From: Elusimicrobiota bacterium
Lineage (GTDB): Bacteria > Elusimicrobiota > Elusimicrobia > Elusimicrobiales > UBA9959
Direction: 5' to 3'
DNA: 42,418 nucleotides
Assembly (NCBI GenBank): GCA_016209085.1
Contig: JACQWV010000037.1
Location: forward strand, 1-42,418
A program made the position numbers and the translations under genes. Positions 1-42,418 of this stretch are shown in pieces. A model generated the notes under the pieces. It was not told the DNA's origin and made no database searches. It worked only from the letters and a program-made list of their open reading frames with translations. The number at the start of each line of letters is the position of its first letter. Position 1 is the first letter of the stretch.

Positions 1-2
1 AT

Positions 3-932
3 TCGGATATGGGAAGTTGGAAATATTTCGCGGATTTCGTAAAATGGTCGGCCCAGACATATCCTGCAAAAAAACATCTTATTATTCTATGGAATCACGG
101 GAGCGGGCGAATTGACATAGGCGGGGCGGACAATACCGGCGCGGAACTGGGTATTTCCTACGACGACATTACCAAAAATTTCATACGCAACAAACAACTG
201 GGCCTTGCGCTCAGGGAAATCAGCGCCGCCCTCGGCAAGAAGCCTGAGATTTATTCCTCGGACGCATGCCTGATGCAGATGGCGGCAGTGGCTTATGAAA
301 TAAAAGACTACGCGGACTATCTTGTCCAGTCCGAGGAAATAGTTCCGGGAGCGGGTTTCCCCTATGACACGATTCTCCAGGCCATTAACGACAATCCCGG
401 AGCGGGCGCAGAGGAAGTTTCAAAAATCATCGTTGACAAATTTTACGACTACTATCAAGCCACCGCCAAAAAAACTACGATTTCAATAATAAAAACCTCC
501 CAGTTTCCGTCTTTTATTTCAACATTGAACGACTGGGTCAAAACGGCCTCGCAAAAATCCACAAGAAAGACAGTTCTTGATTCAATAAAGTCCGCTGTCT
601 CGTTTGAAGAGGAATACGACGGCCCGGACACGAGCGGAAACGCCAGGTCAAAAGACCTTTATGATTTTATCAATAGGATAAACCTGAAGACGGATAAAAA
701 CTCGGCTGTTTACAAAAAGGGCGAAGCCCTGAAAACCTTTATTGACGGAACCCTTGTAATACACAATAAAACCACGAACGGCATGGACAAGGCAAAGGGG
801 CTGGCGGCTTATTTCCCCAAGATGATTTATGATTCAAGCTATGACGAGATGCTTTTCGCAAGGGACAGCCTCTGGGACGACTTTCTCAAATGGACGCTGG
901 ACGGGAATTACAAGGTTCACCCTGTGAAATAA
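3..932 (+). CDS. Clostripain-family (C11) cysteine peptidase, 5' end outside window
   Basis: The reading frame is open to the window edge, so the N-terminus (signal peptide and first part of the caspase-like fold) is missing; the ATG at 9 is probably internal. Counting from that Met, the motif LWNHGSG carries the predicted catalytic His30, and SSDACLMQ carries the predicted catalytic Cys87, followed by a stretch ending in SEE that is typical of the family. These His/Cys motifs define C11 peptidases, which cleave after basic residues and are usually secreted. The C-terminal half (about residues 140-300) looks like the usual extension of the family, including an AAYFP motif near residue 268. 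The stop is one base before the next gene, so the two are probably co-transcribed. The family call is firm; the substrate is unknown. Confidence 0.88.
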   Translation, partial: SDMGSWKYFADFVKWSAQTYPAKKHLIILWNHGSGRIDIGGADNTGAELGISYDDITKNFIRNKQLGLALREISAALGKKPEIYSSDACLMQMAAVAYEIKDYADYLVQSEEIVPGAGFPYDTILQAINDNPGAGAEEVSKIIVDKFYDYYQATAKKTTISIIKTSQFPSFISTLNDWVKTASQKSTRKTVLDSIKSAVSFEEEYDGPDTSGNARSKDLYDFINRINLKTDKNSAVYKKGEALKTFIDGTLVIHNKTTNGMDKAKGLAAYFPKMIYDSSYDEMLFARDSLWDDFLKWTLDGNYKVHPVK

Positions 933-933
933 C

Positions 934-2703
934 ATGAAACAACGTTTATCAGACAAAACTTTCGCCGCGATAACCGCGCTCCTGCTTGCAGCGTGCAGCG
1001 CCTCTATTCTATTTGCACAAGTCATGAGTCCTGAAGAACTGAAGATTCTGGCTGAATACGAAGCTGAAATATCAAGCGCAAACCCATCTGCCGCGAAGAA
1101 ATTCCTTGAAGATTTAAATCTCGTTGACAAGGTGAAAATATTAGAGCCGGACAGGGCGGCGGCTCTTGTGTCAAAAGCGCAGGCCGTTATTGACCTTGAA
1201 ACCCTTCTTGATAAAAAATGGAACAAATCCCATGACCATGAATTAAGTTTGGCTCTTTCCATAAGAATTGATTTTGACAAGCCTCTTGGTTCGGTCGGAA
1301 TAGGACCTGAGCCGGAAACGCTGCTTGACTGGACGGACAAATACAAGAAATATGGCGACGCAAAAAACACTCTGATAAAAAGGGGCATAAGGCAGTTTGA
1401 AGTCGTGTTCGGCACAGATACTGTTGACGGGAAGGTAGAATGGGAAAAACTGACGATAAGAGAAAGGAACACCATGCTGGCTGAAAAGGCGGACATGGCG
1501 CTGAACACCCTGATAGACAAGCCTTCGCCGACAGATAAAAATTTCCAGGACAAAGTAAAAAATTACGAGCTGTTTAAATATCTGGACTCCGCCGGCAGAG
1601 CCAGGCTTGAAAAATACCTCAAACAGATGAAAACCGTTGAAAGCTCCAAGAAATCCCTTTCAACGCCGCAGATTCAGCAGCTGGACGGCCTGGCCATAGA
1701 ACAGCAGATGTACGTTCTCGGAAACATCTTTGACAACAGCAGAATCAAAGGCGGCGCCGTCATTGAGCTCAGAATCGACGCTTTGAGGCAGTCAAGGCCG
1801 GGAGAAACCATATCGTACCAGAACAACCAGCTTTTGTCCGGGCTTTTGCAGACTGCCCTCGCGCGGGAGATAAAAGGGACAAAAGCCGGAGACAGGGCCC
1901 TGAAATTCTACCAGTCAAGAGGCAAACTCAACGTGGCGATAGAATCCTGCCGGGGCTGTTACGCAAAATACGAGCCGTCCTCCAACAGAATCATTTTTGA
2001 TTCCGAGCTCATACAGCAGTACATGAGAGTAAAGGAAATCACTGCAGAGGATCTCGTGAAGAATAAAAATCAGCTGGGTTTGCTTGCCAAATACCTCTCT
2101 CCCATGTTCGTGCACGAGGCGAACCACCAGATGCAGCATGAATGGGCCGCGAAAAGAAACGTTTACAAGCCTTACACGCAGGAAGACGAAATAGAAGCCA
2201 ATTCCATGGAAGCTCTGTATACGATAGAAAAACTGAAAAACGACGCAAAATTCAGCGCTCTTTTTACAAACATGAAAAAATTTTCTACTTATGCGGATAA
2301 AAGACTGAAATTAGCCAAAAGATTTGAAAAAAATCCTTCCCTGTTCCCGGATGCCGCGCGGCAGATGTATTACTACGGCATACCTTCGTTTGAATCAGCG
2401 TCCTCAGAAATCCTCAAAGCCATAAACGAGGAGCTGAAAAGAAGAAAATCCCTTTCAAAGGAAGAACAGGACCGCATGGAATCCTCCGGTCTGGGGAGCG
2501 CCGACGCCATGAAAATGACGATCCGGGAATTAACAGGCTCCGCTAATGAGCTGAAAACCTCCGCTCTTATGAAGATACGGGACGATTTGCTGCACAAAGA
2601 ACTTTATGCGGAACATTACCGGAATTCAACGGACTGGTCGGTTGACGCATTGAATTCCATAAGCGCAAGCCGGCCTTCAAAGAGCCGGGTTCCGGTTCTA
2701 TAG
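934..2703 (+). CDS. Exported predicted zinc metallopeptidase (HExxH), family not recognised
   Basis: This is a 589-residue protein. The N-terminus has basic residues and a hydrophobic stretch (about residues 10-28). It contains LLAAC, which fits a lipobox, although cleavage by signal peptidase I after LFA is also possible, so the protein is exported and perhaps a lipoprotein. Near the C-terminal third is HEANH (residues 394-398), a classical HExxH zinc site, followed about 25 residues later by an acidic stretch EDEIEAN that could supply a glutamate third ligand as in gluzincins. A Cys pair (CRGC) precedes it by about 60 residues. The middle is rich in Lys/Glu and probably helical. I do not recognise the family. 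The gene starts one base after the clostripain stop and is followed by a small exported protein, so the three may act together outside the cytoplasm. The peptidase activity is inferred from the motif only. Confidence 0.6.
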   Translation: MKQRLSDKTFAAITALLLAACSASILFAQVMSPEELKILAEYEAEISSANPSAAKKFLEDLNLVDKVKILEPDRAAALVSKAQAVIDLETLLDKKWNKSHDHELSLALSIRIDFDKPLGSVGIGPEPETLLDWTDKYKKYGDAKNTLIKRGIRQFEVVFGTDTVDGKVEWEKLTIRERNTMLAEKADMALNTLIDKPSPTDKNFQDKVKNYELFKYLDSAGRARLEKYLKQMKTVESSKKSLSTPQIQQLDGLAIEQQMYVLGNIFDNSRIKGGAVIELRIDALRQSRPGETISYQNNQLLSGLLQTALAREIKGTKAGDRALKFYQSRGKLNVAIESCRGCYAKYEPSSNRIIFDSELIQQYMRVKEITAEDLVKNKNQLGLLAKYLSPMFVHEANHQMQHEWAAKRNVYKPYTQEDEIEANSMEALYTIEKLKNDAKFSALFTNMKKFSTYADKRLKLAKRFEKNPSLFPDAARQMYYYGIPSFESASSEILKAINEELKRRKSLSKEEQDRMESSGLGSADAMKMTIRELTGSANELKTSALMKIRDDLLHKELYAEHYRNSTDWSVDALNSISASRPSKSRVPVL

Positions 2704-2710
2704 GGAATTT

Positions 2711-3289
2711 ATGCTTTTTAAACTGCTGATACTTTTGTCAATAGCGACGCTGGCGGGCCCGCCAATCAAGCCTCCTGTTCAAAAAGAAGGGTTTAAAAAA
2801 TTTGCAATGGACAACAAGCTGTTTACATGCCTGGCGCCTGAAAAATGGGAGATTGCAAGAAACAAAGAAAAAGAGAGCAAAGAGAAAATATACGGCATAG
2901 AGCTGGCTGGGCCGAGAGCGGACAAAGCCCCCGTCGTGATTTACGTGACATTCTATTCAAAACAAAACAAAATCTTCAAGGACCATAACGATTTTATTGA
3001 GAGAAATTCAAAAGACCTGTTCGGCGGCAAGGGGGACGGGGACGAACGATACGGTCCGGTGAAAAACACCCTCGTAAACAAACTCAAAGCATTTCATTTT
3101 GAATCTGAAACAAAGGAATACCTGCACCCTGAAAGCGCTTCCGAAGAATCGGTTGTGGTAAAAGAAAAATTTTACGTCATACCCGTAAAGAACGGGTTTT
3201 ACGTTCTTCATTATTTCGCGCCCAAGTCCGTTTTCTTAAAACACCTGCCCGTATTCTACAAAGTAGCCTCCAGTTTCAAAACAAGGTAA
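2711..3289 (+). CDS. Small exported protein of unknown function
   Basis: A 192-residue protein with a short N-terminal hydrophobic segment (about residues 3-15, LLILLSIATLAG) consistent with a signal peptide. The rest is a single globular region with alternating strands. It has an early segment of the form F-T-C-L-A-P-E-K-W-E, then VVIYVTFYS and a C-terminal YVLHYFAP followed by F-K-VASSF. This pattern resembles PsbP/DUF1795-like small secreted proteins, where a ‘P..W’ motif and a final ‘..SF’ helix are common, but the match is weak. It lies 7 bases after the metallopeptidase gene and 11 before the nucleotidyltransferase, consistent with one operon. No catalytic residues are evident. Confidence 0.6.
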   Translation: MLFKLLILLSIATLAGPPIKPPVQKEGFKKFAMDNKLFTCLAPEKWEIARNKEKESKEKIYGIELAGPRADKAPVVIYVTFYSKQNKIFKDHNDFIERNSKDLFGGKGDGDERYGPVKNTLVNKLKAFHFESETKEYLHPESASEESVVVKEKFYVIPVKNGFYVLHYFAPKSVFLKHLPVFYKVASSFKTR

Positions 3290-3300
3290 AATATTTATCA

Positions 3301-4221
3301 ATGAAAAACGACGTATTATCCAGAAACATTCTGCTGATGGATGCCGCCCGCGTTCTGGCAGAGGAATGTTTTAACAGGGGAATCCCGGTTGTTTTCCTTA
3401 AAGGCGCGGCTCTTCTGGAACTGGGAATCTTTAAGTTTCCCGAACGCGAAATGACCGACATAGACGTGTTGATAAGAAAACATGAGAGACATGCCGTGGA
3501 AAAAACCGTTCTTTCCATGGGTTTCAGGGAAATGGAAAACAGCTCCTCGGCATTTGTTAAAACGGAAAATCCGTTTTCCCCGCCGGTTATAATTGACGTC
3601 CATGCCGACCTGCGGCACCTAAAAAATACGGATGATTTCTTTAAAGAGGCATTCAGCCCCGACAACGCGCTGTCGCATATTCTGGTTCCATCTACGGAGG
3701 ATTTATTCCTCCATCTGGCCTGCCATCCTTTGCTCCATCACGGTCATCTCGGCGATAAAGCCGTAAGAGACGCGAAGAAAGTTCTGGAATGGGTATCAGT
3801 AAACCCCGTTAGAAATCCGCCCTGCCCTTTGGGCACGGCGACAGCCGCCTCGGGGCGGCTTATTTCTAACGGGGTAAAGGGAAATTTAAAATTTTTCATG
3901 GAGCAACTCGTTTCAAAAGCAGAAAAACACCGGCTTAAACCGGTTGTGTATCCCATATTGCAAGAGCTGTCCCTGGATGTTCCTGAATTAAAACCGGGAG
4001 GATTTGAAGCGGCTAAAGAAAGATTTTTCAGAAATGCGTTACATAAACATTCCGCATTTATGGAATATCTGCTGCCTGTAATTCTTAGGCCGGCTCTCGC
4101 GCTTAAATATCTGTTTCCGGAAAAAGAATTTTTAAGAAAGAGATACGGCAGGCAATCCGCATGGAATGTTTTAATAAGACCCTTTCAATTATTGAAAAAT
4201 ATTTTTATAAGGAATCTTTAG
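3301..4221 (+). CDS. Nucleotidyltransferase-fold protein (NTP_transf_5-like) with palindromic insert
   Basis: A 306-residue protein. The segment VVFLKGAALLELG followed by R-E-M-T-D-I-D-V-L-I and later IIDVHADLRH matches the pattern of the uncharacterised nucleotidyltransferase family NTP_transf_5: an LKG motif, a DxD metal pair and a third acidic residue. Such proteins often sit near surface polysaccharide or secreted peptide genes, and their acceptor is generally unknown. Residues about 168-192 (NPVRN...LISNG) are encoded by a 73-base palindromic element and look foreign to the fold. The sequence before (VLEWVS) and after (KGNLKFFMEQL) would join smoothly without it. The 3' end overlaps the convergent receiver gene by 17 bases. 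Family assignment is by motif; activity is unproven. Confidence 0.7.
   Translation: MKNDVLSRNILLMDAARVLAEECFNRGIPVVFLKGAALLELGIFKFPEREMTDIDVLIRKHERHAVEKTVLSMGFREMENSSSAFVKTENPFSPPVIIDVHADLRHLKNTDDFFKEAFSPDNALSHILVPSTEDLFLHLACHPLLHHGHLGDKAVRDAKKVLEWVSVNPVRNPPCPLGTATAASGRLISNGVKGNLKFFMEQLVSKAEKHRLKPVVYPILQELSLDVPELKPGGFEAAKERFFRNALHKHSAFMEYLLPVILRPALALKYLFPEKEFLRKRYGRQSAWNVLIRPFQLLKNIFIRNL
3803..3875. repeat. Cloverleaf-like palindromic element inside a coding sequence
   Basis: The outer arms 3803-3816 (ACCCCGTTAGAAAT) and 3862-3875 are perfect reverse complements, 14 bases each. Between them lie two further hairpins: TGCCC/GGGCA at 3823-3835 with a 3-base loop, and AGCCGCC/GGCGGCT at 3843-3860 with a 4-base loop. 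Three stems around a junction would give a cloverleaf. The reading frame of the nucleotidyltransferase stays open through it. The design recalls mobile palindromic elements that insert in frame, such as the Rickettsia palindromic elements, but no homology to them is claimed. Confidence 0.85.
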
Positions 4222-4609
4222 GATTAGTTATCAGCCAGAGTTTGATAAGGCTTTCTATTTTGTTCAGCTGAGCGGGTTTTATCACAAAATCAAAGGCGCC
4301 TTCCTTAACCGCCTTGCTTCCCAGATCCGCGCTGTCAATAACCCCTGTTACTATCACGCATACGTCGGGATTTTTTGCCTTTGCCCTGGCCAGGACCTCA
4401 AGGCCGGACATGCCGTGAACGTATATGCCTGTTATCACCAGATCAAAACTTTTTTCTTCAAGCCATTTTCTTGCCGAATCCCCGTTTTCGGCTCGGACCG
4501 TTTCAAACTCCGCGGGGGACGGCTGTTTAAATCCGGAAAGAATTGAAAAAACTCGCTCTATCACATAACCTTCGTCTTCAACAAGCAAAACTTGTTTTTT
4601 ATTCTCCAT
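4205..4609 (-). CDS. Stand-alone response-regulator receiver domain lacking the phospho-acceptor Asp
   Basis: A 134-residue CheY-like protein with a receiver domain and nothing else. It starts with VLLVEDE (acidic residues Glu11, Asp12), has a Thr/Gly pair in VIVTGV and the conserved Lys-Pro in FVIKPAQ. The strand that normally ends in the phosphorylated Asp reads FDLVITGIYVHGMSG, so the expected Asp is Gly61. The domain is therefore predicted not to be phosphorylated in the usual way and may be a pseudo-receiver acting through protein contacts. It lies downstream of the HD-GYP gene across a repeat-filled spacer of 130 bases, suggesting a functional link to that protein. It ends convergent with, and overlapping by 17 bases, the plus-strand nucleotidyltransferase gene. 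Confidence 0.85.
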   Translation of the reverse strand: MENKKQVLLVEDEGYVIERVFSILSGFKQPSPAEFETVRAENGDSARKWLEEKSFDLVITGIYVHGMSGLEVLARAKAKNPDVCVIVTGVIDSADLGSKAVKEGAFDFVIKPAQLNKIESLIKLWLITNPKDSL

Positions 4610-4623
4610 TATATTGTTGCCGA

Positions 4624-4732
4624 TTGCTGGCCACTGGTTACTGTTGTTTTGCAGTTGCTGTTAGCAGAGCAAGCTCTGCAGCTACAATTTTTCGCTGTTA
4701 CTGGCTACTGGTTACTTGGTTACTGGTTACTG
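4624..4732. repeat. Spacer filled with heptamer-type repeats and a small palindrome
   Basis: The 130-base gap between the receiver and HD-GYP genes consists mostly of degenerate copies of a TGGTTAC-type heptamer (4624-4646 and 4693-4732). Between them is a perfect hairpin GCAGAGC-AA-GCTCTGC at 4664-4679. I see no clear promoter. A short hairpin without a T-run could act as a weak terminator or processing site. Confidence 0.75.
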
Positions 4733-4739
4733 CCGTTTA

Positions 4740-5954
4740 CTACCACTCCGTCCACCAGCGGCTCATCTCCATTCTGGCTAGGAACTTGCTGTTCTTGGCG
4801 GAAATTTCCTGCTCCTCAACCGGCCCGTCTATGCTGGTCAGCGGATATTCCAGCAGATTTATCATGCGGTTGTCCGCCGGCATAAAATCAGCGTCAAGAA
4901 GAATTTCCACGACCGGTCTTGTCAGATTTTTTCTGTTAATAAACACCACCCTCGCTATCTCGCCGGTTGACAGCCTGACCATGGAATGCAGCGGATATAT
5001 GGACAGGACGTTCAAAAGAGTTTTTGTTATCTTATGGCTGAATTTCTTATTTTCTTCGCCGATTATGTGTTTTACGGCATAATGAGGATGGAAAGGCTTT
5101 CTCCACGCTTTCGGATGAGTCATTGCCTCGTACACGTCGGCAATTCCTATTATCTGTGAAAAGAGATTGATGTCTTCTCCGGACAGGCCGGCCGGATACC
5201 CGCTTGAATCAATCCTTTCATGCACGCCGAGTATCGTGTTTTTCAAATCGTCTTTGACTTTATAGTCCATGTCTATTATCCTGTCTATTTTTTCCGCTCC
5301 CTTCTCAGAATGCATTTGGATTCTTGCGAATTCCGCTTTTGTAAGCTGTCTGGGAAGTTTTGCGATTTCCTCAAAATCAATCATTCCCGCGTCGTGCAAG
5401 AAAGCGGATATTGACAGAAGTTTCAACTCCTCGGCTGAGAACCCCATTTCAATGCCGAGAGTCTGGCTTAAAATGCAGACATTGGCGGCATGAGCGTAGA
5501 GATAGGAATCGGCAGTGGCAAAATTAGAGTAATTCAGAAGACAGGGATTGTTTTTTAAAACCTCGGCGCTTTTGTGGCAGATATATTCAACGTCGGCGTA
5601 TATTTCGCAATAGGATCCCCTTAATAAAGCGTCTGATTTTTTGGCGATATCCATCATCGTAGAATATACCGGCGCGGCTTCATCTAAGTGTCTTTCAATT
5701 TCATCCGCTTTTTTAAAAACAGGACTGCTGCTGTCTGAAATGCGTTTTCTGCGCCTGCCTGCCGGCAAGGCAGGGACAGGGGAAGCAACGGCGCCGCTGT
5801 TGTTGGAAGAGGGATTAGGGACGGGAACTGCCTCCTTCTCCTGCTCCGGATGTTTTACCTGCGGGAGCGGTTCCTCTTCCTGCTTTTTTTTCGGAAGTGC
5901 AACTGCTTCTTTTTTTTCTTCAGCCTTTTTTTTGTTTAAATCCCTAAATTTCAT
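4740..5954 (-). CDS. HD-GYP domain protein, predicted cyclic-di-GMP phosphodiesterase
   Basis: A 404-residue protein from the ATG at 5954, which has an AAAGG ribosome site five bases upstream; longer frames start inside the previous gene and are less likely. Residues 1-90 are a low-complexity Lys/Glu/Pro linker, including ALPAGR encoded by a palindromic repeat. The C-terminal two thirds is an HD-GYP domain: His187-Asp188 in FLHDAGM, a downstream H-x-E (GVHERID) and Gly252-Tyr253-Pro254 in SSGYPAGL. All hallmark residues of active HD-GYP enzymes, which linearise cyclic-di-GMP, are present. There is no membrane segment or sensor domain. It lies between the acyltransferase gene (stop 34 bases upstream) and the pseudo-receiver gene. 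The activity is inferred from the motifs. Confidence 0.85.
   Translation of the reverse strand: MKFRDLNKKKAEEKKEAVALPKKKQEEEPLPQVKHPEQEKEAVPVPNPSSNNSGAVASPVPALPAGRRRKRISDSSSPVFKKADEIERHLDEAAPVYSTMMDIAKKSDALLRGSYCEIYADVEYICHKSAEVLKNNPCLLNYSNFATADSYLYAHAANVCILSQTLGIEMGFSAEELKLLSISAFLHDAGMIDFEEIAKLPRQLTKAEFARIQMHSEKGAEKIDRIIDMDYKVKDDLKNTILGVHERIDSSGYPAGLSGEDINLFSQIIGIADVYEAMTHPKAWRKPFHPHYAVKHIIGEENKKFSHKITKTLLNVLSIYPLHSMVRLSTGEIARVVFINRKNLTRPVVEILLDADFMPADNRMINLLEYPLTSIDGPVEEQEISAKNSKFLARMEMSRWWTEW
5754..5774. repeat. GC-rich palindrome encoding ALPAGR
   Basis: CCTGCC at 5754-5759 and GGCAGG at 5769-5774 flank a GCCGGC core. It lies inside the N-terminal linker of the HD-GYP gene and is read there as part of A-L-P-A-G-R. 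Palindromes read as LPAGR/LPAGRQAG recur in genomes of uncultured bacteria. That is from general familiarity, not a search. Confidence 0.65.
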
Positions 5955-5988
5955 ATAAACCTTTATTGATTTTTTAGATTTTTTTAAC

Positions 5989-7098
5989 TCATAACTCTTT
6001 TTCATATATCCTGTATTTCTTGTAAACATGTCCGCCCACAAGCTCTATTGTCTTGTTTATTCTGTCATTATCTTCCAGCGTCCACGAAAGCTCCCCGTAT
6101 TCCCATTTCATTCTTCTCGCCATCATTATGGCTTCTTTTATAAGAAGAATCTCCAGCCCCCTGTTTCTATGGGATTTTTTTACTCCAAGAGCCAGAACCC
6201 TTCCTTTGTCTATTCTAAGCATTTTATAAATAAAAGGCAGAAAATTTAAAGGAGTAAGTTTTCCCCGGACGATTTTGAGGGGGATATTGAAATCAGGAAG
6301 AAAAAGGCAGAAACCCGGCCGCTCATCGCCTACCCTGACAAAAAAGAGATAATCCGGTTTTAAAAGAGGCTTGAGAGCGCGGGCGGTTTCTTCAAGTTCT
6401 TCCTTTGTTATCGGCGCGAATCCCCAGTTCTCTTCCCATGCGTCGTTGTATATTTCCCTGAAATCTTCCAGTTCTTTATCCAGATTTTTCATGTCAGCCG
6501 GCTCTATTTTCACCTGCCCGTCTTTCAGTATTCTTGAGACTATTTTTTCAAATCTCCGGGAAAAAACATCTGCTGAAAATCTTTTGAACGCATAAAGATC
6601 TTTGGCCTTTTTAAAACCCGCGTCTTCCGCAAGTTTAAGGTAATAAGGCGGATTATACGGCATCATTATGACGGGGGGAGAATTAAAACCTTCTATAAGG
6701 AAGCCGCACGTTTCGTTGGTAGAGGGATTAACCGGCCCCCTGACAGCGTTCATTCCTTTCTCCTTGAGAAATGAAAAAACTTTCGTAAAAAGAGCTTTTG
6801 AGACTCCGGCATCGTCTATGCAGTCAAAAAAACCGAAAAATCCGCATTTGTCGTTATGCAGGGAATTATGGAGGGAATTGGTTATCGCGGCGACCCTGCC
6901 GGCGGGTTTTGAATCTTTGAACGCGATGAAAAGCTTTCTCTCTGCATGGTTCCAGAACGGGTGTTTCCGGGAAAGCAGATGAGCGGCATCGCGCTTCAAA
7001 TCCCCGACCCAGAACGGGTCTTTCTTGAATAAATTATAAGGAAAGTCTATGAATTCAGAAAGGTTGCGGTCTTCTATCTCCCGTATGGCAACACTCAT
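5989..7098 (-). CDS. GNAT-fold N-acyltransferase, candidate ceramide-synthase-like partner
   Basis: A 369-residue protein beginning MSVAIREIEDRN, with an early FPYNLFKKDPFWVGDL segment and H-P-F-W-x-H-A-E, then a strand FIAFKDSKPAGRVAAI. This is the pattern of large (about 370-residue) two-lobe GNAT-like proteins, often annotated only as hypothetical acyltransferases. The second lobe contains GRVLALGVKKSHRNRGLE, a typical acyl-CoA-binding loop (R/Q-x-x-G), and ends YELS-W-T-L-E-D-N. It follows immediately after the serine-palmitoyltransferase-like gene, separated only by a heptamer array. In Caulobacter-type bacteria a GNAT-family enzyme acylates the sphingoid base made by SPT. By that analogy it may transfer an acyl chain to an amine, but this is inference. 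The family is moderately certain, the substrate is not. Confidence 0.68.
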   Translation of the reverse strand: MSVAIREIEDRNLSEFIDFPYNLFKKDPFWVGDLKRDAAHLLSRKHPFWNHAERKLFIAFKDSKPAGRVAAITNSLHNSLHNDKCGFFGFFDCIDDAGVSKALFTKVFSFLKEKGMNAVRGPVNPSTNETCGFLIEGFNSPPVIMMPYNPPYYLKLAEDAGFKKAKDLYAFKRFSADVFSRRFEKIVSRILKDGQVKIEPADMKNLDKELEDFREIYNDAWEENWGFAPITKEELEETARALKPLLKPDYLFFVRVGDERPGFCLFLPDFNIPLKIVRGKLTPLNFLPFIYKMLRIDKGRVLALGVKKSHRNRGLEILLIKEAIMMARRMKWEYGELSWTLEDNDRINKTIELVGGHVYKKYRIYEKEL

Positions 7099-7109
7099 TA
7101 TGTTAAGCC

Positions 7110-7144
7110 GTTACTGGTTACTGCTTACTGATTACTGGTTACTG
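7110..7144. repeat. Array of five 7-base repeats (NTTACTG)
   Basis: Exactly 35 bases made of five heptamers, of which three are GTTACTG and two differ only in the first base. It overlaps the 3' end of the SPT-like gene: that gene's last six codons and its stop at 7125 are read from the array. It fills the gap to the acyltransferase gene. Confidence 0.9.
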
Positions 7145-8309
7145 TCTTATGCCTGGCCAGCGCTCTTTTCTTTATGACTTTTTTCGCGCAATCTTCAAAT
7201 ATGCTGAGCGCCTTGTCAAGCTGCTCCCTGGTATGCGTGGCCATTACGGCTATTCTTATAAGAGCCCTGTTGGGAGGGACGGCAGGGTTCCACAAAGTGA
7301 AGGTTTTGATGTTGTCGCCTATTATAATCGGTATTATCGGAGTCTGGGTAAGTCCGGTATTGAACCCCATTGCATGGAATTTTTCCTTGAGATAATTTGA
7401 ATTGTCCCAGAGCTTCTTTATCCTTTCAGGCTCGGCCTGGATGATGTCAATTGCCTTTGAAATCGTGGCGACCGAGGAAGGGGGGAGAGCGGCGGAGAAA
7501 ATCATTGACCGGGAGGTATGCTGTATGTAATGAATTACGTCTTTGTCTCCGGCGACGAAACCTCCCACCGAGGCAAAGCATTTTGAACAGGTGCCGACTA
7601 TGACGTCAACGTCTTTCGGCCCCAGACCGAAATATTCGCAGGTGCCCCTTCCGGTTTTCCCCAGTATTCCCGTAGCGTGGGCGTCGTCAACCATTACCCT
7701 CGCTCCGTATTTTTTGGCAACCTTTGCTATTTCAGGAAGATTGATAATGTCTCCCTCCATGCTGAACACCCCGTCCACTATCACAAGTTTGCCGCGTTTT
7801 GGCCCGATAAGTTTTAAAATCCTTTCAAAGTCCTGAATGTCGTTGTGCTTGAAACGCTTTATTTCCGCTCCTGCAAGCTTGCAGCCGTCAAATATGCTTG
7901 CGTGGTCCAGTTTGTCCACAACGGCCACGTCTCCCTTGCCGACAAGCGAAGATACCACCCCGAGATTCATCTGATAGCCAGTGGCGTATATCAGGGCTGC
8001 CTCCCTTTTTTTAAACGCAGCCAGCTTCTTTTCCAGTGTAGAGTGAAGGACGGTATTCCCGTTTAAAAATCTTGAGCCCGCGCAGCCTGTCCCGAATCTT
8101 TCCACCGCTTCTATGGCGGTTTTTTTCATCCTCGGGTCGTTTGCAAGACCCAGATAGTTGTTTGACCCCATCATTAAAAACTTTCTGCCGTTTATGTAAA
8201 CTTCAGGCGCCTGCTCGGATTCTATTTCCTTGAAATAAGGATATATTCCCGCTTCAATCAGTTGTTTGGCCGTAACAAAATCCCTGCATTTGTCAAATAG
8301 GTCAATCAT
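7125..8309 (-). CDS. Serine-palmitoyltransferase-like alpha-oxoamine synthase
   Basis: A 394-residue PLP enzyme of the alpha-oxoamine synthase group, which condenses an amino acid with an acyl-CoA. I chose the ATG at 8309 because GAGG lies five bases upstream and family members begin MxDLFDKC. Visible features are GSNNYLGL, GTGCAGSRFLNG, the PLP-contacting VDDAHATG and the Schiff-base lysine Lys243 in GTCSKCFASVGGF. The stretches YPYFKEIES, KHND, VDGVFSMEGD and the ending VMATHTREQLD agree better with bacterial SPT than with BioF or 2-amino-3-ketobutyrate ligase, though these remain alternatives. Between Trp340 and NPAVPP about ten residues common in the family (a helix ending GVFV) are missing. 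The last residues TVTSNQ come from a repeat array. It sits between rfaE2 and the GNAT acyltransferase gene. Confidence 0.82.
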   Translation of the reverse strand: MIDLFDKCRDFVTAKQLIEAGIYPYFKEIESEQAPEVYINGRKFLMMGSNNYLGLANDPRMKKTAIEAVERFGTGCAGSRFLNGNTVLHSTLEKKLAAFKKREAALIYATGYQMNLGVVSSLVGKGDVAVVDKLDHASIFDGCKLAGAEIKRFKHNDIQDFERILKLIGPKRGKLVIVDGVFSMEGDIINLPEIAKVAKKYGARVMVDDAHATGILGKTGRGTCEYFGLGPKDVDVIVGTCSKCFASVGGFVAGDKDVIHYIQHTSRSMIFSAALPPSSVATISKAIDIIQAEPERIKKLWDNSNYLKEKFHAMGFNTGLTQTPIIPIIIGDNIKTFTLWNPAVPPNRALIRIAVMATHTREQLDKALSIFEDCAKKVIKKRALARHKTVTSNQ

Positions 8310-8313
8310 AGTG

Positions 8314-8318
8314 TCCTC
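8314..8318 (-). promoter_or_regulatory. Ribosome binding site deciding the SPT-like start
   Basis: GAGGA on the minus strand, four bases before the ATG at 8309. The upstream in-frame ATG at 8327 has only a poorly spaced AGAG, so the shorter start is preferred. Confidence 0.6.
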
Positions 8319-8331
8319 AGTAAACATCTCT

Positions 8332-8805
8332 TTATTTTATTAAATTAGCTTTTAGCTTTTCAATCAGCTTTGTTGTGGATTTCCCTTTAATAAGCCTTAT
8401 TCTCGCTGTTTTTTTGGCAAATCCTCTTCCTATTATCTCCTTCCCGCCGTAATCGGCTCCTTTGACCAGAATATCCGGCTTCAGGATTTTAAGAAGTTCA
8501 TACGGCGTATCCTGGCTGAAAACGATTATTTTATCCACATATTCCAGGGCGCCCAGCACTATTGCCCTGTCTTGCTGACCGTTGATTGGCCGTTTCGGGC
8601 CCTTGATTCTTCTCACTGAAGAATCCGAATTAAGCCCCACCACCAGAAAATCGCCCAAAGCTTTGGCTTTTTTAAACAGCTCCACATGACCCCTGTGCAG
8701 GATGTCAAAACAGCCGTTGGTAAAAACAACTGTTTTTTTGTTTTTCAAGGCCATTTGCCGGAACTTAAGGATTTCCTTAAGGGAGTAGAGTTTTTTATTT
8801 TCCAT
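8332..8805 (-). CDS. rfaE2: D-glycero-beta-D-manno-heptose-1-phosphate adenylyltransferase (HldE C-domain type)
   Basis: A 157-residue nucleotidyltransferase of the cytidylyltransferase superfamily. VVFTNGCFDILHRGHVE holds the nucleotide-binding HxGH motif, with GLNSDSSVRRIKGPKRPI next and KGADYGGKEIIG near the end, as in the stand-alone RfaE domain II. It attaches ADP (or a similar nucleotide) to heptose phosphate for the inner core of lipopolysaccharide, in the cytoplasm. No kinase domain is fused and none is nearby. The length is normal for the stand-alone form. It lies 22 bases upstream of the SPT-like gene and follows accC across an octamer array, so envelope lipid genes cluster here. 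Confidence 0.9.
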   Translation of the reverse strand: MENKKLYSLKEILKFRQMALKNKKTVVFTNGCFDILHRGHVELFKKAKALGDFLVVGLNSDSSVRRIKGPKRPINGQQDRAIVLGALEYVDKIIVFSQDTPYELLKILKPDILVKGADYGGKEIIGRGFAKKTARIRLIKGKSTTKLIEKLKANLIK

Positions 8806-8819
8806 TTGAATTGGTTTTT

Positions 8820-8859
8820 CCTAATCACCTAATTGCCTTGTTGCCTAATTCCCTGTTAG
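8820..8859. repeat. Array of five 8-base repeats (CCTAATTN type)
   Basis: Four octamers starting CCT (8820-8851) plus a fifth weaker copy to 8859. The last codons and the stop of accC are read from this array: the accC tail E-L-G-N-K-A-I-R comes from repeat sequence. Confidence 0.8.
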
Positions 8860-10201
8860 AGAACAATCTTTCAATATAGCCCGTATCCACTTTGCCTTCA
8901 ATAAATTCCTGCTCTCTGACGATGATTTTGTGCAAATCTATGGTCGTGGACACGCCGCTGACCCTGAATTCCTCAAGCGCCCGGCTGGCTCTGGCAATGG
9001 CCGACGGCCTGTCAGGGGCCCATACTATCAGCTTGGCCAGCATGCTGTCGTAGTAAAACGGCATGGTATAACCCTGATAGATATGCGTGTCAACCCTTAC
9101 ACCCGGCCCTCCGGGCAGTATCCATTCATCTATTCTTCCCGGGCACGGGGCGAAATTCCTGTTTATGTCTTCTGCGTTGATTCTGTGTTCAATGGCATGC
9201 CCCTCAAATCTGGCCGCCCTTGACTGGCTTATACTGAGCTTTTCCCCGGCGGCTATCAGCACCTGTTCTTTTACGAGATCCGTTCTGGTTATGTATTCGG
9301 TGACCGGATGCTCAACCTGCAGGCGGGTATTTACTTCCATAAAATAGAAATTCCCTTCGGCATCAAGCAGGAATTCCACTGTGCCGACTCCGGTATACCG
9401 CGCCGCGTCGGCAAGCTTTATGGCCGCGTTTTCAAGTTCCTCCCGCAGTTTCTGGTTAACTGCCGTAGAGGGCGATTCTTCAAGAAGCTTCTGATGTCTC
9501 CTCTGGATGCTGCAGTCCCTCTCGGGGAACGCCACCGCGTTGCCCGATGAATCCCTCGCGAACTGAACCTCCACGTGCCTGGGGCGCTCAATGTATTTTT
9601 CAAGGTATACTTCGCCGTTTCCGAAAGCGGCCTTTGCCTCTGAAGCCGCCATCTGTATTTCATGGCGCAGTTTGGATTTTTCCCTGACTATTCTTATTCC
9701 CTTTCCGCCGCCTCCGGCCGCAGCTTTTATCATGACCGGGAAGCCTATCTTTTCAGCCTCTGCCTCGCACGAATGACCTTTTACGCAGTCCTTGGTACCG
9801 GGCGTTACAGGCACTGAATTCTTCATGGCGAGCTTTCTGGCCTCTGATTTATGCCCCAGAAGGTCTATGGCTTGGGCATCAGGGCCTATGAAAACTATTT
9901 TGTTTTCAGCGCAAGCCCGGGAAAATTCGGGATTCTCGGAAAGAAATCCGTAGCCGGGATGTATCGCGTCGGCTCCCGCAATGCGGGCGGCGGATATGAC
10001 CGCGTCAATGTTCAGATAACTTTCTACTGCCTGGCTCGGCCCTATGCAGAACGCCTCGTCCGCTTCCCTAAGGTGCATGGAGTTTCTGTCCGCCTCTGAA
10101 TATACGGCGGCAGATTTTATCCCCATCTCCCTCAGCGTCCTCATCACCCTTATCGCTATCTCGCCCCTGTTTGCCACAAGCGCCTTTTTGAACAGACTCA
10201 T
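8825..10201 (-). CDS. accC: Biotin carboxylase subunit of acetyl-CoA carboxylase
   Basis: A 458-residue protein matching AccC along its length. It begins FKKALVANRGEIAIRVMRTL, has GYGFLSENPEF, the ATP-binding glycine loop AAAGGGGKGIRIV, RRHQKLLEESP, the catalytic region MEVNTRLQVEHPVTE and HAIEHRINAED. It carboxylates biotin on the carrier protein using ATP and bicarbonate, the first step of malonyl-CoA synthesis. A canonical accB is not adjacent. The only biotinyl-like domain in the window lies 20 kb away and lacks the usual biotin motif. The gene is separated from the giant secreted-protein gene by a 115-base spacer with two small hairpins, and is followed by rfaE2. The C-terminal eight residues are repeat-derived. 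Confidence 0.95.
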   Translation of the reverse strand: MSLFKKALVANRGEIAIRVMRTLREMGIKSAAVYSEADRNSMHLREADEAFCIGPSQAVESYLNIDAVISAARIAGADAIHPGYGFLSENPEFSRACAENKIVFIGPDAQAIDLLGHKSEARKLAMKNSVPVTPGTKDCVKGHSCEAEAEKIGFPVMIKAAAGGGGKGIRIVREKSKLRHEIQMAASEAKAAFGNGEVYLEKYIERPRHVEVQFARDSSGNAVAFPERDCSIQRRHQKLLEESPSTAVNQKLREELENAAIKLADAARYTGVGTVEFLLDAEGNFYFMEVNTRLQVEHPVTEYITRTDLVKEQVLIAAGEKLSISQSRAARFEGHAIEHRINAEDINRNFAPCPGRIDEWILPGGPGVRVDTHIYQGYTMPFYYDSMLAKLIVWAPDRPSAIARASRALEEFRVSGVSTTIDLHKIIVREQEFIEGKVDTGYIERLFSNRELGNKAIR

Positions 10202-10260
10202 ATAAGCCGTGTTGTGTGGCGGAAAAGCCTGCGACTACCTGCAATTTTCGGAAACAGTGG

Positions 10261-10303
10261 GGGTGAAACCCAACCCCGCGGGGTTAGCAACTGGTTACTG
10301 TTG
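10261..10303. other. Hairpins and heptamer fragment in the giant-gene/accC spacer
   Basis: The spacer 10202-10316 contains GGGT-GAA-ACCC (10261-10271), a perfect 14-base palindrome AACCCCGCGGGGTT (10272-10285) and one partial heptamer pair around ACTGGTTACTG. The GC-rich palindrome could end transcription of the long gene or protect its 3' end, but no T-run follows on the minus strand. I see nothing else in this spacer. Confidence 0.55.
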
Positions 10304-10316
10304 TTTGTACAAATAG

Positions 10317-13300
10317 TCATCTTATCACTGCAAACTTTCCTTTGGTTTTTAATTTTTGGTCTGATTTTTCCGTTTCTATTAAATAATAGTAAACCCCGCT
10401 CGGGATATTCTCAGTCCAAGTGTATTCATAAGCGTAGCTTAAGCCGTTGCCGTCGTCTATTGCCTGCGGCATTCCTGTTATTGTATATTCATGGGCCAAT
10501 CTGCCTGAAACAGTATAAACTATTATTTTCACCCTGTCAGCAATTCCTGTTTCTATGTGGAATGTTGGTTTTTCAAGGTCTTTGGCCGGGTTCGGGAATA
10601 CATACACCTCGCCCATCTGGAATTCTTCCCCTGGCATATCAAGCACCATTACAGTATAAATTGAAAAATGGTTTGTCCATGCTTTTGCAAGTTTCAGAAT
10701 TTTGTCAACGGTGGTTTGCATTTCTTCCCATTGGTTTGTTGTCTGGTTATACCAGCAGATTCTTATTTCATTCTCATCTGCTCCGTCTAATTTTGCAGGG
10801 TTATAAGGCAGGGCTATTTGTACAGGCAGGCTGAATACGGTTCCTTCAGGTCCGAATTCCACGGGTTCTGCTATGATTTTTAATTCTCTCTGGTTTAAGG
10901 AAGACGTAGAGAGACGTTTTACTCCGCTTGTTTTTGGAATTGGTCTGTTTGACGTTACGGTTATTTCTGTGTCTGCAGCCAGAGAATCTTGAGGTATGTC
11001 AGCTTTTATGCCTTTTGCATGATGAATAGCTCCGCCTTCGGATTTTTTTACCAGTTTCGTAACTTTTTCGCCTTCTTGCTTTTCGCCCTGTGATGCTATC
11101 ACAATCAGTTCACCGTCTGCCGCGTATTTTTTTACTTTTGAATTGTTTGAATCTACTACAAATAGATTTCCTTCAGCATCTATTGTAACGCCAGCAGGGT
11201 GATTGAGCGTTTCAGTTTCATTTGTTCCTTTGTCAAATACAAGAATAGCGTTTCCATAAGGGTCAAATTTCTGGATTCTGGAATTGTTGCTATCCGTTAC
11301 ATAAACATAAGCCAAAGCATTCGTGAATATCCCGTCTGGTTTGTTAAATTGATTTGAATCGCCGAGCTGTCTTATGAAATTTCCTGATGAATCATAAATT
11401 AATACTCTGTCATTGTTTCGGTCTGTTATGTAAACTTGGTTTAATTCATCTACGGCTATTGCTCCATGGGGTTTGTTAAAATCTAAATCTATTCCTGTGT
11501 TTATTGTAAGCAGCAAATTCCCTTCAGGACTAAATTTTTTGACTTCATCATTGTTCCTGTCAGCTACCCAGAGATTGTTGCCGCTGTCAATGGCTAATCC
11601 ATGCGGCTTGTTGAATTGCGCATTAAGGCTGGTTATGTAAGCGCCTGTTGAACTAAATTTTATTACCCTGTCATTATTTCTGTCAGCAACCCAGAGATTT
11701 TCTTGATCGTCAACTGCCACACCTGTCGGTTTATTGAATTTTTTTGTTTTCTTTCCTTTGCCTTCACCTTCTTCTGTTTCCCACGCGCTGATTTCTGTTA
11801 TGTAGGTTCCGCTGGAATCAAATTTTTGTATTCTGTCGTTGTTCGTGTCTGAAACCCAAAATCCCCCTGTTTCCCCCTTTCCTAAAGGGGGATTTGAGGG
11901 GGATTTTTCTATTGCTATATATGATGGATTGTTGAATTCGCCAGGACCGTTTCCTTTCTGTCCCAGGCTTAATATTAATTTCGGCCCGGATATTATGGCT
12001 TGTATGCTTGTTATGCTTTCATTTCCAGCGCAGTCTTTTGCTCTTAGTCTTAAAGTATAAACACCCTCTGAAAGTCCTGTCATGTTCCATATTCCTAAAA
12101 CCTGTTCTGTAAGACTTTGCTCAGGGCTGGATGTTGTTATCACCTGATATGCCGAAGGCTCTGCGCCCCAGCCGTATTCAAGCGTGTATTGTGAAAAATG
12201 ATCAAATTCCACACGCTCTCCTCTCGCCTCTATCCTCTCGCCTCTATCCGTTACTGTTCCGATTATTTTTATGTTTGGCCCGTAAATCAGTTTGCATAGC
12301 CCGGCATTATTTATTGAGGTTGAAGGGCTTATTATGAATGCGTCAGGGGCCGTGTTATCAAGGACAACAGGTTTTATGAATGGGGTTTCATTGTTTCCCA
12401 CATTGTCTATGCTATAGCCTTTTATCTCTATATAGCCGTCTGGGATTGTCGCAGAAAGATAATAAGGCAGGGTGTTGGGGACAGGGTATTGGGTGTAGGT
12501 AAGAATTTTTGTGTTGTTTTCAAGAAAATAACTTGCGCCAACACCTGAAGCAACGCCTTTGATAATCGGGTCTTCAGAAGATATTGTCATTGGCAAATTG
12601 GAACTTAGGACAAGTCCATCTAAATGAAACGCAGGCGTGCTTAAAAAAACAATCTGGCTTACAGGCGGTGTTGCGTCCACCCAGATTGTGGTTGTTTTTG
12701 TAAGTTCTAAATTTAACATATTGTCCCTGCTTCTGTAATCCACGCGTTGGATTCCTTCTGTCAGGAAGAATGAGCTGTTTGAATTTTCATAATTGAAAGG
12801 CAGGAATTGCTTTCTTAAGTCCTGTGGGCTTGGCTCCAAAGGCTTTGTGCCGAAATAATTTAATTCTATTGTCCTGTATTCTGAAAAGAACATGCCTGAG
12901 GATACTTCTTTGACCACGGGGTCATAAGCTGATAATTTATAGCTGAACCACAATGGAGCGTAAAAATCGCCTGCGTTGTCCCCTGTTTTGGGAATGTAGT
13001 ATTGCCGATCCGTTCCTACGGTTCCGCTCGGAATAAGTGAAGTTATTGGCGGGCTTGCGTCTACATGGATTTCTATTGTTTTTGGCTCTTGTTGATTTCC
13101 TAATTTGTCAATGCTGTAATAAATAATTGCGTGTTTTCCTTCTGTTAGCGTGATGCTTGAAACATATTCCGTGAAATTTCCTTGGTCAATTTTAAAAATT
13201 GTTGAAGATACTCCGACTGAAACACCGTTAATTACCGGGTCAGTCGCTGTCAGTGTTATTGAACTTCTTTCGCTTATGTAAATCATTTTTTCTGAAACCT

Positions 13301-16300
13301 GATACCTGTCACCTGTTACCTGCCATGTTGTGATAGGGGCTGTGTTGTCTAACGCTATTGTGCTCGTTTTTATCTGTTCAATGTTCCCTAAAATGTCTTC
13401 TGCATTGTAGTCTAAATAATAAATCCCATCCTCTATCCTCTCGCCTCCTGCCTCTATCCCCTGTAGTGTGAATGTTGTGACAAATATTTCTCCCTGCTTC
13501 GGCTCCACATTTTCAAAAATTATTTCCTTCTCTATTCCCTCGCCTCTGACCCCTATTCTCTGGTTTTTAACCCCCAAGCCAATTCCGTCCCCATGCTCCA
13601 GCAAGTCATCTACGCTTGTTAAAGTAAAGCTCGTGTTTGCCGTTATATAATCCGTTCCCTCTAACTCTACCTTTGCCTCTGCCTGCAGTTGACTTCTTGG
13701 CGCCATTGTGTCCCATATAACTTCAAATTTTGCAGTTTCCGAACTTGAATGTTGTTCAGCCCAATCTTGGGCTTCTACAAATAACGTATAAAAACCATAG
13801 TGAGGCAAATTAAGCGGCTCTATCAAATCACCATGCTTTACTATCACTTTTGCGCCGATTTTGGTTTTGTCAACGCATTCCACAAGCGTCAAATATCCCG
13901 TGGTATTAAACGGCCCTATATCGCTTACCGTGTAATCAATATTTATTTTGTCTTTGAAGGCAATAAACTTCTCGCCGCCTAATGGCGATTTGATGGTTAT
14001 TTCAGGCGGCATGTTGTCAAGAACGGTTGTTATGGATTTGACTGTTTCTTGATTGTCTATGTTGTCAGCGCTTCTGTATGAAATCGCATATGGACCTTGT
14101 TCCATGGTTTTTACGGCTTGTTCATAAATTTGTTTTATTTCAACTTCAGTTAAAGGTCTGCTGTAAATTTTGACTTCGTCAATTATGCCGTCTAAATAAT
14201 AAGGCTGGTCAACCTGGGTTCTTGCGCCTATTAAAAGATTATATTGGGGTATTGTGCCGCCGGTTATGCTGATGCTGTTTTCCGCAGCCGGCGCTCCGTC
14301 AATGAATATTCTGGCTTTCGCGGTTCCCGGGTCATAAACAGCTGCGATATGGTAATATCTATTAATATCCAGCAATAGGGGCTGGGCTGTTGCTCCTTGT
14401 TCGGTATGTCCTGATGAGCCGCCGAGCATGAAAAATATTTGTTCGTGGCCGGCAGCCGCAGGAAGCCACCAAATATAATAACCCGGCACATTGTAAGCGC
14501 CGCCGGATACAAAGAAAGGATATGACCCTGCCCAGCCGAATATGTCTTTTTTACGGTTTATTGAAAACCAGAATTCTATGCTTGCGCCGTTTTTAACGTC
14601 AAATTCAGGATTGCCGGCTGAACCGGCTACAAGGACGTAATCGTCTATTCCGTCAAAGCTCAAAGCGCCGCGGATTTTCCCGTCAACCCATGTTGCGCCA
14701 TAGACAGCGCCGTGGTTCTCGTTGCCGCTTGCGTCATGCGCCGTATTCCCGGCTCCCTCGTCAAACGTCCAACTGCTGATTATTCCTGGAAAAACAACAG
14801 TAGCCGTGCTCGCAGGCGTTAAGTTAAAGGGTTGATCGTATTCTGTCCATTCCCGGTCGTTTATTTTCCACTCTATGTTTTTAACGCCGCTTAGATTGTC
14901 AGAGGCGGTTAATTCAAAGCTTGATTCATGGGTGATATAGGTATTCCCTGCTGTTTCAAGTTTTGGGGCTGTGATTTGAATCTGCGTTGTGGGCGGGGTG
15001 TTGTCAACCGCAAGGCCGCTTGTTTTTGTCTGTTCCGTGTTGCCTGCTTTGTCTTTGCTGTAATATGAAAGCATATGAAAACCTTCTTCTGAAATGGCGA
15101 ATGAATCCGCATAAACCTGCCATTGTCTTTGGTCTATCTGGTATTTTGTTTCTGATATGCCGAAACCTTTTGCATCCCCTATTTCAAGAAGGTCGTCTTC
15201 GGCGCTCAGGCTGATTAAACTGTTTTTGCCGATAAACGTGGATATTTCCGTTATGTATTTCGGCTCGCTGAGAGCAAGAAGCGTTCTTGGGGGCTTTATG
15301 TCATGCAGGACTTCAAAAGTTCCGCTTTCTGTTAATGCGGAATTGTCAGCGAAATCCGTGGCGCTTACCATTAATTTCCATTTTCCGTCATCTATATCCA
15401 GTGCTTCTATTATCTGTCCGCTTGAAACCAATATTTTATAAGGCCTTTGTCCCCTTGGACTGCCTATGTCTTCAATCTGCGTTAAAAATGCCTCAGTTGC
15501 CGGCAAGGGGTCAAAATTGTCTGTTACTTCAAAAAATATGCTTATCTTGTCTTTTGTCGCTACAAAAATGCTCCCCGCAAGAGCCGATGAAATGATTATT
15601 TGCGGGGAAGTCTTGTCTATGTTTATCCCGCTTACAAAAATATCTTTGAAATTATCAGCATAATCTTCAGCTCTTGCAGAAGTTGAAATATTTATCCCTT
15701 CCTCTGCGAGAATAATATCCGCAGGGCAGATTTTTACGCCGGAAAGATTATCCGAGCATTCAAATTTCAGGATTACATCTGTATTGTTCCAGCCTGCTGA
15801 ATTCGACTCAGGATTCTGCGCGTAAAAAATGTTCGGGCTTGTTGTGTCTATGTTCAACATAAGAGCGGCAGTTGAGGAAAGCCCTGCGTAATCCGCACAC
15901 CAGCCGGATACGGTTTGGCTTGTCCCCTCTACTGAAATTGTTTTTTCAGATGTGCAGTATTGAATGCCGGAAACAGTATCCGTTCCAATAAAGGTAACTG
16001 TTACCTTTGTATTGTTCCAGCCAAATTGATTTGCTGTTGGACTTGAAACAACAGCCACAACCGGGCTTGTCAAATCAATTTTAAATGAAACTGATTTTTC
16101 TGTTTCAATATTTTTTACATTGTCAACTGAATAATAATAAATTGTGTATATTCCCTCGCTGCTTATTACAATCGGCTCCGTGTAGTTTCTGATTTCTGAT
16201 TTCTGACCTCTGACTTCTAATAAATAATATGTGCTTGCTATGCCTGATAAACTATCCGTTGAAATTAGAGTCACGCTCACGGGGGAAGTATACCATTGAC

Positions 16301-19300
16301 TGGTTACTGGCAACTGGTTACCGGTTACTGTCGTTGCAGGCGCTGTTCCGTCAACATAAATTTCTGTTGATTTTGTAATTTCTAAATTCCCCGCATTGTC
16401 CTGGCTCCTGTATTCTATTGTGCGTTGTCCTTCTAAAATGCTAAATAGTTCTGTATAAAACATAAAATCTGTTGTTGTGTCAGGGTCTATCCTAAATTCA
16501 GTAAACGCAACTCCGCTTGCCGTCCCCAGCACTACCGGGTCATACGCAGTTAAACTTATTGAACTTTGTGTGTTTGTATAGATTTTTCCGCTGACCTCTA
16601 TCCGTTCGCCTCTAATCTCTAAACTCGTTTCTGACGGCGTTCTATCTTTAATTTTCCAGAATATCCCGAATAGCGAGGCTACTTGCGTTATCCGCGCAGT
16701 TATTCTTTTATTCTCCGTGTCCAGCGCCTGATTTGGAATTTTTACCCAGCCGATTTGTGTTGAATATTCATAAACAAAGATTTCATTTTCAGGAATTCCA
16801 AGATTCGCAAGCGTCGTCGTTGAATAATAAAAATTCAATTCTGCCGGAGGTTCATAACTTCCTTCAGGCCCTATGTCATAAAGATTGCTGACCAGCAAAA
16901 GACCTTGAGCAGATGCTGTTCCTAAAGAAATAATTCCTGTGCTTGATGTCGTACTGACAAGTGTTACATCTATCTGCTGATACGCTGAAAACAAAATTTC
17001 AGGATTTCCGTCTATTGTAACTGTGCTTTTTGCAACAAATTTTAGAAATACACCAGGACTGTTTGACAGACCTGAAACATTTCCGGCTTCATCAACAGTT
17101 TTTAATGCAAAATAATAACTCGCTCCGCCAACAAGGCCTGTTACCGTGAAAGTTTCTGTTGAACCAGCCACTTTCGGCGCAGGAATGTTGGGAATATTTA
17201 TGGCTGTCACAAATGTGTTTTCATTTGTTATCGAAACATTTGCCATTCTTAAATCATAACTTGCGGCTTTTCCAATATTCCCGTCATCCCCCGGCGCTGC
17301 CCAGGACAAAACCGAGCCGTCTTCCAAAATATTCGTTATTGTCAAAGTGGAAATTGCAGGAACAATGGTATCCGGAACAGGTGTTTGATTGAAAAATAAA
17401 ATAAATGTCTGAAGGTAAGTGCCGTCAAATTTTGTGGCAAGCGAAGGCGCCAGAATAGTATCGGGCAGATTATCATTATTAACATCCGCCGTGTCTATGG
17501 TTCCTATCGGCGTAACTGACCATACGCTTTGTTTAATGCCTGTCGCAAAAACAGAAGGTCCTGAAAATGTCCCATCCCCCTTGCCGAGAAAAATATTCAT
17601 GTTCTCTATATAAACAGGTGAGACAGCAAAATCTAAAATTCCATCTTTATTAAAATCACCCGAAACAGCGCTGTTCGGCGCTCCGCCGCAGCAAGGATAA
17701 TCAGCGCCTGTTTTTCTGAATTGGCGGTTTCTTAAATTTAAATAAACAACTAATCCCTGCTGGGCTGCAAAAATCGCTATATCCTGATAACCGTCTTGTT
17801 GTAAATCAACGGATTCTGCTTCAAAAACATGTCCTGTTATCCCGCCTAAAATTGTTGTTGTGGAAATACTTTCCTGCCCGTCGCCCCAAAATATTACATT
17901 CTGCGCAATTATATCAAGATTTCCGTCTTTGTCTAAATCAACTGATTTTATGCCGTTTGCCCAGCCGCCTGGATTTACAGCGCCGGCTGGAAAAGAAAAA
18001 GTCCTGCCTGAAGAAAAATTCCCGTTTCCATCCCCCAAAAAAATGATGATGTTATTTCCATAAGTGGAAACAATATCAATCCTGTTGTCATTATTAAAAT
18101 CTAAACTCGCAATCTCGCCATATCTGGCTATAAAGCCTGCATTTTTTCCTAAACCGAATGTCCCATCCCCGTTGCCGGGAAAAACAAGCGCTGCATTGGC
18201 TGTATACAGCATAAGATTTGATACCGATGCGGTAATATCAAGATTGCCGTCATTATTAAAATCTGAAATAAAAGCATCGTCAACAGGCCCAAATCCAGGA
18301 ATCGGCGCGCTTGATACATATGCGAAACTGCCGTCCCCGTTGCCTTTGCATAAAAAATATCTTCCTCCGTAATAACCGTCTCCATTAAAGCCAATAATAT
18401 CAACATTTCCGTCTTTATTAAAATCACCTGAAACAGTAACACTCGTATCGGCAACGCTCCACGGCACTGCCGGCCCATAGTTCGGCGCGCTGAAAACTGC
18501 CTGCATAAGATTTTTAGCGGTTATATTGAGGAAAACTCCTTCGGATTTGTTTCCGGCCGCATTCAGGGATTTTATCTCAAGCACATGCCTGCCATATCCT
18601 GACAGAGGAACTGTCGCATTAAAATAACCTTTATCATCGCAGATTGTCTCAGCTGTAAGCAAAGAACCATCAATAACTTGTATTTTGGTTTTCGCCTGGG
18701 CCTTTCCGCTTATTAAAGGCGAAAGACTGTAAACTGTTGTATTGTTTATTGGCGCATGTATATCAGGTTTTAGCGGCGGAGTAAAATCTAAACCGTAAAT
18801 TTTGACCATGTTGGCATCGCCAATATATATTTGTCCGGTCTTGGGGTGTACTGCCAAGGTCGTGGGATGATCAAGATAAGCATAGTCATTTTCCATGGGA
18901 AGATCCCCAAATGAGGCAATCATGACTTGTGTGCTTGAATACATATCAATCGTTCCGCTTGAATAATTTGCGATGTAAATGTTGTCGTAAATATCAAAAA
19001 CCAGCTGACGCCCCCCATGTGAAACAGGCCATTTTGACAATAAGTTCCCCTGCGCCGAGAATTTGTATATTTTATTTTCACTGTAATTGATGGCGCTTAG
19101 ATTCCCCATGCTGTCAATCGCAAACCCCTGCGCATTGCCATATTGAATGTTGGTTGGAAAGCCTGAAATAAAATTACCGGAAGAATCTAATTTAAAAATA
19201 TAATAACGATTCAGTGTGTATACATCGTTATTTCTGTCGCACACCACATCTATCGGTATGGTTCCGTAAAACTCAGGTTGTGCGGAACAATCCACCTTTT

Positions 19301-21575
19301 TTAAAAAAACCCCATCCATAGAATATTTCTCAAAATTCCACCAGCCTGTGCAGATCCAAAAATTCCCATCAGGACAAACTGCCATTTGACGCGGGGCATC
19401 TAATTGACCTCCGGGCCATGTTTTAACAAACTGTCCGTCAGATGTAAATTCCTGAACCCTTGAATTCACCGCGTCAAGCACAAATACCCTGTTTTCTTTG
19501 TCAATTTCTATGTCAGAAATGTCTTTGAATTCTCCCGGGTTAGCGCCGTATGCGCCAAAACTTTTTACAAACTCATAATACGGATGTTCAACAGGATTTT
19601 GATATTTAATAGGCCGGACTTCCACATTCACGCTCTTTATCCCTTCTTCATTCCCGACATTGTCAATGCTTGTGTAATAAACCGTATGCATGCCAACTGG
19701 AAGCGTAAACGGCGCGGTATATGCTGTAGCAGTCATGGTGGAAAACGCCGCATCAATGGTGTAATATATTCCTTTAACACCCGATCCTTCATCTACGGCA
19801 GTAAGCGTGACCGTGTCTGTAGAGGTTATGTTTACTGTCGCTCCGTCCGCTATCGGTTTCCCGTGTATTATGGCGTTTGTTATTGGCGGACCAACATCTA
19901 CAAAAACAAGTGTTGCAGCGCTTTCCGTGGCGATATATTTATCATCGCCGTTAAACTTTGCTTTAAGTTGATAAGTAGTAGTCAATGGCTGGGGCAATGC
20001 AAATTGAAAAACCGCTGTGCCGCTTGAAAGCGTCGCTGGGCCCAGCAGTTTCCATATTTCGTTGTCTTTGTATTCAAGATATATTGTTTTGGGCTCCGTA
20101 TCCTGATGTAATATTTGAACCCCTTTATTATTCGTCATGGGTACAGATATTACAGGCATGGTAGAATATGCGACGGTTGAAAAATCGGATATATAGGTTT
20201 CTGATTTTACTACTTGAATTGTGACAGTCTGCGTGGAAGAAGTGTAATAGTAACCGTCGCCGGGAAAAGCGGCAGTGAGTTGATAATCTCCCGGAGGGGC
20301 ATCCACCTGCGGATAAACCGACGCTTCGCCGGTTCCGCCAGTCAAGGCGGCAAATGTGGAGCTGCCTATATAAAAATTAACCGTTTTTCCGAGCAAAGTC
20401 TGGCCGGAACTGGTAACTGTGGCCGCAATCATTGCGTAAGAAGAATAAACCGTGACAGTTGAACCGGTATATGCCACTGCTGCCGGCTGCGGCACTGCTG
20501 AGATAATAGAATTTGTAGCCGTTTCTTCAAGCACAGTGGGGAAATATACGGTGGCGAAGTTCTTTATCACTGTGCCTTGCGGAACATCGGGTTTAAGCCG
20601 GAGCTCCACAGTAAATTTCCCGCCTTTTCGGGAATCAAATGTGCCCGCGAATACCGTCAGTTTACGGGAATTACGGTCATAATTATAAGGCAAGGTTGCG
20701 GGCGTTTCAGTGTTCGTGGCCCAGTCAACAAGATAAAAATCTTTTACGATAAGTTCGGAATCGTCAAGGTTAGTATCAAATATATCCGTAATGTAAACAT
20801 CAAAAGCTGTGCCGGTGCCTTCGTTCTCAAACATGATGGTATAGGTCATCAGCTGTCCGGGTGTTACATACCCTTCCGGGCCAAGCATTGCGTTGGGGTC
20901 GTGAGGGAACCATGCCCTTACCACAACTTCATTCGGCGGCAGCGGCGGCGTTTCAGGCGTGGGTGGAGGTTTACGCCCGCCACATAACGGATTTATGGGG
21001 CGGCCAGATCCGGACGAGGGGGTAGGAGTAGATAAAAACACACCTTGCTTGTCTGGTTCTTTTTTATATAATTCTGAATCCCTATTTTTGAGCCGAATTA
21101 ATTTTTGAGGATATTCATTCCAAAGTTCCATATGTAAATGAGGCCCTGTTCCTAATCCGGAACTGCCAGAGCCTGCAATAACAGTATGGTCCATAGATTG
21201 ATTAATTGAAACTCTAATATCATCACAATTCAAATGGCCGTAAATTGTGTATGCGGTTTCTGAATGTTTAATCGCCACCCAACAACCAAGTTGAGTATCT
21301 GGATTCCTCCCAAATCCTACTACAATTCCTGCTCCAGCTGAGCGAACAGGAGTGTTATTCGGCACAGCATAGTCTTGACCTCCATGGATCCAAGTCCTTC
21401 CGCTTATTGTTCTGGTAGAACCAAAATAATCACGGAGATCAACATCTACAGGCGGCTGATAATCAGGAATTAGCGGGGCCGTCTCGCATCTGGCCTCGTT
21501 AAGCGGCACCCACTTAGCCAAAGCGGGGTTGGGGAGGCTACATAAAACAAGACAGATAAATATTAATCGCGGCAT
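10317..21575 (-). CDS. Giant secreted multidomain protein: M23 peptidase, Ig-like, NHL and VCBS propellers, LamG, C-terminal sorting-type domain
   Basis: A 3752-residue protein from the ATG at 21575; a TTG four codons earlier overlaps the previous stop and is an alternative. Order by approximate residue: signal peptide 1-20 ending ALA; M23/LytM peptidase with His64, Asp68, His114 and His146-x-His148 all present; a DUF11-like domain 215-345; Ig-like domains 355-650; NHL propeller 660-930; FG-GAP/VCBS repeats with DFNKDG motifs 1025-1390; fibronectin III 1405-1510; many Ig-like ‘YYSxDNxGNxE’ repeats 1650-2240 and 2490-3190; LamG 2260-2485; a second NHL propeller 3205-3490 with repeated FNKP and DRNND; a ZU5-like segment; and a FlgD/Por-type domain (FPNPAKD, then PSGVYYYLIE) at the end. 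It is probably a cell-surface or exported protein. The peptidoglycan-cleaving role is inferred from the intact M23 ligands. Seven repeat arrays and one hairpin element lie in frame. Confidence 0.88.
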   Translation of the reverse strand: MPRLIFICLVLCSLPNPALAKWVPLNEARCETAPLIPDYQPPVDVDLRDYFGSTRTISGRTWIHGGQDYAVPNNTPVRSAGAGIVVGFGRNPDTQLGCWVAIKHSETAYTIYGHLNCDDIRVSINQSMDHTVIAGSGSSGLGTGPHLHMELWNEYPQKLIRLKNRDSELYKKEPDKQGVFLSTPTPSSGSGRPINPLCGGRKPPPTPETPPLPPNEVVVRAWFPHDPNAMLGPEGYVTPGQLMTYTIMFENEGTGTAFDVYITDIFDTNLDDSELIVKDFYLVDWATNTETPATLPYNYDRNSRKLTVFAGTFDSRKGGKFTVELRLKPDVPQGTVIKNFATVYFPTVLEETATNSIISAVPQPAAVAYTGSTVTVYSSYAMIAATVTSSGQTLLGKTVNFYIGSSTFAALTGGTGEASVYPQVDAPPGDYQLTAAFPGDGYYYTSSTQTVTIQVVKSETYISDFSTVAYSTMPVISVPMTNNKGVQILHQDTEPKTIYLEYKDNEIWKLLGPATLSSGTAVFQFALPQPLTTTYQLKAKFNGDDKYIATESAATLVFVDVGPPITNAIIHGKPIADGATVNITSTDTVTLTAVDEGSGVKGIYYTIDAAFSTMTATAYTAPFTLPVGMHTVYYTSIDNVGNEEGIKSVNVEVRPIKYQNPVEHPYYEFVKSFGAYGANPGEFKDISDIEIDKENRVFVLDAVNSRVQEFTSDGQFVKTWPGGQLDAPRQMAVCPDGNFWICTGWWNFEKYSMDGVFLKKVDCSAQPEFYGTIPIDVVCDRNNDVYTLNRYYIFKLDSSGNFISGFPTNIQYGNAQGFAIDSMGNLSAINYSENKIYKFSAQGNLLSKWPVSHGGRQLVFDIYDNIYIANYSSGTIDMYSSTQVMIASFGDLPMENDYAYLDHPTTLAVHPKTGQIYIGDANMVKIYGLDFTPPLKPDIHAPINNTTVYSLSPLISGKAQAKTKIQVIDGSLLTAETICDDKGYFNATVPLSGYGRHVLEIKSLNAAGNKSEGVFLNITAKNLMQAVFSAPNYGPAVPWSVADTSVTVSGDFNKDGNVDIIGFNGDGYYGGRYFLCKGNGDGSFAYVSSAPIPGFGPVDDAFISDFNNDGNLDITASVSNLMLYTANAALVFPGNGDGTFGLGKNAGFIARYGEIASLDFNNDNRIDIVSTYGNNIIIFLGDGNGNFSSGRTFSFPAGAVNPGGWANGIKSVDLDKDGNLDIIAQNVIFWGDGQESISTTTILGGITGHVFEAESVDLQQDGYQDIAIFAAQQGLVVYLNLRNRQFRKTGADYPCCGGAPNSAVSGDFNKDGILDFAVSPVYIENMNIFLGKGDGTFSGPSVFATGIKQSVWSVTPIGTIDTADVNNDNLPDTILAPSLATKFDGTYLQTFILFFNQTPVPDTIVPAISTLTITNILEDGSVLSWAAPGDDGNIGKAASYDLRMANVSITNENTFVTAINIPNIPAPKVAGSTETFTVTGLVGGASYYFALKTVDEAGNVSGLSNSPGVFLKFVAKSTVTIDGNPEILFSAYQQIDVTLVSTTSSTGIISLGTASAQGLLLVSNLYDIGPEGSYEPPAELNFYYSTTTLANLGIPENEIFVYEYSTQIGWVKIPNQALDTENKRITARITQVASLFGIFWKIKDRTPSETSLEIRGERIEVSGKIYTNTQSSISLTAYDPVVLGTASGVAFTEFRIDPDTTTDFMFYTELFSILEGQRTIEYRSQDNAGNLEITKSTEIYVDGTAPATTVTGNQLPVTSQWYTSPVSVTLISTDSLSGIASTYYLLEVRGQKSEIRNYTEPIVISSEGIYTIYYYSVDNVKNIETEKSVSFKIDLTSPVVAVVSSPTANQFGWNNTKVTVTFIGTDTVSGIQYCTSEKTISVEGTSQTVSGWCADYAGLSSTAALMLNIDTTSPNIFYAQNPESNSAGWNNTDVILKFECSDNLSGVKICPADIILAEEGINISTSARAEDYADNFKDIFVSGINIDKTSPQIIISSALAGSIFVATKDKISIFFEVTDNFDPLPATEAFLTQIEDIGSPRGQRPYKILVSSGQIIEALDIDDGKWKLMVSATDFADNSALTESGTFEVLHDIKPPRTLLALSEPKYITEISTFIGKNSLISLSAEDDLLEIGDAKGFGISETKYQIDQRQWQVYADSFAISEEGFHMLSYYSKDKAGNTEQTKTSGLAVDNTPPTTQIQITAPKLETAGNTYITHESSFELTASDNLSGVKNIEWKINDREWTEYDQPFNLTPASTATVVFPGIISSWTFDEGAGNTAHDASGNENHGAVYGATWVDGKIRGALSFDGIDDYVLVAGSAGNPEFDVKNGASIEFWFSINRKKDIFGWAGSYPFFVSGGAYNVPGYYIWWLPAAAGHEQIFFMLGGSSGHTEQGATAQPLLLDINRYYHIAAVYDPGTAKARIFIDGAPAAENSISITGGTIPQYNLLIGARTQVDQPYYLDGIIDEVKIYSRPLTEVEIKQIYEQAVKTMEQGPYAISYRSADNIDNQETVKSITTVLDNMPPEITIKSPLGGEKFIAFKDKINIDYTVSDIGPFNTTGYLTLVECVDKTKIGAKVIVKHGDLIEPLNLPHYGFYTLFVEAQDWAEQHSSSETAKFEVIWDTMAPRSQLQAEAKVELEGTDYITANTSFTLTSVDDLLEHGDGIGLGVKNQRIGVRGEGIEKEIIFENVEPKQGEIFVTTFTLQGIEAGGERIEDGIYYLDYNAEDILGNIEQIKTSTIALDNTAPITTWQVTGDRYQVSEKMIYISERSSITLTATDPVINGVSVGVSSTIFKIDQGNFTEYVSSITLTEGKHAIIYYSIDKLGNQQEPKTIEIHVDASPPITSLIPSGTVGTDRQYYIPKTGDNAGDFYAPLWFSYKLSAYDPVVKEVSSGMFFSEYRTIELNYFGTKPLEPSPQDLRKQFLPFNYENSNSSFFLTEGIQRVDYRSRDNMLNLELTKTTTIWVDATPPVSQIVFLSTPAFHLDGLVLSSNLPMTISSEDPIIKGVASGVGASYFLENNTKILTYTQYPVPNTLPYYLSATIPDGYIEIKGYSIDNVGNNETPFIKPVVLDNTAPDAFIISPSTSINNAGLCKLIYGPNIKIIGTVTDRGERIEARGERVEFDHFSQYTLEYGWGAEPSAYQVITTSSPEQSLTEQVLGIWNMTGLSEGVYTLRLRAKDCAGNESITSIQAIISGPKLILSLGQKGNGPGEFNNPSYIAIEKSPSNPPLGKGETGGFWVSDTNNDRIQKFDSSGTYITEISAWETEEGEGKGKKTKKFNKPTGVAVDDQENLWVADRNNDRVIKFSSTGAYITSLNAQFNKPHGLAIDSGNNLWVADRNNDEVKKFSPEGNLLLTINTGIDLDFNKPHGAIAVDELNQVYITDRNNDRVLIYDSSGNFIRQLGDSNQFNKPDGIFTNALAYVYVTDSNNSRIQKFDPYGNAILVFDKGTNETETLNHPAGVTIDAEGNLFVVDSNNSKVKKYAADGELIVIASQGEKQEGEKVTKLVKKSEGGAIHHAKGIKADIPQDSLAADTEITVTSNRPIPKTSGVKRLSTSSLNQRELKIIAEPVEFGPEGTVFSLPVQIALPYNPAKLDGADENEIRICWYNQTTNQWEEMQTTVDKILKLAKAWTNHFSIYTVMVLDMPGEEFQMGEVYVFPNPAKDLEKPTFHIETGIADRVKIIVYTVSGRLAHEYTITGMPQAIDDGNGLSYAYEYTWTENIPSGVYYYLIETEKSDQKLKTKGKFAVIR
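11858..11907. repeat. Nested inverted repeat read in frame within the giant gene
   Basis: The outer arms AAAATCCCCCT (11858-11868) and its exact complement (11897-11907) enclose an inner perfect 9-bp stem, TCCCCCTTT/AAAGGGGGA, with a CCT loop (11872-11892). It interrupts the first blade of the second NHL propeller as the peptide NPPLGKGETGGF. A related inner hairpin with the same CCT loop occurs between genes at 33336-33356. Confidence 0.85.
12216..12250. repeat. In-frame array of five heptamers (CTCTCCT/CTCGCCT/CTATCCT)
   Basis: 35 bases, five 7-base units, alternating CTCGCCT and CTATCCN after the first. On the coding strand it is purine-rich and is read as DRGERIEARGERV in a loop between Ig-like domains of the giant protein. 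Confidence 0.9.
13297..13324. repeat. In-frame array of four heptamers (ACCTGNN)
   Basis: 28 bases, four units all beginning ACCTG. In the giant protein it gives WQVTGDRYQV just before an Ig-like domain strand (MIYISERS). Confidence 0.9.
13430..13463. repeat. In-frame heptamer array (CCTCTAT type)
   Basis: Four 7-base units beginning CCTC, followed by a partial fifth unit. Read as QGIEAGGERIEDG within an Ig-like repeat of the giant protein. Confidence 0.85.
13530..13563. repeat. In-frame heptamer array (CTCTATT type, degenerate)
   Basis: Four diverged 7-base pyrimidine-rich units plus a partial fifth, read as NQRIGVRGEGIEKE. It is more degenerate than the neighbouring arrays and only 66 bases from the previous one. 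Confidence 0.7.
16186..16220. repeat. In-frame array of five heptamers (TTTCTGA)
   Basis: 35 bases: three identical TTTCTGA units, then CCTCTGA and CTTCTAA. In the giant protein it is read as LEVRGQKSEIRN within an Ig-like repeat. Confidence 0.92.
16299..16333. repeat. In-frame array of five heptamers (ACTGGTT)
   Basis: 35 bases, five units of the ACTGGTT type. The same heptamer family appears between genes at 4693-4732 and 7110-7144. Read in frame as TVTGNQLPVTSQ. Confidence 0.92.
16595..16622. repeat. In-frame array of four heptamers (CCTCTAN)
   Basis: Four 7-base units, the second quite diverged. Read as LEIRGERIEVSG immediately before an Ig-like domain of the giant protein. Confidence 0.75.
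20553..20903. repeat. 351-bp segment nearly identical to 22858-23208
   Basis: Ungapped alignment (offset 2305 bases) with about ten mismatches by eye. It encodes the DUF11-like domain shared by the giant protein and the shorter M23 protein. The flanking M23 domains are much more diverged, so this block was copied or converted more recently. Confidence 0.9.
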
Positions 21576-21583
21576 TTTGAATC

Positions 21584-22822
21584 TCAAAAAGGTTTAAACA
21601 GTTTTATGCTTTTTTCATGGCCTATCAAAACATATTCCCCGTTTTCAGAAATTGAATACCTGAAATACTGTGGCCAGGCCACTTTAGCAGTTACTTTTAA
21701 TTCGCCGACCTTTTGACCGCTTATATCATAAAACAGCATGCCCTTTTCACGGCCCAACAAAAGATGTTTCCCATTTTTTGTTAAGTAAAATAATTTTTCT
21801 TGACTTGGAATATTATCAATATTATATTGATATGTCCAAGTAAGACTGCTATTTTTTATTTCGTAAACTGTTATGGTTTCTATACCTCTATCACCTCCTA
21901 ACGAGGCAACATGTGTATTAGATAGGGATACTTGGTTACTATAGCCTTTTATCCGCAAAAGTTCTTTCCGGGTGACTATATCGTGTACGTCACCACTGTA
22001 AATAACAAGAGTATTGTAAATTTCCCAAAATTGGCCTCGCAATTCTTCCCATACTATATGTCCATTTGCGCATTCAATAATCTTATTTTGTACAAACACA
22101 TATTTTCCATCTTCAGAAAAACCACGTGTTGTTCGAATATCACCATCCGCTTTGCCAGTAAATTTTACTTGGCCTTTCATATCTAAAAGATAATAAGTAA
22201 CGGATGGTGTGGTCACGTCCGGGTCACAATCCCCCTCGCCACAAATATAATAAGGAGAGAAAGGCGGCTTAATCAGAACATAACTATCGCCTCCTATGGC
22301 ATGCTCCCCCTTTCTGGAAGTCTGCCACAGTAATTTACCCTCGCTGTCAAAACATAATTTTTTATAAGGTTCATATCTTTCAAAATCTTCAAAACCCTCC
22401 AGATTTTCCCATGTATTCAATACCCCAAGATCGCAAACTATAAATTTGCCACTGCTGCTGAATTGGATATTCAACAAGGCAGTATCTGATTTGTCGGATT
22501 TGAATTCATATGTGCGTTTTGGCAGTTTCCCTTTGTAACGGTAATCCCAGAGTTTTTCCCCTTTCGTATTGTAAAGCGTTAAATATCCGGTTTCATCAGC
22601 TATGGCTATTTTTGTGCCGTCTTTGCTGATGGCTGAGGATGTAATGGGCTTGCTCAATTTCTTCTCCCAAAGGAGTTTCGGGAAAACGGCCGTTTCAGTA
22701 CTCGTGTTTATATCGGATTGAATTCGTGTCGCTGTGGAAATATCCACTTCGGGTTCATCCGCCGAGATGGCCCCGGCAAGGCCAAAAAATAAGATGAAAC
22801 TTATGCGCGTTATTTTAGCCAT
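21584..22822 (-). CDS. Exported WD40/PQQ-like beta-propeller protein (copy 2)
   Basis: A 412-residue protein from the ATG at 22822, directly after a strong AGGAGG; the TTG six codons upstream lies before that site and is rejected. There is a signal peptide of about 21 residues (FILFFGLAGAISA). The body repeats short blocks of the kind SSAISKDGTKIAIADETGYLTLYNTKGEKLW, typical of PQQ/WD40-like propellers that bind or display rather than catalyse. No catalytic residues are visible. Its N-terminal 100 residues are nearly identical to those of the gene at 23886-25106, and the rest is more diverged. It is followed, with near overlap, by the giant M23-containing protein, repeating the arrangement of the other pair. 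Its partner and function are unknown. Confidence 0.78.
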   Translation of the reverse strand: MAKITRISFILFFGLAGAISADEPEVDISTATRIQSDINTSTETAVFPKLLWEKKLSKPITSSAISKDGTKIAIADETGYLTLYNTKGEKLWDYRYKGKLPKRTYEFKSDKSDTALLNIQFSSSGKFIVCDLGVLNTWENLEGFEDFERYEPYKKLCFDSEGKLLWQTSRKGEHAIGGDSYVLIKPPFSPYYICGEGDCDPDVTTPSVTYYLLDMKGQVKFTGKADGDIRTTRGFSEDGKYVFVQNKIIECANGHIVWEELRGQFWEIYNTLVIYSGDVHDIVTRKELLRIKGYSNQVSLSNTHVASLGGDRGIETITVYEIKNSSLTWTYQYNIDNIPSQEKLFYLTKNGKHLLLGREKGMLFYDISGQKVGELKVTAKVAWPQYFRYSISENGEYVLIGHEKSIKLFKPF

Positions 22823-22825
22823 ATT

Positions 22826-22831
22826 CCTCCT
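22826..22831 (-). promoter_or_regulatory. Strong Shine-Dalgarno AGGAGG for the copy-2 propeller gene
   Basis: AGGAGG on the minus strand, three bases before the ATG at 22822. The spacing is short but the sequence is a perfect match, and the resulting N-terminus is a normal signal peptide. Confidence 0.6.
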
Positions 22832-22848
22832 AAAAAACAACTATCACC

Positions 22849-23886
22849 TTATACCAAGGCGAAGTTTTTTATCACTGTGCCTTGCGGAACATCGGGTTTA
22901 AGCCGGAGCTCCACAGTAAATTTCCCGCCCTTTCGGGAATCAAATGTGCCCGCGAATACCGTCAGTTTACGGGAATTACGGTCATAATTATAAGGCAAGG
23001 TTGCAGACGTTTCGGTGTTTGTGGCCCAGTCAACAAGATAAAAATCTTTTACGATAAGTTCGGAATCGTCAAGGTTAGTATCAAATATATCCGTAATGTA
23101 AACATCAAAAGCTGTGCCGGTGCCTTCGTTCTCAAACATGATGGTATAGGTCATCAACTGACCGGGCGTAACATACCCTTCCGGGCCAAGCATTGCGTTG
23201 GGGTCGTGCGGGGTCCAGGCTACCAGTGTATACTCACTCGGACCCAAAGGCGGCGGCGGTTTAGGTGGAGGATAATCAAACAAACATCTTAAGTCTTTGG
23301 GACGGCCGTTATAACCGTCAGGATGTGGAGGGCCAACCCAGTCTTTCCAGCACGTGGCTCCTAGTTTCGGAGGGCAGTTGTACCAAAACTCCACATGTAG
23401 ATGTGGCCTGACACGGGCATTATTGTAATAACCACTATGGTCAGATTCAGCCAGAATTGTGGTGCGGGTCACAATGTCGCCACTTTTTACATTAATTTTA
23501 TCACAATCCAAATGTCCATAAAACGTAAACACGTTTGCAGCATTCCTTATTGCGATCCAACACCCCAGCGTATAACTTTCGTCCACATCCCCACCGGCTT
23601 TGCCTACCAGAACCACGGTGCCATCTCCGATTGGGTAAACGGGGGTGTTGTCAGGTGATAGGAAATCCGTTCCGCCATGAGGATGGGGGCGGCCTTTTGT
23701 GCTTCCGAAATCTTCATTTATTTCATCGGACACGGGGTACCGATAGTAATCCGGCATTGGTGCATCTAAATTCTCACAGTCGGCTTCGCCAAATGGGATT
23801 TTTGGGCCCACATCGGCAAAAGCCGGTTGATAGAAAATTGCCAGAACGAATCCTGCCCTTAATATTTCCCTCATGATTTTAACCAT
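22849..23886 (-). CDS. Exported M23 (LytM) peptidase with DUF11-like domain, truncated relative to its giant paralogue
   Basis: A 345-residue protein whose ATG shares its A with the stop of the preceding gene (TGATG). It has a signal peptide (FVLAIFYQPAFA) and an M23 domain with the ligands in PHGGTDF, FYGHLDCD and RPHLHVEF, so it is predicted to cleave peptidoglycan cross-links or peptides in the envelope. From about residue 215 it has the DUF11-like domain that is almost identical to that of the giant protein. The sequence then stops at NFALV, exactly where the giant protein continues NFATVYFP, so it looks like the front end of a longer protein cut off by a rearrangement. The next gene begins within 30 bases. 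Confidence 0.82.
   Translation of the reverse strand: MVKIMREILRAGFVLAIFYQPAFADVGPKIPFGEADCENLDAPMPDYYRYPVSDEINEDFGSTKGRPHPHGGTDFLSPDNTPVYPIGDGTVVLVGKAGGDVDESYTLGCWIAIRNAANVFTFYGHLDCDKINVKSGDIVTRTTILAESDHSGYYNNARVRPHLHVEFWYNCPPKLGATCWKDWVGPPHPDGYNGRPKDLRCLFDYPPPKPPPPLGPSEYTLVAWTPHDPNAMLGPEGYVTPGQLMTYTIMFENEGTGTAFDVYITDIFDTNLDDSELIVKDFYLVDWATNTETSATLPYNYDRNSRKLTVFAGTFDSRKGGKFTVELRLKPDVPQGTVIKNFALV
22858..23208. repeat. 351-bp segment nearly identical to 20553-20903
   Basis: Second copy of the duplicated DUF11-like segment. Homology to the giant gene stops abruptly at its 3' end, nine bases before this gene's stop codon. Confidence 0.9.
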
Positions 23887-25106
23887 CAAAAGCTTTTATA
23901 TAGTCTTACCGCTCTATCATATCCGAACAAAACAAATTCTCCGTTTTCTGTGAGTGAATAGTAATCAAAGTTGCCATTAGGTTTGATTATTACAGGTAAT
24001 CGCCAAATTTCTCCCCCATGACTATTATACAGGATAAGACTTTTTACGCCACCCAGGAACAAACGCATGGAATCCTTTGTCAAGTAAAGCAATCTCTCAT
24101 CACCACCAGGAGTAGGTTCTGGGTAAGATTGGCGTCTCCAAACAAGTCGGCCTGTTTCAATTTCATGTACGGTCAAAAAGACTTTCCCCTGTTCCGATTG
24201 TATGCCTGCGATATGCTTGTTGGTTATGGAAAAGAAAGAAGTATTCCTAATATTTAAAAGTTTTGTCCTAGTCGTGAAATTATAAACCTCTCCGCCGCCC
24301 TTGTTAACCACAACAGCGTGATTTTTGTTAATGCCTTCGAAAAGACCACTTTTAATTTCCCATACACTACGGCCACTTTTACATTCAATGATTTTGTTGT
24401 CTAAAAAGAGATATCTCCCATCTTCCGAGAAGCCATAGCACCGTAAACTATCCCCGTTCGTCTTACCAGTAAACAATAGCTGTCCCCTAGTATCCAGCAG
24501 ATAATAATCGAGAGGATTTGTGTCGCTCTCATCGCCTGACCAAGATTGAATTAAAACATACTCGTCCCCCCCAATAAAATGACGTCCTTCCTTTAATGTT
24601 TGCCATAACAATTTACCATCCTTATCAAGGAATATTTTTATATATGGCTCATATTCCTCTGTTTTGCCAAACCCCCTAAAATCAGTCCATGTATTCAGAA
24701 CACGCAAATCAGCGATAATATACTTGCCACCACCACTGAATTTTACATCAAAAAAAATAGTATCAGATTTATCCGATTGAAATTCCAATGTGCGTTTCGG
24801 CAGCTCTCCGTAGTAGCGGTAGGCCCACAGTTTTTTGCCTTTCGTGTCGTAGAGCGTTAAATATCCGGTTTCGTCCGCTATGGCTATTTTTGTGCCGTCT
24901 TTGCTGATGGCTGAGGATGTAATAGGCTTGCTCAATTTCTTCTCCCAGAGAAGTTTCGGAAAAACAGCACTTTCCGTGCTTGCGCTTATATCACTGCCGG
25001 CAACCGGTGTCCCAGTGGAAGATGATAGGAGACCGTCGTCAGCCGCACATGGGTAAATAAAAGCTAAAACCAGAAGAAAATTAATAAATAGTTTTTTCTT
25101 TGTCAT
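23886..25106 (-). CDS. Exported WD40/PQQ-like beta-propeller protein (copy 1)
   Basis: A 406-residue protein with an AAGGA ribosome site six bases before the ATG. The signal peptide ends near CAADDG. It is a paralogue of the product of 21584-22822. The stretch from PKLLWEKKLSKPITSS to TGYLTLYDTKG is almost unchanged, while the middle blades differ clearly and the last blade (SLTENGEFVLFGYDRAVRLY) is again alike. It is probably a propeller that displays or binds ligands outside the cytoplasm; I see no catalytic motif. Its stop overlaps the start of the M23 gene by one base, so the two are translationally coupled, which suggests the propeller and the peptidase act as a pair. Confidence 0.78.
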   Translation of the reverse strand: MTKKKLFINFLLVLAFIYPCAADDGLLSSSTGTPVAGSDISASTESAVFPKLLWEKKLSKPITSSAISKDGTKIAIADETGYLTLYDTKGKKLWAYRYYGELPKRTLEFQSDKSDTIFFDVKFSGGGKYIIADLRVLNTWTDFRGFGKTEEYEPYIKIFLDKDGKLLWQTLKEGRHFIGGDEYVLIQSWSGDESDTNPLDYYLLDTRGQLLFTGKTNGDSLRCYGFSEDGRYLFLDNKIIECKSGRSVWEIKSGLFEGINKNHAVVVNKGGGEVYNFTTRTKLLNIRNTSFFSITNKHIAGIQSEQGKVFLTVHEIETGRLVWRRQSYPEPTPGGDERLLYLTKDSMRLFLGGVKSLILYNSHGGEIWRLPVIIKPNGNFDYYSLTENGEFVLFGYDRAVRLYKSF

Positions 25107-25115
25107 ATAACATCC

Positions 25116-27971
25116 TTAATATCTTGAGCCAAAGAATATATCCCTTCCGATAGCCGGCATATCAGCGTCTTCTATCACATCGTCGTCCATTGGACCTTCG
25201 TAATCATATCCCGGCAAAAAATCAAGGGCATCTTGTGTGGGAAGAATATAAACCTGGCCCTTCATTATTTCCCCATTTGACATAACGCCTATTCTGGCTT
25301 TCAATTCATAGCTTAAATTTATTACCTGCCCAGGTACTATCTGCGGGAAATCCCACCTTATACAGGGGATGGGATCGTATGCGTCATTTGTCCAATAGAC
25401 TGAACTGTGAAATGTATAAGTACTTGAGGCTGACGCAAATGACATATGCGGAGGAGCAACCAGCGCCACAGACATATTTTGAAATGTTGTTGTTCCTTGG
25501 TTTACCACTTCAATTCCAAACGAGTAGGTGCCGCCTGGGCTTACGCCATACGGATGAAATATTTTAACCTTAAGAGCCAGCAGTGAATTATCCAGTTTCT
25601 CCGTATCCAACAATAGTCTGGGCGGGACGGTTCCTGAATTAAACACTCCTTGCATTAATGCGTAAAGAGGATAGTCCAATAGTCCGTTTATGTTCATAAT
25701 TCCGCTTTCCAGCCGTTTAGCGTACGTCCAGCCCTGCGCTTCTCCTTTATTTGTGCTGTATGATGCTATGGAAAAACCTTCTCCGTTATACGGATTTGCC
25801 GCGTCGTTAATCGTCAGACTTGTGAATATTGCATTGAATGGCCCTGCATAATCTCCGGTCATATTTCCCTGCGCTGCCGTTTGAGTGAGTTGCAACACTG
25901 TAACCGGATAGTCTTGTGTTTGGGAATATGACGCATCGCCCGACACATATAACTTTGCGAGCACACTTTCACCTATGCGATTGCAATTTATCAACCCATT
26001 GACTTTATTGTAAACCCCATTGCCAGGCGCGGACTCGGTAAGTTCCAGTTCAAGCGAACCATGTAAGTCGCCGGATACTACGCCTTTCAGTGATATTGTG
26101 CTACTCTCCACAAAAATAATGCCTTCAAAACTGCCTGAATACGCTTTGCCTTCAAGAGTTGCGTTTAACAGTCCTCTTGTAAAGCCTTTACCGGCATACG
26201 CTCCAGAATTTATTTTTACAAAGACTATTTGCGTAAAATCGACTGTGCCGGAAAATGTTCCGGATGCCGTCAGATTGTCAAACGAAACATTCTCCGCTCT
26301 TATTGTTTCTGTAAGAGATCTCTGATTGCCTAATGTTTGGGAAGGCGCGGTTATGGATTCTCCCGGACCAAGCGCCCCGCCGGAAATTATTGCGCCATTA
26401 TCAACTATAGAACCATGATCTCCCGCAAGCCCCCAGGCACTAGTGCCGCCGCCGGCGCTTATGCTGCCAGTAAACATTTTTTGGCTGTAGTAAACGGCTA
26501 TCCTTCCACCGCCCCCGCCTCCATTATAAGCATAGCCATAGTTGCCGTTTGCTCTAATTGCGCCTGAGCCATTTAACGCGCCTCCAGCAATATTTATACT
26601 GCCGCCAGAACCAGCGCCCCCTTCATAATTGTCTCCGACCACGCCATTGGCGATGATAATACCATCAACTGTTAAATCTCCTGTAACATTGAGCCTTATC
26701 AAGCCGCCGCCGGCTCCGCCGGGATATATTTTGTTTTCGTTTTGGTCAATTCTTGCCCCGCCGCCGCTGCCAAAATCCATAGGATTTATAATAGAGCCAT
26801 ATGTTGGACCTCCGCCTCCGCCAGCGCCGCCGTGACTACCGCCGCCTCCGCTAATACCATCCGGACCCTTACCCGGCCCCTCGCCCGGAGGATAACCTCT
26901 GCCGTCGGCAGTAATCATACCGCCAGGTTGGAGAATCATATCCCCCTTGATTGTCAAATCTATTTTATGCGCTTTGGGAGAAATTACGCCGCCAATGTTT
27001 ACCGACAACATTCCAATTGTCAGCGTGTCGTTTACGGCGACTGTCGCGGCAGTAATTTCCAAAGCGCCGCCTATAATTGCCGAGGTGGAAAAATCCACTA
27101 TCGCTCCTGAACGAATTATAAATTGTGAAATATCAGAAACATTGTAACCGGCTCCATAGACACCCGTATTTCCAGTGATGCCATTGTTATCTATAGTAAC
27201 AATACCGTTTACAAAAACAGTGCCCGCTCCGCCTGAATAAGCGTAAGAACTGTCACCGCCATAAGTTGTAATAGCGCCGGTAAACAAGTTATGTGGAGTA
27301 GTAATCGTTATCCTTCCACCACCCCCGCCGCTATTGTAGTTGTATCCGTAACCGCCGTCAGATTTGATCGCTCCGGAGCCGCATAACCTGCCTGTGGTAA
27401 TGTTTATACTACCTCCGGAACCACTGCCACCATGATAGTTGTTTCCGACCAAGCCATTGGCGCTGATAAGACCATCAATTGTCAAATCTCCTGTAACATT
27501 GAGCCTTATCAAGCCGCCACCAGCACCGCCAGGATATGATGAACTATTTATTTCATAACCGCCGCCACTCCCTAAATCTATAGGGTTTATAATAGAATCG
27601 TATGTCGGTAAGTCCGAACCACCACCCTGCCCGCCGTAACTACCGCCTCCGCCGCGATAACCGTCATTGCCCTTTCCTGGACCACTACCGGACGGATATC
27701 CTCTGCCATCTGCAATAATCTTTCCTGTAGAACTCACCGTGATGGATGAACTTATAAGTTCCAACATCCCAGTCGTTCCTGTCCCGTTATAACCTGTGAT
27801 GTAAAGAGTACCGTCTATTTGGATAAAATCGGAATAAGAATGCGTTCCGTCAAGAGTGTATGCTTCACCGGTAGGAATTATCAAATTGGCGGTATCGTCA
27901 GTTATGGCTGTATGCGCAATTGAAGCAGTGAAGAAGGAAAGAAGAAAAATATATGTTTTTAAATGATTCAT
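25116..27971 (-). CDS. Glycine-rich exported surface protein with internal duplication
   Basis: A 951-residue protein with a signal peptide (about residues 1-20, FLLSFFTASIAH). Two blocks, roughly residues 87-257 and 350-525, are clear internal repeats. Each starts ADGRGYPxGxGPGKG, continues through a Gly-rich stretch to GSGGG and PGGAGGGLIRLNVTGDLT, then GSGSGGSINI or similar and GGGGGRI. Such Gly-rich, strand-rich segments resemble autotransporter or adhesin passenger domains. The C-terminal 100 residues are a DUF11-like domain (YSFGIEVVNQGTTTFQNM). No anchor or sorting motif is obvious at the C-terminus. It is the first gene of the five-gene run of exported proteins and lies 9 bases before the first propeller gene. 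Function unknown; adhesion or matrix is a guess. Confidence 0.72.
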   Translation of the reverse strand: MNHLKTYIFLLSFFTASIAHTAITDDTANLIIPTGEAYTLDGTHSYSDFIQIDGTLYITGYNGTGTTGMLELISSSITVSSTGKIIADGRGYPSGSGPGKGNDGYRGGGGSYGGQGGGSDLPTYDSIINPIDLGSGGGYEINSSSYPGGAGGGLIRLNVTGDLTIDGLISANGLVGNNYHGGSGSGGSINITTGRLCGSGAIKSDGGYGYNYNSGGGGGRITITTPHNLFTGAITTYGGDSSYAYSGGAGTVFVNGIVTIDNNGITGNTGVYGAGYNVSDISQFIIRSGAIVDFSTSAIIGGALEITAATVAVNDTLTIGMLSVNIGGVISPKAHKIDLTIKGDMILQPGGMITADGRGYPPGEGPGKGPDGISGGGGSHGGAGGGGGPTYGSIINPMDFGSGGGARIDQNENKIYPGGAGGGLIRLNVTGDLTVDGIIIANGVVGDNYEGGAGSGGSINIAGGALNGSGAIRANGNYGYAYNGGGGGGRIAVYYSQKMFTGSISAGGGTSAWGLAGDHGSIVDNGAIISGGALGPGESITAPSQTLGNQRSLTETIRAENVSFDNLTASGTFSGTVDFTQIVFVKINSGAYAGKGFTRGLLNATLEGKAYSGSFEGIIFVESSTISLKGVVSGDLHGSLELELTESAPGNGVYNKVNGLINCNRIGESVLAKLYVSGDASYSQTQDYPVTVLQLTQTAAQGNMTGDYAGPFNAIFTSLTINDAANPYNGEGFSIASYSTNKGEAQGWTYAKRLESGIMNINGLLDYPLYALMQGVFNSGTVPPRLLLDTEKLDNSLLALKVKIFHPYGVSPGGTYSFGIEVVNQGTTTFQNMSVALVAPPHMSFASASSTYTFHSSVYWTNDAYDPIPCIRWDFPQIVPGQVINLSYELKARIGVMSNGEIMKGQVYILPTQDALDFLPGYDYEGPMDDDVIEDADMPAIGRDIFFGSRY

Positions 27972-28004
27972 AACAACAACTTCTTTTTACTGGCTCACGC
28001 TAGC

Positions 28005-28046
28005 CGCTACATTATCGCGGTTATTGTAGCGAGCGATTTAAATCGC
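28005..28046. repeat. Palindromic intergenic element
   Basis: The 77-base spacer between the zinc-ribbon gene and the exported-protein run contains the inverted pair CGCTACA (28005-28011) and TGTAGCG (28025-28031), then the perfect 14-base palindrome GCGATTTAAATCGC (28033-28046). It may end the upstream transcript or be a mobile repeat. I see no promoter consensus I would defend. Confidence 0.7.
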
Positions 28047-28048
28047 CA

Positions 28049-29506
28049 TTAACCAGAAAGTTGTTTCTTGTGGCTCAGTGGTTTCTCATTCTGTCCCCTG
28101 TCCGCTGCTTTTGCGCTGCTTTCAATATAGATGGACTGCGTCCAGAGATTAATTCTGAACGAATAAAGGTCAGTTGATTTTTTCTGGTTTGTCTTTTTGT
28201 TTTCTATTCCCTGCCTTAATATCACCCTGTATTCGGGGCCTGAAACGTGCATGTTGAGCAGAAACACGGCGTCAGCCTTGACTTCGTCTCCGCATACCGC
28301 CTCGGCGTCAAGCATATCGTTAAATGCGTCATCGTACTTGCCGAGCCTCACCATGGAGTCCGCCCTGCCCATGATAATAAGGCATTTTTCCTTGAGATCC
28401 GGTCTAAAATTCTCAAGCAGATTGGAATATTCTCTCACGGCTTCAGCATACTTTTTGCAATAACGCAGACTGTCTGCTATGTAGAAGCCGAACCCGAATA
28501 CCTCTTCCTTGCCGAATCCGACCGGATATATCCGGACCGATTCCAGGGTTTTTCTGCACGAGTAGAGCGCCTTTTCATAAAACCCCATCAAATACTCGGC
28601 CGCGCACAAATATCCCCAGGTCCTGGGGTCAACCGGGTCCGTAAGATTCAGTTTCTGCGCAAGAAAAAGAGCCTGGCTGTAATCCTGCCTGGCAATGGCC
28701 TCGTCAATGGGCACAAAAAGATTCCAGATATACGGTCTTGTCCACTCCCCGCGCTCGCGCACAAAAGAAATATAATCGTCCTTCCACGCTGAATCTCCTT
28801 CCCTGAGCCTGTATTTTATCAGAGCAGCGTTCTTTTCCATTATAAAAATTTTCATGTCCTGGAATTCCCACCCGCCGATTTTGGAATAATACTCCCTGTT
28901 GTAGTTTATATAATCCTTTAAAGCGCAGGAGGCTTTTGAGTTCGTGGACAGCATTTCATACGCCTTTTCATAATTTCCTTTTGCGAGCTCTTTTAAATAG
29001 CTCTTTGCAGTCATCATCAGGCGGATTTTCGGGACGCGGGGGTAAATTACAAGAGCGAGAACGAACAGACAAAACGCGGCGAATCCTATCGGAACCAGCC
29101 ATTTAAAACGCTCGCCGGGCCGCCGGATGTCTGAAAAAACTTCCGGTTCCGGAATCTGCGTCTTTTTCTGTTCTACGGGACTTTTCTGTTCTTTTCTGGC
29201 AGTCTGCGCCGGGGCCGGCATCCCGAACATGGTCTCGGTTATGGATTCTATTTCAAGCTCCGGTTTTTTCTCCTGCCCAGTAGCGCCGACGAATTGAGGC
29301 ATCTCTTCTGTTTTACCGGTTTTGTCTTCGTTTCTGGGAGCAAGAAGTCTCCCGCATTCGTCGCAATAATTCTTTTCAACAGAATTGGAAAATCCGCATT
29401 CCCCGCACACTCTTTCAAGACGGCCGCCGCATTTTATGCAGGTATCGCTTATGACATTTGACTCATACCCGCATTTAACGCATTTTATGGCCGTATGTTT
29501 TTTCAT
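28049..29506 (-). CDS. Membrane-anchored protein with N-terminal zinc ribbons and C-terminal TPR-like repeats
   Basis: A 485-residue protein. Residues 1-57 contain four CxxC pairs (CVKCG, CIKCG, CGECG, CDECG) forming two zinc ribbons. A disordered linker with Pro, Lys and Glu follows, then one membrane helix at about 135-155 (WLVPIGFAAFCLFVLALV). Outside it comes an NTF2-like region (LKELAKGNYEKAYEMLSTNSKA...), then helical repeats of TPR type from about residue 250 (ARQDYSQALFLAQKL, AEYLMGFYEKALYSC). Zinc ribbon plus single helix plus extracytoplasmic helical domain is a common layout of uncharacterised bacterial proteins. It lies downstream of the biotinyl-like gene across an octamer array. 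Function unknown. Confidence 0.75.
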   Translation of the reverse strand: MKKHTAIKCVKCGYESNVISDTCIKCGGRLERVCGECGFSNSVEKNYCDECGRLLAPRNEDKTGKTEEMPQFVGATGQEKKPELEIESITETMFGMPAPAQTARKEQKSPVEQKKTQIPEPEVFSDIRRPGERFKWLVPIGFAAFCLFVLALVIYPRVPKIRLMMTAKSYLKELAKGNYEKAYEMLSTNSKASCALKDYINYNREYYSKIGGWEFQDMKIFIMEKNAALIKYRLREGDSAWKDDYISFVRERGEWTRPYIWNLFVPIDEAIARQDYSQALFLAQKLNLTDPVDPRTWGYLCAAEYLMGFYEKALYSCRKTLESVRIYPVGFGKEEVFGFGFYIADSLRYCKKYAEAVREYSNLLENFRPDLKEKCLIIMGRADSMVRLGKYDDAFNDMLDAEAVCGDEVKADAVFLLNMHVSGPEYRVILRQGIENKKTNQKKSTDLYSFRINLWTQSIYIESSAKAADRGQNEKPLSHKKQLSG

Positions 29507-29534
29507 AAAGTTAAGAAATCAAGTAAATTGCGCA

Positions 29535-29566
29535 ACTCAGTAATCACTCAATCACTTAATCACTAT
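29535..29566. repeat. Array of four octamers (ATCACTNA type)
   Basis: Four 8-base units on one side of the palindromic centre TTGCGCAA (29528-29535). The other side (29507-29527) carries weaker inverse copies of the AAGT type. The stop of the biotinyl-like gene at 29577 follows directly. Confidence 0.75.
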
Positions 29567-29576
29567 TTTCTATTCT

Positions 29577-29957
29577 CTATTTAGGTTCTATAAAAAACAG
29601 AGGCTGGCCGTATTCAACCGCCTTGCCGTCTTCAACGCAGACAATCTTGACAAACCCGTCCTGGGCGGCAGTCACTGTTTTAAAATTCTTTCCGGCTTCC
29701 ACCAGACCAAGATTATGCCCTTTTTTGACTTTCATGCCCTCCTTTACGAGATTGGTCTTGCCGGGCTTGGCAAATCTGAAAATTCCTATACAAGGCGCAA
29801 GCGCCGGCTCAAGCGTGGTCTGGCTGATTACCTGATGGGCAGGCTGGGCGTTGTGAAGTTTCAGGCTGAACTTTCCGTGCTCGCTTTTCCAAGTAACTTC
29901 TTCAAGGTCCGTGCTTTTCATCCATTTTGTTATCTTATTCAGCGTGTTTATGTCCAT
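29577..29957 (-). CDS. Biotinyl/lipoyl-domain protein resembling AccB but without the biotin motif
   Basis: A 126-residue protein from the ATG at 29957, which has GGAGGT nine bases upstream; the earlier TTG contains that ribosome site and is rejected. The N-terminal part (LEEVTWKSEHGKFSLKL) resembles the short helix-strand region of biotin carboxyl carrier proteins. The C-terminal 80 residues form a biotinyl domain ending VEYGQPLFFIEP, as in AccB. Where AccB has E-A-M-K-L/M, the sequence is E-A-G-K90-N-F. The target lysine is kept but both flanking Met positions are changed. It may not be biotinylated, or it may be recognised by an unusual ligase. The neighbouring genes are cytidine deaminase and the zinc-ribbon protein, not accC. 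It could also be a scaffold-type decoy domain. Confidence 0.8.
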   Translation of the reverse strand: MDINTLNKITKWMKSTDLEEVTWKSEHGKFSLKLHNAQPAHQVISQTTLEPALAPCIGIFRFAKPGKTNLVKEGMKVKKGHNLGLVEAGKNFKTVTAAQDGFVKIVCVEDGKAVEYGQPLFFIEPK

Positions 29958-29966
29958 TTGTGTCGC

Positions 29967-29972
29967 ACCTCC
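29967..29972 (-). promoter_or_regulatory. Shine-Dalgarno GGAGGT for the biotinyl-domain gene
   Basis: GGAGGT on the minus strand, nine bases before the ATG at 29957. It decides the start over the upstream TTG at 29978. Confidence 0.7.
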
Positions 29973-29978
29973 AACCAA

Positions 29979-30049
29979 AGTGGTTAGTGATTAGTGGATA
30001 GCGACTATTTTTTTACTAACCACTCGCCACTATTCACTATGCACTGGTG
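29979..30049. repeat. Inverted pair of heptamer arrays between cdd and the biotinyl-domain gene
   Basis: Four AGTGGTT-type units (29979-30006), an 8-base centre, then five ACTNNNC-type units in the opposite sense (30015-30049, exactly 35 bases) that end immediately beside the cdd stop. Reverse-complementing the right side gives heptamers close to those on the left. The transcript could fold into a long imperfect hairpin. Confidence 0.9.
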
Positions 30050-30532
30050 TTAAAGTCCTGCTTCTGACGGATTAAAGGGTTTGGGCAGAATTTTTGAGGC
30101 TTTTGTATAAGTCACTTTTTCTTTTTTCTCAAGCGGCTGCCAATCCACGTAAATCAGTTCCGCGTCTTTAAGCGCAAATTCAAGTATGACCTGCCTGCAC
30201 GCGCCGCACGGCTTTGCGGATTTAGCCACTATGGCGATTGCCCTTATTTTCTTTTCTCCGTGGGATACCGCGTTGAATATGGCGGTTCTCTCGGCGCAGC
30301 ACGCAAGTCCGAATGAAGCGTTTTCAACGTTGCAGCCGGTATAAAGTCTTCCTGATTCCGCGATTACGGCCGCTCCCACCGGATACCTTGAATACGGGCA
30401 GTATGAGTGTTTCTGGGCTTTCTTGGCGGATTCAATCAGTCTTTTTCTTACGACCCGGACCCAGTTTTTCCTGCTGACTTTTTTTTTGCCTTTTCTGCGT
30501 TTAGCTGATTTTTGCTTTTTCATAAGCCTCAT
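30050..30532 (-). CDS. cdd: Cytidine deaminase with basic N-terminal extension
   Basis: A 160-residue protein. The core begins around LIESAKKAQKHSYCPYSRYPVGAAV and contains the zinc and catalytic motifs ENASFGLACCAERTA and PCGACRQVILEF, as in tetrameric cytidine deaminases that convert cytidine and deoxycytidine to the uridine forms. It has an unusual extension of about 25 residues made mainly of Lys and Arg (KKQKSAKRRKGKKKVSRK). No good start codon lies after it, so it appears genuine. The start overlaps the end of the MTA phosphorylase gene by 32 bases (ATG at 30532) or 23 (ATG at 30523). It acts in pyrimidine salvage. The extension could bind nucleic acid or a membrane, which is speculative. 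Confidence 0.92.
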   Translation of the reverse strand: MRLMKKQKSAKRRKGKKKVSRKNWVRVVRKRLIESAKKAQKHSYCPYSRYPVGAAVIAESGRLYTGCNVENASFGLACCAERTAIFNAVSHGEKKIRAIAIVAKSAKPCGACRQVILEFALKDAELIYVDWQPLEKKEKVTYTKASKILPKPFNPSEAGL

Positions 30533-31385
30533 CCAGTATCAATCTGAGTTTTCTGTAAATTCCTGCCGGAATGTTTTCCCTTGCAGTCAGCACGGAAGTT
30601 TTTATGTGTCCGGCGCATTCGCATTCCGCGTCTATCTCTTCAACTAGCGGAATTGCCCTTGCAAGAAGTTTTTTGATGTTTGCGACGTTTTGTCTGAGGG
30701 TTTTAAGGACACTCTCCTGGTCAACTTCCTCTCCCTCTTTCCAGCAGTCGTAATCCGTGACAAGGGAAACCGGCGCGTAGCAGATGCCGGCTTCTCTTGC
30801 AAGCTTTGCCTCGGCGGCAACTGTCATTCCTATTATTGAATAACCCATTTTCCTGTGAAATTCCGATTCGGCCCTGGTGGAAAACGAAGGCCCCTCCATG
30901 CAGACATAGACCCCTCCGAAATGAGCGGTTATCCGCATTTGTTCCGCCTGTTCATGCATCATTTTCTGGACATTTCCGCAGAAAGGATGCGCCATGGGAA
31001 AATGAGCCACGACCCCTTTGCCGAAAAAGCTGCATTCCCTGTTCTTTGTCTCGTCCACCAGCTGGTCCGGAAAAACGAAATGAGTCGGAGCGAATTCCTC
31101 CTTCAGGGAGCCGACCGCGCTGACCGATATTATGGTTTTAACGCCCATGGATTTAAGAGCGTAAATGTTCGCTTTCTGGGGGATCTCGCAGGGCAGAAGC
31201 CTGTGCCCCCTGCCGTGCCTCGGCAGAAAAGCGCAGGCTGTTCCCGAAATTTTGCCGGTAATGATTGAATCGGAAGGACTGCCGAAAGGAGTTTTTATTT
31301 TTATCTCTTTTTTATCCCTGAATTCCTCCATGTCGTACAGACCGCTCCCGCCTATCACCGCAATCGCGCATAAATTTTTCTTCAT
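30501..31385 (-). CDS. mtnP: Methylthioadenosine/purine nucleoside phosphorylase (MTAP type)
   Basis: A 294-residue protein with IAVIGGSGLYDM, FLPRHGRGHRLLP, the ISVSAVGSLKEE segment, the substrate-binding MEGPSFSTRAES and GMTVAAEAKLAREA, then LVTDYDCW. This agrees with the trimeric MTAP/PNP family that splits methylthioadenosine or purine nucleosides with phosphate. Typical MTAPs have GMTNMPEAKLA; here VAAEA replaces part of it, so substrate preference (methylthioadenosine, inosine or guanosine) is uncertain. It is immediately followed, with overlap, by cytidine deaminase, forming a nucleoside-salvage pair. The next gene upstream is glyA, separated by an inverted octamer element. Confidence 0.88.
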   Translation of the reverse strand: MKKNLCAIAVIGGSGLYDMEEFRDKKEIKIKTPFGSPSDSIITGKISGTACAFLPRHGRGHRLLPCEIPQKANIYALKSMGVKTIISVSAVGSLKEEFAPTHFVFPDQLVDETKNRECSFFGKGVVAHFPMAHPFCGNVQKMMHEQAEQMRITAHFGGVYVCMEGPSFSTRAESEFHRKMGYSIIGMTVAAEAKLAREAGICYAPVSLVTDYDCWKEGEEVDQESVLKTLRQNVANIKKLLARAIPLVEEIDAECECAGHIKTSVLTARENIPAGIYRKLRLILDEAYEKAKIS

Positions 31386-31426
31386 TATCCTACCTCCGCC
31401 TTTGTCGCACCCTTCCCCAACACTGC

Positions 31427-31505
31427 AAGGTGATAAGATGATAAGTTGATACGGTGATAAGTAAGCTCAGTAACTTATAACCTTATCACCTTGTAACCTT
31501 ATAAC
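31427..31505. repeat. Inverted pair of octamer arrays between glyA and mtnP
   Basis: Left: four octamers of the AAGGTGAT type plus a weaker fifth (31427-31466). Right: four octamers CTTATAAC/CTTATCAC/CTTGTAAC (31474-31505). They are reverse complements of the same family. The stop codon of glyA is inside the right array. Confidence 0.9.
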
Positions 31506-32794
31506 CTTTCTCCTGTGTTGCTCGCTCTTGAACTCCCGAAGCAGTAATTCTCAAACCCGGCGTAAATCGGAAATCCTGAGCAGAATTTTTTGACTTTATC
31601 CGCTATGTCTTTTAAAACCTTCTCATTGTCCCTGCCGGACAAAGCCTCGTCAATGTAGGCGGCTATTTCAGCCATTTCCTTTTCCTTCATTCCTCTTGTC
31701 GTCACGGCAGGCGTTCCTATCCTGATTCCGCTTGTAACCATGGGCTTCTGCGGGTCGTAGGGAATCGTGTTTTTGTTCACGGTTATGCCTGCTTTATCCA
31801 GAACCGCTTCTGCTTCCTTGCCCGTGGCGTTTTTCGGTCTCAGGTCAACCGAGAACATGTGGCAGTCGGTGCCGCCTGAAACTATCCTGTATCCCATGCT
31901 GGCTAATTCCTTTGCCATGGCGCGGGCGTTTTTCAGAACCTGTTCCTGGTAAGTTTTGAATTCGGGTTTCAGGGCCTCGCCGAAGCAGACTGCTTTTGCT
32001 GCTATGGCATGCATTAAAGGCCCGCCCTGGTTGCCGGGAAAATTGTTTTTGTCTATTTCCTTTGAATGCGCGGCTTTTGAAAGAATAAACCCGCCTCTTG
32101 GACCCCTGAGCGTCTTGTGCGTGGTGGAAGTCACCACGTCCGCAAAAGGAACCGGCGAGGGATATATGCCTGCTGCTATCAGGCCCGCGTAATGCGCTAT
32201 GTCGCAGACAAGAAACGCGCCGGCTGAATCAGCTATTTCCTTAAACTGCTTCCAGTCAAAAACCCTTGAATAATTTGAGGCGCCCGCAAGAATCAGCTTG
32301 GGCTTGCGGTCACGCGCAAGTTTGCGCACTTCTTCAAAATTTATGGTCTCTGTATCCTGTCGCACGCTGAAAGCCACGACATTGAAATATTTTCCTGAAA
32401 AATTAAGGGGATGTCCGTGGGAAAGATGGCCGCCGTGGGACAGGTTGAGCCCCATTATCGTGTCCCCGGGCTTTATAAGGCTGGTGTAAACGGTTATGTT
32501 TGCCTGCGTGCCTGAGTGAGGTTGGACATTGGCGTGTTCCGCGTTGAAAAGCTGTTTTGCCCTGTCTATGGCTGTCTGCTCCGCAATGTCAACGAATTCG
32601 CATCCTCCGTAGTATCTTTTTCCCGGGTAACCCTCAGCGTATTTGTTTGTTAAAACAGAACCCAGCGCCTCCAGAACCGCTTTTGAAGCGTAATTCTCGG
32701 AAGCTATCAACTCTAATTTGTTCTGCTGTCTTAAAACCTCTCCCCTTACCGCCTCATAAACTTCGGAATCCGCTTTTTTTAGTTCTTCGTACAT
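31499..32794 (-). CDS. glyA: Serine hydroxymethyltransferase
   Basis: A 431-residue PLP enzyme that interconverts serine and glycine with tetrahydrofolate. The ATG at 32794 is preferred over a TTG eight codons upstream because GlyA proteins start close to ‘[13 protein letters not shown]’, and the ATG lies 10 bases after the phosphatase stop. Visible are [40 protein letters not shown], the PLP lysine Lys227 in [14 protein letters not shown], and [14 protein letters not shown]. The length is normal. The last residues (ERL and stop) come from the octamer array. It is adjacent to the LMW phosphatase and Sua5 genes, the same neighbourhood seen around glyA in Bacillus (ywlC-ywlE-glyA). Confidence 0.96.
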
Positions 32795-32804
32795 AGCTTT
32801 TATT

Positions 32805-33257
32805 TTACTTTTTTTCAAGTCTGTTTAATACTTCGGAAACCGCTTTTTTTATACTTTCAAAAACGGCTTTATAAGCCTCGTCGGACGCTCCGAAAGGGTC
32901 TTCTATGTCCTTGTCCGGCAAGCCCGCATACTCGTTTAAAGCGAATGTTTTTCCCGCTGCCTCAGGGAACATGGCAGCCAGAAGCTGTTTATGGTCACTG
33001 GTCATGCCGAGAATCAGTTCCGCCTCGCCAATGATTTGTTTGTCTATCTGCGCTGGAACGTGTTTGAATTCCCCGATTCCTTCCTGTTCAAGAAGTTTAC
33101 GGACGATTTCCGGCGAAGATATCCCTTGTGCAACGGCAACCCCTGCGGACTTGACCTCAATATTCAGTTTTTTTCCCTGCGCCAATTTGATGAAATAATA
33201 ATGCGCCAGGACGCTCCTGCATGTGTTTCCGGTGCAAACAAACAAAATTTTTCTCAT
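32805..33257 (-). CDS. Low-molecular-weight protein-tyrosine/arginine phosphatase
   Basis: A 150-residue protein beginning [15 protein letters not shown], with the P-loop Cys8-X5-Arg14 that defines LMW phosphatases, and DIEDPFGAS near residue 117 carrying the catalytic Asp. The segment CTGNTCRS, with Thr before Cys-Arg, resembles YwlE-type arginine phosphatases as much as tyrosine phosphatases. Its position next to a Sua5/YrdC gene and glyA is the same as for ywlE in Bacillus. No McsB-type arginine kinase is visible in the window, so the substrate is undecided. Confidence 0.9.
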
Positions 33258-33266
33258 TTAATAAAT

Positions 33267-33396
33267 CAGTGGTTAAGTAATTTAGTGATTAAGAGATTAA
33301 GTTCGTATTCCATTATTTTTTCAAATCCCTCTCAATCTCCCTTTCCTAAAGGGAGAAGTCATCCCTAATTACTCAATTACTTAATCACTTAATCTC
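33267..33396. repeat. Composite element: octamer array, nested hairpin, inverse octamer array
   Basis: Four octamers (33267-33298, e.g. AAGTAATT, TAGTGATT), then a core with the perfect hairpin TCTCCCTTT-CCT-AAAGGGAGA (33336-33356), then four inverse octamers (33365-33396, e.g. TCAATTAC, TTAATCAC). The core is a relative of the element inside the giant gene at 11858-11907. It fills most of the 147-base gap between the Sua5 and phosphatase genes. Confidence 0.88.
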
Positions 33397-33404
33397 TATT
33401 TACG

Positions 33405-34022
33405 CTATTCCCTGTTTTCCAGACAATCCAGAATTTTTCGTTTTGGAACGGCCCCTTGTCTTATTATTTTAATCTTTTTGGAAGACACATCAACAATGGT
33501 GGAAGGTAGTCCTGAAACACGACCTGCCAGGAGCATGTAATCCACAAGACCGCCGAATCTTTTTATCAGGGCTTTTTCATTGTTTGCCGGTTTTTGGCCG
33601 GAGATATTTGCGCTTGTGGAAACCATGGGACAGCCGAGATATCCGATGAGTTTGCGCAGTTTTGCGCGGCCCGGAATTCTTATTGCGATTTTTTTGGAGC
33701 CGGTTTTTGCATTTAAAATCATGGTTAAAGGCCCTGGCCAGAATTTTTTTGCAAGAACGAGCGCCCGGCCGTTGAACCTGGTTATTTTCTTTGCCGAATT
33801 AATTGAATCTACAAGGATTATAAAAGGTTTTTTATCCCTTCTTTTTTTTATTCTGCGGATTTTTTCAATGCTTTTCCTGACGCGGGCTGAAACGCTTATG
33901 CCGTAAATGGTGTCGGTAGGGCATATCATCACGGCGCCTGATTTTAAAGCGCCGGCTATTTTCTTCAGGCATTTGTTTTGAATTCTTTTAAAATTGACTA
34001 CCCTTGCCTTCATCCGATTCAT
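33405..34022 (-). CDS. tsaC: Threonylcarbamoyl-AMP synthase (Sua5/YrdC family)
   Basis: A 205-residue protein with ICPTDTIYGISV, KKRRDKKPFIILV, KKFWPGPLTMIL, IRIPG and MVSTSANISGQ, the nucleotide- and threonine-binding motifs of the YrdC fold, and PSTIVDVSS near the end. It makes threonylcarbamoyl-adenylate for the t6A37 modification of tRNA. It has the short YrdC/TsaC length without the extra Sua5 C-terminal domain. The protein is unusually rich in Lys and Arg. The start (ATG 34022, or ATG 34013) lies inside the end of rsmI, giving a 26-35 base overlap and likely translational coupling. Confidence 0.92.
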   Translation of the reverse strand: MNRMKARVVNFKRIQNKCLKKIAGALKSGAVMICPTDTIYGISVSARVRKSIEKIRRIKKRRDKKPFIILVDSINSAKKITRFNGRALVLAKKFWPGPLTMILNAKTGSKKIAIRIPGRAKLRKLIGYLGCPMVSTSANISGQKPANNEKALIKRFGGLVDYMLLAGRVSGLPSTIVDVSSKKIKIIRQGAVPKRKILDCLENRE

Positions 34023-34767
34023 TATTGACGGTCTTCCTGTTCATCCTGATTAAAACCGCAATTTCTCCTTTTATGTTCCGGCCACTGATATCCTTTAAAA
34101 TATCCTCTGCCCTGCCGATAATCCATTCTTCAAAGACTTTTGAAATTTCCCTTGCTATTGCGAGTTCCGCTGCGGGGGATATTTCCTTTGACACGATTTC
34201 AACAAGATTTTTGAGCCTGTAGGGAATTGCGAGTTCCGCTGCGGGGGATATTTCCTTTGACACGATTTCAACAAGATTTTTGAGCCTGTAGGGAGATTCA
34301 TAAAGAACAGCTATCCTACCTGTTTCCAAAACGCTTTTAAGGGCTTTTAATATTTTTCCCCTGGAGCGCGGCAAAAATCCGAGAAATACGAAGGAATTTA
34401 CGGGCCAGCCCGAGCCTGAAACAACGGCCGTCAGGGCAGATGGACCGGGCAGAACCTCAACCTTTATTTTGTTCTGCCTTGTAAGATTAACCAGCTTCCA
34501 TCCCGGGTCCGATATGCAGGGAGTCCCGCTGTCGCTGACAAGAGCGACGTTTTTTCCGGCAAGCAGAAGCCTCATAGCTTCGGCTACTGACTTTTCGCTG
34601 TGTTCGTTGTACCGGAAAAGCGGTTTTTTAATGGAATATCTGGAAATCAGCTTCAGGGTTCTTCTCGTGTCTTCCGCCAATATTAAATCGCAGTTTCTAA
34701 GGAATTTTAGGGCTCTTATGGTGATGTCTTCAAGATTGCCTATCGGAGTGGGGATTATTATTAACAT
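33988..34767 (-). CDS. rsmI: 16S rRNA (cytidine1402-2'-O)-methyltransferase with internal 23-residue duplication
   Basis: A 259-residue protein from the ATG at 34767, whose N-terminus MLIIIPTPIGNLEDITIRA fits the family; the longer frame is the shadow of the preceding gene. Visible are LILAEDTRRTLKL, VALVSDSGTPCISDPG (SAM-binding) and VLPGPSALTAVVSGSG. It methylates the ribose of C1402 in 16S rRNA. The segment from PYRLKNLVEI to SPAAELAI occurs twice in exact tandem, encoded by two 69-base copies; a normal RsmI has one. The extra helix-strand unit lies in the C-terminal half and may distort the fold. It starts 38 bases inside the HD-GYP gene's end. Confidence 0.92.
   Translation of the reverse strand: MLIIIPTPIGNLEDITIRALKFLRNCDLILAEDTRRTLKLISRYSIKKPLFRYNEHSEKSVAEAMRLLLAGKNVALVSDSGTPCISDPGWKLVNLTRQNKIKVEVLPGPSALTAVVSGSGWPVNSFVFLGFLPRSRGKILKALKSVLETGRIAVLYESPYRLKNLVEIVSKEISPAAELAIPYRLKNLVEIVSKEISPAAELAIAREISKVFEEWIIGRAEDILKDISGRNIKGEIAVLIRMNRKTVNNESDEGKGSQF
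34157..34294. repeat. Exact tandem duplication, two 69-bp copies, within rsmI
   Basis: 34157-34225 and 34226-34294 are identical in every base. The unit is 23 codons, so the frame is kept. Perfect identity suggests either a very recent event or an assembly error. Confidence 0.95.
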
Positions 34768-36010
34768 GAGGGGTGTGATTATTGTTTTCCGTTTTCCATT
34801 CTTGTTCTTCAAGCCTGAGGAACGTTTCAACCACCTGCGGGTCAAACTGCTTGCCTGCCCCGCGCTTCAGTTCTTCAACCGCTGTTTCCCTTGAAAGGGC
34901 TTTCCTGTAGGGCCTGTCGGAGCGCATTGCGTCCCAGGCGTCAATCGTCGCTACTATTCTGGCTCCGAGCGGGATTTCCCCGCCTTTAAGTCCTTCGGGA
35001 TAGCCGCTGCCGTTGTACCATTCCTGATGGTACAAAACCATCTGGGCAACCGGGCCGAGAAAGTGAATGGGGGAGAGAATCTGGTATCCTATTATGGGAT
35101 GCTTTTTTATTTCAATGAATTCTTCGTTGGTAAGCTTGCCGGGCTTTGAAAGTATCACGCCGTCTATTCCTATTTTGCCTATGTCGTGCAAAAGAGCCGC
35201 ATACTCCACGTATTTAATCATCTGCTCCGGCATTTTCAGCTCTTCGGCAAGACGTCTGGCTTTTCTGCGCGCCCTTCCGGCATGGTCGCCGGTATACGAA
35301 TCCTTGGCGTCTATTATTCTTGCCAGAGTCTGGACCATTTCCAGATAAAAATTCTCTATGCTCTCATAGAGCTTGATGTTTTCAAGAGTGGTGACTGCTC
35401 CGCCTGCCAGAAGAGACAGGAATTTTAAATCATACTCGCTGAACGAGGCCTTTTCCCTTGAAAGATGGAGATTTAAAACGCCCAGCGGCTTTTCCTTTAT
35501 TTTCAGGGGTATGGCGATAAACGGCTCGTCCTGCTCTTCCTTGCCCAGATAATCCTTGTACTGGGTGTTGTGCGCGGGATCGGTGACGAAAATCGTCTCG
35601 CCTTTTTCAAACGCCCTGCCTGCTATGCCCTCTCCGGGCTTTATTCTTATGGTTTCAACAAGGTCCTTTGAAATGCCCCGGGACGCGGCTATTTCAAGCG
35701 TTTTGGCCGCGTCGTTGAAAACCATCAGGGAGCCCCTGTGGGAAGAAATTATGTCGCAGGCGCTCGTTAAAACAGCCTGATAAAAATCTTCTTTTTTTAT
35801 GGAGCCGACGTTTACCACGCCGATTTCATGTATCCTGAGCAGGCTTGCAAGAAGCTCGTCAAATCTCTGCCACGTGTTGCGCAGGATTTCGTCCTGTTCT
35901 TTAATCTCCGGCTGGCTGGACCGCTCAAGTCCAAACCGGTAGATTTTTCTCAGAAGGATTCCGAGAACCGCGAGAAGAGCGGTTATGATTGCAACAAGAA
36001 CGTATGTCAT
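34730..36010 (-). CDS. Membrane-anchored GAF plus HD-GYP sensor phosphodiesterase
   Basis: A 426-residue protein with one N-terminal membrane helix (about residues 3-22), a short linker, a GAF domain (about 70-220; SSHRGSLMVFND, IKPGEGIAGRAFEKG, IAIPLKIKEKPLGVLNL) and a C-terminal HD-GYP domain. His275-Asp276 lie in LLHDIGKIGI, and H-x-E is followed by GYP 336-338 (NGSGYPEGL), then ARIVATIDAWDAM. It is predicted to hydrolyse cyclic-di-GMP in response to a small ligand bound by GAF. The C-terminal tail after EQEWKTEN is low complexity (Asn/His) and overlaps the start of rsmI. It differs from the other HD-GYP protein here, which is soluble with a long basic linker. The signal is unknown. Confidence 0.9.
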   Translation of the reverse strand: MTYVLVAIITALLAVLGILLRKIYRFGLERSSQPEIKEQDEILRNTWQRFDELLASLLRIHEIGVVNVGSIKKEDFYQAVLTSACDIISSHRGSLMVFNDAAKTLEIAASRGISKDLVETIRIKPGEGIAGRAFEKGETIFVTDPAHNTQYKDYLGKEEQDEPFIAIPLKIKEKPLGVLNLHLSREKASFSEYDLKFLSLLAGGAVTTLENIKLYESIENFYLEMVQTLARIIDAKDSYTGDHAGRARRKARRLAEELKMPEQMIKYVEYAALLHDIGKIGIDGVILSKPGKLTNEEFIEIKKHPIIGYQILSPIHFLGPVAQMVLYHQEWYNGSGYPEGLKGGEIPLGARIVATIDAWDAMRSDRPYRKALSRETAVEELKRGAGKQFDPQVVETFLRLEEQEWKTENNNHTPHVNNNPHSDRQS

Positions 36011-36035
36011 TATAAACAGAATAGCAAAAATATTT

Positions 36036-37478
36036 TCATTCTTCCAATAATTTATGCTCTCTCAGATATTTTCGTATTTTTGAGCGCGCCCGCGCGGTTC
36101 TGACTATTTTAAGCCAGTCCGGGCTCGGAACCGCGTTTTTTCTGGTTAGTATTTCCACTATTTCCCCGCTTTTAATATGGTATTCAAGTTTTACTATTTT
36201 ATTGTTGATTTTCGCTCCGATGCACGCATTTCCTATGTCGGAGTGCACGGCATAGGCGAAATCTATGGGCGTTGAACCGCTGGGCAGGGCTTTCACTTCG
36301 CCCTTGGGCGTGAACACGAATATTTGGTCAAGATCCAGCTCGGTCTTAAAGCTCTCAATGAATTCCCGCGGGCTGGACATGTCCTGCAGCCATTCTATCC
36401 ACTGCCTGAGCCAGTTGAGTTTTTCGTTGAGATGGTCGTCTTTTTCTTTTTCGCCTACTTTGTATTTCCAGTGAGCCGCTATTCCGTACTCGGCGGTTCT
36501 GTGCATGTCCTCCGTTCTTATCTGTATTTCAACCGGGTCGCCCGAGGGGGACACCACCGTGGTATGCAGGCTCTGGTAGAGATTCATCTTCGGAACCGAG
36601 ATGTAGTCCGTGAAAGTTCCTGCTATGGGTTTGAAAACCGAATGAGCGACCCCGAGTATCGCGTAACAGTTCAGTATGCTATCGGTTATTATCCTGACGC
36701 CCAAAGCGTCCTGAATTTCCTCAAAAGGCCTATTCTGAATCTGCATTTTCCTGTAAATGGAATATAAATTTTTGGCTCTTGAAAGCAGTCTGTAGGGAAT
36801 GTTAGAGGAGGAAAGATGTTTTTCAAGCTCTTTTTTAAATCTTTCAAGAGACTCTTCTCTTCTGGCGAACTGCGACTGGACCTGCGCAAAGATGCTTTCA
36901 TACTCTGATTTGTGCAGATGCTTGAAGATCAGGTCCTCCAGTTCCGATTTTATTTCAAACATGCCCAACCTCTGCGCCAGCGGAGCGTAAAGGGAAACTG
37001 TCTCCTGGCTGATTTCAACCTGTTTTTCAGGAGAGAGATAATCAAGAGTGCGCATATTGTGCAGTCTGTCGGCCAGTTTAATGATTATTACCCTTATGTC
37101 TTTTGCCGTGGCAAGCAGCATCCTGCGCCAGTTCTCGGCCTGGGCTTCGTCCCTGCTTGAAAATTTCAAGGAATCTATTTTGGTGACTCCGAGAACGAGG
37201 TTGTATATTTCCTCTCCGAATTCTTTTTTAAGAACCTCGTGCGGGGTTTTGGTGTCCTCCAGCACGTCGTGAAGCATGCCTGCCGATACCGTTTCCATGT
37301 CCATTCTGAAATCCGCGAGAATTTCGGCAACGGCCATGCAGTGCGTAAAATATATTTCACCCGAAGCCCGCGTCTGATTTAAATGCGCCTCTTTTGAAAA
37401 CTGGTAAGCGAGTTCAATCAGGGTAGGTTCCTGATTGGAGTATTCCCTGAATTTTTTTAAAAGCTCCTGAATTTCCAT
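36036..37478 (-). CDS. rel: Bifunctional (p)ppGpp synthetase/hydrolase, short form without C-terminal regulatory domains
   Basis: A 480-residue RelA/SpoT homologue. The hydrolase HD domain is intact by motif (FTHCMAVAEIL with His46; LHDVLEDT with His70-Asp71; KLADRLHNMRTL). The synthetase domain has SRAKNLYSIYRKM, DALGVRIIT, NLYQSLHTTVV and EIQIRTEDMHRTAEYGIAAHW. A TGS domain (about 385-450, DQIFVFTPKGEVKALPSG) ends the protein soon after. Long RSH proteins of about 700 residues add zinc-finger and ACT domains, which are absent here. The stop follows the sequence KYLREHKLLEE, so truncation after TGS is natural in this gene. Both activities are predicted; regulation via ribosome contacts may differ. 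Confidence 0.93.
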   Translation of the reverse strand: MEIQELLKKFREYSNQEPTLIELAYQFSKEAHLNQTRASGEIYFTHCMAVAEILADFRMDMETVSAGMLHDVLEDTKTPHEVLKKEFGEEIYNLVLGVTKIDSLKFSSRDEAQAENWRRMLLATAKDIRVIIIKLADRLHNMRTLDYLSPEKQVEISQETVSLYAPLAQRLGMFEIKSELEDLIFKHLHKSEYESIFAQVQSQFARREESLERFKKELEKHLSSSNIPYRLLSRAKNLYSIYRKMQIQNRPFEEIQDALGVRIITDSILNCYAILGVAHSVFKPIAGTFTDYISVPKMNLYQSLHTTVVSPSGDPVEIQIRTEDMHRTAEYGIAAHWKYKVGEKEKDDHLNEKLNWLRQWIEWLQDMSSPREFIESFKTELDLDQIFVFTPKGEVKALPSGSTPIDFAYAVHSDIGNACIGAKINNKIVKLEYHIKSGEIVEILTRKNAVPSPDWLKIVRTARARSKIRKYLREHKLLEE

Positions 37479-37487
37479 ATTAGCTAC

Positions 37488-37555
37488 AGTGATTAGTGAA
37501 TAGTGAAGAGTGGATAGTTAACGACAAACCACTGACCACTCGCCACTAACCACTA
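37488..37555. repeat. Inverted pair of heptamer arrays between the ZIP and rel genes
   Basis: Five AGTGNNN-type units (37488-37522), a 5-base centre, then four inverse units (ACCACTN type, 37528-37555). It nearly fills the 79-base gap between the ZIP stop and the rel start. The same heptamer family (AGTGGTT) recurs at 29979-30049. Confidence 0.9.
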
Positions 37556-37557
37556 TT

Positions 37558-38283
37558 TTAATTTCCTGCTAATCTGTGTATCAAAAACACTACCGCGCAG
37601 CCGGCCAGAAACGCGGGCGGAAGCATCCTGTCCGGCGTTTTATGCAAACGCGGCAGAGCATCCGCCAGAGATATGTATACGAACGAACCGCCGCTCAAAC
37701 CCAGAAGAAACGCCATTGCGGCTTCAGGAACGCTCCCCAGCGCCGGCTGAACCCCCAGGGCCGCAAGCGGGGTCATGACACTCAGAATAAAAGCGAGCCA
37801 CATGGAGTTTTTTGCGGTCTTCCCGCTGTGCAGGAGAATTGAAACTATCGTTATCCCGTCTACGAATTTATGCAGAATGATACCCAGAGAAACGTTCAGT
37901 CCGGCGGTCCCTGAAGAACCAAATCCCACGGCTATGTTGAATCCGTCCGTCAGGGAATGGAGAGACATTGCCATAAACGCAAAAGTTCCCATGGCATGAA
38001 TGTCGCAGCCTTCCACGTATTCCTTGCAGGTATTGAATATCGTAAAATTTTCAAGAAGAAAGAGAACAAACAAGGCGGTCAGACATCCGAAAGAAGCGTT
38101 GGAAGAACCGAGAGCGAAACCCTCGGGCAGAATTTCCACAAAAGCGGCAGAAACGAGTATCCCGGACGAAAAAGCAAGGGTTCTTGACAGGAATTTTTTA
38201 TTCTGGTCCCCGTATCCGAACACAAGGAACGCGCCGGCAAGGGTGCAAATCATGGCCGCCAGGCTGCTTATGGCAGTATTCAC
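37558..38283 (-). CDS. ZIP-family metal transporter
   Basis: A 241-residue membrane protein starting at GTG 38283, which overlaps the stop of the MsbA-like gene in a GTGA arrangement. Several hydrophobic helices are visible, with the ZIP metal-site motifs MSLHSLTDGFNIAVG in one helix and IILHKFVDGITI in the next; these His/Asp residues bind the transported divalent metal (usually zinc) in the family. The loop between the third and fourth helices is short, with a CKEYVEGCDIH segment that could bind metal. The length is typical for GufA-like members. It lies downstream of the lipid A export genes and is probably co-transcribed with them; no functional reason for the pairing is evident. Confidence 0.9.
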   Translation of the reverse strand: MNTAISSLAAMICTLAGAFLVFGYGDQNKKFLSRTLAFSSGILVSAAFVEILPEGFALGSSNASFGCLTALFVLFLLENFTIFNTCKEYVEGCDIHAMGTFAFMAMSLHSLTDGFNIAVGFGSSGTAGLNVSLGIILHKFVDGITIVSILLHSGKTAKNSMWLAFILSVMTPLAALGVQPALGSVPEAAMAFLLGLSGGSFVYISLADALPRLHKTPDRMLPPAFLAGCAVVFLIHRLAGN

Positions 38284-40001
38284 CCCGCCACCTCGTAAAG
38301 TTTCCTGTAAACCCCGTCCATTTTCATGAGCTCTTCATGCGGTCCCGACTCGGCTATTTCTCCGCGGGACAGGACGAAAATCCTGTCGGCTTTTTTTACG
38401 GTGGAAAGCCTGTGCGCCACCATGACCACTGTTCTTCCTGAAAGTATTTTTTCAATTGCGCTCTGAACCGTTTTTTCGCTTTCAGCGTCCAGATTGCTTG
38501 TGGCTTCGTCCAGAAGAAGCGCGGCGGGTTTTTTCACCATGGCCCTTGCTATGGCGAGCCTCTGGCGCTGTCCCCCTGAAAGCCTCAAGCCCCGCTCTCC
38601 CAGAACCGTGTCATAGCCCTGGGGCAGATCGGTTATGAAATCATTGGAATCGGCCGCTTTTGCGGCAGCTGCAATTTCTTCTTTTGAGGCGTCCGGTTTG
38701 CCTATGATTATGTTTTTTGAAACTGTGTCGTCAAAAAGAATCGTATCCTGCGTCACAAGACCCAGGTGGCTTCTCAAATCCCTTATGTCCAGTTCTCTGA
38801 GATTGATGCCGTCAAAAAATATGTCTCCTTCAACCGGGTCAAAAAACCTCAGGCATAAATGAATTATCGTGGTCTTGCCGGAACCGCTTGGTCCCACAAA
38901 AGCCGCGACTTCTCCCGGTTCTATCCTGAAGCTCAGATTCCTGAGAACAAAGTCCCTGCCTGCCGGGTACCGGTAGCTCACGTTTCTGAATTCTATGGAG
39001 CCGGAAAGTTTTACTATCCTTTTTCCCTGAACCGGAACCGCCACACTGGGTTTTTCCCGAAGCACCTGATATATCCTTTCCCACGAAGCAATGCCCATCT
39101 GTATCCTGGAATTCAGGTTGGCTATGTTTTTTATCGGCAGATAAGCGGTGAAAAAACTCGCTATAAAAGACATGAACATACCGGTGGTCATTTTCCCGGA
39201 AAAAACTTCCATCCCGCCCAGATAAATCATCACTATGAGAATCATTCCGCCCACGAATTCCATCAGGGGGCTTGAAATTGCGGCCGCCCTGAGATACCTC
39301 ATGATCTTGGCAAAGAAATCGTCGTTGGTTCTGGTAAATTTATTGATTGATTCCTCTTCGTAATTAAAGGCCTTGACCACTATGATGCCTTGGAGATTTT
39401 CCTGGAACTTGTGCGAAATTTCGGACATGACGGCCTGGCTTTCCACGCTTGAACGCCTCATTTTTTCGCTTAAAATTTTTATAATTACGGAAGCGAGGGG
39501 AATTATGGCCATGGATATCAGGGCGAATTTCCAGTTTATGTAAAAAAGCACGAACATGATGGCTATTATGGTGAATGCGTCGCGTATCATGTACACGGGC
39601 ACGAACTGCACCGCGTTCTGGACGTTGGTCAGATCGTTGATTACCCTTGAGATGACGTCGGAGGAGCGCATTCGCCAGTAAAACTCTATTGAAAGCCTGT
39701 GAACGTGCACGAAAAGGTCGTGCCGTATCTTCTGCACCACTTTCTGGCCTATCCAGCTCATCAGGTACCAGTTTATGTATTCAAGAACGAATCTCAAGGC
39801 GAAAATCACGGGCAGGGCGATGATTACCAGATAAAGCATCTGGAGGTTTTTCTTGATGAAAATGTTGTCTATGATGGGTCCTAGTATGTAGACAATGGCT
39901 CCCTTTACCATTGCAAGAGCGGTCATGGAAAGCATTGCCTGAAAAAGCCTTGCCTTGTACGGTTTTATGTAGTCCAAGAGAGATTTAACGAGTGGGGTCA
40001 T
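38280..40001 (-). CDS. ABC transporter, MsbA-like lipid A flippase (fused membrane and ATPase domains)
   Basis: A 573-residue half-transporter. The N-terminal half has about six hydrophobic helices (residues 15-300). The ATPase half contains the Walker A loop VGPSGSGKTT, a Q-loop LVTQDTILFDD, the ABC signature LSGGQRQRLAIARA, Walker B ALLLDEATSNLD and the switch His in VAHRLS. It starts with an ATGA overlap to lpxB. That position, directly after lpxB, and the fused exporter layout support an MsbA role (moving core-lipid A across the inner membrane). Other type I exporters look alike, so the substrate is by context. Confidence 0.9.
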   Translation of the reverse strand: MTPLVKSLLDYIKPYKARLFQAMLSMTALAMVKGAIVYILGPIIDNIFIKKNLQMLYLVIIALPVIFALRFVLEYINWYLMSWIGQKVVQKIRHDLFVHVHRLSIEFYWRMRSSDVISRVINDLTNVQNAVQFVPVYMIRDAFTIIAIMFVLFYINWKFALISMAIIPLASVIIKILSEKMRRSSVESQAVMSEISHKFQENLQGIIVVKAFNYEEESINKFTRTNDDFFAKIMRYLRAAAISSPLMEFVGGMILIVMIYLGGMEVFSGKMTTGMFMSFIASFFTAYLPIKNIANLNSRIQMGIASWERIYQVLREKPSVAVPVQGKRIVKLSGSIEFRNVSYRYPAGRDFVLRNLSFRIEPGEVAAFVGPSGSGKTTIIHLCLRFFDPVEGDIFFDGINLRELDIRDLRSHLGLVTQDTILFDDTVSKNIIIGKPDASKEEIAAAAKAADSNDFITDLPQGYDTVLGERGLRLSGGQRQRLAIARAMVKKPAALLLDEATSNLDAESEKTVQSAIEKILSGRTVVMVAHRLSTVKKADRIFVLSRGEIAESGPHEELMKMDGVYRKLYEVAG

Positions 40002-41149
40002 TGTTTCAGGTAATTCAGGATTCTTTCTGCCACCCTTGCGGCCACTCCGGGCGAGCCCAACATTCCCCTGACGCTTGTCAAAGTCTGTTTTTCTTTCTCT
40101 ACCCTCGCGGGATTGTTCAAAACCGCAAACGCTTCCTGAGCCAGTCTGTCCGGAACCGCTTTTTTCTGGACAAGCTCTTTTACGACCGCGTTTTTAAGAA
40201 GAATGTTGACAAGAGAAATGTAAGGAATTTTTATGAGTCTTTTGGCTACCTGATAAGTCAAAGCCGGCATTTTATAAGCCACCACCATGGGCACTCCCAT
40301 GAGCGCGTTTTCAAGGGTTGCCGTGCCGGAGCTTGCGAAAGAGAAATCCATTGTTGAGCGGATTTTATAGTCCAATTCTCTTACTATTTCAATTTCCCCG
40401 GCGCTTTGAGGGTTTATTCCGGCAAGCATTGATTTAAGCGTTTCATCGCTGAATTCCGGCACCGCGAAGAGATACGCCCTGGAATCCGGATAAACCGACT
40501 TTATTTTGTAAAAAGCCTCCACGAATACCGTCAGGTGTTTTGTTATTTCCTGAAGCCTGGAGCCCGGCAGAATTCCTATTCTCCACGCCCCTTTTTTGTT
40601 TTCAGCCGGCCCAGCCGTTGGCGGGGGAACCAGGTCAATGAGCGGATGGCCCACGAATTCGCATTTTGCCCCGGCTTTTTCATAAATCTCTTTTTCAAAC
40701 GGAAATATCAGGAATATTTCTTTGACAAGTTTTGCTATGCGCTTTGCCCGGCCCGGCCTTGAAGCCCAGACCTGCGGACTGATGTAATAAAACGCGGGGA
40801 TTTTCCTGTGATGAGCCAGGCCCAGAATCTGATGGTTAAACCCGTAAAAATCAACCGCTATCACGCAGGCGGGCCTTCTTTCCTCAAGGTATCTCCTCAC
40901 AAGCCCTATCAGCTTGACCCAGAGCACGAAATGCCGGATAGGAGCGGCAAAGCCCATTGCGCCGACGTTAGCAAGATTGTAAATGAAATGCGAAGAGACC
41001 TCCTGCATTCTGACCCCGCCCAGAGAACTTATTGAAAAACCCGGGTCTTTTTTTTTCAGGGCCGTTATAAGGTTTGAGGCGTGCAGATCGCCGGACGGGT
41101 CGCCTGCTATTACCAGAATGTTTTTTGTTGTCGGAACAATCCTAGCCAT
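39998..41149 (-). CDS. lpxB: Lipid-A-disaccharide synthase
   Basis: A 383-residue glycosyltransferase (GT19). It has VIAGDPSGDLHAS near the start (the GEASGD site; here the first Glu is Asp and the Ala is Pro), YISPQVWASRPGRAKRI, GHPLID, ILPGSRLQEI and the family signature SFASSGTATLENALMG, which binds UDP. It joins 2,3-diacyl-glucosamine-1-phosphate with its UDP-activated form at the inner membrane. Its start shares a base with the stop of the Gfo/Idh gene (TAATG) and its end overlaps the transporter start (ATGA), so the three are translationally coupled. Confidence 0.95.
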   Translation of the reverse strand: MARIVPTTKNILVIAGDPSGDLHASNLITALKKKDPGFSISSLGGVRMQEVSSHFIYNLANVGAMGFAAPIRHFVLWVKLIGLVRRYLEERRPACVIAVDFYGFNHQILGLAHHRKIPAFYYISPQVWASRPGRAKRIAKLVKEIFLIFPFEKEIYEKAGAKCEFVGHPLIDLVPPPTAGPAENKKGAWRIGILPGSRLQEITKHLTVFVEAFYKIKSVYPDSRAYLFAVPEFSDETLKSMLAGINPQSAGEIEIVRELDYKIRSTMDFSFASSGTATLENALMGVPMVVAYKMPALTYQVAKRLIKIPYISLVNILLKNAVVKELVQKKAVPDRLAQEAFAVLNNPARVEKEKQTLTSVRGMLGSPGVAARVAERILNYLKQ

Positions 41150-42213
41150 TATGTTTTATCCATTCCGGCGTTGTTTATGGTTTCTTCAACCACAACTTTT
41201 GCGGCCTTGCCGATGTCCGAGATTGACCGGAAAAAGGAGGGAAGGGCATCCGGGTGTTTTGAGGACAACTCATACCGCTTTAACCCGTCAACTATGTCAA
41301 GGACAAGCCTCAGGGCTTTCAGCCCCTTTTCGCCGCTGGGGACCGGCGTCTTGGAATGGTTTATGCAGTCTATCAGATGATACAGTTCCTCGCGGATGGG
41401 CTCTCTTTTTTCAATCTTGGGGAAAATGACTTCAATGTCTTCAAGACTTTTTACGACAGGCTCTTTTCTTTTATAAATTTTGACGCGGCCGGAAACAAAA
41501 TCCACCGAAATGTAGCTGTCTTCCTGGTAAATCCTCATTTTTCTGGCCCTTTCCATTGTGACGCGGCTGGCTGTCACGTCCGCCATGCAGCCCGACTTGA
41601 ACCTGAGCCTGACGTTTGAAATGTCTTCGTGCGTGGATATCAGGTTTGCCCCGACTGCCTCAAAACTTTCAATCTCAGAGCCCAGCATTGTCAGAAGTAT
41701 GTCCAGATCGTGAATCATCAAATCCAGCGTCACTCCTATGCCTGCCACGCGGGGGTCGTAGGGACCAAGCCTTTCAATTGCTATGAATTTCGGTTTCTTT
41801 ATGTGTTTGAACGCTTCAATGACAGCCGGATTGAATCTTTCAACGTGGCCAACCTGAAATATGGTCCTTGTTTTTTCAGACATTTCAATCAACCGCCTGG
41901 CATTGTCCTCTGAATCCGCTATGGGTTTTTCCATGAGGCAATGAATCCCCTTTTCCATTGCCTTAAGCCCCACCTCTGCGTGGAATTCGGTCGGCACCGC
42001 TATCACAGCCGCTTCAAGCTGCGGGAGGAGGTCAGAATAATTTTTATACGCTATTGAATTATATTTCCACGCCAGCATCTGGGATTTTACGTGATTGGTG
42101 TCGCAGATGCCCACAAGCTCAACCTCGGGCATTTTTGAAAGGGTTCTCACGTGATAAGCGCCGATTTTGCCGGCCCCTATCACGCCGAATTTTATCTTGT
42201 TTTTATTGTTCAT
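41149..42213 (-). CDS. Gfo/Idh/MocA-family sugar oxidoreductase
   Basis: A 354-residue NAD(P)-dependent oxidoreductase: Rossmann motif GAGKIGAYHVRTL at residues 13-25, AVPTEFHAEV, the conserved CLMEKPIA lysine-proline pair and GHVERFNPAV, then a C-terminal alpha/beta domain (LDLMIHDLDILL). In many diderm genomes a gene of this family lies between lpxA/lpxI and lpxB. In some it (GnnA) oxidises UDP-GlcNAc at the 3-position so that an amino group, and then amide-linked acyl chains, can be introduced into lipid A. Without a GnnB-type aminotransferase in view, that role is only a possibility. The gene lies 19 bases after the lpxI stop. Confidence 0.85.
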   Translation of the reverse strand: MNNKNKIKFGVIGAGKIGAYHVRTLSKMPEVELVGICDTNHVKSQMLAWKYNSIAYKNYSDLLPQLEAAVIAVPTEFHAEVGLKAMEKGIHCLMEKPIADSEDNARRLIEMSEKTRTIFQVGHVERFNPAVIEAFKHIKKPKFIAIERLGPYDPRVAGIGVTLDLMIHDLDILLTMLGSEIESFEAVGANLISTHEDISNVRLRFKSGCMADVTASRVTMERARKMRIYQEDSYISVDFVSGRVKIYKRKEPVVKSLEDIEVIFPKIEKREPIREELYHLIDCINHSKTPVPSGEKGLKALRLVLDIVDGLKRYELSSKHPDALPSFFRSISDIGKAAKVVVEETINNAGMDKT

Positions 42214-42232
42214 AAAGTAGTTTCTTATTGTA

Positions 42233-42418
42233 CTAAATTACTGAGGTAAGAACCGTGACTGAGATTTTGGAGTCTACGGCTTTTTGAATAAAGAGGTCTT
42301 TTTCAAGAATGAGGGTTTTTCGGGCTTCTATTGCAAGAAGACTGGCTCCTGCGGCAGACATTGCTTCCAGGGTTTTGACGCCTACGACCGGCAAATCAAA
42401 TCTTTCGTCCTGATTGGG
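42233..42418 (-). CDS. lpxI: UDP-2,3-diacylglucosamine pyrophosphatase LpxI, C-terminal 61 residues only
   Basis: The frame is open to the window edge. The visible part reads PNQDERFDLPVVGVKTLEAM, then AGASLLAIEARKTLIL and a final helix-strand. This is the C-terminal end of LpxI (DUF1009), where the PxxDxRFDVPV motif and the ‘AIEAGKTL’ strand are conserved. LpxI hydrolyses UDP-2,3-diacylglucosamine to the 1-phosphate used by LpxB. It is the first visible gene of the lipid A run; lpxA and fabZ would be expected beyond the edge. I predicted the frame from the sequence; the stop is at 42233-42235. Confidence 0.88.
   Translation of the reverse strand, partial: PNQDERFDLPVVGVKTLEAMSAAGASLLAIEARKTLILEKDLFIQKAVDSKISVTVLTSVI

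Follow-up and report, generated by a model that had tools for sequence, protein, structure and literature searches.

Genes are usually expected to exclude tandem repeats whose unit length is not a multiple of three. Among the closest described systems are the TAACTGA heptamer direct repeats in Beggiatoaceae and in some Cyanobacteria and Bacteroidetes (MacGregor 2015, PMC4679880). As cited there, most prokaryote genomes that are rich in such repeats have more heptanucleotide units than units of any other class, and a polymerase interaction favouring slippage has been proposed for them (Mrazek 2007). Borg archaeal elements carry fast-evolving tandem repeats between genes and in ORFs, and the repeat proteins are often extracellular (Schoelmerich 2023, PMC9879509). 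Rickettsia palindromic elements are, as cited in a review, inserted families, about 150 bp in length, whose encoded peptide is conserved (Ogata 2000 and 2002, in PMC10969869). Our literature search found no description of such arrays in Elusimicrobia.

The window analysed here is a stretch of 42,418 nucleotides from an Elusimicrobiota bacterium (contig JACQWV010000037.1). The original prediction had proposed that seven in-frame heptamer arrays in a giant surface protein are small repeats invading protein loops. Relatives in the phylum were gathered via a GlyA scan of genome contigs; a scan of genome contigs with the giant protein found zero relatives.

Heptamer arrays in the giant surface protein

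The ORF of the giant exported protein lies at 10317–21587 on the minus strand and encodes 3756 amino acids from a TTG start (the gene caller starts at 21509). It contains an M23 peptidase domain, Ig-like domains, FG-GAP and NHL repeats, and weak matches to C-terminal sorting domains; a fold search with one Ig-like domain returned weak beta-sandwich or fibronectin-type matches only (best E 3e-3). Five period-7 runs scoring at least 9 were observed versus 0.08 expected from 300 codon shuffles, and no excess was seen for periods 5, 6, 8, 9, 10 and 11 in the same comparison (0–1 runs each). Five AGs spaced by 7 occur at four places (16188, 13531, 13291 and 12215; expected 0.00). The period-7 calls span about 26 to 34 nt, and not, as had been stated, often exactly 35 or 28 bases.

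Five of the seven stop-free arrays stand on their own, all on the minus strand: a 14-nt double unit, GATAGAGGCGAGAG, at 12216–12249 (peptide TDRGERIEARGER), AGGTNNC type units at 13292–13325 (site 13297; WQVTGDRYQVSE), AGAGGNN type units at 13428–13460 (site 13430, in-frame run 13428–13454; GIEAGGERIED), AGAAATC/AGAGGTC units at 16186–16218 (LLEVRGQKSEIRN) and AGTAACC units at about 16291–16330 (site 16299; TVTGNQLPVTSQ). The array at 13530–13562 (minus strand; QRIGVRGEGIEKE) is recognised by its AG lattice and its homologues, and the degenerate one at 16595–16625 (minus strand; LEIRGERIEVS) is weak by itself, with a lag-7 match of 0.57, its homologue in genome G004 being a clear array (0.71). 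A possible eighth array of the opposite, CT sense and of period 14 lies at 12468–12493 (minus strand; TQYPVPNTL) and is common to the giant protein and its paralogue. The array at site 16299 was rightly assigned to the ACTGGTT family, which it shares with the intergenic ACTGGTT/AGTAACC array at 4697–4732 and with the AGTAACC array at 7110–7144 (minus strand), which overlaps the 3' end of the gene at 7125–8327 (C-terminus TVTSNQ). In the 16299 array, the third position holds the variant AGTTGCC; a regular unit there would put a TAA in frame.

A net gain of length was found at two of the seven sites only. Site 12216, located past the last recognised Ig-like repeat and ahead of the NHL region rather than just before or within an Ig-like repeat as had been claimed, is 12 nt longer than in the paralogue, G008 and G019, all three of which have no array at that place. 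Site 13430 is longer by 12 nt than the paralogue and by 21 nt, i.e. three heptamers, than G019, G008, G002 and G003; at both sites, the array is missing from the paralogue and from orthologues. At the other five sites, the corresponding segment of the homologues is equal or almost equal in length. Site 13297 has one residue more than most homologues, the paralogue shows a degenerate period-7 pattern there, and the peptide VTGDRYQ fits the family pattern V-x-G-x-x-Y (VIGDRYQ in G004, VSGDQYK in G013). At site 13530, arrays of other unit types are present in the paralogue, G013, G008, G019 and G002 and absent from G030, G003, G026, G036 and G031, array-poor relatives having ordinary sequence of similar length; the peptide QRIGVRGEG is found again in G013. 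Site 16186 differs by zero net length from several homologues, site 16595 is likewise unchanged, and both, together with site 16299, have some homologues at least with which the alignment is gap-free. The claim that the peptides do not resemble the neighbouring domain sequence was not borne out at these five sites; at 13297 and 16595 the homologues roughly correspond to what had been named as refuting the prediction, namely the same peptides with unrelated codon sequence.

In a predicted model (mean pLDDT 84), site 13430 and part of site 16299 lie in lower-confidence loops, the array at 13530 is a beta-hairpin rather than a free loop, and that at 16186 comprises the end of a strand plus a turn. 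The best reading of the aligned sequences is that existing sequence was probably overwritten at most sites, with at most a slight net change in length, while two loops appear to have grown. Since most coding sites were compared at genus distance, we only infer the order of events.

Array population of the genome and its strand rule

From the genome of 2.35 Mb, stretches adding up to about 0.72 Mb were sampled, and arrays were counted over 0.63 Mb, giving 67 arrays of period 7 and 32 of period 8 versus none in simulated sequence; the genome scan yielded these two periods only. In most arrays almost all units contain AG, or CT when the opposite strand is read, the units vary inside most arrays, and different unit types stand side by side in the genome (AGTGGTT in 15 arrays, AGTAACC in 14, AGTGAAT in 13, AGTCACA in 11, plus octamers). 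Array density falls from 1.13/kb in non-coding DNA to 0.054/kb in coding DNA, and gene interiors have 0.021/kb, arrays being about 20 times rarer within genes than between them, and the unit types of the coding arrays also fill the intergenic DNA of this genome. Unit strings of at least 24 nt are common to different loci in 18 pairs versus a mean of 9.0 and a maximum of 16 in 20 unit shuffles, which suggests some copying between loci.

Between genes the arrays form inverted pairs, and 48 of 51 such pairs from eight genomes have the polarity 5'-(AG...)n-tip-(...CT)n-3' (p=2e-11). The window contains an inverted octamer pair at 31427–31508 (AAGGTGAT ... CTTATAAC), a hairpin with its right arm entering the 3' end of glyA, an inverted heptamer pair of AGTGNNT ... 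CCACT units at 37488–37555, and intergenic octamer arrays at 29542–29564 (AATCACTC) and 33367–33397 (AATTACTC). Arrays are patchy across the phylum and their states differ between sister species, whose arrays at matching intergenic positions differ in unit type and which also have clean empty sites; the arrays at 18120 in G025 and at 14870 in G010 have short empty counterparts. In at least one case, an intergenic array is part of a cleanly inserted stretch of about 155 bp that is bordered on both sides by short TCAG repeats.

Within genes, the arrays take the form of single arms, about 25–90 nt long and with diverse unit types and peptides, and their location follows the strand that is read (Fisher p=1.5e-5): CT-sense arrays form signal-peptide cores, and AG-sense arrays mostly hydrophilic loops, linkers and C-termini. 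N-terminal arrays are CT-sense in 11 of 13 cases, interior and C-terminal ones AG-sense in 16 of 17. The expected selection on frame and stops is visible here, as a stop triplet occurs in the sense strand of 7 of 25 non-terminal coding arrays, while outside CDS the AG strand has one in 74 of 81 arrays and the CT strand in 64 of 81. Array material is found in 11 of 161 crudely predicted export leaders of the sample (about 7%; an array-built predicted signal peptide is LLLVTGYWLLVT), in the IspD-IspF linker and, several times over, in giant surface proteins. One signal peptide stretch measures 45 nt in both G002 and G013, the arrays being different.

Length differences of whole units are seen at site 13430, in PurC, with 21 nt between G000, G013, G002 and G010, G064, G072 and 126 nt between G025 and G010, and in NadC, with 24 nt, counted on the alignment, for the octamer array of G000 (the same loop holds heptamer arrays in G004 and G023 and has about 5–6 residues in most relatives). 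Site 12216, TsaD (+9 to +12 nt) and the IspD-IspF linker (about 24 residues or +72 nt longer in G000, with a KSQVSSL heptad repeat) do not show such steps. The idea that small repeats invade loops agrees with the arrays found in loops, linkers and tails and with the gains among relatives, but not with the five sites of the giant protein that show no or almost no net change. Taken together, arrays now make up parts of proteins such as loops, linkers, tails and export signals, probably through the overwriting of existing segments more than through insertion.

Possible origin of the arrays

We consider it somewhat likely (a probability of roughly 0.55) that the arrays of the giant protein are the coding fraction of the genome-wide population of 7- and 8-nt arrays, generated by recurrent local tandem rewriting and expansion and filtered by frame, stops and hydropathy. 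Arrays of AG/CT units would repeatedly arise, lengthen and switch unit type at sequence-tolerant places. Within genes the main route would be local tandem copying that starts from AG-containing seeds, through expansion and rewriting of the slippage or misalignment type, and some arrays may be gained by copying between loci. Persistence would require an intact frame, the absence of stops and a fitting hydropathy, CT-sense arrays surviving as signal-peptide cores and AG-sense arrays as mostly hydrophilic loops, linkers and tails. This reading is favoured by the restriction to periods 7 and 8, the lack of arrays in simulated sequence, the low coding density, the strand rule, and sense strands that are mostly stop-free, including the variant unit at 16299 that sidesteps a stop. 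It is further favoured by the differing unit types at 13530 among array-rich relatives, the three-unit length steps in PurC, at 13430 and in NadC, the equal length of the signal peptide stretch with different arrays, and the sister species that differ in unit type at the same intergenic places or have empty sites there. Slippage or misalignment is the presumed engine, and selection the presumed filter. However, plain slippage does not predict the polarity of the inverted pairs or the restricted, shared unit vocabulary, several gains (12216, TsaD, IspD-IspF) are no multiple of 21 nt, and the array in the 155-bp insertion with TCAG edges also argues against purely local rewriting.

That insertion, the clean empty sites of sister species including those for the G025 and G010 arrays, the unit strings common to distant loci and the large net gains in NadC and at IspD-IspF are what copies of a small mobile palindromic repeat, put into loops and later trimmed to frame, would leave behind; this is the reading of the original prediction and resembles the case of the Rickettsia palindromic elements. 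We nevertheless regard this as doubtful, given that five of seven sites in the giant protein show no or almost no net change in length (the homologue comparison led us to abandon plain insertion as an account of every site), that the coding arrays seen are single arms, and that the same protein place holds different unit types in different genera. The RAYT/Y1 transposase (Y1_Tnp) was rejected as the mobiliser, its genes being present also in array-poor genomes and most of its loci lacking an array within 1.2 kb. The polarity would instead be explained if a dedicated enzyme extended the 3' ends of broken DNA with AG-type units, as the joining of two ends would yield 5'-(AG)n-tip-(CT)n-3' and that of one end a single coding array, and the restricted vocabulary and the period fixed at 7 or 8 fit as well. 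Such terminal addition is nonetheless very improbable: no candidate enzyme was identified, RVT_1 reverse transcriptase (PF00078) was not found in G000 (98% complete) or in several other array-rich genomes, Ku (PF02735) was not found in G000, and neither tracks the array-rich genomes. Slightly less improbable is the broader proposal of a dedicated activity in Elusimicrobiota by which AG-register heptamers and octamers are written at DNA ends or hairpins, so that intergenic hairpins, signal peptides and surface-protein loops keep being rewritten; if true, this activity would be a built-in diversifier with a non-triplet unit length. Least probable of all is that the peptides are normal Ig-like parts, with a heptamer pattern due to codon choice or old repeats. 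The peptides at 13297, 13530 and 16595 do fit the domain pattern in homologues of near-equal length, but codon shuffles of the giant gene almost never yield such runs, these places are free of arrays in array-poor genomes, and the same unit types fill the intergenic DNA.

Units of 7 nt pass through all three frames and give a peptide period of seven residues, so that short arrays can supply ready-made peptide material. As arrays are patchy in the phylum and sister species differ in their state, it can be tested directly how new coding sequence originates from repeats.

Comparison with described repeat systems

Neither a gene flanked by the repeats and tracking their presence, as in REP/RAYT systems, nor a reverse transcriptase in array-rich genomes, as in telomerase- or retroelement-type systems, characterises these arrays. 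Like Rickettsia palindromic elements, as cited in PMC10969869, they are small palindrome-related repeats tolerated in frame in unrelated genes. Here, however, single arms of diverse peptides, often without net length gain, take the place of an in-frame palindromic insertion with conserved sequence or peptide. For the long simple sequence repeats of Mrazek, what PMC4679880 cites of that work describes no AG register, polarity, strand rule, or loop and signal-peptide use. Borg repeats are similar in occurring both between genes and in ORFs and in their often extracellular proteins, but they are perfect and all their ORF units are divisible by three (PMC9879509), whereas the units of this bacterial genome are degenerate and 7 or 8 nt long. 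The TAACTGA repeats (AGTTATC in the AG register) are alike in their 7-nt tandem units, their mostly intergenic and patchy occurrence and their coding cases mainly near protein ends (PMC4679880). In that system one exact unit is dominant, related heptamers are seldom repeated, and the repeats are nearly all direct and mostly just upstream of start codons (PMC4679880). Here, in contrast, no single exact heptamer prevails: the unit types are many and degenerate, octamers occur too, the polarity of the inverted pairs is fixed, and signal peptides and internal loops also carry arrays.

Heptamer arrays in the giant surface protein

The heptamer arrays in the giant ORF (10317-21587, minus strand), which encodes an M23 peptidase domain, Ig-like domains, FG-GAP and NHL repeats and weak matches to C-terminal sorting domains, are real. 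Lag-7 identity scoring gave five runs of at least 9 versus 0.08 expected from 300 codon shuffles, periods 5, 6, 8, 9, 10 and 11 gave 0-1 runs each, and a lattice of five AGs at 7-nt spacing occurred at four places versus 0.00 expected. The array at 13530 is supported by this lattice and by homologues; that at 16595 is weak when taken alone. All arrays are in frame and stop-free. As an observation, the original prediction was mostly right. The third unit of the 16299 array is AGTTGCC, where the regular AGTAACC would give an in-frame TAA.

A paralogue on another contig (C42), 78% identical at the nucleotide level where the two align, also has the 13530 array and is degenerate with period 7 at 13297. 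It lacks the arrays seen at 12216 and 13430, and carries arrays of its own at places that are array-free in the window. At 13530, different unit types make up the arrays of the array-rich relatives G013, G008, G019 and G002, and the array-poor G030, G003, G026, G036 and G031 have ordinary codons at mostly similar length; most such comparisons of coding arrays span genus-level distances. No gaps are needed to align the arrays at 16186, 16299 and 16595 with at least several homologues; at 13297 the length lies within one residue of most homologues and the peptide matches the domain pattern. Relative to three array-free homologues, the window has 12 extra nt at 12216; its excess at 13430 is 12 nt over the paralogue and 21 nt (three heptamers) over G019, G008, G002 and G003. 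Taken literally, the idea that small repeats invade the loops of this protein holds at two of the seven sites and is doubtful at the rest. Two domain models (mean pLDDT 91 and 84), which carry moderate weight since they were built on small alignments of internal repeats, show 13530 as a beta-hairpin and 16186 as the end of a strand followed by a turn, while 13430 and part of 16299 map to loops of lower confidence.

Two adjoining M23-type genes contain nearly identical stretches (20577-20987 and 22882-23292) and two further similar genes lie at 21584-22840 and 23886-25106, which we read from the sequence as a recent local duplication. An rsmI-like methyltransferase gene (33988-34845) holds a perfect 69-bp (23-residue) in-frame tandem duplication at 34157-34294.

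Genome-wide arrays and their strand rule

The window corresponds to contig C123 in a 2.35-Mb genome (G000; 140 contigs, 98% complete), of which about 30% was sampled; all sequences come from MAGs, and the best named relatives of its housekeeping protein GlyA are Elusimicrobia MAGs (79, 77 and 74% identity). At a score of at least 13, 0.63 Mb of G000 contained 67 period-7 and 32 period-8 arrays and Markov-simulated sequence none, other periods being near zero save multiples such as 14, 16 and 21. An AG/CT column, which beats every other dinucleotide, is invariant in 69 of 111 arrays (score at least 12), and the mean fraction of units carrying it is 0.80-0.93 across eight genomes. Where arrays of opposite type neighbour each other in these eight genomes, the order is AG to CT 48 times and CT to AG three times (binomial p 2e-11), and many such pairs fold as hairpins.

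Arrays are denser in non-coding than in coding sequence (1.13 versus 0.054 per kb). With genes and signal peptides called by a home-made gene caller and rule, 11 of 13 N-terminal coding arrays carry CT on the sense strand and encode hydrophobic signal-peptide cores (e.g. LLLVTGYWLLVT, LYWLLATGYWLLP), whereas 16 of 17 interior and C-terminal ones carry AG, their peptides being mostly hydrophilic, for example KSQVASL, RGERIE and RGQRSEV (Fisher p 1.5e-5). Leader-segment arrays were found in 11 of 161 exported proteins by this crude predictor. Seven CT-sense heptamer or octamer arrays form signal-peptide or lipoprotein-leader cores (L084:2981-3015, L080:10578-10611, L087:5763-5805, L043:8436-8479, L073:5365-5411, L079:223-249 and L046:9002-9035), and a small exported-looking protein (L074:12887-13729) consists mostly of RGERIEN-like 7-residue repeats resembling expanded heptamer arrays. 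Of 25 non-terminal coding arrays, 18 have a sense strand free of stop triplets. Outside coding sequence, a stop triplet is present in 74 of 81 arrays on the AG strand and 64 of 81 on the CT strand. Among arrays at gene 3' ends, four of five contain one.

Length change and turnover among relatives

A PurC loop carries arrays at one position in G000, G013, G002 and G025; the array of G010 there is degenerate. This stretch measures 48 codons in G000, G013 and G002, 41 in G010, G064 and G072, and 83 in G025, the differences being 7 and 42 codons. The NadC loop, about 5-6 residues long in most relatives, is 8 residues (three octamers) longer in G000; in G004 it contains an array about 30 residues long, and in G023 it has an array running off the contig end. 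The IspDF linker of G000 is about 24 residues longer; at L085:15623-15711 an AAGTCTC array has expanded the IspD-IspF fusion linker to a heptad repeat of KSQVSSL that may form a coiled coil, the linkers of most relatives being about 22-25 residues shorter. TsaD contains a 57-nt array, yet its net gain is only 9-12 nt over most relatives. In G019 (L253) the tsaD loop holds a different insertion, not built of heptamers and about 36 codons long, so the loop can accommodate additions of several kinds.

In G010 and G025, sister species whose flanks are mostly 80-90% identical, the same intergenic place often holds hairpin arrays of differing unit type, several with a tip sequence near AAGGAATTCCTT; at some places one of the two species has an empty site. 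Turnover between G013 and G002 is similar: a signal-peptide stretch of 45 nt in each has different arrays, and an insertion of about 155 bp in G013 (position 35686 of the concatenated loci), missing from G002, has TCAG at both edges and holds an inverted array pair with CCGAAAATT...AATTTTCGG palindromes on either side. Their giant proteins (concatenated positions 72463 and 75576) have one array that matches exactly across about 50 nt, between flanks of 73-77% identity, which suggests exchange or constraint; a similar array occurs elsewhere within the same protein, and gene conversion is possible.

Possible mechanism

Length differences in unit multiples and rewriting without length change fit local tandem copying from seeds, and a modest excess of multi-unit strings common to loci fits some copying between loci. 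RAYT was rejected as the machinery, being mostly non-adjacent to arrays and not specific, and profile search of the 98%-complete G000 genome found neither reverse transcriptase nor Ku. The fixed polarity of intergenic array pairs, unexplained by slippage, gives the strongest hint that something more specific is at work. The AG lattice is patchy: some genera of the family and phylum have it frequently, others lack it. The giant-protein finding is part of a far wider heptamer/octamer system that occurs here and there across the phylum and serves as a source of signal peptides, linkers and loops.
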